Translations under genes and position numbers: made by a program
Shown: positions 1 through 64,000 of the stretch, one piece after another
How the letters are laid out: the number at the start of each line of letters is the position of its first letter
Position numbering within the stretch: position 1 is the first letter of the stretch
DNA from: Flavobacteriaceae bacterium
GTDB lineage: Bacteria > Bacteroidota > Bacteroidia > Flavobacteriales > Flavobacteriaceae
DNA length: 64,000 nucleotides
Direction of reading: 5' to 3'
Assembly (NCBI GenBank): GCA_947451525.1
Contig: CANFZM010000003.1
Location: forward strand, 62,001 to 126,000
The notes under the pieces: generated by a model
The model's database searches: none
Told to the model about the DNA's origin: nothing
Seen by the model: only the letters and a program-made list of their open reading frames with translations

Positions 1-2
1 AC

Positions 3-509
3 AAAACCGATTACAAACCCTTAGTAGATTTTGCTAAAGAAAATAAATTACAATTTATAGCAACCAATATTCCTAGGAGATTTGCTTCTTTGGTTTCCAA
101 AAATGGCTTTGAAGCATTAGAAAAATTAACCGATGAAGAAAAAACTTGGATTGCCACACAACCCATTCCGTATGATGCTACTTTGCCAGGTTATGTAGAG
201 ATGTTGAAGATGATGGGAGAACACACCAGTCCTAACATGCCCAAAGCTCAAGCCAGTAAAGATGCAACGATGGCTTACTTTATTAGTAAAAATTTAAAAG
301 ACGGAACGACCTTTATTCATTACAACGGAAGTTACCATTCGGATAATTTTGAAGCCATTAGTTGGTACTTAAAAACCTACCAACCCGACGTTAAAATAGT
401 TACCATTTCTTCGGTGGAACAAAAAGATTTAACTAAATTAGATTCCGAAAATTACAATAAAGCCAACTTTATTATCGTTATAGATGAAGATGTAACAAAA
501 ACTTACTAG
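3..509 (+). CDS. ChaN-family (DUF399-like) lipoprotein, C-terminal part; 5' end outside the window
   Basis: Frame is open from position 3 (KTDYKPLVDFAKENKLQFIATNIPRRFASLV...), including an ATNIPRR-type motif; the listed ORF at 90 is only an internal start. Confidence 0.75.
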   Translation, partial: KTDYKPLVDFAKENKLQFIATNIPRRFASLVSKNGFEALEKLTDEEKTWIATQPIPYDATLPGYVEMLKMMGEHTSPNMPKAQASKDATMAYFISKNLKDGTTFIHYNGSYHSDNFEAISWYLKTYQPDVKIVTISSVEQKDLTKLDSENYNKANFIIVIDEDVTKTY

Positions 510-578
510 ATTCGTCAAATCAATTTGGGCTTGTTTTAAATAATTATATAAAGGAAGAAATTCTGTAATACTGTCTTT

Positions 579-1451
579 ATGAAAAAATTACTATTATTTA
601 CTATTATACTAGGAGCCAGTTTCTCTATTTTTTCTTGCGAAGATCTAGACGATAAGCCAACAGAACCAATGCTGATTGTAAAATTTAAATTTGATCCAAC
701 GCAAGAACGATTGAATAATTTAGGACTACCAACTGCCCTTGCTGCTGGTCATGGTGCGCAATCTCCAGTATTTAATACTATTTCTTCTCATTATGTAGAA
801 TTGGCTCGTGATGCTACTACCCAATTAGGTGCTGGAACTGTTTTATACCACGCTCCCGAGACTACTCTTGGAGGTGCCAATGCTATAGATTTTAGCCAAT
901 CTAAAATTGTAGCCGAAGGAGAAACCTTTTTAGAAATTCCATTAAAAAAAATAGTTTCTGGCAATTACAATTGGTTGCGCGTTTCGTTATCCTATCAAAA
1001 TTATCAAATTAATGTCCGAAGTTCCGGGCAAGATTACCAAGGAACCTTGGCTAGTTTTGTAGGATTCAACACCTATATTGGTTCCCATTCTATAGGAAAC
1101 ACCTTTTTTCAAGTGGATGGCAATAGAGCACAAGGATATTGGGCATTTGCTTTAAACGATTTGCCGTATTCTACTTCTGGGCAAGCACCAGCCAATGCGA
1201 CTACAGTTCCCAACCCAATTGCGGCAACGTCTCCAATTCCAGCCGGATCATGCGTAGTAACCGGAAAATTTGCAACACCACTTGCTATTACAGGCTATGA
1301 AAAAAAGAATATTGTGGTAACGGTTTCACTTTCTACCAATAATAGTTTTGAATGGATTGACTTAAACAATGACGGAAAATACGAACCCGCAGCAGGAGAA
1401 ACTGTCGTAGATATGGGATTGCGTGGATTAGTTCCTTCGTATGGGAATTAA
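579..1451 (+). CDS. hypothetical lipoprotein
   Basis: Signal peptide with lipobox (SIFSC) at N-terminus; full ORF. Confidence 0.7.
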   Translation: MKKLLLFTIILGASFSIFSCEDLDDKPTEPMLIVKFKFDPTQERLNNLGLPTALAAGHGAQSPVFNTISSHYVELARDATTQLGAGTVLYHAPETTLGGANAIDFSQSKIVAEGETFLEIPLKKIVSGNYNWLRVSLSYQNYQINVRSSGQDYQGTLASFVGFNTYIGSHSIGNTFFQVDGNRAQGYWAFALNDLPYSTSGQAPANATTVPNPIAATSPIPAGSCVVTGKFATPLAITGYEKKNIVVTVSLSTNNSFEWIDLNNDGKYEPAAGETVVDMGLRGLVPSYGN

Positions 1452-1613
1452 TATTGTTTAACCAATAAAGCAATTTTTGCCCTTTTTCACCACTTCGTCA
1501 ATCAACAACTGTTAAACGCACTTTAAACTCATTATAAATTATTGCGAAAAGGTTGTAGTATATTTGAAATTGCTGTATTTTTGTTTGATTTTTATAAATA
1601 AATTAATACAACT

Positions 1614-2282
1614 ATGGCAAAATCCACATTTTTGAGTTCTTCCATTGCAAAGAAAGTCGCAATGGCACTTTCGGGACTCTTTTTAATTACCTTTTTAGCA
1701 CTTCACTTTTTTATAAATCTAACCTCTGTTTTTAGCGAAGAAGTTTTTAATGCTTGTTCTCATTTTATGGGCTACAATCCGTTAATTCAATTTGTGATGC
1801 AACCTATTCTTGTTGCAGGAGTAGTTTTCCATTTTGTTATGGGAATGGTGTTAGAAGTAAAAAACAATAAGGCAAGACCTATTGCTTATGCAAAATACAA
1901 TGGAGCAGCAAATGCTTCTTGGGCTTCTAGAAATATGATTATTTCAGGGCTTGTTGTTTTAGCATTTTTAGGATTACATATGTACGATTTTTGGTTTCAA
2001 GAAATCATGTACAAATATGTAGATGTAAAATCTGTTGAACCAACAAGATACTATGGTGAGTTGGTAGAAAAATTTGAAAATCCAATCCGTACGGGCTTGT
2101 ATTGTGTAGCATTTTTATTGCTTTCTTTACACTTATGGCATGGTTTCAGTTCTGCTTTTCAATCGGTAGGATTTAACAATAAATTTTCTAAAGGAGTTCA
2201 AAAACTAGGATATGCTTTTGCAATTGTAGTTCCTTTCGGATTTATATTTATTGCTTTATTCCATCATTTTTTCAATAATTAA
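1614..2282 (+). CDS. sdhC: succinate dehydrogenase cytochrome b subunit
   Basis: Membrane protein with SdhC-like features directly upstream of sdhA and sdhB. Confidence 0.93.
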   Translation: MAKSTFLSSSIAKKVAMALSGLFLITFLALHFFINLTSVFSEEVFNACSHFMGYNPLIQFVMQPILVAGVVFHFVMGMVLEVKNNKARPIAYAKYNGAANASWASRNMIISGLVVLAFLGLHMYDFWFQEIMYKYVDVKSVEPTRYYGELVEKFENPIRTGLYCVAFLLLSLHLWHGFSSAFQSVGFNNKFSKGVQKLGYAFAIVVPFGFIFIALFHHFFNN

Positions 2283-2294
2283 TATTACAGTATA

Positions 2295-4304
2295 ATGATA
2301 TTAGATTCAAAAATACCAGAAGGACACATTTCTCAGAAATGGACAGATTATAAAGACCACTTAAAATTGGTTGCACCCAACAATAGACCAAAAATTGATA
2401 TTATTGTAGTAGGAACTGGATTGGCTGGAGCTTCGGCGGCAGCTTCTCTTGGAGAAATGGGGTACAACGTAAAAGCATTTTGTTTTCAAGATTCTCCTCG
2501 TCGTGCGCACTCTATTGCAGCACAAGGGGGTATCAATGCTGCAAAAAATTATCAAAATGATGGGGATAGTACTTTTAGATTATTCTACGATACCATCAAA
2601 GGTGGAGATTATAGAGCTCGTGAAGCTAACGTTCATCGTTTAGCAGAAGTTTCTGGAAACATTATTGACCAATGTGTGGCACAAGGAGTTCCTTTTGCTC
2701 GCGATTATGGCGGATTGCTAGACAACCGTTCATTTGGTGGTACACAAGTACAACGTACTTTTTATGCTGCTGGTCAAACAGGACAACAATTATTATTAGG
2801 AGCTTATTCTGCTTTATCCAGACAAATCGGGTTAGGACGCGTAAAAATGTTCAACCGCCATGAAATGTTAGATTTAGTTAAAGTAGACGGTAAGGCCCGC
2901 GGAATTATAGCCCGTAACTTAGTTACAGGAGAGTTAGAAAGACATTCTGCTCATGCTGTTGTTATTGCTTCTGGAGGATACGGAAACGTTTATTTCCTTT
3001 CTACAAATGCAATGGGAAGTAACGTAACGGCTGGTTGGAAAATACACAAACAAGGCGCTTTATTTGCTAACCCTTGTTTTGTTCAAATTCACCCTACCTG
3101 TATTCCAGTGCATGGAACGAATCAAGCAAAACTGACTTTAATGTCTGAATCTTTGCGTAATTCAGGACGTATTTGGGTGCCAAAAATTAAAGCAGATGCC
3201 GAAGCAATTCGTGAAGGTAAATTAAAACCAACTCAAATTGCAGAAGAAAATAGAGATTATTATTTAGAAAGAAAATATCCTGCTTTTGGAAATTTAGTGC
3301 CTCGCGATGTTGCCTCAAGAGCAGCAAAAGAAGTATGTGATGAAGGTCACGGAATTGAAGCCAACGATACCAACGAGGGTGTTTACTTAGATTTCTCAAC
3401 TGAAATTCAAAATAAAGGAAAACAAACGGCTTACGCCAAAGGAAATCACAATCCGTCTGCAGAAGAAATTACTGCTTTAGGAAAACAATGGTTGGAAGAG
3501 AAATATGGTAACTTGTTTACGATGTATCAAAAAATTACAGATGAAAATCCGTATGAAACTCCAATGAAAATTTATCCAGCAGTTCATTATACTATGGGTG
3601 GTGTTTGGGTTGATTATAACTTACAGTCAACTATTCCAGGTTGTTTCGTAGCAGGAGAAGCTAACTTCTCGGATCACGGTGCAAACCGTCTTGGTGCTTC
3701 TGCTTTAATGCAAGGTTTGGCCGATGGTTATTTTGTATTGCCATACACAGTTTCTAATTATTTAGCAGATGAAATCCGAACAGGAAAAATCTCTACAGAA
3801 ACGCAAGAATTTACCGATGCAGAAAATAGAGTTAAAACTACTATCGATACCTTCTTAAATAATAAAGGTTCTAAATCTGTGGATCATTTTCACAAACGTT
3901 TGGGATTAATTATGTGGAATAAAGTTGGAATGGGTAGAAATGAAGCTGGCTTAAAAGAAGCTATTGCCGAAATTGCTGCGCTTAAAGAAGAATTCTACAA
4001 AGAAGTTAATGTTCCAGGAAGTGCAGATGAGTTCAATCCTCAATTAGAAAAAGCACTTCGTGTTGCCGATTTTATTGATTTAGGACAATTAATGGCAATG
4101 GATGCTTTACAACGTAATGAATCTTGCGGAGGCCACTTCCGTGAAGAATACCAAGATTCTGAAGGGGAAACTCTTAGAGATGATGAAAACTTCTCATTTG
4201 TTGGTGCTTGGGAATACAAAGGCAACGACATTAGCAAAGAAGAACTTCATAAAGAAGAATTGAAATACGAGTTTATCAAAATTGCAGCTAGAAATTACAA
4301 ATAA
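2295..4304 (+). CDS. sdhA: succinate dehydrogenase/fumarate reductase flavoprotein subunit
   Basis: [23 protein letters not shown] motif, [24 protein letters not shown]. Confidence 0.97.
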
Positions 4305-4312
4305 TAGATCTT

Positions 4313-5074
4313 ATGTCTTCAGCAAAAAACATCAATATTACCCTTAAAATTTGGCGTCAAAAAAACTCCAAAGCCAAAGGAAATTTAGAGACTTATAAAT
4401 TAGATAACGTTTCTACGGCAAGTTCATTTTTGGAAATGTTAGACCAATTGAACGAACAATTAATTAACGATAAAATAGAACCTATTGCATTTGACCACGA
4501 TTGTCGTGAAGGAATTTGCGGAATGTGTTCTCTTTACATCAATGGCCGTGCTCACGGACCAGATACCGGAATCACAACCTGTCAATTACACATGAGAATG
4601 TTTAGTGATGGCGATACAATATTTGTAGAACCATGGAGAAGTACTGCTTTCCCAGTAATCAAAGATTTAGTGGTAGATAGAAGTGCTTTTGATAGAATCC
4701 AACAAGCTGGTGGATTTGTATCGGTAAATACTTCAGGAAATACTATCGATGCCAATACTATTCCAATACCTAAAGATGATGCTGACAAAGCTTTTATGGC
4801 TGCTGCATGTATTGGATGTGGAGCATGTGTAGCCACTTGTAAAAATGGTTCGGCTATGTTATTCGTTGGTGCGAAAGTATCACAATATGCATTGTTACCG
4901 CAAGGTAAAATAGAAGCGACTAACCGTGTATTAAACATGGTGCGTCAAATGGACGAAGAAGGATTCGGAAACTGTACCAATACCGGTGCTTGTGAAGTAG
5001 AATGTCCTAAAGGAATTTCATTAGAAAACATTGCTCGCATGAACAGAGAATACCTGTCTGCAAGTCTTAAATAA
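4313..5074 (+). CDS. sdhB: succinate dehydrogenase/fumarate reductase iron-sulfur subunit
   Basis: [10 protein letters not shown] and [11 protein letters not shown] iron-sulfur motifs. Confidence 0.97.
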
Positions 5075-5081
5075 TAGTACT

Positions 5082-5639
5082 ATGTTAAAAAAAGTTCTTT
5101 TTTCTGCTCTAATTATGACTACACTTTTCTCGTGTAGTTCAGATAATAATACTGCAACAGACCCAGCAAGTGGAGGAACAGGAGGCTCAACCACAACAGT
5201 TGCTATGATCACCAGAATTGATGGTACAATTTATGAGATGCCACCTCAAGTTGGCGGAAATGCTGCAGATATTACAGGTGGAATTTATGGGAATACCTAT
5301 TTTTTATTGAACGGTTATAAAAACATAAGTGCTGGAAAAGCCAAAATAGGAAGCACCGTTTACACTGTAAAAATTGCAGTTCCTAAAAGTGATTTGTCTG
5401 TAGGAACTCACAATTTTACAGGAACAATGGTAGCGGGTAGTTATTATGCTGATTTTAATATCACAGGAACTGTTCCTGCGGAAACAGTTACAACTACTGG
5501 CGGCTATGTTAACGTTACTAGTTACAATTCTGCAACTAAAGAATTAAAAGGAAACTTTTCATTTACCACTAATAATGGAGTAGATTTAACCGTTAATACG
5601 CATTCATTAATTGGTTCTTTTGATTATATCTTACAATAA
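5082..5639 (+). CDS. hypothetical lipoprotein
   Basis: Signal peptide with lipobox LFSCSSD; full ORF. Confidence 0.7.
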   Translation: MLKKVLFSALIMTTLFSCSSDNNTATDPASGGTGGSTTTVAMITRIDGTIYEMPPQVGGNAADITGGIYGNTYFLLNGYKNISAGKAKIGSTVYTVKIAVPKSDLSVGTHNFTGTMVAGSYYADFNITGTVPAETVTTTGGYVNVTSYNSATKELKGNFSFTTNNGVDLTVNTHSLIGSFDYILQ

Positions 5640-5663
5640 AAAGAGCAACCAAATATATTTTAA

Positions 5664-5696
5664 GAACGCATTCATTAACTTGGATGCGTTTTTTTT
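5664..5696 (+). terminator. Rho-independent terminator-like hairpin
   Basis: AACGCAT...ATGCGTT stem followed by a T-run. Confidence 0.7.
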
Positions 5697-5718
5697 ATCT
5701 TTGAATTAAAATAACCCC

Positions 5719-8520
5719 ATGAAAAAAGTATTTTCCGCGATAGTTCTTTTACTTACGATAAACTCTTTTAGTCAAAAGTACCACCAATTGGTAAATCCAA
5801 TGATAGGAACTGGTGGTCACGGACATACTTATCCGGGTGCAACGGTGCCTTTTGGAATGGTGCAACTTTCTCCCGATACCCGAATTGATGGCAGTTGGGA
5901 TGGTTGTTCGGGATATCATTATGACGATACTACCATTTACGGATTTTCACATACCCATTTAAACGGAACCGGCTGCACCGATTTTGGCGATATTATGTTG
6001 ATGCCAACCATGGGGAAAATATTGTTAGAAAAGCAATTCTATGCTTCTACTTTTTTGCATCAAAATGAAAAGGCTTCTACAGGGTTTTATTCGGTAAAAT
6101 TGGATAAAAACAATATCGATGTTCGATTAACTACTTCCACTAGGGTAGGTTTTCATGAATACACTTTTAATCAAGATGGCGATGCAGATATTGTTTTAGA
6201 TTTAAATCATAGAGATAAATTACTTTATGGTGAAATTAGAATTATAGACAATAAAACTGTGGAAGTTTTAAGAAGAAGTGAAGCATGGGCCAAAGACCAA
6301 TATATATATGCACGAATAGAATTTAATGTTCCAATGAAAGTTTTTGGGCATGGAAATCAATCGCAAAGTGATAAATTATTTTCTGGAACTGAAGTAGCAG
6401 TTTTCTTCACTAAAAAAGTTAAAAAAGGAGAAAAAATCCTCGTGAAAGTGTCTCTTTCTCCAACAAGTTATGATGGTGCAAAGTTGAACATGTCTGAAAT
6501 TAAAGATTGGAATTTTGAACGAGTTAAAAAAGAAGCCGAGCAACTTTGGGACAAGCAATTATCTAAAATTCAAATTACCGAAGCCGATAAAAATAAAGAA
6601 ACTATTTTCTATACGGCTCTCTACCACACGATGGTACAACCAAACATTGCCCAAGATATAGACGGAAAATACCGTGGTCGCGACAACCAAATTCATAAAG
6701 CAGAAGGTTTTGATTACTATTCGGTTTTCTCTCTTTGGGATACTTTTCGAGCAGCAAATCCGCTGTATACCTTAATTGAAAAGAAACGCACTTTCGATTT
6801 TATAAATACCTTTTTAAAACAATACGAACAAGGCGGAAGATTGCCCGTTTGGGAATTGGCTTCCAATGAAACCGATTGCATGATTGGCTACCATTCCGTT
6901 TCGGTTATAGCCGATGCAATGGCGAAAGGAATTACAGGTTTTGATTACGAAAAAGCATTTGAAGCATCCAAACACAGTGCGATGTTGGATAATTTAGGAT
7001 TGGATGCCTATAAAAAGCAAGGATTTATTTCGATGGATGATGATAGCGAAAGTGTTTCTAAAACTTTAGAATATGCCTACGATGATTGGTGTATTGCCCA
7101 AATGGCCATGATTTTAGATAAAAAAGAAGATTACAATTACTTTATGAAACGTTCCCAAAGTTGGAAGAATGTCTTCGATAAGGAAACAGGATTCATGCGC
7201 CCTAAGAAAAACGGAGGTTGGGATAAACCTTTTGATCCGAAAGAAATCAATAATAACTATACCGAAGGCAATTCCTGGCAGTATTCGTTTTTTGTTCCGC
7301 AAGATATTCCGGGAATGATTGCAGCCTATGGAGGAGATGAAAAATTTGAAGCCAAATTAGATGAAATGTTTACCAGTGAAAGTAAAACTACAGGTCGTGA
7401 ACAAGCTGATGTTACCGGTTTAATTGGGCAATACGCCCACGGAAACGAACCAAGTCACCACATGGCCTATTTGTACAATTACGTTGGCAAGCCAGAAAAA
7501 ACCACCGAAAAAGTACATTATATTTTAGATAATTTCTACAAAAACACCCCAGACGGATTAATAGGAAACGAAGACTGCGGACAAATGAGCGCTTGGTATG
7601 TGTTGAGTTCTATGGGAATTTATGATGTAACTCCCGGAAACGCTGAATGGACAAAGACGAAGCCTTATTTTGAAAAAGTAAAAGTTCATTTTGAAGATGG
7701 AACTAATAATGAAATAACAGCAATATCAAATGATAGTCGCATAGGAATAATTGACACAAAATATAATTTTATTAAACCAAAATTATTTGAATCTATTATA
7801 ACAGTTCCTGTAATTCAAGCAGAAAGTAAATCCTTTAAAGATAAAATGAAAGTTGCGATTATTGCTCAAAATCCAAAGGATGTAATCTATTACGACATAA
7901 GTGATACGAACGATTATTTGGCAAAAAAACTTCCCTCGGTTGTTTATACGGAACCTTTTGAGATATTAGAAACTTCAACTATTTCGGCTTATGTGAAAAA
8001 CAATGAAAACCAAAGCAACACCATATCGGCAACCTTTTTCAAAAAGCCAAACAACTACACCATTTCTATTCAATCCAAATACAATCCGCAATACCATGCA
8101 GGAGGACCAGAAGGCTTGATGGATGGAATATTTGGCTCGGTTAATTGGCGCAAAGGCGATTGGCAAGGGTATCAAAGCCAAAATTTTGAAGCCGTTATTG
8201 ATTTACAAAAAGAACAAGTAGTAAGTTCGTTTTCGGCAAATTGTCTGCAAGATTCCCGCTCTTGGATCTTGATGCCAAACAGAGTTGAATATTATGCTTC
8301 TATAGATAACGTGAATTTTACTTTAGTAGGAACCGTTACGAACACTATCAGTCCAAGAGAATACGAAAACAAAATACAAGATTTTCAATTAAAATTAGAC
8401 AAAGAAATAATAGCCAAATACATAAAAGTAAAAGCCTACAATTTTGGAAAACTACCCGAATGGCATCAAGGTGTTGGGGGAGATGCCTTCATTTTTATTG
8501 ACGAAATAACCATTAAATAA
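5719..8520 (+). CDS. GH92 family alpha-mannosidase with C-terminal F5/8-type (discoidin-like) domain
   Basis: NPMIGTGGHGHTYPGATVPFGMVQLSPD, GNEDCGQMSAWYVLSSMGIY; C-terminal WxxGDWQGYQSQNFEAVIDL... Confidence 0.93.
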   Translation: MKKVFSAIVLLLTINSFSQKYHQLVNPMIGTGGHGHTYPGATVPFGMVQLSPDTRIDGSWDGCSGYHYDDTTIYGFSHTHLNGTGCTDFGDIMLMPTMGKILLEKQFYASTFLHQNEKASTGFYSVKLDKNNIDVRLTTSTRVGFHEYTFNQDGDADIVLDLNHRDKLLYGEIRIIDNKTVEVLRRSEAWAKDQYIYARIEFNVPMKVFGHGNQSQSDKLFSGTEVAVFFTKKVKKGEKILVKVSLSPTSYDGAKLNMSEIKDWNFERVKKEAEQLWDKQLSKIQITEADKNKETIFYTALYHTMVQPNIAQDIDGKYRGRDNQIHKAEGFDYYSVFSLWDTFRAANPLYTLIEKKRTFDFINTFLKQYEQGGRLPVWELASNETDCMIGYHSVSVIADAMAKGITGFDYEKAFEASKHSAMLDNLGLDAYKKQGFISMDDDSESVSKTLEYAYDDWCIAQMAMILDKKEDYNYFMKRSQSWKNVFDKETGFMRPKKNGGWDKPFDPKEINNNYTEGNSWQYSFFVPQDIPGMIAAYGGDEKFEAKLDEMFTSESKTTGREQADVTGLIGQYAHGNEPSHHMAYLYNYVGKPEKTTEKVHYILDNFYKNTPDGLIGNEDCGQMSAWYVLSSMGIYDVTPGNAEWTKTKPYFEKVKVHFEDGTNNEITAISNDSRIGIIDTKYNFIKPKLFESIITVPVIQAESKSFKDKMKVAIIAQNPKDVIYYDISDTNDYLAKKLPSVVYTEPFEILETSTISAYVKNNENQSNTISATFFKKPNNYTISIQSKYNPQYHAGGPEGLMDGIFGSVNWRKGDWQGYQSQNFEAVIDLQKEQVVSSFSANCLQDSRSWILMPNRVEYYASIDNVNFTLVGTVTNTISPREYENKIQDFQLKLDKEIIAKYIKVKAYNFGKLPEWHQGVGGDAFIFIDEITIK

Positions 8521-8578
8521 AATCTGTTTAATCTGCGTTTTCACTAAGTGAATCCGTTTTATCCGCGTGCCATTTACC

Positions 8579-9343
8579 ATGAAGATAGCCTTACTACAAA
8601 CTGCCTTATCTTGGGAAAACCCCAAAGAAAACCGAATTCATCTCGAAGAAAAAATCCATTCTATTCCAGAGGCAGTCGATTTAATTGTGCTACCCGAAAT
8701 GTTTACCTCTGGATTTACCATGCATCCGCAAAACTGTGCCGATACGATGCAAGGAGCAACTATTTTATGGTTGCAATCGTTAGCAAAAGAAAAAGATTCT
8801 GCCATCACTGGAAGTTTAATTATAGAAGAAAACGGCAACTATTATAACCGATTGGTTTTTGTATTTCCAAATGGCGAAATCCAACACTACGATAAAAGGC
8901 ATTTATTCACCTTAGCCGGAGAAGATAAAATATACACTGCAGGAACTAAAAAATTGATTGTAGAATACAAGGGCTTCAAAATCTGTCCCCTTATCTGTTA
9001 CGATTTGCGCTTCCCTGTTTTTGCAAGAAATGTGGAAGATTATGACGTGCTAATTTATGTTGCCAACTGGCCAAAACCTCGTGTAAACGCTTGGGATATT
9101 TTGCTAAAAGCGAGGGCTGTTGAAAACATGAGTTATGTTTTTGGCATTAATAGAGTAGGATTAGACAGCAACAATCATGAATACGTTGGTCATTCGCAAG
9201 CAATAGATTTCTTAGGAAATTACATCTTAGAACCTCAAGAAACAGAAGATATTTTTATCGTTACACTAGATAAAAATGCAATGTTAGAAACCAGAAAAAA
9301 ATTAAATTTCCTAAACGATAAAGACCACTTCGAAATATTCTAA
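8579..9343 (+). CDS. nitrilase/omega-amidase-family carbon-nitrogen hydrolase
   Basis: LPEMFTSGF, KRHLFT and ICYDLRFPVF catalytic motifs; ATG at 8579 preferred over the listed alternative start at 8567. Confidence 0.92.
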   Translation: MKIALLQTALSWENPKENRIHLEEKIHSIPEAVDLIVLPEMFTSGFTMHPQNCADTMQGATILWLQSLAKEKDSAITGSLIIEENGNYYNRLVFVFPNGEIQHYDKRHLFTLAGEDKIYTAGTKKLIVEYKGFKICPLICYDLRFPVFARNVEDYDVLIYVANWPKPRVNAWDILLKARAVENMSYVFGINRVGLDSNNHEYVGHSQAIDFLGNYILEPQETEDIFIVTLDKNAMLETRKKLNFLNDKDHFEIF

Positions 9344-9415
9344 ACTTCCATTTCGTACTTCTAACTTCTAACTTCGTACCTCGTACTTCCAACTTCGTAC
9401 TTTTTACCTCGTACT
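9344..9415. repeat. degenerate short tandem repeat (units like CTTCTAACTT / CGTACTTCTAA)
   Basis: aacttcca tttcgtacttctaacttctaacttcgtacctcgtacttccaacttcgtac... Confidence 0.75.
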
Positions 9416-11005
9416 TAAATCAAACGGTTGTTCCACATCCCAATTGGCACGAACATCCAATTCTTTCGGAAAATAAATTACTTCTTCACTTTGTCGGAGT
9501 TCTAAAAAATTCCCAGGTGTCCAAGATTTATCTTTATTATCGTCGTAAATTACCCTTAAGGTATATTTGTTTGGCTCTAATAAATCGAAGATTATTTCTT
9601 TATTTTTATCCGAATATTCGCTTGCAGCAACGTCTCCTTTTTCATCCAGAAGTTGCACAATTACAGGAAATCGTTTTACATTTTCCAAAGTAACTTTCAA
9701 GTTTCCGTAATCGGAAAGATTGTTGGTGGTAAAGTTATACGATAAGGTATCATTTTTTTTATCGTAATAATTCACCAATGCCCCAGGTAGCAACTTTAAA
9801 TTGTATTTTTCTAAAGGTTCTTTCTGAAATAAAAACTTTAACTTCTGATGGAATTCATCGTATTCGGTGGTAAATTTCACTTCGGCAGAATCTTTATTAA
9901 TCAACTTCATTTTCGTAACATCCCACTGATTTATGGGAGTATTTGAATTAATTGCAAAAGTATCTCGAAAATTTAAAGTCCCAACAGGTTCAGCAGAAAA
10001 ATTGATGCTGTCTTTTTTCTGATCTTTAACTTTTAACAAATAGGTCTTTTTGAATTTATTTTGAGAAACCGCAACGCTAATGCTATCTCCTTTAATTGCC
10101 TTAAACCAAACTTGAAGCGAATCTTTTTTAGGGAATTTGGAAACAATATAAGGGATGGATTCCGTTCCTCTTTTTACCGAAATTTTCACTTCCTTGGCTT
10201 TTCCTTCGTAGCCCAAGGTGTATGTACCTGCAGATGCTTGAATGAAATTCACCGATTTAAAAGGTATTTCTTCTTTAAATAATTCCAATTCGTAAATAGT
10301 ATCGTTTGGGATTTTTATAAAATCTTTTTGAAAAGCAATTTTATCTGTTTTAGGATCAAATTTATTATTTCCATTGGCATCTTTCAACGCAACAAGTCGG
10401 TATTTTCCTTTCTTTAAATTTTCAAATTTTCCTAATTTCAAACTGTCTAAAGTGTTTGTAACATATCTAGGAGACTGTTTGTAAATAGCCGAATCGGTGT
10501 ATTTTTCGTTCACTTCATATAATAAAATAGAAACAAAATTATCAACTTTTTTCCCAATAGCATCCTTGGTTTTTACTCCTAAAGTTAAAGAATCGATATA
10601 ACTTCCGGTAGAAAAAACATATTTGAATTGTTGGTACGGGTTGCCTTCGTTATTGTCTTGAATACTTTTTCCGAAATTAAAACTATACGTAGTATTGGGC
10701 TGTAAGGTATCTTTTATTTTAATAGTAATAATTTTGCTTGCCGTTGCTGGCAAAATTTCAGGCTGCGATTTCATTGGAGGAGAAATAATAAGTTGTTTAC
10801 TCACATCCTTAAGTTTCACATATTCATCAAACGTTAATTTGATTTCCTTTCCATTAAAATTAGTCGAAAGGTTTTTAGGTAAACTACTCGTCATTACCGG
10901 AGCAATAGTATCCTTTTTTCCACCAGTAATACTGCCTCTTTTGGCACATCCAATCATAGAAAATGCCATTAAAATCATTAGATAATTACAATACTTTTTT
11001 TGCAT
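9404..11005 (-). CDS. Ig-like domain-containing lipoprotein (SbsA-type Ig-like)
   Basis: Lipobox MIGCAKRG from start MQKKYCNYLM; KDTIAPVMTSSLPKNLSTNFNGKEIKLTFDEYVKL. Confidence 0.8.
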   Translation of the reverse strand: MQKKYCNYLMILMAFSMIGCAKRGSITGGKKDTIAPVMTSSLPKNLSTNFNGKEIKLTFDEYVKLKDVSKQLIISPPMKSQPEILPATASKIITIKIKDTLQPNTTYSFNFGKSIQDNNEGNPYQQFKYVFSTGSYIDSLTLGVKTKDAIGKKVDNFVSILLYEVNEKYTDSAIYKQSPRYVTNTLDSLKLGKFENLKKGKYRLVALKDANGNNKFDPKTDKIAFQKDFIKIPNDTIYELELFKEEIPFKSVNFIQASAGTYTLGYEGKAKEVKISVKRGTESIPYIVSKFPKKDSLQVWFKAIKGDSISVAVSQNKFKKTYLLKVKDQKKDSINFSAEPVGTLNFRDTFAINSNTPINQWDVTKMKLINKDSAEVKFTTEYDEFHQKLKFLFQKEPLEKYNLKLLPGALVNYYDKKNDTLSYNFTTNNLSDYGNLKVTLENVKRFPVIVQLLDEKGDVAASEYSDKNKEIIFDLLEPNKYTLRVIYDDNKDKSWTPGNFLELRQSEEVIYFPKELDVRANWDVEQPFDLSTR

Positions 11006-11087
11006 CAATTCAAGGTTTTCGTATCGCAAAATAACAACTATATTTAGAGGTAACGAAATGTTTTTATTTATTATTAACTAAAAATAA

Positions 11088-11768
11088 TTATTGGGTCATT
11101 GCCATGCAAACGATACTCAATTTTGCACCCGGAATTTTCAGCAATTCTCTACCACAGGCTTCTAGGGTAGAACCCGTAGTAATCACATCGTCAATCAGCA
11201 TAAAATGCTTGTTGTGCAACGCCTCGTTATACTCAGCACTAAAGATACTACCCACCACTTCACTGCGTCCTAAGAGGTTCTTTTTGGTTTGGGTTTTAGA
11301 ATAGACATTCCGAATTAATACCGAATCGTTATAAGGAATACCCATACTTTCGGATAATGCTCTCCCAAAAGTTTCTACCTGATTGTAGCCGCGTTCTTTC
11401 AATCGTTTTTTATGCAAAGGAACCGGAACAATATAATCTACAGAGTCAAGTACTGCAATGGTTTTCAATTCTTCGGCATACCAATAACCAATTGCAGTGC
11501 CTACTTCTTGATGTCCTTTGTATTTTAATTTGTGAATCATCTCTTGCACGATTCCTTTTTTGTGAAAATAAAATAATGCTGCTGCAAATTCTATAGGAAT
11601 TCTCCCATAAAATTTTACAACGGCTTCGTTATTTTCAATTTTATGATGGTTGGTAAGCGGAATTTCATGTCGGCAAACGGTGCAAATAACATTTTCATTG
11701 GCCAACAGAAACGAATTACAGCCCGAACATGCCTTAGGAAAAAATAGATTTATGAGATTTTCAAACAT
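11088..11768 (-). CDS. ComF family phosphoribosyltransferase
   Basis: N-terminal Cys4 zinc site, RGYNQVE, LIDDVITTGSTL PRPP motif. Confidence 0.93.
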   Translation of the reverse strand: MFENLINLFFPKACSGCNSFLLANENVICTVCRHEIPLTNHHKIENNEAVVKFYGRIPIEFAAALFYFHKKGIVQEMIHKLKYKGHQEVGTAIGYWYAEELKTIAVLDSVDYIVPVPLHKKRLKERGYNQVETFGRALSESMGIPYNDSVLIRNVYSKTQTKKNLLGRSEVVGSIFSAEYNEALHNKHFMLIDDVITTGSTLEACGRELLKIPGAKLSIVCMAMTQ

Positions 11769-11837
11769 AACCTAAAATAATTTATACTTAAATATAATAA
11801 AAATGCAAATAGCAAGATAATTTAAACGCACTTTTTA

Positions 11838-11845
11838 TATTTTTG
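11838..11845 (+). promoter_or_regulatory. candidate -7 element (TAnnTTTG) for glyS
   Basis: TATTTTTG 7 nt upstream of the glyS ATG; matches the Bacteroidetes -7 consensus, no clear -33 element verified. Confidence 0.35.
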
Positions 11846-11852
11846 CATCACT

Positions 11853-13397
11853 ATGGCAAAACAAGAAGATTTATTTAAGAATGTAGTTTCGCATGCAAAA
11901 GAATACGGATATATTTTTCCGTCAAGCGAAATTTACGATGGTTTAAGTGCGGTTTACGACTATGCACAAAATGGAGTAGAGTTAAAGAAAAACATCCGTG
12001 AATATTGGTGGAAAGCAATGGTGCAAATGCACGAAAACATTGTTGGCCTAGATGCAGCAATCTTGATGCACCCTACCACATGGAAGGCTTCGGGCCACGT
12101 AGATGCTTTTAACGACCCATTAATTGACAACAAAGATTCCAAAAAAAGATACCGTGCCGACGTTTTAATTGAGGATTATGCCGAAAAATTAAATCTGAAA
12201 GCCAAAAAAGAAATTGAAAAAGCCAAAGCACGTTTTGGGGATGCTTTCAATGAACAAGAATTCATTACTACCAACACCAGAGTGGTAGAATATCTTGCCA
12301 AAGAAAAAGAAATTCTGGAAAGAATGGGACGTTCTTTAGGTGCTGGCGATCTAGAAGATGTGAAAGCATTAATTGAGGAACTAGAAATTGCCGATCCAGA
12401 AACGGGTTCTAGAAATTGGACCGAAGTACGTCAATTTAACTTGATGTTCGGAACCAAACTAGGCGCTTCTGCAGATACCGCAATGGATTTATACCTTCGT
12501 CCAGAAACGGCTCAAGGTATTTTTGTGAATTTCTTAAACGTTCAAAAATCAGGGCGAATGAAAATTCCGTTTGGAATTGCGCAAACTGGTAAAGCCTTTA
12601 GAAATGAAATTGTTGCCCGTCAATTTATTTTCCGTATGCGGGAATTTGAACAAATGGAAATGCAATTTTTTGTAAAACCAGGCGAAGAAATGAAATGGTA
12701 CGAATACTGGAAAACCACTAGGTTGAACTGGCATTTGTCTCTTGGTTTAGGAAGAGAAAATTACCGTTTTCACGACCATGAAAAATTGGCACACTATGCT
12801 AATGCTGCAGCCGATATTGAATTTAATTTCCCATTTGGATTTAAAGAATTGGAAGGAATTCACTCCCGTACCGATTTCGATTTAAAAGCACACGAACAAT
12901 TCTCAGGTAGAAAATTACAGTATTTTGATACCGAAGAAAATGTAAATTATACGCCGTATGTGGTAGAAACTTCGGTAGGATTAGACCGTATGTTTTTAGC
13001 CGTTTTCGCTACTTCTTTAAAAGAAGAAACTTTGGAAGATGGTTCTACTAGAACCGTATTGCAATTGCCATCAGTTTTGGCACCAACCAAAGCGGCTGTT
13101 TTTCCATTAGTTAAAAAAGACGGACTTCCAGAAATTGCTCATAGCATTATAGACGAATTGAAATGGGATTTCAATGTAACTTATGATGAAAAAGACGCAG
13201 TAGGAAGACGTTACAGACGGCAAGATGCTCTAGGCACACCATTTTGTATTACTGTAGATCATCAGACCTTGGAAGACCAAACGGTGACTATTCGTCATAG
13301 AGATTCTATGAAACAAGATAGAGTTAAGATATCCGAATTAAAAACCATTATAGAAAATGAAGTTTCTATAAAAAATTGGTTGCAAAAGATGGCTTAA
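11853..13397 (+). CDS. glyS: glycine--tRNA ligase
   Basis: Class II aaRS; LRPETAQGIFVNF, QTGKAFRNEI, REFEQMEMQFFV. Confidence 0.97.
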   Translation: MAKQEDLFKNVVSHAKEYGYIFPSSEIYDGLSAVYDYAQNGVELKKNIREYWWKAMVQMHENIVGLDAAILMHPTTWKASGHVDAFNDPLIDNKDSKKRYRADVLIEDYAEKLNLKAKKEIEKAKARFGDAFNEQEFITTNTRVVEYLAKEKEILERMGRSLGAGDLEDVKALIEELEIADPETGSRNWTEVRQFNLMFGTKLGASADTAMDLYLRPETAQGIFVNFLNVQKSGRMKIPFGIAQTGKAFRNEIVARQFIFRMREFEQMEMQFFVKPGEEMKWYEYWKTTRLNWHLSLGLGRENYRFHDHEKLAHYANAAADIEFNFPFGFKELEGIHSRTDFDLKAHEQFSGRKLQYFDTEENVNYTPYVVETSVGLDRMFLAVFATSLKEETLEDGSTRTVLQLPSVLAPTKAAVFPLVKKDGLPEIAHSIIDELKWDFNVTYDEKDAVGRRYRRQDALGTPFCITVDHQTLEDQTVTIRHRDSMKQDRVKISELKTIIENEVSIKNWLQKMA

Positions 13398-13420
13398 TTA
13401 ATTGTAAGATATTTCTTATA

Positions 13421-13459
13421 AAAAAATTCCACTAAATAATTTTAGTGGAATTTTTTTAT
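13421..13459. terminator. bidirectional terminator-like hairpin
   Basis: AAAAAATTCCACTAAA taatt TTTAGTGGAATTTTTT between convergent genes. Confidence 0.8.
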
Positions 13460-13482
13460 ACCTATATTTTGAAATAAAAATT

Positions 13483-14022
13483 TTAAAATCGGTAACCAAT
13501 ATTGATGTCACCTCTAAAAAAAGCATCGGGTGTAACTTTAGAATTTCCTAAAGTTCTTCCAACACCTCCTAATAATTCCAATACAAATCCCGAGTGGTTT
13601 ATCCATTTTTTTCCTAATGAAATTCCCAAGGCACCGGCAGTATATTTTTCTGGTCTATAACCATAAATAGCAGAATTGTAAATGTCATTTTTACCACTTA
13701 CATATTTAGCAAATCCTTCTACAAAAAATCCTTTGGCACCATATTCTTGCGTTTCTTGAAAATAAAATCGGGCAAATGGTGTAATAGAAAAATCTTCGGG
13801 ATAACTGCTGTCACTTTGTAAATTCAAAAGTAGGGAACTACCAAAAGTAAAGTCTTTAGAATAAATATATTCGTAGGTCCCTTCAAAAATAGGTCATGCC
13901 AACATTTTAATAGCGCCAAATTTCACTTCGTGCTTTTTACTGTCAAAATCCTTAGTCTTTTTTTCTTGACTTTGGCAAACAAATGCGATAAGAAGGGGCA
14001 AAATAAAAAGTAATTTTCTCAT
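13483..14022 (-). pseudogene. outer-membrane beta-barrel-like protein interrupted by one in-frame TGA
   Basis: ATG at 14022 gives MRKLLFILPLLIAFVCQSQEKKTKDFDSKKHEVKFGAIKMLA*PIFEGTYEYIYSKDFTFGSSLLLNLQSDS...; TGA at 13896..13894, same frame on both sides. Confidence 0.8.
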
Positions 14023-14099
14023 GTTTTATGGTTTTAGTATTTCAAATATAACGAAAACATTCTATCGTTTAGTATATTTAACAATTCATCTAATGACTT

Positions 14100-15146
14100 T
14101 TATTCTTGTAATGCATCCCAACCTCTTGCTTTTAAAGGGATTTTAGTATCGGCACGAGTAATTAAATGAATACCTTCACTTTCTTGCGTCATGTGCCCAA
14201 TAATAGTGAAATTAGGATTTCCTTTTATTTTTTCAAAATCTCCCATCCCAATAGTAAACAACAATTCGTAATCTTCACCACCGTTTATGGCCATTGTGGT
14301 GCTATCTACATTAAATTCTTCACAAACATTGATTAATTGCGGATCTAAAGGCAATTTGTCTTCGTATAAATTACAACCTACTTTCGATTGTTTGCAAAGG
14401 TGTATAATTTCTGAAGATAAGCCATCCGAAATGTCAATCATTGCTGTTGGTTTTATTTCCAAAGCATGCAATAAAGTTCGGATATCTTTTCGGGCTTCTG
14501 GTTTTAATTGGCGTTCAATTAAATAGGTATAGGCATCCAAATCGGGTTGTGAATTCGGGTTTACTTGAAACACTTGTTTCTCTCGTTCCAAAACTTTCAG
14601 CCCCATATAAGCAGCGCCAATATCGCCAGTAACTACCAATAAATCGGTTTGTTGCGCGCCACTTCGATACACAATTTCCTCTTCTTCGGCTTCTCCAATA
14701 GCGGTAATAGAAATAATCAATCCTTTTTGAGAAGAGGTAGTGTCGCCACCAATAACGTCTACTTTATATTCGTTAGCAGCATAGGTAATTCCTTCAAATA
14801 ACTCGTCTAAGGCTTCCAAAGGGAAACGATTAGAAACAGCAACCGAAACCGTAATATGAGTTGCTTTTGCATTCATAGCGCAGATGTCCGAAACATTAAC
14901 CACAACTGCCTTGTAGCCTAAATGTTTTAGGGGCATGTAAGCCAAATCAAAATGCACGCCTTCAATTAATAAATCGGTAGAAACCACCACTTTTTTAGAT
15001 GCAAAATCTAAAACAGCAGCATCATCGCCAATTCCTTTTATAGTGGAAGGTTGTTGAATGGTGAAATTTTTGGTTAAATGTTCAATCAAACCAAATTCGC
15101 CCAATTGAGAAAGCGAAGTACGTTGCGGATTTTTTTCTTCTATCAT
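14100..15146 (-). CDS. thiL: thiamine-phosphate kinase
   Basis: GIGDDAAVLD, STDLLIEGVHFD, DISDGLSSE; start at MIEEKNPQ preferred. Confidence 0.95.
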   Translation of the reverse strand: MIEEKNPQRTSLSQLGEFGLIEHLTKNFTIQQPSTIKGIGDDAAVLDFASKKVVVSTDLLIEGVHFDLAYMPLKHLGYKAVVVNVSDICAMNAKATHITVSVAVSNRFPLEALDELFEGITYAANEYKVDVIGGDTTSSQKGLIISITAIGEAEEEEIVYRSGAQQTDLLVVTGDIGAAYMGLKVLEREKQVFQVNPNSQPDLDAYTYLIERQLKPEARKDIRTLLHALEIKPTAMIDISDGLSSEIIHLCKQSKVGCNLYEDKLPLDPQLINVCEEFNVDSTTMAINGGEDYELLFTIGMGDFEKIKGNPNFTIIGHMTQESEGIHLITRADTKIPLKARGWDALQE

Positions 15147-15235
15147 GGGGTAAAGGTACGAAGGATTTTTGTTTGCCACAAAGTCATTAAGGCGCGAAGT
15201 TTTTTGTTATCTTTAGTGTTTAATTTACATGTTTT

Positions 15236-15320
15236 TTTAGCCACGGATAAAACAGATTTGACCGATTTTTCACGGATTGAAATTTAAAATCCTATTAATC
15301 TTTTAAATCTGTGGCTGATA
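15236..15320. repeat. imperfect inverted repeat (CCACGGATAAAACAGATTT ... AAATCTGTGGC)
   Basis: ttagccacggataaaacagattt...ttttaaatctgtggctgataa. Confidence 0.55.
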
Positions 15321-15357
15321 ATTTTCAAGCAAACTATCAAAACACCTTATTTCAAAT

Positions 15358-16287
15358 ATGAAAAAGTACCAAATAATAACCCTAACGATAAATCCATCTT
15401 TGGATAAATCCACCCATTTTACAGGATTAATTGCCGAACAAAAAATGCGTTGCGAAAAACCAAGATACGATGCTGGTGGAGGTGGCATAAACGTTTCGAA
15501 AGCAATTTCCAAATTGGGAGGAAATTCTCTTTGTGTATTTACTTCTGGAGGTTCCTCAGGTGAAATGCTCGAAGAATTAATTCAAGAAGTAGGCATAGAA
15601 AGTCAAGTTCTAAAAACTAAAAATTGGACTAGAGAAAACTTTATTGCTTTGGATAACGCAACAAAATCCCAATACCGATTTGGATTTCCAGGTAACGAAT
15701 TATCAGAATCAGAAATAAAAACTTTATTCACTATTGTAAAAGAATTCCAAACCGATTATTTAGTGATTAGCGGAAGTTTGAATGAAGGTTTGTCATCTGA
15801 TTTTTATTCTAAAATTGCCGAAATTGCAAAAGCATCTGGAATAAAAGTGATAGTAGATACTTCTGGAGAAGCCCTACAAAAAGTATTAGAAACTGGAGTT
15901 TATCTTGTAAAACCAAATATTGGAGAATTAGCAAAACTAATCGGGGTAGAGCGTTTGGAACTACCCGAGGTAGAAAAAGCCGCCAAAACATTAATTGAAA
16001 AAGGAAGTGCCGAAATAATAGTAGTTTCTCTCGGGGCAGAAGGCGCTATTTTAGTTACCAAAGACACCACCGAATTTGTAGCCGCACCCAAAGCAGAAAA
16101 GAAAAGCACCGTTGGAGCAGGGGATAGCATGGTTGGCGGCATGGTTTGGGCATTATCCCAAAACAAAACATTAAAGGAAGTTATCCAAATGGGAGTGTGT
16201 TGCGGCACCGCTGCCACTATGAACGAAGGTACGCAACTTTTTAAAGTAGAAGATGTGATGAAGTTGTTTGAAGGGATCCAAAAATAA
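15358..16287 (+). CDS. PfkB-family hexose kinase (1-phosphofructokinase-like)
   Basis: NPSLDKSTHF, GGGGINVSKAISKLGG, VGAGDSMVGGM. Confidence 0.9.
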   Translation: MKKYQIITLTINPSLDKSTHFTGLIAEQKMRCEKPRYDAGGGGINVSKAISKLGGNSLCVFTSGGSSGEMLEELIQEVGIESQVLKTKNWTRENFIALDNATKSQYRFGFPGNELSESEIKTLFTIVKEFQTDYLVISGSLNEGLSSDFYSKIAEIAKASGIKVIVDTSGEALQKVLETGVYLVKPNIGELAKLIGVERLELPEVEKAAKTLIEKGSAEIIVVSLGAEGAILVTKDTTEFVAAPKAEKKSTVGAGDSMVGGMVWALSQNKTLKEVIQMGVCCGTAATMNEGTQLFKVEDVMKLFEGIQK

Positions 16288-16347
16288 AACCCAACAACTT
16301 TCGTCATTGGGTTTGTCTATATTCTATTCTCTATTTTCTTTATTCTT

Positions 16348-16373
16348 ATTCCCCCTTCGGGGGTTAGGGGGCT
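16348..16373 (+). repeat. G/C-rich palindrome + TTAGGGGGC tail (solo hairpin repeat)
   Basis: ttCCCCCttcGGGGGTTAGGGGGCtt; same layout as copies near 18.53 and 18.71 kb and at the ends of the leuS insert. Confidence 0.6.
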
Positions 16374-18170
16374 TTAATCATTCAACTTCAACACCGCCAT
16401 AAACGCTTCCTGCGGAATCTCTACATTTCCTACCAAACGCATTCTCTTTTTACCTTTTTTCTGTTTTTCAAGAAGTTTACGTTTACGAGAAATATCCCCA
16501 CCATAACATTTTGCGGTAACGTCTTTACGTAAGGCTTTTATCGTTTCACGGGCAATAATTTTGGCTCCAATTGCTGCTTGAATCGGAATATCAAATTGTT
16601 GTCTCGGAATCAATTCCCGAAGTTTTTCACACATTTTTTTACCAATATTATACGCATTGCTATCGTGTATCAATGCCGAAAGTGCATCCACCGATTGTGC
16701 GTTTAGCAACACATCCAATTTTACTAATTTGGATTCCTTCATCCCAATTGGTGTATAATCAAACGAAGCATAACCTTTAGAAACTGTTTTCAATCGGTCG
16801 TAAAAATCGAATACAATTTCAGCCAAAGGCATGTCAAAAGTCAATTCCACTCGTTCAGTTGTCAAATACGTTTGGTTGGTAATAACCCCACGTTTTTCGA
16901 TACACAAACTCATTACATTTCCAACATAATCGGCTTTGGTAATGATAGTTGCTTTAATAAAAGGTTCTTCCACTCGGTCTAACTTGGATGGATCTGGCAA
17001 ATCGGAAGGGTTGTTAATTACAAACGAAGTATCCGGATCTTTTTTGGTGTAAGCCAAATACGAAACGTTAGGAACCGTAGTAATTACCGTCATGTCGTAT
17101 TCGCGTTCCAATCGTTCTTGGATGATCTCCAAGTGCAACATCCCTAAGAACCCACATCTAAAACCAAATCCCAATGCAGCCGAACTTTCTGGCGTGAAAA
17201 CCAACGAAGCATCATTCAATTGCAGTTTTTCCATCGAAGCACGCAAATCTTCATAATCTTCGGTATCTACCGGATAAATTCCAGCAAATACCATCGGTTT
17301 CACATCCTCAAAACCCGTAATCATATTGGTGGTTGGCGTTTTAGCATCCGTCAAGGTATCCCCAACTTTTACCTCTTTCGCTTCCTTAATTCCAGAAATC
17401 AAATACCCAACATCTCCAGTAGAAATTACGCTTTTCGGAACCTGATTCAATTTCAAAGTTCCCACTTCATCTGCAAAATATTCATTGCCAGTAGCCATGA
17501 ATTTAATCTTTTGCCCTTTTCTAATTTCGCCATTTTTTACACGAAAAATAACCTCAATACCTCGAAACGGATTGTAATGCGAATCGAAAATCAAGGCCTG
17601 TAATGGTTCGTCTTTATTTCCTTTTGGAGCAGGAATTTTTTCAATAATGGCTGCCAAAATATTTTCTACACCAAATCCAGTTTTACCCGAAGCGTGAATA
17701 ATATCCTCCAATTTGCAACCTAATAAATCAATAATATCGTCGCTAACTTCTTCCGGATTAGCACTTGGCAAATCCACTTTATTCAAAACCGGAATAATCT
17801 CCAAGTCGTTTTCTAAAGCCAAATACAAGTTAGAAATAGTTTGTGCCTGAATACTTTGCGCTGCATCCACAATTAAAAGTGCGCCTTCACAAGCCGCAAT
17901 AGACCGCGAAACTTCGTAAGAAAAATCTACGTGTCCCGGAGTATCAATAAGGTTCAAGATATACTCTTCGCCTTTGTACGTATACTCCATCTGAATCGCA
18001 TGACTCTTAATGGTAATCCCACGTTCGCGCTCCAAGTCCATGTTGTCTAGCAACTGCGCCTTTTCCTCCCGCGCCGTAACCGTTTGGGTTGCCCCAAGAA
18101 GTCGATCCGCAAGCGTACTTTTTCCGTGATCAATATGTGCAATAATGCAAAAATTTCTTATATTTTTCAT
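16374..18170 (-). CDS. lepA: elongation factor 4
   Basis: [35 protein letters not shown], LepA-type C-terminus. Confidence 0.98.
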
Positions 18171-18194
18171 GCTTGAATTTTGTCAATTTTTTGG

Positions 18195-18294
18195 GCGTTA
18201 CCACAATTCCACTATCGTTCCATTGTTGGTCGGGCTTTCCGCTGTATCTTTTGTTCCGCTAACGCTGCACAAAAGGATGCCGCTGCAATCCCTA
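18195..18294. repeat. interspersed hairpin repeat (GGGCGTTACC...GGTCGGGCTTTCCGCTGTATCTTTTGT...ACAAAAGGATGCCGCTGCAATCCCTAACGC)
   Basis: ATCTTTTGT / ACAAAAGGAT arms in non-coding DNA; resembles interspersed repeats common in Flavobacteriia (recollection, not searched). Confidence 0.55.
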
Positions 18295-18416
18295 ACGCAA
18301 ACCCCAATTATTAAGGATTTAATCTGCAAATATAAGGTAAAACTTTTGAAACTAATTCTTTTAAACCATTAAGGGATTAAGAAAAATTAATGCTTGACTT
18401 TAGTTTATATTTTATT

Positions 18417-18483
18417 CTCGCAAAGGCGCAGAGTCGCAAAGAATTTAGTGATTAATTGCGCCTTTGTGTCTTTGCGAGACAAA
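18417..18483. repeat. imperfect inverted repeat, TCTCGCAAAGGCGC...GCGCCTTTGTGTCTTTGCGAGA
   Basis: Arms read directly from sequence. Confidence 0.65.
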
Positions 18484-18513
18484 ATATAAAACATTTTTTA
18501 ATCGTACACTAAA

Positions 18514-18630
18514 ATAGTTGCGTCTTTGCCCCCCTCTCCTTTGGAGAGGGGTTGGGGGTGAGGTTTGATAAATTAAGACTTAATGTACCTTAATATCTTA
18601 ATGGTTAAAAAATTGAAAAACCTTATTTCC
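18514..18630 (+). repeat. direct repeat copy 1 containing hairpin CCCCTCTCC-TTT-GGAGAGGGG-TTGGGGGTGAGG
   Basis: Second copy lies exactly 180 bp downstream. Confidence 0.9.
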
Positions 18631-18693
18631 TTACAGAGGGGTTCTGTGTGAGACAATAAAATAACAATACTTTCTTTTCAATTAACACTATTA

Positions 18694-18809
18694 ATAGTTG
18701 CGTCTTGGCTCCCCTCTCCTTTGGAGAGGGGTTGGGGGTGAGGTTTAATAATTTAAGACTTAATGAACCTTACTATCTTAATGGTTTAAAATTGTAAAAC
18801 CTTATTTTT
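18694..18809 (+). repeat. direct repeat copy 2 containing the same hairpin
   Basis: aatagttgcgtctt(n)cccctctcctttggagaggggttgggggtgaggttt...cttaatggttaaaa shared with copy 1. Confidence 0.9.
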
Positions 18810-18865
18810 CCATTATCTATTTTCTATTCTCTCAAAACCTCTATCTTTGCCAAAAATTACTACCA

Positions 18866-19858
18866 ATGCCCAAAATAGGCAACATTATATTACCCGATTT
18901 CCCACTACTACTTGCACCTATGGAAGACGTGAGCGATCCGCCATTTCGTAGATTGTGCAAATTGCATGGTGCCGATTTAATGTACTCCGAATTTATTTCC
19001 AGTGAAGGATTGATTCGCGATGCCGTAAAGAGCAAAATGAAACTAGATATTTTCGATTACGAACGTCCCGTTGGAATCCAAATATTTGGTGGCGATGAAG
19101 AAGCCATGGAAATGTCGGCTCGAATTGTAGATGCCGTACAACCTGATTTGGTGGATATTAATTTTGGTTGTCCTGTAAAAAAAGTCGTTTGCAAAGGTGC
19201 TGGCGCAGGAGTTTTGAAAGATGTTGATTTGATGGTGCGTTTAACCAAATCGGTAATTAAAGGAACCAATCTTCCGGTAACGGTAAAAACCCGCTTGGGT
19301 TGGGATGAAAGTTCAATAAATATTGATGAGGTTGCCGAGCGACTGCAAGATATTGGTGTTCAAGCACTAACAGTGCATGCAAGAACGCGTGCCCAAATGT
19401 ACAAAGGCCATTCCGATTGGAGTCACATCCAACGAATAAAAAACAATCCTAGAATTACCATGCCTATTTTTGGTAATGGCGATATTGATTCTCCCGAAAA
19501 AGCATTAGAATATAAAAATAAATACGGCCTCGACGGTATGATGATAGGTCGTGCTGCTATTGGCTATCCATGGATTTTTAACGAAATCAAGCACTACTTT
19601 GCAACTGGAGAACATTTGGCAAAACCAACCATTACCGATAGAGTAGAAGCAGCCCGCAACCACTTAACTTGGTCTATGGATTGGAAAGGAGAACGCCTTG
19701 GAATTGTAGAAATGCGCCGTCATTATACCAATTATTTCAAAGGTATTGCCAACTTTAAAGAATACCGATTAAAACTGGTAACTATTGAAGATCCTGAAGT
19801 TTTGTTTCAGGCATTAGATGAGATTCAGGATATTTATACCGATCCAATTATTTACTAA
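18866..19858 (+). CDS. dusB: tRNA-dihydrouridine synthase
   Basis: LLAPMEDVSDPPFRRLCK, DINFGCPVKKV, MIGRAAIGYPWIF. Confidence 0.95.
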   Translation: MPKIGNIILPDFPLLLAPMEDVSDPPFRRLCKLHGADLMYSEFISSEGLIRDAVKSKMKLDIFDYERPVGIQIFGGDEEAMEMSARIVDAVQPDLVDINFGCPVKKVVCKGAGAGVLKDVDLMVRLTKSVIKGTNLPVTVKTRLGWDESSINIDEVAERLQDIGVQALTVHARTRAQMYKGHSDWSHIQRIKNNPRITMPIFGNGDIDSPEKALEYKNKYGLDGMMIGRAAIGYPWIFNEIKHYFATGEHLAKPTITDRVEAARNHLTWSMDWKGERLGIVEMRRHYTNYFKGIANFKEYRLKLVTIEDPEVLFQALDEIQDIYTDPIIY

Positions 19859-19940
19859 GCCAACATCAGTAAAAAGTAAAACTAACAAGAAAATTAGGAA
19901 AATACTTAATGAATCTTAATCTCTTAATGGTTTAAAAATT

Positions 19941-21146
19941 CTAATCCAATAACTTTTTAGTCACTCGGCTGCTTGCAATAACACTCGCAATAAACCCAAG
20001 AGTAACAATCGTTCCGAAGACAATAGCCACATTTTGAAAACTAAATTCTACTGGATAAGCCAAAGATTGGGTTATCATTACCAATTGAAATTGTTGCTGT
20101 AGTACCACAATTATAATTCCCAAAAACAATCCAATTGCACCTCCAAAAACACTAAGTAGTGTTCCTTGTAGTAAAAATATTTTGCGTAAATCTTTTACTT
20201 CCGTTCCTAAGTTATACAGCGTTTTCAAGTTGGCTTTTTTATCTAAAACCATCATGATTAAGGCGCCAATTAAATTGAAAAGCGCGATAATGATTACCAA
20301 AGTAAAAATAAGATATACCGCAATATTTTCGGTATTCAGCATCTTATATAAAGTGGCATTTAGTTGGGCTCGCGTTTTTACTTCCACCTTATTGTTACAG
20401 ATTTTAGTAATCGCATCGATAACTTCAACGGTATTAGCATTTGGCTTGGTTCGTATTTCAATTCCCGAAATTTGATGGGGTTGGTACAGTAACAATTCTT
20501 GGGTTAAACCCAAATCGGCAAAGACATATTTAGAATCCAGTTCTTCGCTGATGGCATAAATTCCAACCGGAACCAATGCTAATTTAGTAAAAGAATCCTC
20601 CGGATTTAAAGAAGAAAAATCCCCTTTTCCAGGTTTGGGAGCCATAACTTCCAATACATTGTTTACATCAAATAAACCCAACGAAAGTTTTTCAGAAATA
20701 CCATAGCCAATAACCACCTGGTAGGTATTTGGTCGAAACCATTGCCCATTGAATAATTTTTGGGAGGCTTTATTTACTTTAACAAAATTAGAATCTACGC
20801 CTTTTAGGTAAGCAACTTGTTGTTTTCCATCAAAAGAAAAGAGCACCCGTTCTTCAATTATTTTGCTGTAGGAAGCAACTCCGGGACAATTTTTTATTTT
20901 CTGTTCTTGCTCGGGGGAGAGCAAAAACGATTTTCCGGCAATAGAACTCACCTTTAAATCGGGGTCGAAATCATTGGAAAACGACAAACTAAAAACACGC
21001 AAACCACTAAAAACCGATAGTACTACAAACAATGCCATGGCACCAACAATAATTCCTCCCGAAGCAATTCGGGTAATAATGTTGATAGCATTATTTTTGC
21101 TTTTGCTAAAAAGGTACCGTTTGGCTATGTATAGCGGAAAATTCAC
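19941..21146 (-). CDS. FtsX/LolC-family ABC transporter permease
   Basis: N-terminal IAKRYLFSKSKNNAINIITRIASGGI; FtsX-type topology. Confidence 0.88.
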   Translation of the reverse strand: MNFPLYIAKRYLFSKSKNNAINIITRIASGGIIVGAMALFVVLSVFSGLRVFSLSFSNDFDPDLKVSSIAGKSFLLSPEQEQKIKNCPGVASYSKIIEERVLFSFDGKQQVAYLKGVDSNFVKVNKASQKLFNGQWFRPNTYQVVIGYGISEKLSLGLFDVNNVLEVMAPKPGKGDFSSLNPEDSFTKLALVPVGIYAISEELDSKYVFADLGLTQELLLYQPHQISGIEIRTKPNANTVEVIDAITKICNNKVEVKTRAQLNATLYKMLNTENIAVYLIFTLVIIIALFNLIGALIMMVLDKKANLKTLYNLGTEVKDLRKIFLLQGTLLSVFGGAIGLFLGIIIVVLQQQFQLVMITQSLAYPVEFSFQNVAIVFGTIVTLGFIASVIASSRVTKKLLD

Positions 21147-21539
21147 TTACGATCTTCTTCGTTTTTCTAGTAATTCTCTATTGGTAATTGGGTTTTCTTT
21201 ACCAGCAAGGGCATTGTCAATTTTCTCAATATAATCTAAAGAGTCGTCGATGTAAAAAGCAAGATTAGGTACTTTTCGCAATTGCAATTTTACACGTTGC
21301 GATAAATCGTGTTTGATTAAAGGCATATTCGATTTTACTGCTGCTAGTATTTCTTCTGCTCTGTTTTGAGGAAAAACGCTGAGGTATACCCGCGCCACAC
21401 CCAAATCGGTGGTGACAACTACTTTAGAAACCGAAATCACCAAATTGGTAAGTCCGTTTTTTCTTACTTCTCCTTGAAGAATATCTACTAAATCATTTTG
21501 TAGAACGCCTCCTATTTTTTTCTGTCTATTCGTTTCCAT
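21147..21539 (-). CDS. rbfA: 30S ribosome-binding factor
   Basis: METNRQKKIGGVLQNDLVDIL, PNLAFYIDDSLDYIEKID. Confidence 0.92.
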   Translation of the reverse strand: METNRQKKIGGVLQNDLVDILQGEVRKNGLTNLVISVSKVVVTTDLGVARVYLSVFPQNRAEEILAAVKSNMPLIKHDLSQRVKLQLRKVPNLAFYIDDSLDYIEKIDNALAGKENPITNRELLEKRRRS

Positions 21540-21714
21540 TTTGCAAAAATACGATTTTTTTAGAGCCACAAAGACGCAAAGACGCAAAGTTTAATTTTTT
21601 TCTACTTTATGTTGTTTCCAAATTTTAATTTTAAGACTACTTTTTAAATTTAATTTTGGAAAAACACTTAATTTTACAAATCCTTAGAGTCTTAGTGACT
21701 TTGTGGCAAAAAAT

Positions 21715-22116
21715 ATGAGAAAAATAGAACACATAGGAATTGCAGTTAAAAGCTTGGAAACCTCCAATTTGCTTTTTGAAAAATTATTTGGAGCACCTTC
21801 CTATAAACAAGAAGAAGTTGCCAGTGAAGGAGTAAAAACTTCTTTTTTTATGAATGGTCCTAATAAAATTGAGTTATTAGAAGCAACCAACCCAGATAGT
21901 CCTATTGCAAAATTCCTAGAAAAAAAGGGAGAAGGTATTCACCACATCGCTTTTGATGTGCAAGATATTGTTGCCGAAATGAAACGCTTGCAAGAAGAAG
22001 GCTTTGTTTTATTGAATGAAGTTCCTAAAAAAGGTGCCGATAATAAACTTGTTTGCTTCTTACATCCCAAAACTACCAATGGTGTATTGATAGAATTATG
22101 TCAGGAAATGGAATAA
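21715..22116 (+). CDS. mce: methylmalonyl-CoA epimerase
   Basis: IEHIGIAVKSLE, GEGIHHIAFDV, LIELCQ. Confidence 0.92.
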   Translation: MRKIEHIGIAVKSLETSNLLFEKLFGAPSYKQEEVASEGVKTSFFMNGPNKIELLEATNPDSPIAKFLEKKGEGIHHIAFDVQDIVAEMKRLQEEGFVLLNEVPKKGADNKLVCFLHPKTTNGVLIELCQEME

Positions 22117-22225
22117 AGCAGCTGATTTACTTAATGTTAAAGATTTGTTGTGTTTCAATTGCATCAAAAAATAAAAAACATTTGCAAAAAATTAAAAATA
22201 GTAGTAATATTGCAACCTCTTAACC

Positions 22226-22299
22226 GGTCCTATAGCTCAGTTGGTTAGAGCACCTGACTCATAATCAGGTGGTCCCTGGTTCGAGCCCAGGTGGGACCA
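22226..22299 (+). tRNA. tRNA with CAT anticodon (elongator Met or Ile2; anticodon loop CTGACTCATAATCAG favours Ile2-like)
   Basis: 74-nt cloverleaf: acceptor GGTCCTA/TGGGACC, D-arm, CTGACTCATAATCAG, GGTTCGAGCCC; CCA not encoded. Confidence 0.95.
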
Positions 22300-22648
22300 C
22301 TAGTAAAAGCATAGCCTTACAGAGATGTAGGGCTTTTTTGTTTTTCAATTTGCTTACAATTTTTTTAAACAATAATAAATATAGGTCTATCTTGAAAAAG
22401 GTTTTCTGTTTTGTTATATTTATCCTATTTTGAAGTTGAATATGAAAGTTCAAACACTCCTAAAGATTCGTTGGCATGCGAAAATGCTTTATTTAGTTTT
22501 TTGTTTTGGAAATTATAAAATCTTATTTTTTTGTATTATTACTAATAATATTACCATTTGTAAACAAAATTTTATTTCTTCATTAAAGATTTTAAATTTT
22601 AAGATAAAAAATTTTGATACAGAGTTTTTTTTTTTACTTTTACGCTCT

Positions 22649-22852
22649 ATGAAAATTGACTTATATAAAATAATATTTGTGTGTATTGGATTTCTGTTTT
22701 GCAATAATAGCATTGCTAGCACTAATCCTCCACAACCTACTTTGCCATTACCTCCACCTCAATTACCAATAGGAACAGGAATGATGATGCTTGTAATTGC
22801 GGCATTAATATTAGCATTTTATAAATACAAAAAAAGCTTCAAGATTTCCTGA
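22649..22852 (+). CDS. short exported protein with Pro-rich stretch, LPIGTG motif, TM helix and basic tail (C-terminal sorting-tag-like)
   Basis: MKIDLYKIIFVCIGFLFCNNSIASTNPPQPTLPLPPPQLPIGTGMMMLVIAALILAFYKYKKSFKIS. Confidence 0.6.
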   Translation: MKIDLYKIIFVCIGFLFCNNSIASTNPPQPTLPLPPPQLPIGTGMMMLVIAALILAFYKYKKSFKIS

Positions 22853-22865
22853 AGCTTTTCTTTTT
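22831..22865 (+). terminator. terminator-like hairpin overlapping the stop codon
   Basis: AAAAGCTTCA agatttcc TGAAGCTTTTCTTTTT. Confidence 0.7.
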
Positions 22866-22878
22866 AAGTTTGTTTATT

Positions 22879-23466
22879 CTATCTAATAGAATGTAACTTC
22901 GAAACGTATTTCCCAATAACATCAAATTCTAAATTTACTTTAGTACCAATTTTAAACGAATTAAAATTAGTGTGATCAAAGGTGTAAGGAATTATAGCCA
23001 CACTAAATTCGTTAGTTTTAGAATTTACTACTGTTAAACTCACCCCATTTACTGTTATAGAGCCCTTTTCAATGGTAATATTGTGCAATGAGGCATCATA
23101 CTCAAAAGTAAACAGCCAACTTCCATTTGTTTCTTCAATAGATTTACAAATACCAACTTGATCCACATGTCCTTGTACTAAATGGCCATCTAGTCTATCA
23201 CCCAGTTTCATGGCGCGTTCTAAATTTACTACATCGTTTATTTTCCAGTCTCCAACATTAGTCTTGTCTATTGTTTCTTGAATTGCAGTAACGGTATATG
23301 TGTCGTTCTCTAAAGCAACAACCGTAAGGCATACGCCATTATGTGCTACACTTTGGTCTATTTTTAATTCATTTAATAAGGAGGAACTTACGTTAATATG
23401 TAAGTTTCCATCTTGTTTTTGTAAGTCTTTTACAATTCCGAGGGTTTCAATAATTCCTGTAAACAT
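22879..23466 (-). CDS. ribE: riboflavin synthase alpha subunit
   Basis: MFTGIIETLG start (23466), VAHNGVCLTV, GHLVQGHVDQVG, VNGVSLTV. Confidence 0.95.
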   Translation of the reverse strand: MFTGIIETLGIVKDLQKQDGNLHINVSSSLLNELKIDQSVAHNGVCLTVVALENDTYTVTAIQETIDKTNVGDWKINDVVNLERAMKLGDRLDGHLVQGHVDQVGICKSIEETNGSWLFTFEYDASLHNITIEKGSITVNGVSLTVVNSKTNEFSVAIIPYTFDHTNFNSFKIGTKVNLEFDVIGKYVSKLHSIR

Positions 23467-23527
23467 TTGTCGTTTTATTTTACTAAATTTGCACTTCAAA
23501 ATTAGCAATAAATAAGAAATAACCTCC

Positions 23528-24574
23528 ATGAAAAAAGCAGAAAATATAATCGTTGGAATTTCAATAGGAGATTTAAACGGTATTGGAAGCGAAGTAATCT
23601 TAAAAACCTTTGAGGATGCTCGAATGTTAGAACTTTGTACGCCAGTAATTTTTGCTAATGTCAAAATACTTTCTTTTATAAAAAAGAACCTTAATTCAGA
23701 AGCCTCTTTGCATGGTATTGATAAAATAGATCAATTGGTTAAAGGGAAAATAAATGTTTTAAACGTTTGGAAAGAAGGAGTAGATATTAATTTCGGGAAA
23801 AATGATGATGTTGTTGGTAAGTATGCTATAAAATCTTTTATTGCTGCTACTAGTGCTTTAAAAGAAGGTTTAGTAGATGTTCTAGTTACCGCTCCCATAA
23901 ACAAATACAATATTCAATCGGACGATTTTAAGTTCCCAGGACATACCGATTATTTAGATCAAGAACTAGAAGGTAATGCCTTAATGTTTATGGTGCAAGA
24001 TAAATTAAGAGTTGGCTTGTTAACCGATCATATTCCGGTAACAGATGTGGCAAAACATCTAACCGATAAATTGATTATTCAAAAAATTGAGACTATTAAT
24101 AAATCTTTAAAACAAGATTTTAATATTACGAAACCTAAAATTGCAGTATTAGGATTGAATCCCCATGCTGGCGATAATGGTGTAATTGGCAATGAAGAGG
24201 AGAAAATAATTAGACCAACAATAAAAAAATTATTTGAAAAAGGAATTTTTGCTTTTGGTCCATATTCTGCAGATGGTTTTTTTGGAAGCGGTCAATATGA
24301 AAACTATGATGCCGTAATTGCTTCCTATCACGATCAAGGATTAATCCCTTTTAAGACATTGTCTTTTGGAACGGGAGTTAACTATACTGCGGGTTTAAGC
24401 AAGATAAGAACCTCGCCAGATCATGGTACTGCCTATGATATTGCAGGAAAAGGAGTGGCAGATTTTACTTCTTTTAAAGAAGCAGTTTATCTTGCAATTG
24501 ATATCTATAACTCTAGAAATGAGTACCAAGAATTGGTAAAAAACCCATTAAAAACAAAAGAAAAACAGTTGTAA
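23528..24574 (+). CDS. pdxA: 4-hydroxythreonine-4-phosphate dehydrogenase
   Basis: GISIGDLNGIGSEVILK, PINKYNIQ, FPGHTDYLDQE, LNPHAGDNGVIG. Confidence 0.95.
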   Translation: MKKAENIIVGISIGDLNGIGSEVILKTFEDARMLELCTPVIFANVKILSFIKKNLNSEASLHGIDKIDQLVKGKINVLNVWKEGVDINFGKNDDVVGKYAIKSFIAATSALKEGLVDVLVTAPINKYNIQSDDFKFPGHTDYLDQELEGNALMFMVQDKLRVGLLTDHIPVTDVAKHLTDKLIIQKIETINKSLKQDFNITKPKIAVLGLNPHAGDNGVIGNEEEKIIRPTIKKLFEKGIFAFGPYSADGFFGSGQYENYDAVIASYHDQGLIPFKTLSFGTGVNYTAGLSKIRTSPDHGTAYDIAGKGVADFTSFKEAVYLAIDIYNSRNEYQELVKNPLKTKEKQL

Positions 24575-24617
24575 ACAAAAAAATGTTCATAACGCTTTTA
24601 GTTTTGCAATAAATTTA

Positions 24618-24625
24618 TATCTTTG
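24618..24625 (+). promoter_or_regulatory. candidate -7 element TATCTTTG upstream of the DUF177-rpmF cluster
   Basis: Matches TAnnTTTG; -33 element not convincing. Confidence 0.35.
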
Positions 24626-24669
24626 CACTCCCAAACCCGAATCTTCGGATTGGACAAATTGATGAAATG

Positions 24670-25212
24670 ATGAAAGTTACAAATGAATATTTAATTCCTT
24701 TTATAGGATTAAAGTTAGGCAAACATCCATTTGAATTTCAAATAAATAAAGCGTTCTTTGATAGTTTTGAGTATCACGAATATGAAGATTGTGATATCAA
24801 AGTAAGTGTAGTTTTAGAAAAAAAAAGCACCTTATTGGAGCTTTCATTCAAACATAAAGGTACTGTAACAGTTCCTTGTGATGTAACTAACGAAGTATTT
24901 CCTTTACCTATTAAAGGTAAAATAAAATTAGTAGTTACCTTTGGAGATGAATTTAATGACGACAATGAAGAATTGTTGGTGTTGCCTCATGGCGAGCATC
25001 AAATAGATATTGCACAATATATTTATGAAATGATAGTTCTATCGGTTCCATTTAAAAGAGTACATCCAGGAATAAAAGAAGGAACTTTACAAACTGAAAC
25101 TTTAAAAAAACTTTCAGAACTTACGATTAAAGAACAAAAAAAAGAAATTAAAAAAGAAGAAAATATTGACCCACGATGGGACAAATTAAAACAACTATTA
25201 ACGGATAAATAA
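24670..25212 (+). CDS. DUF177 (YceD-like) protein
   Basis: Located directly upstream of rpmF; YceD-like C-terminus with DPRWDKLKQL. Confidence 0.88.
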   Translation: MKVTNEYLIPFIGLKLGKHPFEFQINKAFFDSFEYHEYEDCDIKVSVVLEKKSTLLELSFKHKGTVTVPCDVTNEVFPLPIKGKIKLVVTFGDEFNDDNEELLVLPHGEHQIDIAQYIYEMIVLSVPFKRVHPGIKEGTLQTETLKKLSELTIKEQKKEIKKEENIDPRWDKLKQLLTDK

Positions 25213-25221
25213 TATAGTAAA

Positions 25222-25416
25222 ATGGCACATCCTAAGAGAAAAATCTCGAAAACAAGAAGAGATAAGAGAAGAACACATTACAAAGCAACTGTAGCAACTA
25301 TTGCAACTTGTCCAATAACTGGAGAAGCACATTTATACCACAGAGCTTACTGGCATGAAGGAAAAATGTATTATAGAGGGCAAGTAGTTATTGATAAATC
25401 AGTAGCAGCTGCTTAA
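25222..25416 (+). CDS. rpmF: 50S ribosomal protein L32
   Basis: [22 protein letters not shown]. Confidence 0.98.
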
Positions 25417-25437
25417 TTTATATTTAAATTTACATTT

Positions 25438-25466
25438 AAACTCTCACTCTGTGAGAGTTTTTTGTT
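25438..25466 (+). terminator. Rho-independent terminator
   Basis: AAACTCTCAC TCT GTGAGAGTTT + T-run. Confidence 0.85.
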
Positions 25467-25554
25467 TTTTGTAAATTTTAATTATAACTAAATATTTTTT
25501 TGTAAATTCCACCTCTTTTAAAAGCATTTTTTAAGAGGCCCCTAAAATCGCAAT

Positions 25555-26553
25555 ATGAATTCAATTACAGCCGCAATTACCGCTGTCGGTGGTTATGTTC
25601 CAGATTTCGTTCTTTCAAATCAAGAATTGGAAACCTTAGTTGACACTAATGATGAATGGATTTCATCTAGAACAGGAATAAAAGAAAGACGATTATTAAA
25701 AGAAGCTGGAAAAGGAACCTCTTATTTAGCTATTAAAGCTGCTCAAGATTTACTTGAAAGAGGGAACATTGACCCCAAAGAAATTGATTTAGTAATTATG
25801 GCAACCGCCACACCAGACATGCCCGTAGCAACAACTGGTGTTTATGTAGCCACTCAAATAGGTGCAGTAAATGCTTTTGCTTATGATTTATCTGCCGCTT
25901 GCTCTAGCTTTCTTTACGGAATGTCTGCTGCTGCTGCTTATATTCAATCTGGAAGATATAAAAAAGTTTTAGTAATAGGTGCTGATAAAATGTCATCTAT
26001 TATTGATTATACCGATAGAGCAACTTGTATTATCTTTGGAGATGGTGCAGGAGCAGCTTTGTTTGAACCTAATTATGAAGGATTAGGATTACAAGATGAG
26101 TACCTTCGTTCGGATGGTATAGGAAGAGAGTATTTAAAAATTGATGCAGGTGGATCTATCTTGCCAGCATCTAAAGAAACTGTTGAAAACAGTCAACATT
26201 TTGTTTTTCAAGACGGTAAAACCGTTTATAAATATGCCGTTTCTGGAATGGCCGATGTGAGTGAAAAAATTATGCAACGCAATAATCTTACTAAAGAAGA
26301 TGTTAATTGGTTAGTTGCTCACCAAGCTAATAAAAGAATTATTGACGCAACAGCATCAAGAATGAATTTAGAAGAAGAAAAAGTATTGATTAATATCCAA
26401 AAATATGGCAACACCACTTCGGCAACTTTACCATTGTTGTTAAGTGATTTTGAAAATAAATTTAAAAAAGGAGACAACCTTATTTTCGCTGCTTTTGGTG
26501 GCGGTTTTACATGGGGGTCTATTTACCTTAAATGGGCTTATAACAAACAATAA
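25555..26553 (+). CDS. fabH: beta-ketoacyl-ACP synthase III
   Basis: AYDLSAACSSFLYG active site, WLVAHQANKRIID, GNTTSAT. Confidence 0.97.
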   Translation: MNSITAAITAVGGYVPDFVLSNQELETLVDTNDEWISSRTGIKERRLLKEAGKGTSYLAIKAAQDLLERGNIDPKEIDLVIMATATPDMPVATTGVYVATQIGAVNAFAYDLSAACSSFLYGMSAAAAYIQSGRYKKVLVIGADKMSSIIDYTDRATCIIFGDGAGAALFEPNYEGLGLQDEYLRSDGIGREYLKIDAGGSILPASKETVENSQHFVFQDGKTVYKYAVSGMADVSEKIMQRNNLTKEDVNWLVAHQANKRIIDATASRMNLEEEKVLINIQKYGNTTSATLPLLLSDFENKFKKGDNLIFAAFGGGFTWGSIYLKWAYNKQ

Positions 26554-26576
26554 ACTATAACTAAAAAATATTAATT

Positions 26577-27050
26577 ATGGATTTAAAAGAAATTCAAAAT
26601 CTAATCAAATTTGTATCCAATTCTGGAGTTGCAGAAGTAAAATTAGAAACAGGAGATATTAAAATTACTATTAGAACGACTCTAGAAGGTAATACTCCAG
26701 ACATTACCTATTTGCAACAAGCACCAGTACAACAAATAGCGCCACAACCTGTTGCGGCACCAGTTGCACCAGTTGCACCAGCACCTGTAGTTGCAGAGGA
26801 AAATTCTAAATACGTTACTATTAAATCTCCAATGATTGGAACTTTTTATAGAAAACCAGCACCAGACAAACCTTCTTTTATAGAAGTTGGAACAACTATT
26901 GGAAAAGGAGATGTACTTTGCGTAGTAGAAGCTATGAAATTGTTCAATGAAATTGAAGCCGAAATTTCTGGTAAAATTGTAAAAATTCTTGTAGATGACA
27001 TGTCTCCAGTAGAATTTGACCAACCTTTATTCTTAGTAGATCCATCATAA
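26577..27050 (+). CDS. accB: acetyl-CoA carboxylase biotin carboxyl carrier protein
   Basis: CVVEAMKLFNEIEAE biotinylation motif. Confidence 0.97.
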   Translation: MDLKEIQNLIKFVSNSGVAEVKLETGDIKITIRTTLEGNTPDITYLQQAPVQQIAPQPVAAPVAPVAPAPVVAEENSKYVTIKSPMIGTFYRKPAPDKPSFIEVGTTIGKGDVLCVVEAMKLFNEIEAEISGKIVKILVDDMSPVEFDQPLFLVDPS

Positions 27051-27055
27051 ATTTA

Positions 27056-27164
27056 AGATTTTAGATTACAGATTTTAGATTGCAGATTTGAAGCTTGATT
27101 AACATTTTGATTCAAATAAATTGCTTTCTTGACTTCTAACCTCTAACTTCTAACTTCTAACTTT
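27056..27164. repeat. two short tandem repeat tracts (AGATT[TTAGATTA/GC] and CTTCTAA)
   Basis: agattttagattacagattttagattgcagattt and gacttctaacctctaacttctaacttctaactt. Confidence 0.8.
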
Positions 27165-27170
27165 TAAAAG

Positions 27171-28517
27171 ATGTTTAAAAAAATATTAATTGCCAATAGA
27201 GGGGAAATTGCTTTAAGAGTAATTAGAACTTGCAAAGAAATGGGCATTAAGACCGTTGCCGTTTATTCTACTGCAGATGCAGAGAGTTTACACGTAAAAT
27301 TTGCCGACGAAGCAGTTTGTATTGGGCCACCACCTAGTAATTTGTCCTATCTTAAAATGTCAAATATAATTGCGGCTGCAGAAATTACTAATGCAGATGC
27401 AATACATCCTGGTTATGGTTTCTTGTCAGAAAATGCTAAGTTTTCTAAAATTTGTCAAGAACACGGAATCAAATTTATTGGAGCAGCTCCAGAAATGATC
27501 GATAGAATGGGAGACAAAGCTTCGGCTAAAGCAACCATGATAGAAGCAGGGGTTCCTTGTGTTCCAGGTTCTGTTGGGATTTTAGAATCCTACGAACAAG
27601 CAGAACAAATTGCCAATGAATTCGGATATCCAGTAATGTTAAAAGCAACTGCTGGAGGTGGAGGTAAAGGAATGCGTGCCGTTTGGAAACAAGAAGACTT
27701 ACTAAAAGCTTGGGAAGGAGCACGACAAGAGTCGGCTGCAGCTTTTGGAAATGACGGAATGTATTTAGAAAAATTAATCGAAGAACCTCGTCATATTGAA
27801 ATTCAAGTAGTAGGAGATTCCTATGGGAAGGCTTGTCACTTATCCGAAAGAGATTGTTCGGTTCAAAGACGTCACCAAAAATTAACCGAAGAAACTCCTT
27901 CACCTTTCATGACCGATGAGTTGCGTAAAAAAATGGGTGAAGCTGCTGTAAAAGCTGCCGAATACATTAAATATGAAGGTGCTGGAACCGTTGAATTCTT
28001 GGTAGATAAACACCGAAATTTCTACTTTATGGAAATGAATACTCGTATCCAAGTAGAGCATCCAATTACAGAACAAGTTGTAGATTATGATTTAATTAGA
28101 GAGCAAATTCTTGTTGCTGCAGGAGTGCCAATTTCGGGTAAAAATTACTTTCCAAATCTACATGCAATAGAATGCCGTATTAATGCCGAAGATCCATACA
28201 ATGACTTTCGCCCTTCACCAGGAAAGATAACGGTTTTACATGCTCCTGGAGGTCACGGAGTGCGTTTAGACACACATGTTTATGCTGGATATACAATTCC
28301 GCCAAATTATGACTCTATGATTGCTAAGTTAATTACTACCGCACAAACTAGAGAAGAAGCCATCAGCAAAATGAAACGTGCATTAGATGAGTTTTATATT
28401 GAGGGAATAAAAACTACAATACCCTTTCATCGTCAGTTAATGGAGGAGCCAGAATATGTTGCTGGAAATTACACCACGGCATTTATGGATACTTTTAAAA
28501 TGAAAGATTTAGACTAA
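27171..28517 (+). CDS. accC: acetyl-CoA carboxylase biotin carboxylase subunit
   Basis: [46 protein letters not shown]. Confidence 0.98.
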
Positions 28518-28525
28518 AAACAAAG

Positions 28526-28555
28526 AAACCATTCGTTAATTCGGATGGTTTTTTT
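28526..28555 (+). terminator. Rho-independent terminator
   Basis: AAACCATTCG ttaatt CGGATGGTTT + T-run. Confidence 0.85.
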
Positions 28556-28590
28556 ATTTAGTCATTTATATATTAACTTTATTACAAAGG

Positions 28591-29268
28591 TTATTCAAAT
28601 GCCTCCGGGCTAACGCCATCAACAACTGAATAATCCCCAATTTTAGTACGTCGTAAAGCAGATAAGTAGCCGCCAGATTGTAAGGCTTTCCCAAAGTCAA
28701 AGGCTAACGACCGAATATAAGTTCCTTTGCTACAAGTAACTCTAAAGTCTATTTCAGGCAAAGCAATTCTAGTAATTTCAAATTCGTAAATGGTAGTTTT
28801 TCTAAAAGCAATTTCTACTTCTTCACCTGCACGAGCATGTTCGTAAAGTCGTTTTCCATCCTTTTTTATTGCCGAAAAAACAGGTGGTTTCTGGTCAATC
28901 TCTCCAAGAAATTGTTTGGTAGTTTCAAGAATTAATGCCTCGGTAATTTGCTCTATCGGGAAAGTAGCGTCTACTTCCGTTTCTAAATCATACGATGGGG
29001 TAGTTGCGCCAACAGTTATTGTGCCAGTATATTCTTTGGCTTGCGCCTGAATTTCAGTAATTTTTTTGGTGAATTTTCCGGTGCAAATAATTAAAAGTCC
29101 AGTTGCCAAAGGATCTAAAGTTCCGGCATGACCAATTTTAAACTTCTTCGGAAGATCGTATTTTCTTTTTAAAATATATTTCAATTTATTCACCGCCTGA
29201 AACGAACTCCAAGTAAGTGGCTTGTCAATTAAAATAACTTGACCTTCTAAATAGTCTTCGGCAGTCAT
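28591..29268 (-). CDS. truB: tRNA pseudouridine(55) synthase
   Basis: DKPLTWSSFQAVNKLK, KIGHAGTLDPLATGLL. Confidence 0.96.
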   Translation of the reverse strand: MTAEDYLEGQVILIDKPLTWSSFQAVNKLKYILKRKYDLPKKFKIGHAGTLDPLATGLLIICTGKFTKKITEIQAQAKEYTGTITVGATTPSYDLETEVDATFPIEQITEALILETTKQFLGEIDQKPPVFSAIKKDGKRLYEHARAGEEVEIAFRKTTIYEFEITRIALPEIDFRVTCSKGTYIRSLAFDFGKALQSGGYLSALRRTKIGDYSVVDGVSPEAFE

Positions 29269-30065
29269 TATATTACGTCCAGTTTTTGAATAAAGAAATG
29301 AATTACTAAAAGCGCAATTCCAACTACAATTCTATAATATCCAAAAAGTTTAAAGCCGTTTTTACTTAAAAATCCGATGAAACTTTTAATAGCAATAAGT
29401 GCTACTATAAAACCAACTACATTTCCAATAATTAAAAAATTAATTTGGTCGTGGGTTAAAACGAATCCATCTTTGTAATAATCATAACATTTTTTTGCGG
29501 TAGCACCAAGCATCGTTGGCACGGCAAGAAAGAACGAGAATTCGGCAGCAGTAGTTCTAGATAATTTTTGGGTCATTCCACCCACAATGCTAGCGCCACT
29601 TCTGGAAACCCCAGGTACCATTGCCAAACATTGAAACAATCCTATTTTAAAAGCAGTTGCAAAACTTATGTCTTGACTTGTTGCAACTTCCGTTTCTTTA
29701 GAAAACCAATCGTCTACTTTTAGTAAAACGATTCCGCCAACTAATAAAGAAACCGCAACTGTAACTGGATTTTCCAGTAAAGCATCAATTTTTTTGCTGA
29801 AAAGCAACCCAAAAACTACCGCAGGAATAAACGCTACTAACAATTTAAAGTAAAAATCAAAACTCTGAAAAAATCGTTTAAAATATAAAACTACAACAGA
29901 AAGTATTGTTCCGAGTTGGATTACAATAGTAAAAAGTTTGGTAAATTCATCATGACTGATGCCAAAAAAAGAACTGGCAATAATCATATGGCCAGTGGAA
30001 GAAACTGGAAGAAATTCTGTAATTCCTTCTATAATTGCAAGTATAATTGCTTGTAAATAATCCAT
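29268..30065 (-). CDS. uppP: undecaprenyl-diphosphate phosphatase
   Basis: [31 protein letters not shown]. Confidence 0.96.
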
Positions 30066-30075
30066 TTTTTTTATT

Positions 30076-30169
30076 TAGTGATTAGTAACTAGTGATTAGT
30101 AATAAGTATTGGCGAAGATCATAAGACTTATTTAAAGACTATTCACTAATTACTCATCACTAATTACTA
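30076..30169. repeat. imperfect inverted repeat built of AGTGATTAGTAA-like units
   Basis: agtgattagtaactagtgattagtaataag ... ttcactaattactcatcactaattacta. Confidence 0.7.
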
Positions 30170-30409
30170 TTTTGCCGATTTTTTAAAAATAGAATAAATA
30201 GTAATTCCAAAACCAATTAAAACAGTTGTCGGTGCTATTCGAATTCTCATAAAACTAAACACATCTTCATTAAAAACTTTTGGATCATCGCTACCACCAC
30301 CGGCCATCAAAATAAAGCCAACAGCAATAACTGCAATTCCAATTAGTAAGAATTTGTAATTCACGTTGTCAAAAAGAAAATCTGTAGTTTGTTCGTTATT
30401 TTTCATCAT
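30167..30409 (-). CDS. DUF3098-type small membrane protein
   Basis: Two-TM protein between uppP and ftsX; LMAGGGSDDPKVFNEDVFSFMRI. Confidence 0.8.
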   Translation of the reverse strand: MMKNNEQTTDFLFDNVNYKFLLIGIAVIAVGFILMAGGGSDDPKVFNEDVFSFMRIRIAPTTVLIGFGITIYSIFKKSAK

Positions 30410-30462
30410 AATGTCATTGCGAGGAACGAAGCAATCTCATCCTCTAAATTAAAGTTATTAAT

Positions 30463-31338
30463 TTAATATAAATCGTCCGTTCTTAAATTCAAGAAACGTT
30501 GTGTTGCAAAATGTGTTCCGATCCAGGTGATTAAAACTCCTAAAACTAAAACTCCTAACAATACCAAAACGGTAAGCAATTGGTCTTTAAAAATATCTAA
30601 AGCAGGATAGTTGGTAGAAACATAAACCAGAACCCCAATTAATGCTAGTATTGCCAAAACAGAGCCAATAACTCCCAAAATAATACTTCGAGTTACAAAT
30701 GGTTTTCTAATAAAAGCCTTCGTAGCACCTACCATTTGCATCGTTTTAATTATAAATCGATTAGCATAAATGGACAATCGCAACGAACTATTAATTAATA
30801 AAATAGATATAAAAGCAAAAATCCCGCTGATAATTAATACCCACATACTTATTCTCTTCACATTGTCATTCACCAAAGTAATCAACTGTTTGTCGTAAAC
30901 CACATCGGCAACCATAGGATTTTTCCTAATTTCACTTTCCATTCTAGAAAAACCAATGTTCGTTACATAGTCTGCTTTCAAGTGAATATCATAAGAATTG
31001 TATAGTGGATTAGCCCCTAAAAATTCTGTAAAATTTTCTCCAAGAGTTTTTTCGTGCTCTTTGGCAGCCTGTTCTTTAGAAACAAAAGTAAAATCTTTAG
31101 CAAATTTACCCGATTTCATTTCCGTCTCGAAAGCCTTGAAAATAGTGTCGTTAGCCTCGTTTTTAAAGAAAACAGTCATTACAATATCTTCCTTAAAATT
31201 GTCCGAAAGCCTTTTAGAATTGATAATAAAAAGCCCCAAAAGCCCTAGTAAAAACAATACTAAGAACACACTTAAAACCACCGAAAAATAGGAAGAAATC
31301 AATCTGCGTTTCTGAAACTTATCAAATGAGGATGCCAT
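30463..31338 (-). CDS. ftsX: cell division permease FtsX
   Basis: FtsX topology; MVGATKAFIRKPFVTRSI; neighbourhood. Confidence 0.9.
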   Translation of the reverse strand: MASSFDKFQKRRLISSYFSVVLSVFLVLFLLGLLGLFIINSKRLSDNFKEDIVMTVFFKNEANDTIFKAFETEMKSGKFAKDFTFVSKEQAAKEHEKTLGENFTEFLGANPLYNSYDIHLKADYVTNIGFSRMESEIRKNPMVADVVYDKQLITLVNDNVKRISMWVLIISGIFAFISILLINSSLRLSIYANRFIIKTMQMVGATKAFIRKPFVTRSIILGVIGSVLAILALIGVLVYVSTNYPALDIFKDQLLTVLVLLGVLVLGVLITWIGTHFATQRFLNLRTDDLY

Positions 31339-31449
31339 ATCAAACTAAATTTAGCCGTAAAAATAATAAACAATTTCTTTATTCATAGTTTATAACGTTT
31401 AAAGTTTTGACTTTAGTACAATAAATGTAAATTTGTACCTTAAATTTTA

Positions 31450-31590
31450 TTAGTTGAAGCAAATGGCTTGCGCATTTTAGTACACCCATTTCCCGCTTTT
31501 CGTTGCAATCTGTCATTGCGAGGAACGATATATCCAAAATTGCTACTCGTTTTCGCAATGCCAGGATTTCCACTTCAATCGGGGCTAAAT
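31450..31590 (+). repeat. interspersed repeat family B, copy 1 (GAAGCRAATGGCTTGCGCATTTTAG...TTTCCCGCTTTTCGTTGCAATC...GGATTTCCACTTCAATCGGGGCTA)
   Basis: Shared ends with 43054-43159 (+), 38034-38168 (-) and partial 55076-55128 (-). Confidence 0.85.
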
Positions 31591-31696
31591 TTCAATCAAT
31601 AGGAATGAAAATATAATTTTGAATCAACCCTTTCTTAAAAACAGAATTCATTTTAGTCTTTAAGAAAGAATATAAACATAAGCAATAGCGCATACA

Positions 31697-34600
31697 ATGA
31701 AATATTTCCACGAACAAATAGAAGCCAAATGGCGCAATTATTGGGCAGAAAACCAAACTTTTGCAGCAACCAACCATTCCGATAAACCAAAATATTATGT
31801 TTTGGACATGTTTCCTTATCCATCTGGAGCAGGTTTGCATGTTGGTCATCCACTAGGATATATTGCCTCCGATATTGTTGCCCGATTCAAACGCCATAAA
31901 GGATTCAATGTCTTGCATCCTCAAGGGTACGATTCCTTCGGATTGCCAGCAGAGCAATATGCTATCCAAACTGGACAACATCCCGATACTACCACCAAAG
32001 AAAACATTGCACGTTACCGCGAGCAATTAGATAAAATAGGTTTTTCCTTCGATTGGAGTCGTGAAGTGCGCACCTCCAATGCCGATTATTACAAACACAC
32101 CCAATGGATTTTCATTCAATTATTTAATTCTTGGTACAATAAAAATTCCGATAAATCCGAAGACATAACGACCCTAATTTCTGCTTTCGAAAAAGAAGGA
32201 AATAGCACAGTCAATGCTGTTTGCGACGATAATATCGCCCCATTTACGGCTGTTCAGTGGAATAGTTTTTCTTCCGAAGAACAACAAAAAATTCTATCAC
32301 AATATCGATTAACCTATTTGGCAGAAACCGAAGTGAACTGGTGTCCCGGACTTGGAACCGTTTTGGCAAACGACGAAATAATAAATGGCGTTTCCGAGCG
32401 AGGTGGCCATCCAGTAATGCGTAAAAAAATGACCCAATGGTCCATGCGAATTTCTGCTTATGCCGAACGATTATTACAAGGTTTAAACGACATAGATTGG
32501 AGTGAATCCATCAAAGAATCCCAAAGAAACTGGATTGGAAAAAGTGTTGGAGCAATGGTTAAGTTTAATGTCCTCCCCCCAGCCCCCTCCAAGGGAGGGG
32601 GAGCCGAAACAGAAATGAAATCGGATCCAAAATATCTAACAGGAGACCCTGCTATTGCTAAAAATTTATTGCTTCATGCTAAAGAAATGCGCAAAGAACC
32701 TACTTTGTCGGAAGCAATTCTTTGGGATAATTTACGTCGTGAAAAATTAGATGTTCGTTTTAGAAGACAACATTTAATAGGAAAATATATAGTAGATTTT
32801 GTGTGTTTAGAAAAAAGGTTAATAGTAGAAGTAGACGGCGATTACCACAATACTAAAGAACAATCTGAAATAGATGAAGCGAGAACTTTAGAATTAGAAC
32901 AAAAGCATAATTTTAAAGTAATTCGTTTTTCTAATGAAGAAGTTAATAAATCTATAAGTACGGTTTTAAATAAAATTCAAGGAGAATTAAATTCAAGAGC
33001 ATCTTTTCAGGCTTCGTCTCCCTCCCCTTTGGGGAGGGTTGGGGAGGGGACTTTCATAGAAGTATTCACCACCCGTCCCGACACCATTTTCGGAGTTACC
33101 TTCATGACCTTGGCGCCCGAACATGAATTAGTTTCTAAAATCACAACGCAAGAACAAAAATCTGCGGTAGATACTTATATTGAAGCAACTGCAAAGCGTT
33201 CCGAACGAGAAAGAATGGCCGATGTGAAAACCATATCCGGTGTTTTCACTGGTGCTTATGCGGAACATCCATTTACAAAAGAACCAATTCCAGTTTGGAT
33301 AGGCGATTACGTTTTGGCGGGTTACGGAACAGGAGCGGTAATGGCGGTTCCATGTGGCGATGAAAGAGATTTTGCATTTACAAATTTCTTTAAAGGTCAA
33401 AACGGAATGCCAGCAATTAAAAATATATTTAATCAAGATATTTCAGAAGCAGCCTACGGCGAAAAAACCGGTTTCGAATTAATTAATTCCGATTTCTTAA
33501 ACGGATTGGGTTATAAAGAAGGAACTAAAAAAAGTATTGAAGCATTAGAAAAGATTGCGCAAGGAAAAGGTAAAACTAATTACCGTTTGCGCGATGCAGT
33601 TTTCTCGCGTCAACGTTATTGGGGCGAACCATTTCCTGTATTTTATGTGAATGGATTGCCGCAAATGATTGATAAAAAACATTTGCCAATTGTACTTCCA
33701 GAAGTGGAAAAATACCTACCAACCGAAGACGGGCAACCGCCTTTAGGAAATGCTACTACTTGGGCGTGGGACAGCGTTCAGTGTTCAGTAGTCAGTAATC
33801 AGTTGATTGATAATGTGACTATTTTCCCTTTAGAATTGAATACCATGCCAGGTTGGGCAGGAAGTTCGTGGTATTGGATGCGTTATATGGATGCACACAA
33901 TGAAAACGAATTTGCAAGCAAAGAGGCTTTGAACTATTGGCAAAATGTAGATTTATACATAGGTGGAAGCGAACATGCAACCGGACATTTATTGTATTCT
34001 CGTTTTTGGAATAAATTCTTAAAAGACAGAGGCTATGCACCAACAGAAGAACCATTCAAAAAATTAATCAATCAAGGAATGATTTTAGGAATGAGTGCTT
34101 TTGTGTATAGAAGTGAAGATTCCAAAAAGTTATATTCCAAAGGGTTGATTTCGTGTGTAAATGTGCAGCCAATTCATGTGGATTTATCAGTTATTAATGA
34201 CGTCACTAACGAACTAGATATTGAAGCATTTAAGAAACACCCATTATATACCGATTATAAAAATGCCGAATTCATTTTAGAAAACGGAAAATATATTGTT
34301 GGTCGTGAAGTAGAAAAAATGTCCAAATCCAAATACAATGTGGTCAATCCAGATGATATTTGTAACGATTATGGTGCTGATACCTTGCGTTTGTATGAAA
34401 TGTTCTTAGGCCCATTGGAACAATCAAAACCATGGAATACCGCCGGAATAACGGGAGTTTATGGTTTCTTAAAAAAACTATGGCGTTTGTATTTTGATGA
34501 TAATGGTTCAATTGTAACTAACGATGAGCCAAGCCCAGAAATGTACAAGTCTTTACATAAAACCATAAAAAAAGTAACGGAAGATATTGAGAATTTCTCT

Positions 34601-34996
34601 TTCAATACCTCTGTTTCACAGTTTATGATTTGTGTAAACGAATTAGCAACTTTAAAATGCAACCACAGAAAAATTCTCGAACCATTGGCAATTTTAATTT
34701 CGCCTTATGCACCGCATATTGCCGAAGAATTATGGAGTCAGTTGGGTTATAAAGAATCGGTTTCCACGGCAGTATTTCCTATTTGTGAAGAGAAATATTT
34801 AGTAGAATCGGAAAAAGAATACCCAGTTTCGTTCAACGGAAAAATGCGTTTTACCATTAAATTATCTTTAGATTTAACCGTTCCGCAAATTCAAGAAATT
34901 GTAATGGCTGACGAAAGAACTATTAAACAATTGGAAGGAAGAACGCCAAATAAAGTAATCATCGTTCCAGGAAAAGTGATTAATTTAGTGGGATAA
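31697..34996 (+). CDS. leuS: leucine--tRNA ligase carrying an in-frame DUF559 nuclease-domain insertion
   Basis: FPYPSGAGLHVGHPLGY, FTTRPDTIFGVTF, KMSKSKYNVVNPDD; about 160 extra codons at 32570-33051. Confidence 0.96.
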   Translation: MKYFHEQIEAKWRNYWAENQTFAATNHSDKPKYYVLDMFPYPSGAGLHVGHPLGYIASDIVARFKRHKGFNVLHPQGYDSFGLPAEQYAIQTGQHPDTTTKENIARYREQLDKIGFSFDWSREVRTSNADYYKHTQWIFIQLFNSWYNKNSDKSEDITTLISAFEKEGNSTVNAVCDDNIAPFTAVQWNSFSSEEQQKILSQYRLTYLAETEVNWCPGLGTVLANDEIINGVSERGGHPVMRKKMTQWSMRISAYAERLLQGLNDIDWSESIKESQRNWIGKSVGAMVKFNVLPPAPSKGGGAETEMKSDPKYLTGDPAIAKNLLLHAKEMRKEPTLSEAILWDNLRREKLDVRFRRQHLIGKYIVDFVCLEKRLIVEVDGDYHNTKEQSEIDEARTLELEQKHNFKVIRFSNEEVNKSISTVLNKIQGELNSRASFQASSPSPLGRVGEGTFIEVFTTRPDTIFGVTFMTLAPEHELVSKITTQEQKSAVDTYIEATAKRSERERMADVKTISGVFTGAYAEHPFTKEPIPVWIGDYVLAGYGTGAVMAVPCGDERDFAFTNFFKGQNGMPAIKNIFNQDISEAAYGEKTGFELINSDFLNGLGYKEGTKKSIEALEKIAQGKGKTNYRLRDAVFSRQRYWGEPFPVFYVNGLPQMIDKKHLPIVLPEVEKYLPTEDGQPPLGNATTWAWDSVQCSVVSNQLIDNVTIFPLELNTMPGWAGSSWYWMRYMDAHNENEFASKEALNYWQNVDLYIGGSEHATGHLLYSRFWNKFLKDRGYAPTEEPFKKLINQGMILGMSAFVYRSEDSKKLYSKGLISCVNVQPIHVDLSVINDVTNELDIEAFKKHPLYTDYKNAEFILENGKYIVGREVEKMSKSKYNVVNPDDICNDYGADTLRLYEMFLGPLEQSKPWNTAGITGVYGFLKKLWRLYFDDNGSIVTNDEPSPEMYKSLHKTIKKVTEDIENFSFNTSVSQFMICVNELATLKCNHRKILEPLAILISPYAPHIAEELWSQLGYKESVSTAVFPICEEKYLVESEKEYPVSFNGKMRFTIKLSLDLTVPQIQEIVMADERTIKQLEGRTPNKVIIVPGKVINLVG
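32570..33051 (+). mobile_element. candidate mobile insertion in leuS: DUF559 (Vsr/PD-(D/E)XK-like) endonuclease domain bounded by inverted G/C-rich hairpins
   Basis: KEMRKEPTLSEAILWDNLRREKLDVRFRRQHLIGKYIVDFVCLEKRLIVEVDGDYHNTKEQSEIDEARTLELEQKHNFKVIRFSNEEVNKSISTVLNKI; left CCCCCTCC-AAG-GGAGGGGG, right CCCTCCCC-TTT-GGGGAGGG in opposite orientation. Confidence 0.85.
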
Positions 34997-35020
34997 TTAT
35001 CTTTTTTAAATTTTATGATA

Positions 35021-35053
35021 AAAAAAGCGATCTTTTTAAGGTCGTTTTTTTTG
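35021..35053 (+). terminator. Rho-independent terminator-like hairpin after leuS
   Basis: aaaaaaagcgatctttttaaggtcgtttttttt. Confidence 0.65.
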
Positions 35054-35233
35054 TTTTTATATTTGACCCTATTATTTTTTTAAATTAAAATTAAAAAACA
35101 CAATATTTTTAATTAACACCATTAAATTAATAGGGTATAAATTATAAAATAACTAAAAATAACCGTAGAGCCCCTATTTTATTTTATTAATTGATTTTTA
35201 ATTCCGATTTTTGACATCTAAACAACACACAAC

Positions 35234-36343
35234 ATGAAAATCGGAGTCCCAAAGGAAATTAAAAATAACGAAAGCAGAGTTGGAATGACTCCAGCTGGAG
35301 TATTTGAACTTACTAAAAACAAACATATTGTATTCATTCAATCTTCGGCAGGAGAAGGAAGCGGTTTTTTTGATGAAGATTATCTAAATGTTGGCGCTAT
35401 TATTCTCCAAACAATTGAAGAAGTTTACATGCTTAGTGATATGATTGTGAAAGTGAAAGAACCAGTTGCCGAAGAATATCCTTTAATAAAACCCAATCAG
35501 GTTCTATTCACCTATTTTCATTTTGCTTCAAGCGAAGAATTAACCTTTGCAATGCTTAAAAGTGATGCCATTTGTATCGCCTATGAAACTGTAGAAGACA
35601 CGGATGGTAGTTTGCCATTACTAACCCCAATGTCGGAAGTTGCAGGAAGAATGGCGATACAACAAGGCGCAAAATATTTAGAGAAACCTATCAAAGGTCG
35701 CGGTGTTTTGCTTGGCGGAGTTCCGGGAGTTCCTCCAGGACGTGTTTTGATTCTTGGTGCAGGTGTAGTTGGTGTGCAAGCCGCAAAAATGGCGGCAGGT
35801 TTAGGCGCCCATGTAACGATTTTAGATACCAATATGAAACGCCTTCGGTACGTTAATGATGTCATGCCACCACATGTGGTAACCGAATTTTCAAGCGAAT
35901 ACAATATTAGAAAACACATTAAAGACCATGATTTAATAATTGGTGGGGTATTAATAAAAGGTTCAAAAGCACCTAAATTAATTACCAGAGAAATGCTGAA
36001 AGAAATGCGCCCAGGTACAGTAATTGTTGATGTTGCTGTAGATCAAGGAGGCTGTTTTGAAACAACGGTTCCAACTACCCATGAAGATCCAACGTATATC
36101 ATTGACGATGTAATTCATTATTGTGTTGCCAATATGCCTGGTGCGGTGCCTTATACTTCTACAATGGCTCTAACCAATGTTACCTTGCCGTATATTTTAT
36201 TATTGGCAAATTTAGGCTGGGAGGCTGCTTGCAAAAAAGAGCCTTCCCTTGCTAAAGGACTTAATATTGTAAACGGAAAATGTGTTTATGATGAAATTAT
36301 AGAAGCTTTTGATTGGAAAGATCATGCTAAGGAAAAAATTTGA
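35234..36343 (+). CDS. ald: alanine dehydrogenase
   Basis: KIGVPKEIKNNESRVGMTPAGV, GAGVVGVQAAKMAAGLGA, PGAVPYTSTMALTNVTLPY. Confidence 0.95.
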   Translation: MKIGVPKEIKNNESRVGMTPAGVFELTKNKHIVFIQSSAGEGSGFFDEDYLNVGAIILQTIEEVYMLSDMIVKVKEPVAEEYPLIKPNQVLFTYFHFASSEELTFAMLKSDAICIAYETVEDTDGSLPLLTPMSEVAGRMAIQQGAKYLEKPIKGRGVLLGGVPGVPPGRVLILGAGVVGVQAAKMAAGLGAHVTILDTNMKRLRYVNDVMPPHVVTEFSSEYNIRKHIKDHDLIIGGVLIKGSKAPKLITREMLKEMRPGTVIVDVAVDQGGCFETTVPTTHEDPTYIIDDVIHYCVANMPGAVPYTSTMALTNVTLPYILLLANLGWEAACKKEPSLAKGLNIVNGKCVYDEIIEAFDWKDHAKEKI

Positions 36344-36432
36344 CTAATTGGCAGTTTTTAGGAATTTAAAAGAACGAATATTATTTTGGCTCATATTTTG
36401 ATGCTTATTCAGTAATTATAAAATTTACAATT

Positions 36433-37122
36433 ATGGGAATGAGTTATATGGTTTTAGCCGGAATTATTATGCTAATGAGTTGGGTGGTAAGCAGCCGATT
36501 GAAAAGCAAATTCGAATTTTATTCTAAACTACAATTGCAAAATGGCATGTCGGGTAAAGAAATTGCCGAAAAGATGTTGGCCGATAATGGTATTTATGAC
36601 GTAAAAGTAATTTCGGTAGAAGGAAGACTTACCGATCATTACAATCCTACAGATAAAACGGTAAACCTAAGTGAAGCCGTGTATAACGAAAGAAATGCAG
36701 CAGCAGCAGCGGTTGCGGCTCACGAATGTGGACATGCCGTGCAACATGCAAAAGGATATAGCATGTTGGAATTGCGGTCTAAATTGGTGCCAATTGTTTC
36801 GGTGACTTCCAATTTTGTGCAATGGATATTGTTGGCGGGAATCATTATGATACGTACTTTCCCCTCATTATTATTGCTTGGAATTGTGATTTTCGCATTA
36901 ACGACTTTGTTTACCTTAATAACTTTGCCGGTAGAATACGATGCGAGTAATCGTGCCTTGGCTTGGTTGAAAAATAAAAACATGCTAAATCCAGCAGAAT
37001 ATTCAGGTGCCGAGGATTCTTTAAAATGGGCTGCCCGAACTTATGTGGTTGCTGCGATTGGCTCTATAGGAACTTTGTTGTACTACGTTTCTATTTATCT
37101 TGGAGGAAGGAGAAACGATTAA
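36433..37122 (+). CDS. zinc metallopeptidase (YugP-like)
   Basis: AAHECGHAVQHA HExxH-like motif, membrane segments. Confidence 0.9.
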   Translation: MGMSYMVLAGIIMLMSWVVSSRLKSKFEFYSKLQLQNGMSGKEIAEKMLADNGIYDVKVISVEGRLTDHYNPTDKTVNLSEAVYNERNAAAAAVAAHECGHAVQHAKGYSMLELRSKLVPIVSVTSNFVQWILLAGIIMIRTFPSLLLLGIVIFALTTLFTLITLPVEYDASNRALAWLKNKNMLNPAEYSGAEDSLKWAARTYVVAAIGSIGTLLYYVSIYLGGRRND

Positions 37123-37154
37123 TTTTTTGGATAAAAGCGCAAATAAATATACCG

Positions 37155-37182
37155 AATCCGTTACGACAGTAGCGGATTTTTA
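37155..37182. terminator. terminator-like hairpin between convergent genes
   Basis: AATCCG ttacgacagtag CGGATT TTT. Confidence 0.55.
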
Positions 37183-37458
37183 TTTAGAAAAAGTAGATAA
37201 AATCACCGCAACCGATAACCAAACCACGCCATGAATTAGGAGGCATTTAGCATAACTTTGGTTTCCGTAGAGTTGTTTTACTAAATGCACCATAAAATAA
37301 ATGATACTAATTGGTACGAACAAATACAATAACAATACACCGCCATTGGGAGTGTTGCCGTGGGTTGGAAAAAGTTCATAACACACTCCGGCTATTAAGA
37401 TATAAATGGTGTAAAAAGCGATTGCTATATTTTCTTTTGTGAATTTGTTGAGGTTCAT
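37180..37458 (-). CDS. small hypothetical membrane protein
   Basis: 92-aa ORF with three hydrophobic segments. Confidence 0.6.
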   Translation of the reverse strand: MNLNKFTKENIAIAFYTIYILIAGVCYELFPTHGNTPNGGVLLLYLFVPISIIYFMVHLVKQLYGNQSYAKCLLIHGVVWLSVAVILSTFSK

Positions 37459-37469
37459 TGGTTTTGTAA

Positions 37470-37940
37470 TTACAATTGAATTTGTCGTTCTATTTGTTGG
37501 TCTAAGGAGATGAAGGTTTCGGTTCTGGAAACGCCATCTATGGGTTGGATTTTGGTATTTAATAGTTGCATTAAATGTTCGTTGTCTTTACAGATAATTT
37601 TGATTAAGATGCTCCAATTTCCAGTGGTGTAGTGGCATTCGAGGACTTCTGGAATTTTGCGTAATTCTTTTACTGCCTCTGAGTTGCTTGCTGCTTTTTC
37701 AAGATAGACGCCAATAAAAGCCATAGTTTTATACCCTAAAACTTTATTGTTGATGATGAATTTAGACCCCGAAATCACGCCTGCATCTTCTAGTTTTTTT
37801 AACCGTTGGTGAATGGCGGCTCCCGAAATTCCTATTTTGTTTGCTATTTGCAATATTGGTTTTCGAGCATCTTCCATTAGGTCCCGAAGGATTTCTTTGT
37901 CGATGCCGTCAATTTCTATTTGAAGTTGGTTGATTTTCAT
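37470..37940 (-). CDS. Lrp/AsnC family transcriptional regulator
   Basis: IDGIDKEILRDLMEDARKPILQIANKIGISGAAIHQRLKKLEDAGVI. Confidence 0.95.
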   Translation of the reverse strand: MKINQLQIEIDGIDKEILRDLMEDARKPILQIANKIGISGAAIHQRLKKLEDAGVISGSKFIINNKVLGYKTMAFIGVYLEKAASNSEAVKELRKIPEVLECHYTTGNWSILIKIICKDNEHLMQLLNTKIQPIDGVSRTETFISLDQQIERQIQL

Positions 37941-38033
37941 TGGCGCTAAATTTAAAGCAAAAATAAGAATATTGTTTCAATTGTAAAGCAAAAAGTGATT
38001 ATAACTAATAATTTTACAAAAGACATAACCTAT

Positions 38034-38168
38034 CTAGCCCCGGGTGAAGTGGAAATCCTGGCATTGCGTTAACGATAAGCATTATTGGATTGCTTGGTTC
38101 CGCGCAATGACAGATTGCAACGAAAAACGGGAATGACATTTACTAAAATGCCTACCCATTCGCTCCTA
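38034..38168 (-). repeat. interspersed repeat family B, copy 3
   Basis: tagccccgggtgaagtggaaatcctgg...cagattgcaacgaaaaacgggaatgacatttactaaaatgcctacccattcgctcc. Confidence 0.85.
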
Positions 38169-38207
38169 AAATAACTTAGAACCTAAGAATCTCAGTTCCT
38201 TAGAACC

Positions 38208-39584
38208 TTAATTGGAAGTCACTAATTTATCAGGATTGTAGCCAATATAAGGCATTGCGGTTTCGTTGAAAACAACTCCAAATTCTTCCAACTCTTTTAA
38301 TATTGGCTCGTAAACTTCTTTGCGAATTGGCAGTTGCACGCCTGGAGTTTTAATGTTTCCGTTTAGGATTTGCAGGGTTGCGATTGCAACGGGAAGCCCC
38401 ACGGTTTTTGCCATGGCGGTGTAGGTTTGGTCGTCGCCAATGCACACCATTTTGGAATCGATTTGGTATTGTTGCCCTTGTATTTCGTAGCCAAATTTAT
38501 GGTACATGACAATCATGTCTTTGTCTTTTGGTTGCAAAGTCCAACTGTCGTTGAGGATGCGCTCTAAAATTTGTGCGGGAGTTGCATTTTTTAGTCCAAC
38601 GATTTTATTGGAATTGAATAAATCGAGTTCTAAAAGTTTGTCCCACATGATGTCGTCTTGCTCTATATTTAGGGCCATACGGGTTTTAATTTCAACAGAA
38701 TCGGTAGGGTGGTAGGGCAAAAAAGAATTGGTGAATTCGCGGAAACTCATGTTTTCGGAGTTTTCCATAGAATAAGTGTCGTCGGTCATGCCGAGTTGCA
38801 CGAACATGTTCCAAGCCTTTGAAAAGCCAACTCTTCGAATGGTGCCACGATATAAAGTTAGGGCATCATCTAGACCATAAACGCTGCGGTATTTTAGGGA
38901 ATCTCTGTTGGCGTAGCCTTCAAATTTTCCGTAACCTTCTACCATTAAAAATTCAGTTCTTCGGAATAATTTAGTGTAGGGGATGTATTTGTATTTTCCT
39001 TCTTGAATAAATTTGGCTGCGCCACCTTGACCTGCAAGAACTACGTTTCTTGGTGCCCAAGTGAATTTGTAGTTCCAAAGATTGTTGTCGCTTTCGGGCG
39101 CTACTAGTCCGCCACAAAAGGATTCGAATAGTATTATTTTGCCGCCTTTTTCTCTTATATCTTCAATAACTTTCATAGCGCTCATGTGATCAATACCAGG
39201 ATCTAGGCCAATTTCGTTCATGAAAATTAGTCCGTTTTCTTTGGCAGCTGCATCTAATTCTTGCATGGCATCGGAAACATAAGAAGCGGTAACCATGTGT
39301 TTTTTGTAAGTGAGGCAGTCTTTGGCAACTTCAATGTGCAAATGTGCCGGAAGCATCGAAATTACGATGTCGGCTTTAGCAATTTCGGAATGTCGTTGGG
39401 ATTCGTTAGTAATGTCTAACGCAATTGCGCTGGCATTAGGATGGTTATTGGTTTTTCGTTGTGCTAATTCTAATGAAATATCGGCAATGGTAAGGTGCAA
39501 ATTTTCTTGCGTAGATTTATTTAAAAGGTATTGTATAAGGGAGGATGCCGAACGTCCGGCACCTATGATTAGTATATTTCTCAT
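38208..39584 (-). CDS. saccharopine dehydrogenase-family protein (reductase/C-terminal type)
   Basis: MRNILIIGAGRSASSLIQYLL, NEIGLDPGIDHMSAMKVI; start at 39584 preferred. Confidence 0.92.
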   Translation of the reverse strand: MRNILIIGAGRSASSLIQYLLNKSTQENLHLTIADISLELAQRKTNNHPNASAIALDITNESQRHSEIAKADIVISMLPAHLHIEVAKDCLTYKKHMVTASYVSDAMQELDAAAKENGLIFMNEIGLDPGIDHMSAMKVIEDIREKGGKIILFESFCGGLVAPESDNNLWNYKFTWAPRNVVLAGQGGAAKFIQEGKYKYIPYTKLFRRTEFLMVEGYGKFEGYANRDSLKYRSVYGLDDALTLYRGTIRRVGFSKAWNMFVQLGMTDDTYSMENSENMSFREFTNSFLPYHPTDSVEIKTRMALNIEQDDIMWDKLLELDLFNSNKIVGLKNATPAQILERILNDSWTLQPKDKDMIVMYHKFGYEIQGQQYQIDSKMVCIGDDQTYTAMAKTVGLPVAIATLQILNGNIKTPGVQLPIRKEVYEPILKELEEFGVVFNETAMPYIGYNPDKLVTSN

Positions 39585-39651
39585 AATTTGTTTGTAAATG
39601 GAATACAAATTTAGGAATTTGTAATGATTTGACACTCTTTTTTGACAAAAA

Positions 39652-39682
39652 CAAAAAAGCCCACGCAAAATAGAATGGGCTT
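39652..39682 (-). terminator. terminator-like hairpin downstream of the 39704-40018 gene
   Basis: AAAGCCCA cgcaaaatagaa TGGGCTTT with A-run on + strand (T-run on -). Confidence 0.65.
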
Positions 39683-39703
39683 TGGTGTTTGTTGGGAGTA
39701 GAA

Positions 39704-40018
39704 TTACTCTAAACCTTCTAGATCTTTAATGTCTTCTTTTTTAGATTCTAATTTTTGTTGTTCAAATTGGGTGTCAACCGCAACTTTATCTTTTATTAAA
39801 AAGGTTTTCCCTAAAACTACTAAGGCGCAGATATAGGTAACAATGAAAAGTATCTTGGTGAATTTTCGTTGTGCAACATCCGATTTTTTAAAGGTTAAGA
39901 AAATAAAAAGCGATGCCAATCCGATAGGTGCGAGTGCTAGAGTATCTAAAGGCAATATCGAAAAAATAATACTAACTACGGTTAGAACGATGGCAATAAT
40001 TAATAAAGTTTTTCTCAT
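39704..40018 (-). CDS. hypothetical membrane protein
   Basis: 104-aa ORF, three TM-like segments. Confidence 0.65.
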   Translation of the reverse strand: MRKTLLIIAIVLTVVSIIFSILPLDTLALAPIGLASLFIFLTFKKSDVAQRKFTKILFIVTYICALVVLGKTFLIKDKVAVDTQFEQQKLESKKEDIKDLEGLE

Positions 40019-40020
40019 GA

Positions 40021-40782
40021 TTATATTCCAGATGCTGAAGTTAATGCTAATTGGCCAGTGCCTACAGGAATGCTAAATTTCATTAAAACCGGTACTTTTT
40101 TAGCATCGGCAGTTAAGTAAATTAGGTTTTTATCTTTCCCTTTTAGGACATCGGTTTTGGCTCCGATAGAAAGTTTATAGCAATTTTTAGAACCTAAATT
40201 TCCTGCAGAAACGGTTTCGGTTCCTAGTAATTTTACCGTTACCGGAATTTGTGTTTCGTCAAAAACAGCAACAAACGATTGCGACTGTCCAGTTTTCATT
40301 TTGGTAATATCCATAGTTCTTAATTTGTACATTAAGGAAACTACGTCTTGTGTGGAACCACCAACGGTAAATGTTTTTGTAGTTTCAGGACTGTTTTTTC
40401 TTTTAGAAGTACTAGTTACAGTATTGCCTTTAAATAAATATTTTTCTTTTTTTGTCCATCCACCTTCATCAATGCTTCTTTTGTATAGGCTTGGTTTCAA
40501 AGTTGTTGGGTCAACATAAGATTCGTAAGCATCTCTTATTTTAAAGAACTTATCCCATTTTGCATAAGTGGCTAACTCACAGTTTAAATGTAAAAACGGA
40601 CCTTTTGCGGTGTTCACCATTTCTGTTGAAAGAGTGACTTGAGCCAATTGGGTCATTAGTCCGCTCATATTATAGGAGCCAACAAATATTAATTTTTCTC
40701 CTGAAGGAATTCCAGTATTTGTTTCTGTTTTAAAAGAACAAAAAATCAAAATTAGTGCTAGTGAAAATAACGCTTTTTTCAT
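40021..40782 (-). CDS. DUF3108 domain-containing protein
   Basis: Signal peptide; GEKLIFVGSYNMSGLMTQLAQVTL, DVVSLMYKLRTMD. Confidence 0.85.
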   Translation of the reverse strand: MKKALFSLALILIFCSFKTETNTGIPSGEKLIFVGSYNMSGLMTQLAQVTLSTEMVNTAKGPFLHLNCELATYAKWDKFFKIRDAYESYVDPTTLKPSLYKRSIDEGGWTKKEKYLFKGNTVTSTSKRKNSPETTKTFTVGGSTQDVVSLMYKLRTMDITKMKTGQSQSFVAVFDETQIPVTVKLLGTETVSAGNLGSKNCYKLSIGAKTDVLKGKDKNLIYLTADAKKVPVLMKFSIPVGTGQLALTSASGI

Positions 40783-40904
40783 AAAAAAATATTTAAATGC
40801 AAATATAAAAGTTTAAAATTGTTTAATCTAAAAGAAAACATAAAAGTCCTTTCGCAATTGATAGATAACTGATAAATTTGTTAAAAATTATATCCTATCC
40901 AAAA

Positions 40905-41291
40905 ATGAATAACAAAATACTATCTACAGCAGCTTTTTTCGGAATGACCTCTATAGTTTTAGGTGCTTTTGGTGCACATGCCTTGAAACAAGTTTTAACT
41001 GCAGATCAATTAATAACTTTTGAAACCGGAGTTAAATACCAAATGTACCATGCTTTATTTTTGTTGTTTTTAGGACTGAACACTCATTTGAGTACTAAAG
41101 TTAAGAAAACTATCTTAGTTTTAACCATTTTAGGTGTAATTTTCTTTTCAGGATCTATTTATTTATTGGCTACTGATAGTTTGAATACATTCAATTTCAA
41201 GGCAATAGGTTTTGTAACTCCAATAGGAGGATTGCTCTTAATTATTGCTTGGAGTATCTTAATGGTCCAATTTTTAAAGAAAAAAATATAA
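40905..41291 (+). CDS. DUF423 family membrane protein
   Basis: FGMTSIVLGAFGAHALKQ, TGVKYQMYHALFLL. Confidence 0.92.
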   Translation: MNNKILSTAAFFGMTSIVLGAFGAHALKQVLTADQLITFETGVKYQMYHALFLLFLGLNTHLSTKVKKTILVLTILGVIFFSGSIYLLATDSLNTFNFKAIGFVTPIGGLLLIIAWSILMVQFLKKKI

Positions 41292-41371
41292 TTTACTTAT
41301 TAACTACAACGTTGTAATAATAATTTTTTACCTTTGTACTCGAATTAATAATTGCAATACAACACATTTTT

Positions 41372-42997
41372 ATGGACAATTACACTCCAGTTACGAAATC
41401 GATTTCGTTAGAAAAATACGGAATACGAAATGCACAAGAAATTATTTACAATCCTTCTTTCGAATTTTTATATGAAGAAGAATTAAATCCAGACTTAAAA
41501 GGCTATGAGAGAGGTCAATTGACGGAACTCGGAGCCGTGAATGTAATGACTGGTGAGTTTACTGGTCGTTCTCCAAAAGATAAATATATTGTTAAAGACA
41601 GCATTACCGAAAATACGGTTTGGTGGAATTCTGAAAAAGCAGTTAACGACAACAAGCCTATTTCTCAAACTACTTGGAATGCTTTAAAAGAAACCACTGC
41701 AGAACAACTTTCTGGAAAACGATTGTTTGTTGTAGATGCTTTTTGTGGTGCTAATGAAAATAGCCGACTAAAAGTTCGTTTTATTATGGAAGTGGCTTGG
41801 CAAGCGCATTTTGTAAAAAATATGTTCATTCGTCCATCCGAAGAAGAATTAGAAAATTTTGGAGAACCTGATTTTGTAGTAATGAATGGTTCCAAAACAA
41901 GTTTCAAAGATTATAAAAACCACGGATTAAATTCGGAAGTATATGTTGCCTTTAACCTTACTGAAAAAATCCAATTAATTGGTGGTACTTGGTATGGTGG
42001 TGAGATGAAAAAAGGGTTGTTCTCTATGATGAACTACTACTTGCCTTTACAAGGAATGGCCTCTATGCACTGTTCGGCTAATAAAGGTGCCGATGGTGAT
42101 GTTGCTATTTTCTTTGGATTATCTGGAACAGGAAAAACCACTTTATCTACCGATCCAAAAAGAGAGTTAATTGGAGACGACGAACACGGATGGGATAACG
42201 ATGGCGTATTCAATTTTGAAGGAGGCTGTTATGCCAAAACCATCGATTTAAGTAAAGAAAACGAACCAGATATTTATGGTGCAATTACTAAAGACGCATT
42301 ATTGGAAAACGTTACGGTAGATGCCAATGGAAAAATTGATTTCAAAGACGGTTCAGTTACTCAAAATACAAGAGTTTCTTATCCAATAAACCACATTCAC
42401 AATATTGTAAAACCAGTTTCTAAAGCGGGTCATGCTACAAAAGTTATCTTTTTAACTGCAGATGCCTTTGGAGTAATGCCTCCAGTTTCTAAATTAACTC
42501 CTGAACAAACTAAATATTATTTTCTTTCCGGATTTACGGCTAAATTAGCAGGAACCGAAAGAGGAGTAACCCAACCAGAACCAACTTTCTCGGCTTGTTT
42601 TGGCAAAGCATTCCTTTCTTTGCATCCAACACAATACGGACAAGAATTAGTTAAGAAAATGGAAGAGCACCATGCTACTGCCTATATGGTTAACACGGGC
42701 TGGAACGGAACCGGAAAACGTATTTCTATAAAAGATACCCGTGCTATTATTGATGCTATATTAGATGGTTCTATTGAAAAAGCAGCAACTAAAACAATTC
42801 CAGTTTTTGATTTTGTGGTTCCTACTGCTTTGCACGATGTAAATCCAGCAATTTTAGACCCAAGAGATACGTATGCCGATGTTGCCGAATGGAACACCAA
42901 AGCAACCGATTTAGCAGGGCGATTCATTAAAAATTTCGTTCAATATACCGATAATGCGGAAGGTGAAAATCTAGTTCAAGCAGGCCCAAAATTATAA
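41372..42997 (+). CDS. pckA: phosphoenolpyruvate carboxykinase (ATP)
   Basis: [34 protein letters not shown]. Confidence 0.98.
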
Positions 42998-43020
42998 TAC
43001 ACAAACAAACTAAACGGAAA

Positions 43021-43050
43021 GAGTTCGGCAGTAATGCCGGACTTTTTTTA
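43021..43050 (+). terminator. Rho-independent terminator after pckA
   Basis: AGTTCGGCA gtaa TGCCGGACT + T-run. Confidence 0.85.
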
Positions 43051-43053
43051 TTA

Positions 43054-43159
43054 GAAGCGAATGGCTTGCGCATTTTAGAAAAGGCAATTCCCGCTTTTCG
43101 TTCCAATCTTAACAAACCTGTAAGGTTTATTAAGATTTCCACTGCAATCGGGGCTAAAT
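43054..43159 (+). repeat. interspersed repeat family B, copy 2
   Basis: agaagcgaatggcttgcgcattttag...caattcccgcttttcgttccaatc...agatttccactgcaatcggggctaaa. Confidence 0.85.
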
Positions 43160-43244
43160 AGGTTTTGTCTTTTGTGAAATTATTTTTCAAATACAGCATT
43201 AAACAAATAGAGAAATTGTAAAATAAATCTTAATTCATAAGCAT

Positions 43245-43289
43245 AAAATCCCAAATTCTTCCGATAACTCGGGGTGAATTTGGGATTTT
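43245..43289 (-). terminator. terminator-like hairpin after hemD-like gene
   Basis: Perfect 14-bp stem AAAATCCCAAATTC / GAATTTGGGATTTT. Confidence 0.65.
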
Positions 43290-43306
43290 AATATTTAGAA
43301 ATTTTC

Positions 43307-44068
43307 TTATTTATTTCCTTTGTTGGCTTCTGCAACATAACGTTCTAAAGCCATTGTCATAGAAGGTGTTTCTGGTGTTGGCGCTAGAATATCAATTCGA
43401 AGTCCGTGTTCTAATGCTTCTTTTTGAGTAGTACTTCCAAAAACAGCAATTCGAGTTTCATTTTGTTTAAAATCAGGAAAGTTTTTAAACAACGATTTAA
43501 TTCCAGTTGGGCTAAAGAATGCTAAAACATCATAATATACATCAGCTAAATCCGATAAATCACTCATTACGGTTTTGTAAAAAACTGCCGGAGTCCAATC
43601 GATTTTTAAATTGTTTAAAGTGGTTGGTGCATCAGCATTTAATTGGTCGGATGCAGGTAATAAAAACTTTTCGTCTTTATATTTTTTGAAAAGAGGTGCC
43701 ATATCTGCAAAATCTTTTTGTCCAACATAAATCTTGCGTTTTCTATAAACTACATATTTTTGTAAATAAAAAGCAATTGCTTCCGATTGGCAAAAATATC
43801 TTAAGTCTTCAGGAACTTTGTAACGCATTTCCTCGGCAACTTTAAAGAAGTGGTCCACCGCATTTTTGCTGGTTAAAATAATAGCCGTAAAATTATTAAG
43901 GTCTATTTTTTGAGCCCTTACGTCTTTCGCGCTTACGCCTTCTACATGAATAAAAGAGCGAAAATCTATTTTTACCTTATGTTTTTGTTGTAAATCAAAA
44001 TAAGGGGAATTCTCTACTTTTGGCTCTGGCTGTGACACCAAAATCGTTCTTACTTTCAAGTTTGACAT
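43307..44068 (-). CDS. hemD: uroporphyrinogen-III synthase
   Basis: RTILVSQPEP, ILTSKNAVDHFF, VLAFFSPTGIKSLFKNFP. Confidence 0.88.
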   Translation of the reverse strand: MSNLKVRTILVSQPEPKVENSPYFDLQQKHKVKIDFRSFIHVEGVSAKDVRAQKIDLNNFTAIILTSKNAVDHFFKVAEEMRYKVPEDLRYFCQSEAIAFYLQKYVVYRKRKIYVGQKDFADMAPLFKKYKDEKFLLPASDQLNADAPTTLNNLKIDWTPAVFYKTVMSDLSDLADVYYDVLAFFSPTGIKSLFKNFPDFKQNETRIAVFGSTTQKEALEHGLRIDILAPTPETPSMTMALERYVAEANKGNK

Positions 44069-44076
44069 GTTGTGCT

Positions 44077-44751
44077 CTAATTTTTTGTAATCAAATAATA
44101 TATGAAATAATAAGGGGCTATTTCAAGTGCGCAAAGATACAAAATAAAATAAAAGAACTTACTAAATATAAAATTTTGATAAATTTTTAAGGAAACAAAA
44201 TAAGTAAGTACATTAATTGTTAATAAAATAAGAATAATTGCATATATTATGAAATTTGTAATATAATTACTATAAAATAGAATTATCGTAATGGGTAGTA
44301 ATAATAGTCCAATGTAGGTTCGGAATGTAACTTTTTGTAAATTAAACTGCTCAATGACTTCTTCAATTCCAAAAATAGTTGCTATTATTTTTTCTATCAA
44401 GAACTTAGAGAAAATAAAAACAGTTAAAAGTGTGAAAATCCTAACAAATAAAATCCAATCTGTTTTTGCGCCCAATCCTAAATGAAAGGAAATCAATTGT
44501 ATAAAAAAGGAGAAAGAAATGAGATTGACAATCACAAGTAACACATTGAAGCCACCCATTAAATGGGAACTTTCTTTGTATATTTTTGTATATTTATTGG
44601 ATACAATTAATCGGATAAAATCATTAAAACGCGAATCAAAAGCCGATTTTGCGATGGCAATAAGTACAATAGAAAATATAAAAACAAGCGTTGCCCAGTC
44701 TTTAGTTTCTATCAATCTTAGGTGTAATTGTTGCGCTATCATCGGGAGCAA
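44077..44751 (-). CDS. DUF4271-type membrane protein
   Basis: Multi-TM protein adjacent to hemD, typical Bacteroidetes neighbourhood. Confidence 0.75.
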   Translation of the reverse strand: MLPMIAQQLHLRLIETKDWATLVFIFSIVLIAIAKSAFDSRFNDFIRLIVSNKYTKIYKESSHLMGGFNVLLVIVNLISFSFFIQLISFHLGLGAKTDWILFVRIFTLLTVFIFSKFLIEKIIATIFGIEEVIEQFNLQKVTFRTYIGLLLLPITIILFYSNYITNFIIYAIILILLTINVLTYFVSLKIYQNFIFSKFFYFILYLCALEIAPYYFIYYLITKN

Positions 44752-44847
44752 AATTACTAAATTTTATTTGTTCCATACTATTATAATTTTATTAAGATTA
44801 GGATGGTATAAAATGAGTATTTTTGCATAAACTATATTACTTTAAAT

Positions 44848-45573
44848 ATGAATTGTGGACTTGTAATTATTCCAACCTATAACGAAATTGAAAACATTGA
44901 AAGTATTGTGAGAGCAGTCTTTTCTTTACATAAACCATTTCATGTGCTTATTGTTGACGATAATTCACCAGATGGAACTGCAATTAAGGTAAAAGAACTG
45001 CAATTAGAATTTTCAGATAAATTGTTTTTAGAGCAGCGCGCAAAAAAAGCAGGATTGGGTACTGCTTACGTTCATGGATTTAAATGGGCTTTGGCTCGTA
45101 ATTATGATTTCATTTTTGAAATGGATGCCGATTTTTCGCACAACCCTCACGATTTAGAACGTTTGTACGATGCTTGTCATTTTGGAGGTGCCGATTTGGC
45201 AATAGGTTCACGTTATGTTACAGGAGTAAATGTAGTAAACTGGCCTTTAAGCAGGGTTTTACTATCTTATTTTGCTTCCGTTTATGTGCGAATGATTACC
45301 GGAATGAAAATTATGGATGCCACGGCTGGCTTTATTTGCTACAGCAGAAAAGTTCTTGAAAGCATAAATTTAGATAAGATAAAGTTTATTGGATATGCTT
45401 TTCAAATTGAAATGAAATACAGAGCATTTTCTAAAAATTTCAACATACAAGAAGTTCCTGTTATTTTTACCGATAGAACCAAAGGACAATCTAAAATGAG
45501 TGGTTCTATTATAAAAGAAGCCATTTTTGGAGTTTTGTCTTTACGCATAAAAAAAATGTTTAATAATCTATAA
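44848..45573 (+). CDS. polyprenol monophosphomannose synthase-like glycosyltransferase (GT2)
   Basis: VIIPTYNEIENIESIV, VDDNSPDGT, EMDADFSHNP. Confidence 0.93.
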   Translation: MNCGLVIIPTYNEIENIESIVRAVFSLHKPFHVLIVDDNSPDGTAIKVKELQLEFSDKLFLEQRAKKAGLGTAYVHGFKWALARNYDFIFEMDADFSHNPHDLERLYDACHFGGADLAIGSRYVTGVNVVNWPLSRVLLSYFASVYVRMITGMKIMDATAGFICYSRKVLESINLDKIKFIGYAFQIEMKYRAFSKNFNIQEVPVIFTDRTKGQSKMSGSIIKEAIFGVLSLRIKKMFNNL

Positions 45574-45627
45574 ATTAATGTTTCATTGTTTTAGTAAAAT
45601 AAAGCCTTGAACAAAGCAGAATAAATG

Positions 45628-46968
45628 ATGAATACCGTTTTAATAAAGAATGCGAAGATTGTAAATGAAGGTAGAATTTTTGAAGGGGATGTTTTAATTG
45701 AAGGCGAATTTATTAAGGAAATTGCCCAAAGTATTAGCCATAAAAGTTCTAATTGTAAAGTTATTGATGCCGAAGGAAATTTTTTAATTCCTGGTGCTAT
45801 TGATGACCAAGTGCATTTTCGCGAACCAGGATTAACCCACAAGGGAACTATCGCTTCCGAAAGTAGAGCAGCAGTTGCTGGCGGAATTACCTCTTTTATA
45901 GAGCAGCCCAATACGGTACCAAATGCAATTACTCAAGAATTATTAGAGCAAAAATATCTAATTGCTTCCCAAAGTTCGTATGCCAATTATTCGTTTATGA
46001 TGGGTGGAACGAATGATAATTTGGAAGAGATTTTAAAAACAAATCCGAAAAATGTTGCGGGAATAAAATTATTTTTAGGTTCTTCCACCGGAAACATGCT
46101 GGTAGATAACGAAGCAACATTAGAAAAAATATTTTCCAGTACCAAAATGCTTATAGCCGTACATTGTGAAGATGAAGCAACAATTAAAGCAAATCTAGAA
46201 AAATATAAAGCCGAATTTGGAGACGATATTCCCGTTACGGTGCATCATTTAATTCGGAGTGAGGAGGCTTGCTATATATCTTCTTCCAAAGCAATTGCTC
46301 TTGCTAAAAAAACGGGTGCAAGATTGCATGTTTTTCATCTTTCAACAGCCAAAGAAATGGATCTTTTTTCAAATAAAATTCCGTTGGCCGAAAAACAAAT
46401 TACCGCAGAGGTTTGCATACACCATCTTTGGTTTTCCAATGAAGATTATGCTACTAAAGGAAATTTCATCAAATGGAATCCTGCTGTAAAAACTGCTGCC
46501 GATAGAGATGCCCTATGGACAGCATTGCTAAACGATACTATAGATGTTATCGCCACCGATCATGCACCTCATACTTTAGAAGAAAAATCGCAAAAATACC
46601 TTAGCGCTCCTTCGGGAGGACCATTAGTACAACATGCGGTTGTAGCAATGTTTGAAGCATTCCACCAAGGCAAAATCTCGGTGGAGAAAATCGTTCAAAA
46701 AATGTGTCACAATCCGGCAATTATTTTTAAGATTGAAAAAAGAGGTTTTATCAAAGAAGGATATTATGCCGATTTGGCAATTGTTAATCCGTCTAAACCA
46801 TGGAGTGTTAGCAAAGACAATATTTTATACCAATGCGGATGGTCTCCATTTGAAGGAACTAATTTCAAATCTAGAATTTCGCATACTTTTGTAAACGGTC
46901 AATTAGTGTTTGAAAATGCTAAAGTGAAAGAGATAAAAGCAGCACAAAGATTATTATTTGATAGATAA
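45628..46968 (+). CDS. pyrC: dihydroorotase
   Basis: PGAIDDQVHFREPGLTHKG, IATDHAPHTLEEK. Confidence 0.93.
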   Translation: MNTVLIKNAKIVNEGRIFEGDVLIEGEFIKEIAQSISHKSSNCKVIDAEGNFLIPGAIDDQVHFREPGLTHKGTIASESRAAVAGGITSFIEQPNTVPNAITQELLEQKYLIASQSSYANYSFMMGGTNDNLEEILKTNPKNVAGIKLFLGSSTGNMLVDNEATLEKIFSSTKMLIAVHCEDEATIKANLEKYKAEFGDDIPVTVHHLIRSEEACYISSSKAIALAKKTGARLHVFHLSTAKEMDLFSNKIPLAEKQITAEVCIHHLWFSNEDYATKGNFIKWNPAVKTAADRDALWTALLNDTIDVIATDHAPHTLEEKSQKYLSAPSGGPLVQHAVVAMFEAFHQGKISVEKIVQKMCHNPAIIFKIEKRGFIKEGYYADLAIVNPSKPWSVSKDNILYQCGWSPFEGTNFKSRISHTFVNGQLVFENAKVKEIKAAQRLLFDR

Positions 46969-46977
46969 TTTTATACT

Positions 46978-47361
46978 ATGAAAAAAATTATTTTACTTTT
47001 TACAACCCTTATTTTTGCACTCACTAGTTGCAAAGACGAAATTATTCCCAAGCCAAAAAATCTTATTCCAAGAGATAAAATGGAAGATATTATTTATGAT
47101 TTAGCTATTTTAGAAGCTGCGAAGACGCAAAATTCTTCGGTTCAGAATTATGAAAAACCAACCGTATTCATTAAAAATAAATACAAAGTAGATAGTTTAA
47201 CATTTGCTAAAAGTACCCAATATTACGCATCCGACATTAAAGAATATAAAAAAATGTATGATGAGGTAAAAGAACGTCTTATGGCAGAAAAAGAAAAATT
47301 ATCCGGGAAAAAGGTTACAAAAGCAGTTAAGTTTGTTCCCGAAGAAGGACTTGTAGAATAA
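46978..47361 (+). CDS. DUF4296-type lipoprotein
   Basis: Lipobox LTSCKDE; IPRDKMEDIIYDLAILEAAK. Confidence 0.85.
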   Translation: MKKIILLFTTLIFALTSCKDEIIPKPKNLIPRDKMEDIIYDLAILEAAKTQNSSVQNYEKPTVFIKNKYKVDSLTFAKSTQYYASDIKEYKKMYDEVKERLMAEKEKLSGKKVTKAVKFVPEEGLVE

Positions 47362-47367
47362 TTATTT
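47287..47367 (+). repeat. 81-bp direct repeat, copy 1 (3' end of the DUF4296 gene)
   Basis: Manual alignment to 48012-48092 without gaps, about 84% identical. Confidence 0.85.
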
Positions 47368-47450
47368 ATTAGAATCTACATTAAATAATTCTCCAAATTT
47401 TTTTCAATTTCTTTTTTCTTACTTTTACAATACGTTTAAATTAAGTTATT

Positions 47451-47615
47451 ATGAAAACTGCAACAGAAAAACCTAAAAACTTAGCCACCCCAGGCAAACC
47501 AATGTTACAAGAAGAATTCGTTTCTTTGATTAGAGAAGCAGAGAAGGGTGAGTTTTTGACAGAAAAAGAATTTGATGAAAAGTTTCAAAAATGGAGGTTA
47601 GAAAGAAAGAAGTAG
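47451..47615 (+). CDS. putative antitoxin (54 aa), partner of the ParE-like toxin
   Basis: MKTATEKPKNLATPGKPMLQEEFVSLIREAEKGEFLTEKEFDEKFQKWRLERKK; 3' end overlaps the toxin start by 25 nt; not in the ORF track because of size. Confidence 0.7.
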   Translation: MKTATEKPKNLATPGKPMLQEEFVSLIREAEKGEFLTEKEFDEKFQKWRLERKK

Positions 47616-47923
47616 TTCGATCAACTTTTTATTTTAATGACATTCAAGATGTTTTTGAATATGGCGAAGTTTTTTTTGGCGAGAAAGCGGCTTCATATTT
47701 TTATGAAGATTTAAAATTAAGAGTTCGGAATTTAGAAACCCAATACCTTCTTCATCTGGAATGTCGACATTTGGAAACCAAAACCAAGATATATAGAAAT
47801 ATCATCTTAGGATCCTATTTGATAATTTATAGAATTAGAGCAAATAGAATAGAAGTACTAAGAGCATTTCACGGTAGCAGATCACCAAAAATCATAAGGC
47901 TAGTGAAAAAAGTAAAAATTTAA
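47591..47923 (+). CDS. RelE/ParE family type II toxin
   Basis: LETKTKIYRNIILGSYLIIYRIRANRIEVLRAFHGSRSP. Confidence 0.88.
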   Translation: MEVRKKEVVRSTFYFNDIQDVFEYGEVFFGEKAASYFYEDLKLRVRNLETQYLLHLECRHLETKTKIYRNIILGSYLIIYRIRANRIEVLRAFHGSRSPKIIRLVKKVKI

Positions 47924-48011
47924 ATCGCATTCAAGTATTGAAAGTGAGTGCTAAACTTCATAACTTATCTAATAATAACGCATTAAGGAATTATTGAAAA
48001 TGTTTACTGCT

Positions 48012-48092
48012 GAAAACCCAAAATTATCCAGAAACAAAGTTGCAAAAGCAGTTAAGTTTGTTCTTCAAGAAGGACTTGTGAAATAATTATTT
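48012..48092 (+). repeat. 81-bp direct repeat, copy 2 (orphan copy of the DUF4296 3' end)
   Basis: Encodes ...NPKLSRNKVAKAVKFVLQEGLVK* versus ...KEKLSGKKVTKAVKFVPEEGLVE*. Confidence 0.85.
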
Positions 48093-49118
48093 TTTAAAAT
48101 AACGAACGACTTCCTCTAGATAAGAATCTATATCTTGGAAGGAATAATTCAACTGTTTTATTATTTTTTCGTTGGAATAAACGTCGGTGTTTTGTAGAGA
48201 TTGAATGCTGTGTTTAGATAATTTTCTTTTAGTTCTAAGCACTTTGGATGCTAACCAATCTAGCCGCCAAGCAAGATTTAATAGCCAAGGTTTGGCTTTT
48301 ATATTTGGAATTTTTGCTCCTAATTTTTTTGCAATAGTTGAGAGGATATTCTTGTAAGTACAATTTTCAGAAATTACAATAAAACGTTCACCACTACAAT
48401 TGGAGTTCATTAATTTATACATTATCGAAACTACATCTACCACAGAAACATATCCCGTTGTGCCGTTGGTGTAAAACGGAAACCCTTTCTTTATAGAGTT
48501 AAAAACAACCCCACTGCCTTGATTATAAAAACCTGGTCCAAAAACAACCCCAGGATTTACAATGATAATTGGCAAACCTTCTTGAAAACCACGCCATACT
48601 TCCATTTCAGCGCCATATTTTGAAATAGCATAATCGCTGTGAGAATATTCTGGGTTCCATTCAGTCTCTTCGTCAATGGTATTTTGATTAATCTGTTCGT
48701 CTTTCTGGTTGGAGTGATTTTGAACTAAATCACCAAGTGCTGCAATTGAACTTACGTGACATAATTTTTTTATTTTTTTGTCAATGCAAAAGTTTATAAT
48801 GTTTGCTGTTCCTTCAATATTTGCTTTTCGTAAATCTTCTTCGTCTTCGGGATTGAAGGATATGAAAGCCGCACAATGGTATACGTAATCTACATTTTGG
48901 AAGGCAATTTCTAGAGAAGGAATGTCTAGAATATCGGCAGGAACCCATTCGATTTTTAAAAATAAGTCGCCTTTTTCGTAAAGTTCGAAAAGCAATTTTG
49001 TTTTATTTATGTTTTTTGGATTTCGATGCAAAGCACGAACCCTATCTGCCCCATTTTCTAATAAATGAAGTAGTAAATGCGCTCCTACTAAACCTGTTCC
49101 TCCAGTAACTAATATCAT
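48087..49118 (-). CDS. NAD-dependent epimerase/dehydratase (extended SDR)
   Basis: MILVTGGTGLVGAHLLLHLLE, YAISKYGAE. Confidence 0.92.
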   Translation of the reverse strand: MILVTGGTGLVGAHLLLHLLENGADRVRALHRNPKNINKTKLLFELYEKGDLFLKIEWVPADILDIPSLEIAFQNVDYVYHCAAFISFNPEDEEDLRKANIEGTANIINFCIDKKIKKLCHVSSIAALGDLVQNHSNQKDEQINQNTIDEETEWNPEYSHSDYAISKYGAEMEVWRGFQEGLPIIIVNPGVVFGPGFYNQGSGVVFNSIKKGFPFYTNGTTGYVSVVDVVSIMYKLMNSNCSGERFIVISENCTYKNILSTIAKKLGAKIPNIKAKPWLLNLAWRLDWLASKVLRTKRKLSKHSIQSLQNTDVYSNEKIIKQLNYSFQDIDSYLEEVVRYFKK

Positions 49119-49710
49119 AAAGACAAAGATAATTAGTTTGGCGGGCTTTTAGATTTTAAACTTCTTAAAAAAGTATACTAGGGGATTTTTTTTAGAAACT
49201 AAACTCCCCTCCATTATCTAATAATTAACCAATCAAAAAACATTTTTCTACAAATTTTAGTTATTTGTCGAAAAAAATATTGTTAATATTGATAATTACG
49301 ATTTAAATAATAGTATCAAGTACATACCCCAGTATTTGCTATATATTATGTTGGAAAGCCTAAAATTATCAAACATTTTCTTGTTTTAAAATGGCAATTT
49401 TTATAAATAAAGCATTTTAAACGTATTAATTAACCTACATTTTTTTTAATCATTGCTTCTTATACAAGATTAAGTAGGCAAAAAATAAATTAATTTTTAA
49501 TAGTTATTTCTATTTGAAAATTTAAGAAAAAGATTGCTTTTGCTATATGTATTAAATTAATATCTAAAACTAGCACATCAGGATAATTATAAGCACATCT
49601 ATAATTTATAATATTATAACTTTATGGTATATTGAATTTAAATATTTACACAACTATTAATATAAAACACAGAATACCAAAACCAATTTATTGTCTAACC
49701 TTAATTTTTT

Positions 49711-52700
49711 ATGCTTATGAATTATTACAAAAAAAGACTTTATTTTTTTAACTTATGTTTATTTTTACTTTTAGGTGCTTTAAGTTATTCGCAGAATAAC
49801 AAACCTTATCATTATGTGTCAAACAAAAATACACCAGTAACAAGTATTATTGCATTGCCTGTACATCCTGCAATATGTAGCAGTGTGCCTGGAACAGGAA
49901 TAGCAGTTACCACTACAGGAACATCAACATCAATATACTACGCTCCAACTAATGGAAATGCTTGTTCTTCGAGTTCGGATTTTAGTGGAAATGGTGCATG
50001 GACTAGTTTCTTTGATACTGGTTTTATTAAATATACATTTAGCCAACCCTTAACCTCGGCTACTATATCATTTTCTGTTGTTGACGGAAATTATGACAAC
50101 GGAGGTACTGCGCCAGCAGGAGCAGATATTGGGCAAATAACGACTAATAGTAGCGGTTTAACTACGCTTTCAAATTCTTGTGGAGCTACAATTTTAGGAA
50201 ATGTACTAACATCAAGTTATGTTAACAACTATGGAGATGTAAGGGTTACTGTTACTGCTACATGCCCATTTACAACAATCACTTTAGTTAACATTGGAGG
50301 TCAAACAGGCTGGGTTCAAGGAAATCCTTGTAATTTTTCATTAACCCCTGTCAATAATTGCATTACTTATGCCCCAATTTTGAATGCTACATCATTAAGT
50401 AATATTTGCCCAAATACTACAGCAAATTTATCAAGTATCACAGCTAGTAATATGCCCAATTCTTGTAGTTCTTATAATTTAACTTGGCACAGTTCAGCCA
50501 CAGCTTCCTCAACTAATGTTATAAATCCTAATACAAGTGTTGGTGCGGGTACTTATTATGCTTCTATTTATAACCCTGCATCAAATTGCTACAGTCCTAC
50601 TACTCCAGTAGTAGTAACTTTAAATGTTTGCTCTACTACTACAGATATTAAGGCAGTGAAGACTATAAGTAATGCAACTCCTAGTGTTGGGTCTAACGTG
50701 ACTTTTACTATTACCGCTACAAATATTAGTACTAGTAGCAGTACAAATACAGTAGTAAATGATGTTTTACCAACTGGTTATACTTTGGTTAGTGCAACTC
50801 CATCTGTGGGTACTTGGACTGCTCCAAACTAGACAATAGGCACATTAGCCAATGGTGCAAGTGCTACATTAACGGTTGTAGTTACTATAAAAGCTACAGG
50901 GAATTATACTAATACAGCGACAATAACCTCAAGCCAAACCGATACAACACTTTCTAACAATACATCGAGTGTAACGCCTACGGTTTTATATGCTGCACCT
51001 GATAATTTTAGTAGTACGGCAATTAGCTCCTGCACAGGAGGAATTACAGCATCCGTGCTTACTAATGACACTTTAAATGCAACATTAATTACCAATTCAC
51101 AAGTAACGACATCGATTGTTAATGCGGGGGGGTTAATAGGAGTTTCAATAAATAATTTAGGGGTTATTTCAGTAGGAGCAGGTAATGCTACAGGAAGTTA
51201 TACCGTTACTTATAGAATTTGTCAAACTGCTACAGGTTTTACTTCAAACTGTTCGCAAGGTAACGCAGTTATTAGTATTTCAAATACGCCACTAGTTGCG
51301 GGTAATGACAGTTTTGTAGCCAATCCAATTAATACTCTAACAGGTGGTACAACTGCAACGGTATTTACCAATGACACTTTAAATGGTGTTGTGGTTACTA
51401 GCTCTTCTGTAGTAGCTTCAATTGTTTCGGTAACTCCAACAATTACACCAATGCCAACCATTAGTAATACAGGAATGATTACAATTCCTCCAGGGACTAC
51501 AATCGGAACGTATACTATTGTTTATAAAATTGTACAAAATGGTTGTGCTTTAAATTTTACAACTGCAACTGCAACCATTTCTGTTACTGAACAAACTATT
51601 ATTACACCTACTATTACTCCGGGTATTAGAGCTAATAATATCGTTTCAAAAACTGATACTCAAAGTACTGGAAAAATAATAATTGCGGGTTATTTTAGTG
51701 CTTATAATAACGTCACAGGTTATAATATTGTTAGATTAAACACCGATTTAACTCTTGACACCTCTTCACCTTTGTTTGTTACTACTGGTTCAATACCTGC
51801 TGACTATACACCATTTGATATGAGAATAGTTAGAAATGCAGGAAGCAATTTCAATAAAATTTTACTTGTAGGTCTTTTTGACGGGTATAATGGCGGAAGT
51901 AATGGTCATGCAATTGCTAGATTAACAGTTGATGGTGCTAATGATAGTACTTTTAATAGTGGACAATTACTAACTCCAACCTCTGTAAGAGGGGTATCGG
52001 GTAGAAATGCTATTATTTACAGTTGTTACATCATTCCTGATGGATTACCAAATGCAGGTAAAATACTTATAGGAGGTTCATTTGATAAATATAATGGATA
52101 CCCTGCCAATAGTATTGCCCTGCTAAACGCAGATGGTACTTATGACGAAACTTCTACTTTTAACACCAAAGTAAACACTATGATTGTTACTAATAATAGC
52201 AATTCTATGCCAGGATTTAATTCAGTACCAATGGCATTTGAAGTGCAACCCAACGGACAAATTATAGTTACAGGTTACTTTACTTGGTACAATGGATTAA
52301 ATAAAGTAGGTATATTACGACTTAATAGTAATGGTACTCTTGACACTACTTTTAATAGTACAGGGGCAGGTTTTGCTACAATGAATGCAACCAGTACACG
52401 AAATGGTAATAATGCTAGTGTAATTGTATTGCAACCTGATGGAAAAATAATAATTGGAGGATATTTTACACATTATAACAATACCGTTAGAAATAATATT
52501 GTAAGGCTTAATTCTGATGGTTCGTTAGATACTACTTTTAATGTTGGAACAGGATTTAACAATAATGTCATTCACCCCGTAACAGGTACTAACGGACTGA
52601 TAAGAAGTTTAGTGCTAGATGTAGTAAGTGACCCTAATAAATGGTATGTTTATGTAGGTGGCGATTTTACCGCTTATAACGGTACAGCTTGTGATGAAAT

Positions 52701-53208
52701 TGTAAGATTGTTTTGTAAATCACCTACGGCATCTAACGTTGGTACAAAAGATGGTGGATTTAGATTATTAAATGGAGGAACAGACGGAACCGTTTGGAGT
52801 ATGAAACAACAAAGTGATGGAAAAATTATTATTGGTGGTCAATTTACTACTTATAGTACAGTTTCAGCATTAAATGTTACTCGTATCTTTCCCGGAAATC
52901 CAAGTTTAGAATCTAAAAACGGAACTATTTATTATGATAGTGAGCCTGAAATTGATTTATTTGCTGATGCTGACGTGATTTTATACCCTAACCCAAGTAC
53001 AGGAATTATTAATTTTAAAACTGATACTCTTAAAGATACTACTTTTAGTATTAAAGTATATAATGCACTTGGGCAAAAGGTTTTTGAAACCGAGTATTCA
53101 AATACAAAAGATACTTCACTTAATTTGAGTGACTTGAAAAAAGGAACATATTTTGTTACCTTTACAAATGAAACTAAAACCGTTACTAAAACGGTTATCT
53201 TGCAATAA
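49711..53208 (+). pseudogene. T9SS-secreted DUF11 + delta-60-repeat surface protein interrupted by one in-frame TAG
   Basis: Both listed ORFs (49711-50832, 51055-53208) are in one frame; TAG at 50830 falls in a DUF11-like motif (TWTAPN[*][15 protein letters not shown]); C-terminal [11 protein letters not shown]... type A sorting domain. Confidence 0.85.
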
Positions 53209-53222
53209 TAATTTTAACCAAT

Positions 53223-53248
53223 CCTTGCACCAAAATTTTGGTGCAAGG
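53223..53248. repeat. perfect 26-bp palindrome CCTTGCACCAAAATTTTGGTGCAAGG
   Basis: Read directly. Confidence 0.95.
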
Positions 53249-53360
53249 GTGATAAAAAACAATAGGCTATGAAATCGCCAATAAAAAGGTTTGCGTGAGC
53301 AAAACCCAAAAATAAAAAGGCGATAACATATATTGCCTTTAAAAAATAAATTATAAACAT

Positions 53361-54878
53361 ATGAAAAAGTTAATTTTATTATTTTTATTATTTGGTGCAA
53401 ATGCTTTTTCTCAAGCAGGTTCGTTTGATACTACTTTTGATGAAGATGGTAAAACAACTGTATGTTTTACACAAGACACACATTTTTCTAAAGGTTCTAA
53501 TTTTCAATCAGATGGGAAGATTATTTATTTTGGGGCTAATACAATCTCATGTGCTTACGATTTAGTTCGATTCAATATTGATGGTTCACTGGATACTAAT
53601 TTTGGAACTAATGGAATTGTAACAAATATTTGTTCATCATTTCCAAATAGTGGTGGTTATTATGCAATAGATATGGCTATTCAATTGGATGATAAAATTC
53701 TGATTATGGGCACTCAACAGAATAATACCTATCCAAATGCCTACTGGCTTGCAAGATTTACTTCTGATGGTGCTTTAGACCCAACTTTTAATGGTACAGG
53801 ATTTAAAAATTTATCTTTTGGAACTATACAAGATAGAGGATTTTGTATTGCCTTGCAAGCGGATGGAAAAATATTAGTGGGGGGTACTTCGGGTAATACC
53901 GCTGAATTTTTTACGGTAGCTCGGCTTACTACTTCTGGAGGATTAGACACCACTTTTGGAGTTGGAGGTAAAGCACAAGTTGCTTTCTCGGGTACTGAGA
54001 GTATGGCTAATAGCATTTTAGTGCAACCCGATGGACGGATTTTATTAGGAGGCTATACCGTAAATGCCCCTTATGCTAAAGATTTTGCTTTAGTTCGTTT
54101 ATTATCTAATGGCTCAATTGATACCTCTTTTGGAGTGAATGGAAAAGTTATTACTACGGTAGATTCTAATTATTCAGATGCTATCACTCAACTGGCTCTT
54201 CAATCGGATGGCAAAATAGTAGCAGGTGGATTTACTTCGTTTGAAGTGGCTCACAAAATGGCAGTTGTTAGATATTTATCAAACGGAAGTATTGATACAA
54301 CTTTTGGTACCAATGGTATTAATGTTATAACTGACGGTTTTGGTGGTCAAAATTGTAGTGTAGCTGTCCAAGCAGATAATAAAATAATTGTTGCTGGCGG
54401 TTGGCAGGGTTCTTACTTTGAGGTATTTCGTTTTCTAAATAGTGGTGCTTTAGATACTGCTTTTGGAACTAATGGACTGGTTAATGCTTTTCCTGTAACA
54501 GGTGGATATGCCTCTAAAGTTTTAATACAAGCAGACAATAAAATTGTGGTTACGGGTTCATCTCAAAGTGCTGATTTTACAGCTTCTTGCGCAAGTGTTA
54601 TTCGTTTAAATCCTGGCACTTTAGCAAAAGATAGTTTTAGTAATTCTATTGTATCTTTATTCCCTAATCCTACCACTGGGGTAGTTAGTTTTGATAATAG
54701 CATTAATTCTTTTGAAAATGTTATTATTTATAATTATTTAGGACAAGATGTAGGTAAACAAAAAATAAACTCTGTAAGTGATTCACAAATAAATTTAAGT
54801 AATTTTTCTAATGGTGTTTATTTGTTAAAATTTATTGGTGAGAATAACAATGCCGTTGCTAAAGTATTGAAAGAGTGA
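53361..54878 (+). CDS. delta-60 repeat protein with T9SS type A sorting domain
   Basis: Repeated LQ.DGKI...GG... / GSIDTTFG units; C-terminal LFPNPTTGVVSF... Confidence 0.9.
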   Translation: MKKLILLFLLFGANAFSQAGSFDTTFDEDGKTTVCFTQDTHFSKGSNFQSDGKIIYFGANTISCAYDLVRFNIDGSLDTNFGTNGIVTNICSSFPNSGGYYAIDMAIQLDDKILIMGTQQNNTYPNAYWLARFTSDGALDPTFNGTGFKNLSFGTIQDRGFCIALQADGKILVGGTSGNTAEFFTVARLTTSGGLDTTFGVGGKAQVAFSGTESMANSILVQPDGRILLGGYTVNAPYAKDFALVRLLSNGSIDTSFGVNGKVITTVDSNYSDAITQLALQSDGKIVAGGFTSFEVAHKMAVVRYLSNGSIDTTFGTNGINVITDGFGGQNCSVAVQADNKIIVAGGWQGSYFEVFRFLNSGALDTAFGTNGLVNAFPVTGGYASKVLIQADNKIVVTGSSQSADFTASCASVIRLNPGTLAKDSFSNSIVSLFPNPTTGVVSFDNSINSFENVIIYNYLGQDVGKQKINSVSDSQINLSNFSNGVYLLKFIGENNNAVAKVLKE

Positions 54879-55036
54879 TTAATACTGAATAATTTTTTGG
54901 GTTACTTATTTTATTTTTCTTTATTATTTATAAATTTCCCAGTTCGAAAACTCTCTAAGCGAGATTTTTAGTTTTTTTAACTTCGTAAAAAGCATGCACA
55001 ATGTTTGTTTTCTAGCCTGATAGAAATGAAAATAAT

Positions 55037-55066
55037 AAATGTTCCGATTTTTTCGGGACATTTTTT
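55037..55066 (+). terminator. terminator-like hairpin
   Basis: AATGTTCCGA ttttt TCGGGACATT + T-run. Confidence 0.75.
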
Positions 55067-55075
55067 ATTGTAATG

Positions 55076-55128
55076 GATAGCGGGAATTGCCTTTACTAAA
55101 ATGCGCAAGCCATTCGCTCCTGAAAAAA
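55076..55128 (-). repeat. interspersed repeat family B, partial copy 4
   Basis: atagcgggaattgcctttactaaaatgcgcaagccattcgctcc. Confidence 0.8.
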
Positions 55129-56592
55129 CTATATCTTTTTTCGCATTCTTGCTACAGGAATATCTAGTTGCTCTCTATATTTTGCAATGGTTCTTCGGGC
55201 AATTGGGTAGCCTTTTTCTTTCAGGATATCTGCTAGTTGATCGTCGGGAAGAGGCTTGTGCTTGTCTTCGGCTTCGATTACATTTTGAAGAATTTTTTTG
55301 ATTTCTAAAGTAGAAACATCTTCGCCTTGGTCGTTTTTCATGGCTTCGGAGAAGAATTCTTTGATGAGTTTGGTGCCATAAGGCGTATCGACATATTTGC
55401 TGTTGGCAACACGAGAAACGGTAGAAATATCCAACCCTACCATATCGGCAATGTCTTTAAGAATCATCGGTTTTAGGCTGGTTTCTTCGCCGTCTAAAAA
55501 GTACTCTTGTTGAAAGTGCATGATGGCATTCATGGTCACATAAAGGGTTTCTTGACGTTGTTTGATGGCGTCAATAAACCATTTGGCAGAGTCTAATTTT
55601 TGTTTGATGAACTGGACCGCATCTTTTTGGGAATTGGATTTATCTCGAGATTCTTTATAGGTTTGCATCATTTCTTGGTAGTCTTTGGAGACGTGCAAGG
55701 AAGGTGCATTTCGGCCGTTAAGGGTTAGTTCAAGTTCGCCATCGTTAATGCGAATGGCAAAATCTGGAACAATATTTTCGGTAACTTTGTTATTTCCGGT
55801 GAAGGAACCTCCGGGCTTTGGATTTAGTTTTTCTATTTCGTGAACGGTTTTTTTTAACTGGTCTTGCGAAATAACATATTTTTGAAGCAACTTGTCGTAA
55901 TGCTTTTTGGTAAAGGCTTCAAATTGGTTTTCAATAATATCCATTGCCAAGGCAATGTCTTGGGTTGGGGTTTTGTGTTTGAGTTGCAGTAACAAACATT
56001 CTTGTAGATCTCTTGCGCCAACGCCAGAAGGTTCTAATTCGTGAATAACGTGTAGCATGCGCTCTACAGTTTTCTCGTCGGTATAGATTCCTTGGGTGAA
56101 CGCCATGTCATCTACAATATCTTGAACGGTTCTGCGGATGTAACCCATATCGTCTATGCTGCCAACCAAAAATTCTGCAATTTCACGGTCGGTATCGTTA
56201 AGGATAAAGGTATTTAACTGGTTGATTAAATCTTGATGGAAACTTACTGGCGATGCAAAAGGATTTTCTCTTTCTTCATCTTCACTGTAATTATTGGTTT
56301 GTAATTTATAATCGGGCGTTTCGTCGTTGCTTAAATACTCATCAATATTTATATCTTCGGCTTCAATGTTGTCGCTACCTTCATAATCTTCGTATTCGTC
56401 ATTGTTGTCGAATTCGTCTTTTTCGAATACTTCTTCTTCGTCCTTTCCGGTTTCTAAAGCTGGATTTTCATTCATTTCTTCCAACAAACGTTGCTCAAAT
56501 GCCAGTGTAGGCAACTGAATTAACTTCATCAACTGGATTTGTTGCGGAGATAATTTTTGAGAAAGTTTAAATTGTAAGTTTTGTTTTAACAT
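55129..56592 (-). CDS. rpoN: RNA polymerase sigma-54 factor
   Basis: MLKQNLQFKLSQKLSPQQIQLMKLIQLP, GYPIARRTIAKYREQL RpoN box. Confidence 0.97.
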   Translation of the reverse strand: MLKQNLQFKLSQKLSPQQIQLMKLIQLPTLAFEQRLLEEMNENPALETGKDEEEVFEKDEFDNNDEYEDYEGSDNIEAEDINIDEYLSNDETPDYKLQTNNYSEDEERENPFASPVSFHQDLINQLNTFILNDTDREIAEFLVGSIDDMGYIRRTVQDIVDDMAFTQGIYTDEKTVERMLHVIHELEPSGVGARDLQECLLLQLKHKTPTQDIALAMDIIENQFEAFTKKHYDKLLQKYVISQDQLKKTVHEIEKLNPKPGGSFTGNNKVTENIVPDFAIRINDGELELTLNGRNAPSLHVSKDYQEMMQTYKESRDKSNSQKDAVQFIKQKLDSAKWFIDAIKQRQETLYVTMNAIMHFQQEYFLDGEETSLKPMILKDIADMVGLDISTVSRVANSKYVDTPYGTKLIKEFFSEAMKNDQGEDVSTLEIKKILQNVIEAEDKHKPLPDDQLADILKEKGYPIARRTIAKYREQLDIPVARMRKKI

Positions 56593-56665
56593 TATAGTTT
56601 GTGGTTTGTTGTTTGTGGTTTGTAGTTGAAACGATTAACTACAAACCAAAAACTATAAACAATTT

Positions 56666-58102
56666 CTAAAACTCTGCATTCATAGGTGTTCTTGGAAAAG
56701 GAATTACGTCTCTAATATTAGTCATACCAGTAACGAATAATACTAATCTCTCAAATCCTAATCCGAAACCAGAGTGAACCGCCGAACCAAATCTTCTTGT
56801 GTCTAAATACCACCAAAGTTCTTCTTCGTCAATTCCGAGGGCTTTCATTTTTTCAACCAAAACATCAAAACGCTCTTCTCTTTGGGATCCACCAACGATT
56901 TCACCAATCCCTGGGAAAAGGATATCCATGGCACGAACGGTTTTTCCGTCTTCGTTTAATCGCATGTAAAACGCTTTGATATTTGCAGGATAATCAAATA
57001 AAATTACCGGACATTTAAAGTGTTTTTCTACTAAATAACGTTCGTGTTCGCTTTGTAAATCGGCACCCCATTCGTTAATAATATAATTGAATTTTTTCTT
57101 TTTATTCGGAGTACAATCTCTTAAAATATCGATGGCTTCGGTATACGAAACGCGTTTGAAATTATTTTCTAAGACAAAATTTAATTTTTCTAACAATGCC
57201 ATTTCGCTTCGTTCGGCTTGTGGTTTTGCTTTTTCTTCGTCTAATAAACGACCTTCTAAAAATTTCAAATCGTCTTGGCATTTATCCATTGTGTATTTAA
57301 TCACATTTTGAATAAAATCTTCTGCCAAATCCATATTGTCGTTCAAATCATTGAAAGCAACTTCGGGTTCTATCATCCAAAATTCAGCCAAATGGCGCGA
57401 AGTATTGGAGTTTTCTGCACGAAAAGTTGGCCCAAAAGTATATACTTGACCAAGAGCCATAGCATAGGTTTCGGCTTCTAATTGTCCTGAAACGGTCAAG
57501 TTGGTTTCTTTTCCGAAGAAATCTTCTTTATGATTTACTTTACCTTCTTCGGTTCTTGGAGTTCCGTCAAATGGCAAAGCGGTAACTTTAAACATTTCAC
57601 CAGCACCCTCAGCATCCGAACCAGTAATTATTGGTGTATTTACATATACAAATCCTTTTTCTTGGAAGTAGTTGTGCACTGCAAAAGACAGTACTGAACG
57701 AACTCTCATTATAGCACCAAACATATTAGTTCGCGCACGCAAATGCGCATTTTCACGAAGAAAATCTAAACTCGGTTTATTTTTTGGTTGTATTGGAAAT
57801 TTCTCCGCATCACAATCTCCTAGAATTTCTAATTTAGAAACTTGAATTTCGTATTTCTGTCCAGCACCTTTGCTTTCTACTAACTCTCCAGTAACGGAAA
57901 CTGCAGCACCGGTAGTGATTCTTTTTAAAGTTTCTTCGGCAGTGTTTTCAAAGTCCACTACACATTGAATATTATGAATGGTAGAACCATCATTCAACGC
58001 AATAAATTGGTTGTTTCTAAAAGTTCTAACCCAACCTTTTGCGTTTACTTCGTGTAGCGTTTTAGTGCTATTTAATAAGTCTTTAACTTTAGTATGTTTC
58101 AT
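56666..58102 (-). CDS. asnS: asparagine--tRNA ligase
   Basis: Class II aa[45 protein letters not shown]. Confidence 0.97.
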
Positions 58103-58173
58103 TATATAGATTTTTGGATCTTTCGATTTTTGATTGTTAGAAATAACACGTTAAATCGTTTTACAAATATAAA

Positions 58174-60597
58174 TTATTTTTCTTGGTTTTCTTCTTCCTC
58201 TTCCTGGTCATCCTCTTGGGACCGAAGAATATTCAAAGCAGGTTCTTCACTGGCATCTCTTTTTCCACTCCATTTAGCAGTTGTTAATACTAAAGCAGGC
58301 AATACTAATAAATTAGCAAACATTGCAAAAGTAAGCGTTACCGAAATCAAGCCTCCAAGAGCAATGGTTCCGCTAAAACTAGAAAGAGTAAATATGGCAA
58401 ATCCGAAGATTAAAACCATAGAGGTATAAAAGGTACTAACGCCTGTTTCGTGCAAAGCACTTACTACCGATTTTTTTATTTTGCCATTATTATGCAATAA
58501 ATCATGGCGGTATTTAGCCATAAATTGGATGGCATTGTCTACCGAAATTCCGAAGGCAATACTAAATACTAAAATAGTAGAAGGTTTTAATGGAATTCCG
58601 AAATACCCCATCAACCCAGAAGTGATACACAACGGCAATATATTGGTTACTACTGAAGCAAAAATCATCTTCCAAGAACGGAACATATAAGTCATCAATC
58701 CAGCGATAAGTAGTATGGCAAAAATCAAAGATTCAATAAGGTTATCTACCAAATAGGTAGTTCCTTTTTGGAAAACTAATGCTTTTCCTGTAAGGGTAAC
58801 TTTATATTTAGCACTCGGAAAAATTTGATTAATTCTAGTGTTCAATCGCTTTTCAACCTTAGCCATTTCTTCGGTACCAATGTCTTTCATAAAAGTAGTG
58901 ATTCTAGCATATTGCCCTGTAGAATCCACATAACTTTTCATCAAATTTTCTTTGGAATTCTTAGTGGCATTTTTGGCATAACTTAGGATGAATGCTTGCT
59001 CTTGGGAAGTTGGCAATTCATAATATTCCGGATTTCCATTATAATAGGCTTGCTTCGAATATTTTACCAAGTTTACAATAGAAACGGGCTTGGATAACTC
59101 GGGAATACTGTCAATTGTTTTTTGCAACTCGTCCATTTTTCGGATGGTAGACGATTTCATAACCCCTTTCTTATGTCCGGTGTTAATCATAATCTCCAAC
59201 GGTTGCACGCCATTGAATTCTTTTTCAAAAAATAAAATGTCCTTAAAGAAAGAAGCGCCTTTGGGCATTTCGCCAATTAAACTTCCGGAAACTTTCATTT
59301 GGGAAACGCCAATCAAACTAAAAACAAGTAACAATCCGTAGATAATGTAAATTGTTTTTCTTTTGTGACGCACAATATTCTCTACCCAATTTAATATGGA
59401 AGAAAGGTAATTTTTAGTTAAATGGTGTAAATGCTTTTCTTTTGGAATTGGCATAAAACTATACACAATTGGCACTACCACTAAAGTAAGTAGATAAACC
59501 GTGATAACATTTATAGAAGTCACCAATCCAAATTCATAAAGCAAATCGTTTCCTGTAATCATGAAAGTTGCAAAACCAATTGCAGTTGTCATGTTAGTCA
59601 TCAAGGTAGAAACCCCAATTTTAGAAATTACACGTTGTAGGGCTTTCGCTTGGTTTCCATGGATTTTTACTTCTTGTTGGTATTTATTGATTAAGAAAAT
59701 ACAATTCGTTATTCCGATTACAATAATCAACGGAGGAATAATTGCGGTAAGAATAGTGATTTTATAATGGAATAATCCCAAAGTTCCGAAAGACCACATT
59801 ACTCCAAAAATAAGAATACAAATTGAAATAAAAGTTGCTCTAAAAGAACGGAAAAACAAGAAAAATATTAGCGAGGTAATGAATAATGCGGCTCCAATAA
59901 ATAGGCCGATTTCGCCTTTCATGTTCTCGGTATTGATGGTTCGAATGTAAGGCATGCCCGAAACTTTCAAGTCAATTTTGGTTTCTTTTTCAAATTTATC
60001 TACCGCAGGAACCAATACATTTAGGATGAATTCTTTCCGGATAGGAGAATTCACCACTTTTTTATTGATGTATAAAGCAGCGCGAATACTACCCGATTTT
60101 TTATTAAAAAGTAACCCTTCGTAAAAAGGCAAATCGTTAAATAATTGTTTTTTTATACCCGATAAATAAGCCGAATTATTAAGTTGTGTTGCATCAATAA
60201 ACGGAACTAATTGAAATTTTTCGTTTATGGTATCTTTTTGTAATTTCTTCAAATTACTAATCGAAACTACCAGTTCAATTTCTTTATGTGATTTCAGTGA
60301 AACCATCATTTTATTCCAGGCTGCAAAGGCTTTGGGTGTAAAGAAAGCATCGTCTTTTATCCCGATAACAATAAGATTTCCTTCTTCTCCAAAGGTGTTT
60401 AAGAACTGCGTATAATCTTTATTGGCAGGATGATTCTTTGGTAAAAGGTTTGCCTCATTGTAGGTCATTCCTACATTTTTCCATTGAAAGGCAAGAAAAA
60501 CGGTAAGTAAAAAAACTATTACTAAAATTGTTACACGCTTACGGAGCACAATACCAGCAATAAATTCCCAAAAACCTGCTTTTATTTTCTTTTTCAT
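58174..60597 (-). CDS. MMPL/RND family transporter
   Basis: Two patched-like repeats; 12 TM pattern; FGISVDNAIQFMAKYRHDL. Confidence 0.92.
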   Translation of the reverse strand: MKKKIKAGFWEFIAGIVLRKRVTILVIVFLLTVFLAFQWKNVGMTYNEANLLPKNHPANKDYTQFLNTFGEEGNLIVIGIKDDAFFTPKAFAAWNKMMVSLKSHKEIELVVSISNLKKLQKDTINEKFQLVPFIDATQLNNSAYLSGIKKQLFNDLPFYEGLLFNKKSGSIRAALYINKKVVNSPIRKEFILNVLVPAVDKFEKETKIDLKVSGMPYIRTINTENMKGEIGLFIGAALFITSLIFFLFFRSFRATFISICILIFGVMWSFGTLGLFHYKITILTAIIPPLIIVIGITNCIFLINKYQQEVKIHGNQAKALQRVISKIGVSTLMTNMTTAIGFATFMITGNDLLYEFGLVTSINVITVYLLTLVVVPIVYSFMPIPKEKHLHHLTKNYLSSILNWVENIVRHKRKTIYIIYGLLLVFSLIGVSQMKVSGSLIGEMPKGASFFKDILFFEKEFNGVQPLEIMINTGHKKGVMKSSTIRKMDELQKTIDSIPELSKPVSIVNLVKYSKQAYYNGNPEYYELPTSQEQAFILSYAKNATKNSKENLMKSYVDSTGQYARITTFMKDIGTEEMAKVEKRLNTRINQIFPSAKYKVTLTGKALVFQKGTTYLVDNLIESLIFAILLIAGLMTYMFRSWKMIFASVVTNILPLCITSGLMGYFGIPLKPSTILVFSIAFGISVDNAIQFMAKYRHDLLHNNGKIKKSVVSALHETGVSTFYTSMVLIFGFAIFTLSSFSGTIALGGLISVTLTFAMFANLLVLPALVLTTAKWSGKRDASEEPALNILRSQEDDQEEEEENQEK

Positions 60598-60778
60598 TAG
60601 TAAAATTAAACGGAAGCAAAGGTAATTAAATCACATTAATTGCAAAGGGCTAAAAGCAAAACTTTTCCCAAATTTTATTCTGTATTTTTCCTATTATATT
60701 TATGTTAATTTATAGAAAAATTCCTAATTATATTGTTTTGTTTTTCTCATATTTGTAGAATCCAAAAGGATTGAATAT

Positions 60779-63055
60779 TTGCCGATGAAAAATATTAAAA
60801 ATGCTTTGTTTTATATAGGGGTAACAGGAGGGTTTACTGCACTAATGTTCTGGATAGTTTCTAAAGGAAAAACCTTAGAAATTGGCAGAAGCGTGGTTGC
60901 TAAATCATCTGGCGATACAATGTTTGGTCAGTTTTTGACTTCTTTAATTCATAATTTAGAGCATCCTTTAGCGATTTTATTATTGCAAATAATCACCATT
61001 ATTATTGTCGCTCGTTTCTTTGGATGGATCTTCCGAAAAATTGGACAGCCTTCGGTTATTGGCGAAATTATTGCTGGTATTTTTCTAGGCCCATCTATGG
61101 TTGGGATGTATTTTCCAGAATATTCTGCCATGCTTTTTCCTGCAGATTCACTTGGTAATCTTCAGTTTTTAAGTCAAATAGGTTTAATACTTTTCATGTT
61201 TGTAGTCGGAATGGAACTCGATTTGAAAGTTCTAAAAAACAGAGCCAATGAGGCTATTGTTATAAGTCATGCTAGTATTGTAATTCCGTTTACTTTAGGT
61301 ATCGGTTTAGCCTATTTTGTATACTATCGATTTGCTCCCGTGGGCGTTCCTTTCCTATCGTTTGCTTTGTTTATGGGAATTGCAATGAGTATCACGGCCT
61401 TTCCTGTTTTGGCTAGAATTGTGCAAGAACGAGGAATTCATAAAACCAAATTAGGCGCCATTGTTATTACTTGTGCTGCCGCCGATGATATTACTGCATG
61501 GTGTATTCTTGCTGCAGTTATTGCTATTGTAAAAGCAGGAAGTTTTGCTAGTTCCATGTATATTATATCCATGGCATTGCTTTATGTTTTGGTTATGCTA
61601 TTTGTAGTTAAACCATTTCTAAAAAAAATAGGAGACTTATTTGCAACTAGAGAAAACCTTAGTAAACCTGTAGTGGCTATCTTCTTAGTAACATTAATAA
61701 TATCCTCTTACATTACCGAAATAATAGGAATTCATGCTTTGTTTGGCGCTTTTATGACGGGTGCAATTATGCCAGACATTACCAAAATTAGAAAAATTAT
61801 TATTGAAAAAGTAGAAGACGTTGCTTTAATATTATTACTCCCTTTGTTCTTTGTTTTCACAGGATTAAGAACCGAAATTGGGTTAATCAACGATGCTTAT
61901 TTATGGCAAATTACTGGGTTAATTATCTTGGTAGCAGTTGTTGGAAAGTTTTTCGGAAGCGCCTTAGCCGCCAAATTTGTAGGACAAAATTGGAGGGATA
62001 GTTTAACCATTGGTGCCTTGATGAATACGCGAGGATTGATGGAATTAATTGTATTAAATATTGGTTTAGATTTAAAAGTACTAACGCCAGAAGTGTTTAC
62101 TATGATGGTAATTATGGCTCTAGTTACCACTTTTATGACGGGACCTGCAATAGATCTTATTGATTTTATTTTTAATCGAAAGGCAAATCTCCTTCCAAAG
62201 GCGACAATAGATAATAGTAAATTTAAGGTATTAATATCCTTCGGAACTAATGAAAAAGGGAAATCCCTACTCCGATTGGCTAATAGTTTTGTAAGAAAAC
62301 AAAAAGAAAATTCCAATGTTACCGTGTTGCATTTATCTTTAAGTGACGAGGTACATTCCTACAATTTAAAAGATTACGAAACAGAAACTTTCGAACCTAT
62401 TTTATTAGAAGCAAACCATCTAAATCAAGAAGTTACACCCATTTTCAAATCTACCCTTGATATAGAAAGTGATATTGCCGATATTGCTACTCGTGGCGAA
62501 TTTGATTTGGTTTTAGTAGGATTAGGAAAATCTATTTTTGAAGGTTCTCTTTTAGGAAAAGTACTTGGATTTACTACTAGAATCATAAACCCAGAAAGGC
62601 TTTTAGATAAATTCACAGGTAAAGAAGGTCTTTTTGAAAATTCTCCTTTTGATGATAAAACCCGTTTACTAATTTCCAAAAGTAAAATGCCAATTGGAAT
62701 TTTAGTCGATAAAGAACTAACTGAAATTAACGAAGTTTTAGTGCCTATTTTCGGTATAGAGGATGCTTTTTTAATTGATTATGCTCAAAAACTAATCTAC
62801 AACAACGAGTCTAAAGTTACCGTTTTGGAAATTAACGATCAGGTGAAAAACAATTTCATCATTGAAAATGCAATAACAACTTTAGATAATACTTATCCTA
62901 GCTCTATATCTATTATTACTGAAGGAGAGATGAAAGCAGGCTTTTTAGCAAAGCAAGATTTGATGTTAATCTCTTTAGAAAGTTGGAAAAAATTGGTTGA
63001 TGCACAAAGTGTTTGGTTGAGCACCGTTCCTTCGGTGTTGATTATTAAGCCGTAA
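60779..63055 (+). CDS. cation:proton antiporter (CPA2-type) with C-terminal cytosolic domain
   Basis: GQPSVIGEIIAGIFLGPS, MGIAMSITAFPVLARI, ITCAAADDITAWC. Confidence 0.93.
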   Translation: MPMKNIKNALFYIGVTGGFTALMFWIVSKGKTLEIGRSVVAKSSGDTMFGQFLTSLIHNLEHPLAILLLQIITIIIVARFFGWIFRKIGQPSVIGEIIAGIFLGPSMVGMYFPEYSAMLFPADSLGNLQFLSQIGLILFMFVVGMELDLKVLKNRANEAIVISHASIVIPFTLGIGLAYFVYYRFAPVGVPFLSFALFMGIAMSITAFPVLARIVQERGIHKTKLGAIVITCAAADDITAWCILAAVIAIVKAGSFASSMYIISMALLYVLVMLFVVKPFLKKIGDLFATRENLSKPVVAIFLVTLIISSYITEIIGIHALFGAFMTGAIMPDITKIRKIIIEKVEDVALILLLPLFFVFTGLRTEIGLINDAYLWQITGLIILVAVVGKFFGSALAAKFVGQNWRDSLTIGALMNTRGLMELIVLNIGLDLKVLTPEVFTMMVIMALVTTFMTGPAIDLIDFIFNRKANLLPKATIDNSKFKVLISFGTNEKGKSLLRLANSFVRKQKENSNVTVLHLSLSDEVHSYNLKDYETETFEPILLEANHLNQEVTPIFKSTLDIESDIADIATRGEFDLVLVGLGKSIFEGSLLGKVLGFTTRIINPERLLDKFTGKEGLFENSPFDDKTRLLISKSKMPIGILVDKELTEINEVLVPIFGIEDAFLIDYAQKLIYNNESKVTVLEINDQVKNNFIIENAITTLDNTYPSSISIITEGEMKAGFLAKQDLMLISLESWKKLVDAQSVWLSTVPSVLIIKP

Positions 63056-64000
63056 TTAAAACCCTAAATCCAACACATACGAAATTTTTAAAGCCAAGTT
63101 GTCTTCCAGTTTAGGCAATCCATAAGGGCCATATCTAAAGAAAAAAGTAAGACCAAAACCTTTAAAAATGGAGTTGGCTTCAACACCACTTTCTAGAAAA
63201 CCTTTTTCCAACGTTTTGTATTCCAATCCAATATGTTGTTGTGGTTTGTCCATAGTTCCAATTGCCATTCTAGTAACAACCGAAATTAGAGGCTTAATTT
63301 TATAGGCTAATTTCACTTTATTAAAAGTATGTTTCGCTTGAAAAGTAATATATTTACTGGAGAAAAATTCATTAAAATACATCGTTTCAAAACTGTTTTT
63401 ACCTGCAAATGTGATTCTTTTTAGCATAGAATCTTTATTCAAATTATTCGGAGCAATACTATAAAGATGCGTTAACGGAACGTCGCCCAACGCTAATCCT
63501 CCCTGTAAAGTAAAGGAAGTGGTTTGCCCGGATAAAAACGGAATTTCATGTACAATACGCAAATCTATTTTAGTAAAATCAAAATCACTACCCATAATAG
63601 TAGCAAACGATTTGGTAAATTGAAACGAAATTTTAGGATATTTTTTATCAATTTCTAATCTTCCTGTAGAGGTTTGCATATAATCACTAAAAGGATTCCA
63701 CTGAATTGCAAATTGCAAAGTACTAGTATTGAAATTGGTATATTCATGATCTTTCGCAAGAAATTTATAATCAAAAAGCGGGTTGATTTCACTTTTTGCA
63801 ATAGCAAAATAGGTGTCGGTTTTTGCAAAATATTTACTTTCTACAAAGGCAGAAAACGTTTTGTAATTATAAAATGTAGAAATATTTATAGGCCTTGGAT
63901 CGTATATTTTAAAACGTTTGCTTTCGGTTGCAAATTCAATTTGTCCAATTTCCTTGAGATCATTAGTATAAGAAGCACTTGCCCAGGTCGTAGTTTCTTT
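63056..64000 (-). CDS. DUF5686-type outer membrane protein, C-terminal part; continues past the window edge
   Basis: Frame is open from 63718 up to 64000 on the minus strand; beta-barrel-like C-terminus ending in F. Confidence 0.75.
   Translation of the reverse strand, partial: KETTTWASASYTNDLKEIGQIEFATESKRFKIYDPRPINISTFYNYKTFSAFVESKYFAKTDTYFAIAKSEINPLFDYKFLAKDHEYTNFNTSTLQFAIQWNPFSDYMQTSTGRLEIDKKYPKISFQFTKSFATIMGSDFDFTKIDLRIVHEIPFLSGQTTSFTLQGGLALGDVPLTHLYSIAPNNLNKDSMLKRITFAGKNSFETMYFNEFFSSKYITFQAKHTFNKVKLAYKIKPLISVVTRMAIGTMDKPQQHIGLEYKTLEKGFLESGVEANSIFKGFGLTFFFRYGPYGLPKLEDNLALKISYVLDLGF

What the first reader, a model, noticed from the sequence alone, without database searches (positions are those of the whole stretch)
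47287..48092. Toxin-antitoxin cassette bracketed by a duplicated gene 3' end
Seen: an 81-bp tract at 47287-47367 (3' end of the DUF4296 gene plus a few nt) recurs at 48012-48092, 725 bp downstream, with about 84% identity by manual gap-free alignment, reading frame and stop preserved (AKAVKFVPEEGLVE* vs AKAVKFVLQEGLVK*). The TA pair lies exactly between the copies. Inference: the cassette arrived by an insertion or recombination that regenerated the host gene's end, or by tandem duplication with replacement of the intervening DNA. The divergence between copies suggests it came with donor sequence from another strain or species.
Basis: partly seen in the sequence, partly recalled or inferred. 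Interest (0 to 1): 0.68.

Follow-up and report, generated by a model that had tools for sequence, protein, structure and literature searches.

The report
Rearrangement scar flanking a resident toxin-antitoxin
The repeated gene end around this toxin-antitoxin pair is a scar of chromosome rearrangement: an inversion moved the DUF4296 gene next to a toxin-antitoxin that already lived there, and the second copy is a leftover piece of DUF4296 still attached to its old neighbour gene.

Summary
The repeat is real: 68/81 (84%) as reported, 79/97 over its full extent (47279-47375 vs 48004-48100), and present only here in the genome. The reading 'a cassette arrived' is not supported. In 23 of 30 related Flavobacterium-group loci the same antitoxin-toxin pair sits at one ancestral site, between truB and trx-pyrH-frr. 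In most relatives examined, DUF4296 lies tail-to-tail with the epimerase gene E. In the nearest relative (G028), the truB...DUF4296 segment is inverted, giving DUF4296|TA and truB|E junctions; the DUF4296|TA junction is the one in the window. So the TA stayed and DUF4296 came to it. Copy 1 is DUF4296's native end. Copy 2 is a fossil DUF4296 tail whose stop abuts E's stop with 0 bp between, as in uninverted relatives. No other TA locus is bracketed. The species tree is ((window, G028), G129), but E sites favour (G028, G129) (Fisher p 8e-6), suggesting that E plus the tail came from an uninverted relative; duplication associated with inversion is the rival. The event is ordinary genome plasticity. 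A side finding is more interesting: in two groups of close genomes the TA exchanges a ~230-bp block (antitoxin C-terminal half plus toxin N-terminal half) between nearly constant ends.

The parts
46978..47361 (+). DUF4296 lipoprotein gene, complete, with its native 3' end
   Evidence: PF14129 E 2e-20; colinear with G028 through the stop
47279..47375 (+). Repeat copy 1: DUF4296 3' end, stop, and ~14 nt like the 3' end of the epimerase gene
47376..47450 (+). Spacer with the TA promoter region; its distal part (TTTCTTACTTTTACAAT) matches the truB-TA spacers of other genomes. The DUF4296|TA inversion junction lies at its left edge
47451..47615 (+). Antitoxin-like ORF, 54 aa, overlapping the toxin start
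47591..47923 (+). ParE/RelE-superfamily toxin, 110 aa, intact here; the G028 ortholog has 4 stops
   Evidence: PF05016
47924..47980 (+). Native right flank of the TA, alignable with G028 (shuffle p about 0.006)
48004..48100 (+). Repeat copy 2: fossil DUF4296 3' end (stop 48084-48086) directly abutting the E stop, plus the E 3' end
   Evidence: 0-bp stop-to-stop spacing as in G087, G063, G163, G013
48087..49118 (-). NAD-dependent epimerase/dehydratase (E), ancestral convergent neighbour of DUF4296; single copy in the genome
   Evidence: PF01370 E 4e-29
28591..47361 (.). Segment truB...DUF4296 that is inverted relative to TA and E in G028 (there ~24 kb)
28518..28590 (.). accC|truB junction, a further rearrangement junction of this genome (truB's ancestral 3' neighbour is TA or trx)

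Best explanation
The bracket is a rearrangement scar, not an insertion site. (1) Shown by comparison: the ancestral order is trx-(TA)-truB...DUF4296><E. (2) Shown in G028, inferred for the common ancestor with the window: the truB...DUF4296 segment inverted, putting the DUF4296 3' end upstream of the resident TA and truB against E. (3) Inferred: in the window's lineage the E gene with an 81-nt tail of DUF4296 and its own promoter region (about 48004-49170) now lies downstream of the TA. Most likely it came by illegitimate recombination from a related chromosome that still had the uninverted DUF4296-E order. Copy 1 is therefore the resident DUF4296 end, copy 2 is the passenger tail of the epimerase segment, and the TA between them never moved as a cassette. 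Copy 2 has no predicted function. I put steps 1-2 at about 0.9 and the donor origin in step 3 at about 0.6.
For: TA at truB-(nlpC/omp)-trx-pyrH in 23 of 30 loci (gene orders). DUF4296><E adjacency in most DUF4296 loci examined, none with a second gene end. G028: DUF4296|TA and truB|E junctions, TA right flank omp-trx-pyrH still ancestral. G129: truB|E junction too. DUF4296|TA spacer homologous between window and G028. Copy 2 stop abuts E stop with 0 bp, as in G087, G063, G163, G013, so it is an unbroken ancestral junction, whereas in G028 and G129 the truB and E stops are 3 bp apart with no DUF4296 remnant. Concatenated tree ((window,G028),G129) 98/98, AU test rejects (G028,G129) p 0.0068. E is discordant: 33 sites for (G028,G129) vs 19 for (window,G028), other genes 95 vs 190; Fisher p 8e-6. 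E dS window-G028 0.77 and window-G129 0.97 vs 0.44 and 0.60 pooled, but G028-G129 0.48 vs 0.635. No other TA locus is bracketed.
Against: The E gene tree alone does not reject (window,G028): p 0.32. dS varies along the region (0.2-0.97; gene 44077 is also high), so recombination or rate variation elsewhere could mimic the E signal. Copies 1 and 2 and the G028 end are about equally distant (64, 62, 57 of 78), so 81 nt cannot date the duplication. The TA|copy 2 junction is seen only in this assembly; about 20 bp at it (47981-48003) have no identified origin and no microhomology was found.
Confidence: 0.78

Rival explanations
1. Duplication associated with inversion. The inversion of truB...DUF4296 had staggered breaks that copied the 97-bp DUF4296/E junction to both ends; a second flip of [TA + segment] turned the inverted copies into direct repeats around the TA. 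No foreign DNA is needed.
For: The overlap has the expected form: copy 1 = whole DUF4296 plus a bit of E, copy 2 = whole E plus a bit of DUF4296. Such duplications are described at inversion breakpoints (PMC3355041; in H. pylori as cited in PMC4671568 and PMC3120642).
Against: G028 and G129 share a tight truB|E junction without any remnant, while the species tree places the window with G028. The remnant would have to persist only in the window's line and be lost cleanly twice, or be lost and regained. E site patterns are discordant.
Confidence: 0.28
2. One reading: the TA cassette inserted at the DUF4296 3' end with a long target duplication or a donor-supplied gene end.
For: The TA lies exactly between the copies. 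The family is patchy (34 of 400 genus genomes), and 5 of 30 loci lie away from truB.
Against: The TA is at its ancestral truB/pyrH site in 23 of 30 loci and keeps its right flank in G028. No repeat at any of the other 29 loci. G028 has DUF4296-TA without a second copy. No integrase or transposase gene lies between the copies.
Confidence: 0.05
3. Assembly artefact: two strains' contigs were joined at the repeat.
For: The genome is a draft in 51 contigs; the TA|copy 2 junction is unique to it.
Against: The longest exact match between the copies is only about 21 nt; contamination is listed as 0.01%; the DUF4296|TA junction is independently present in G028; E and DUF4296 are single copy.
Confidence: 0.06

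Closest known systems
DNA duplication associated with inversion (Furuta et al. 2011, H. pylori, as cited in PMC4671568 and PMC3120642) and staggered-break inversions in Drosophila (PMC3355041)
   Same: A short single-copy segment at an inversion breakpoint exists twice, each copy attached to one of the old neighbours
   Different: The copies here are direct, not inverted, and flank the TA; two sister genomes with the same inversion lack the second copy
Illegitimate recombination in natural transformation, with donor DNA from a relative (background knowledge; the topic appears in PMC8116780)
   Same: Would join a donor segment (DUF4296 tail + E) at a non-homologous site
   Different: No donor genome and no microhomology at the junction were found
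Chromosomal ParE/RelE-type type II TA modules
   Same: Short antitoxin gene overlapping a PF05016 toxin gene
   Different: The antitoxin matches no family searched; resident at a fixed chromosomal site rather than a mobile cassette

Membership tests
Insertion with target (gene-end) duplication by a mobile TA cassette | Empty site in relatives lacking the element, single gene end | tested here: met
   DUF4296 loci without the TA have a single gene end
Insertion with target (gene-end) duplication by a mobile TA cassette | Every insertion of the element carries the repeat | tested here: not met
   No repeat above shuffle level at any of 29 other TA loci, including G028
Insertion with target (gene-end) duplication by a mobile TA cassette | The element, not the host gene, is what changed place | tested here: not met
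   TA at truB-trx-pyrH in 23 of 30 loci; truB...DUF4296 segment inverted in G028
Duplication associated with inversion | An inversion with a breakpoint at the duplicated segment | tested here: met
   Inversion truB...DUF4296 in G028, breakpoint at the DUF4296/E junction
Duplication associated with inversion | Copies in inverted orientation at the two breakpoints | tested here: not met
   Copies are direct and both on one side; a second flip would be needed
Duplication associated with inversion | Remnant present at the reciprocal junction in genomes carrying the inversion | tested here: not met
   truB|E junctions of G028 and G129 have 3 bp and no remnant
ParDE/RelBE type II TA | Toxin of the ParE/RelE superfamily | tested here: met
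   PF05016 E 5e-8 above gathering score; weak PDB hits to a ParE toxin and other TA toxins
ParDE/RelBE type II TA | Antitoxin of a known family | tested here: not met
   No hit in Pfam, NCBIfam or PADLOC
ParDE/RelBE type II TA | Toxicity neutralised by the partner | not testable with these tools
   Needs expression in a laboratory host

The most novel reading that the evidence does not exclude
The inversion altered the 3' end of E (E is 340 aa in G028 and G129, with a changed C-terminus), and the window's lineage later regained an E with the original end, together with a stub of its old neighbour, from an uninverted relative: horizontal restoration of a gene altered by an inversion, with the stub as the receipt.
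Probability: 0.3. Interest if true: 0.42.

Novelty: new member of a known kind. Interest (0 to 1): 0.3.

Why it matters
It shows that a repeat flanking a toxin-antitoxin pair, normally read as the footprint of cassette insertion, can arise because the chromosome moved around a resident TA. Gene-end repeats should be checked against ancestral gene order before mobility is claimed. The orphan tail also records the former neighbour of the epimerase and so helps to order the rearrangements of a plastic region. The exchange of the antitoxin/toxin interface block seen in passing would be the better starting point for experiments.

Tried and rejected
Repeat brackets at the other TA loci: none. Microhomology at the TA|copy 2 junction (TTACTGCT shared with the omp 5' end of G028): no better than shuffles, p 0.42. 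Dating by copy divergence: 81 nt do not resolve it. E tree alone: p 0.32, not decisive. Second E or DUF4296 copy in the genome: none. The omp gene of G028 in the window's genome: absent. Toxin on plasmids or phages: one distant plasmid hit (39.5%, Parabacteroides), no phage hit. A second draw of genus genomes brought no closer relatives. The related-loci scan returned 4 loci, one of them only partial.

Full report
Observation. The repeat exists as described: 68/81 without gaps, and 79/97 over its full length, 47279-47375 and 48004-48100. It is far above chance: the next best match to the 81-mer in the window is 42/81, and it is unique in the 2.84-Mb genome. Between the copies lie a 54-aa ORF (47451-47615) and an overlapping 110-aa ParE-family toxin (47591-47923; PF05016). 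The copy 1 gene is a complete DUF4296 lipoprotein gene and the only one in the genome. The genome is one of a group that, from the named neighbour found (Flavobacterium sp. SUN046), is probably Flavobacterium; most genomes here are unnamed handles.

Where the TA comes from. A search of 400 genus genomes found the toxin in 34. Reading the flanks of 30 loci, 23 have the pair between truB and the trx / pyrH / frr genes, in the same orientation, with nlpC- or omp-like genes sometimes added. Five lie elsewhere, and two lie next to DUF4296: the window and G028. In relatives without the TA, truB is next to omp or trx directly. The pair is therefore an old and often lost resident of that site.

Where DUF4296 comes from. 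In most DUF4296 loci examined the gene is followed by the convergent epimerase E; in G087, G063, G163 and G013 the two stop codons abut with 0 bp. In G028 the whole segment from truB to DUF4296 is inverted: E meets truB, and DUF4296 meets the TA, whose right side still reads omp-trx-pyrH. G129 shows the same truB|E junction but has lost the TA, and its DUF4296 is cut short. The window shares the DUF4296|TA junction with G028: the DNA is alignable from the dihydroorotase gene through the TA to about 47980.

What copy 2 is. Its stop (48084-48086) abuts the E stop (48087-48089) exactly as in the uninverted genomes, so it is the old DUF4296 end still attached to E. Conversely, copy 1 carries about 14 nt beyond its stop that resemble the E 3' end (12/14). 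The two copies are thus two versions of the same ancestral DUF4296/E junction: one went with DUF4296, one stayed with E.

How both versions came into one genome. Two routes fit. In the first, inversion with staggered breaks duplicates the junction, and later flips place TA and E side by side. In the second, an E segment with its tail came from a chromosome that had never inverted. The concatenated tree of 11 nearby genes is ((window,G028),G129) with 98/98 support, and (G028,G129) is rejected at p 0.0068. Since G028 and G129 share a truB|E junction with 3 bp and no remnant, their common ancestor, which is also the window's, most simply lacked the remnant; this favours the second route. E itself agrees: its informative sites favour (G028,G129) 33 to 19, against 95 to 190 in the other genes (Fisher p 8e-6), and its dS to the window is high (0.77 and 0.97 against 0.44 and 0.60 pooled). 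The E gene tree alone is not decisive (p 0.32) and dS is uneven in this region, so I hold this step at about 0.6. Other junctions unique to the window (accC|truB; E|49711; trx|next gene) show that the region was rearranged further. I do not reconstruct the full order of events.

Verdict. The structure is a rearrangement scar around a resident TA pair, of a known general kind (PMC3355041, PMC4671568).

A side finding worth more attention. Four genomes with nearly identical flanks (L044, L047, L055, L063; mostly 0.87-1.00 identity per 60 bp) differ sharply in one block, +81 to +317 from the antitoxin start (mostly 0.58-0.80), covering the antitoxin C-terminal half and the toxin N-terminal half; only L055 and L063, which share a class, stay closer there. 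A second group shows the same (L045 against L060, L061, L062, L064; 0.62-0.82 in the block). Across 30 loci the antitoxin class and the toxin class go together in 29 by a mechanical rule; the exception, L070, is a toxin with a broken frame. The simplest reading is exchange of the partner-recognition block by recombination within constant ends; one paper search found no description, which is weak evidence of novelty.

Noticed in passing
L044, L047, L055, L063; L045 vs L060, L061, L062, L064; window 47531-47767 (homologous block): TA allele swapping: a ~230-bp block (antitoxin C-terminal half + toxin N-terminal half) is highly diverged (mostly 0.58-0.80) between genomes whose flanking DNA is mostly 0.87-1.00 identical; two coupled classes, 29 of 30 loci concordant.
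   Followed up: partly
window 29268-30065 and loci L044-L072, L142-L152: uppP next to truB varies from about 92% to 32% identity among genomes whose truB is 77-92% identical, suggesting replacement of uppP by distant alleles at a fixed place.
   Followed up: no
L002/L039 (G028), L068, L069, L070: Toxin pseudogenes: stops or frameshifts in the toxin while the antitoxin ORF stays open in G028 and L068.
   Followed up: no
L074 (G129) 1501-1841: DUF4296 is truncated in G129 within the same 3' region and followed by unrelated genes: the 3' end of this gene is a reused breakpoint in the clade.
   Followed up: partly
window 28518-28590; 49119-55128; just right of the window at 67762-67840: Three more junctions unique to this genome: accC|truB, E|large repetitive ORFs|rpoN, trx|67840; the region is strongly rearranged relative to relatives.
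   Followed up: partly
window 48001-48086: The fossil tail forms a 28-codon ORF starting with an in-frame ATG (MFTAENPKLSRNKVAKAVKFVLQEGLVK); probably accidental.
   Followed up: no
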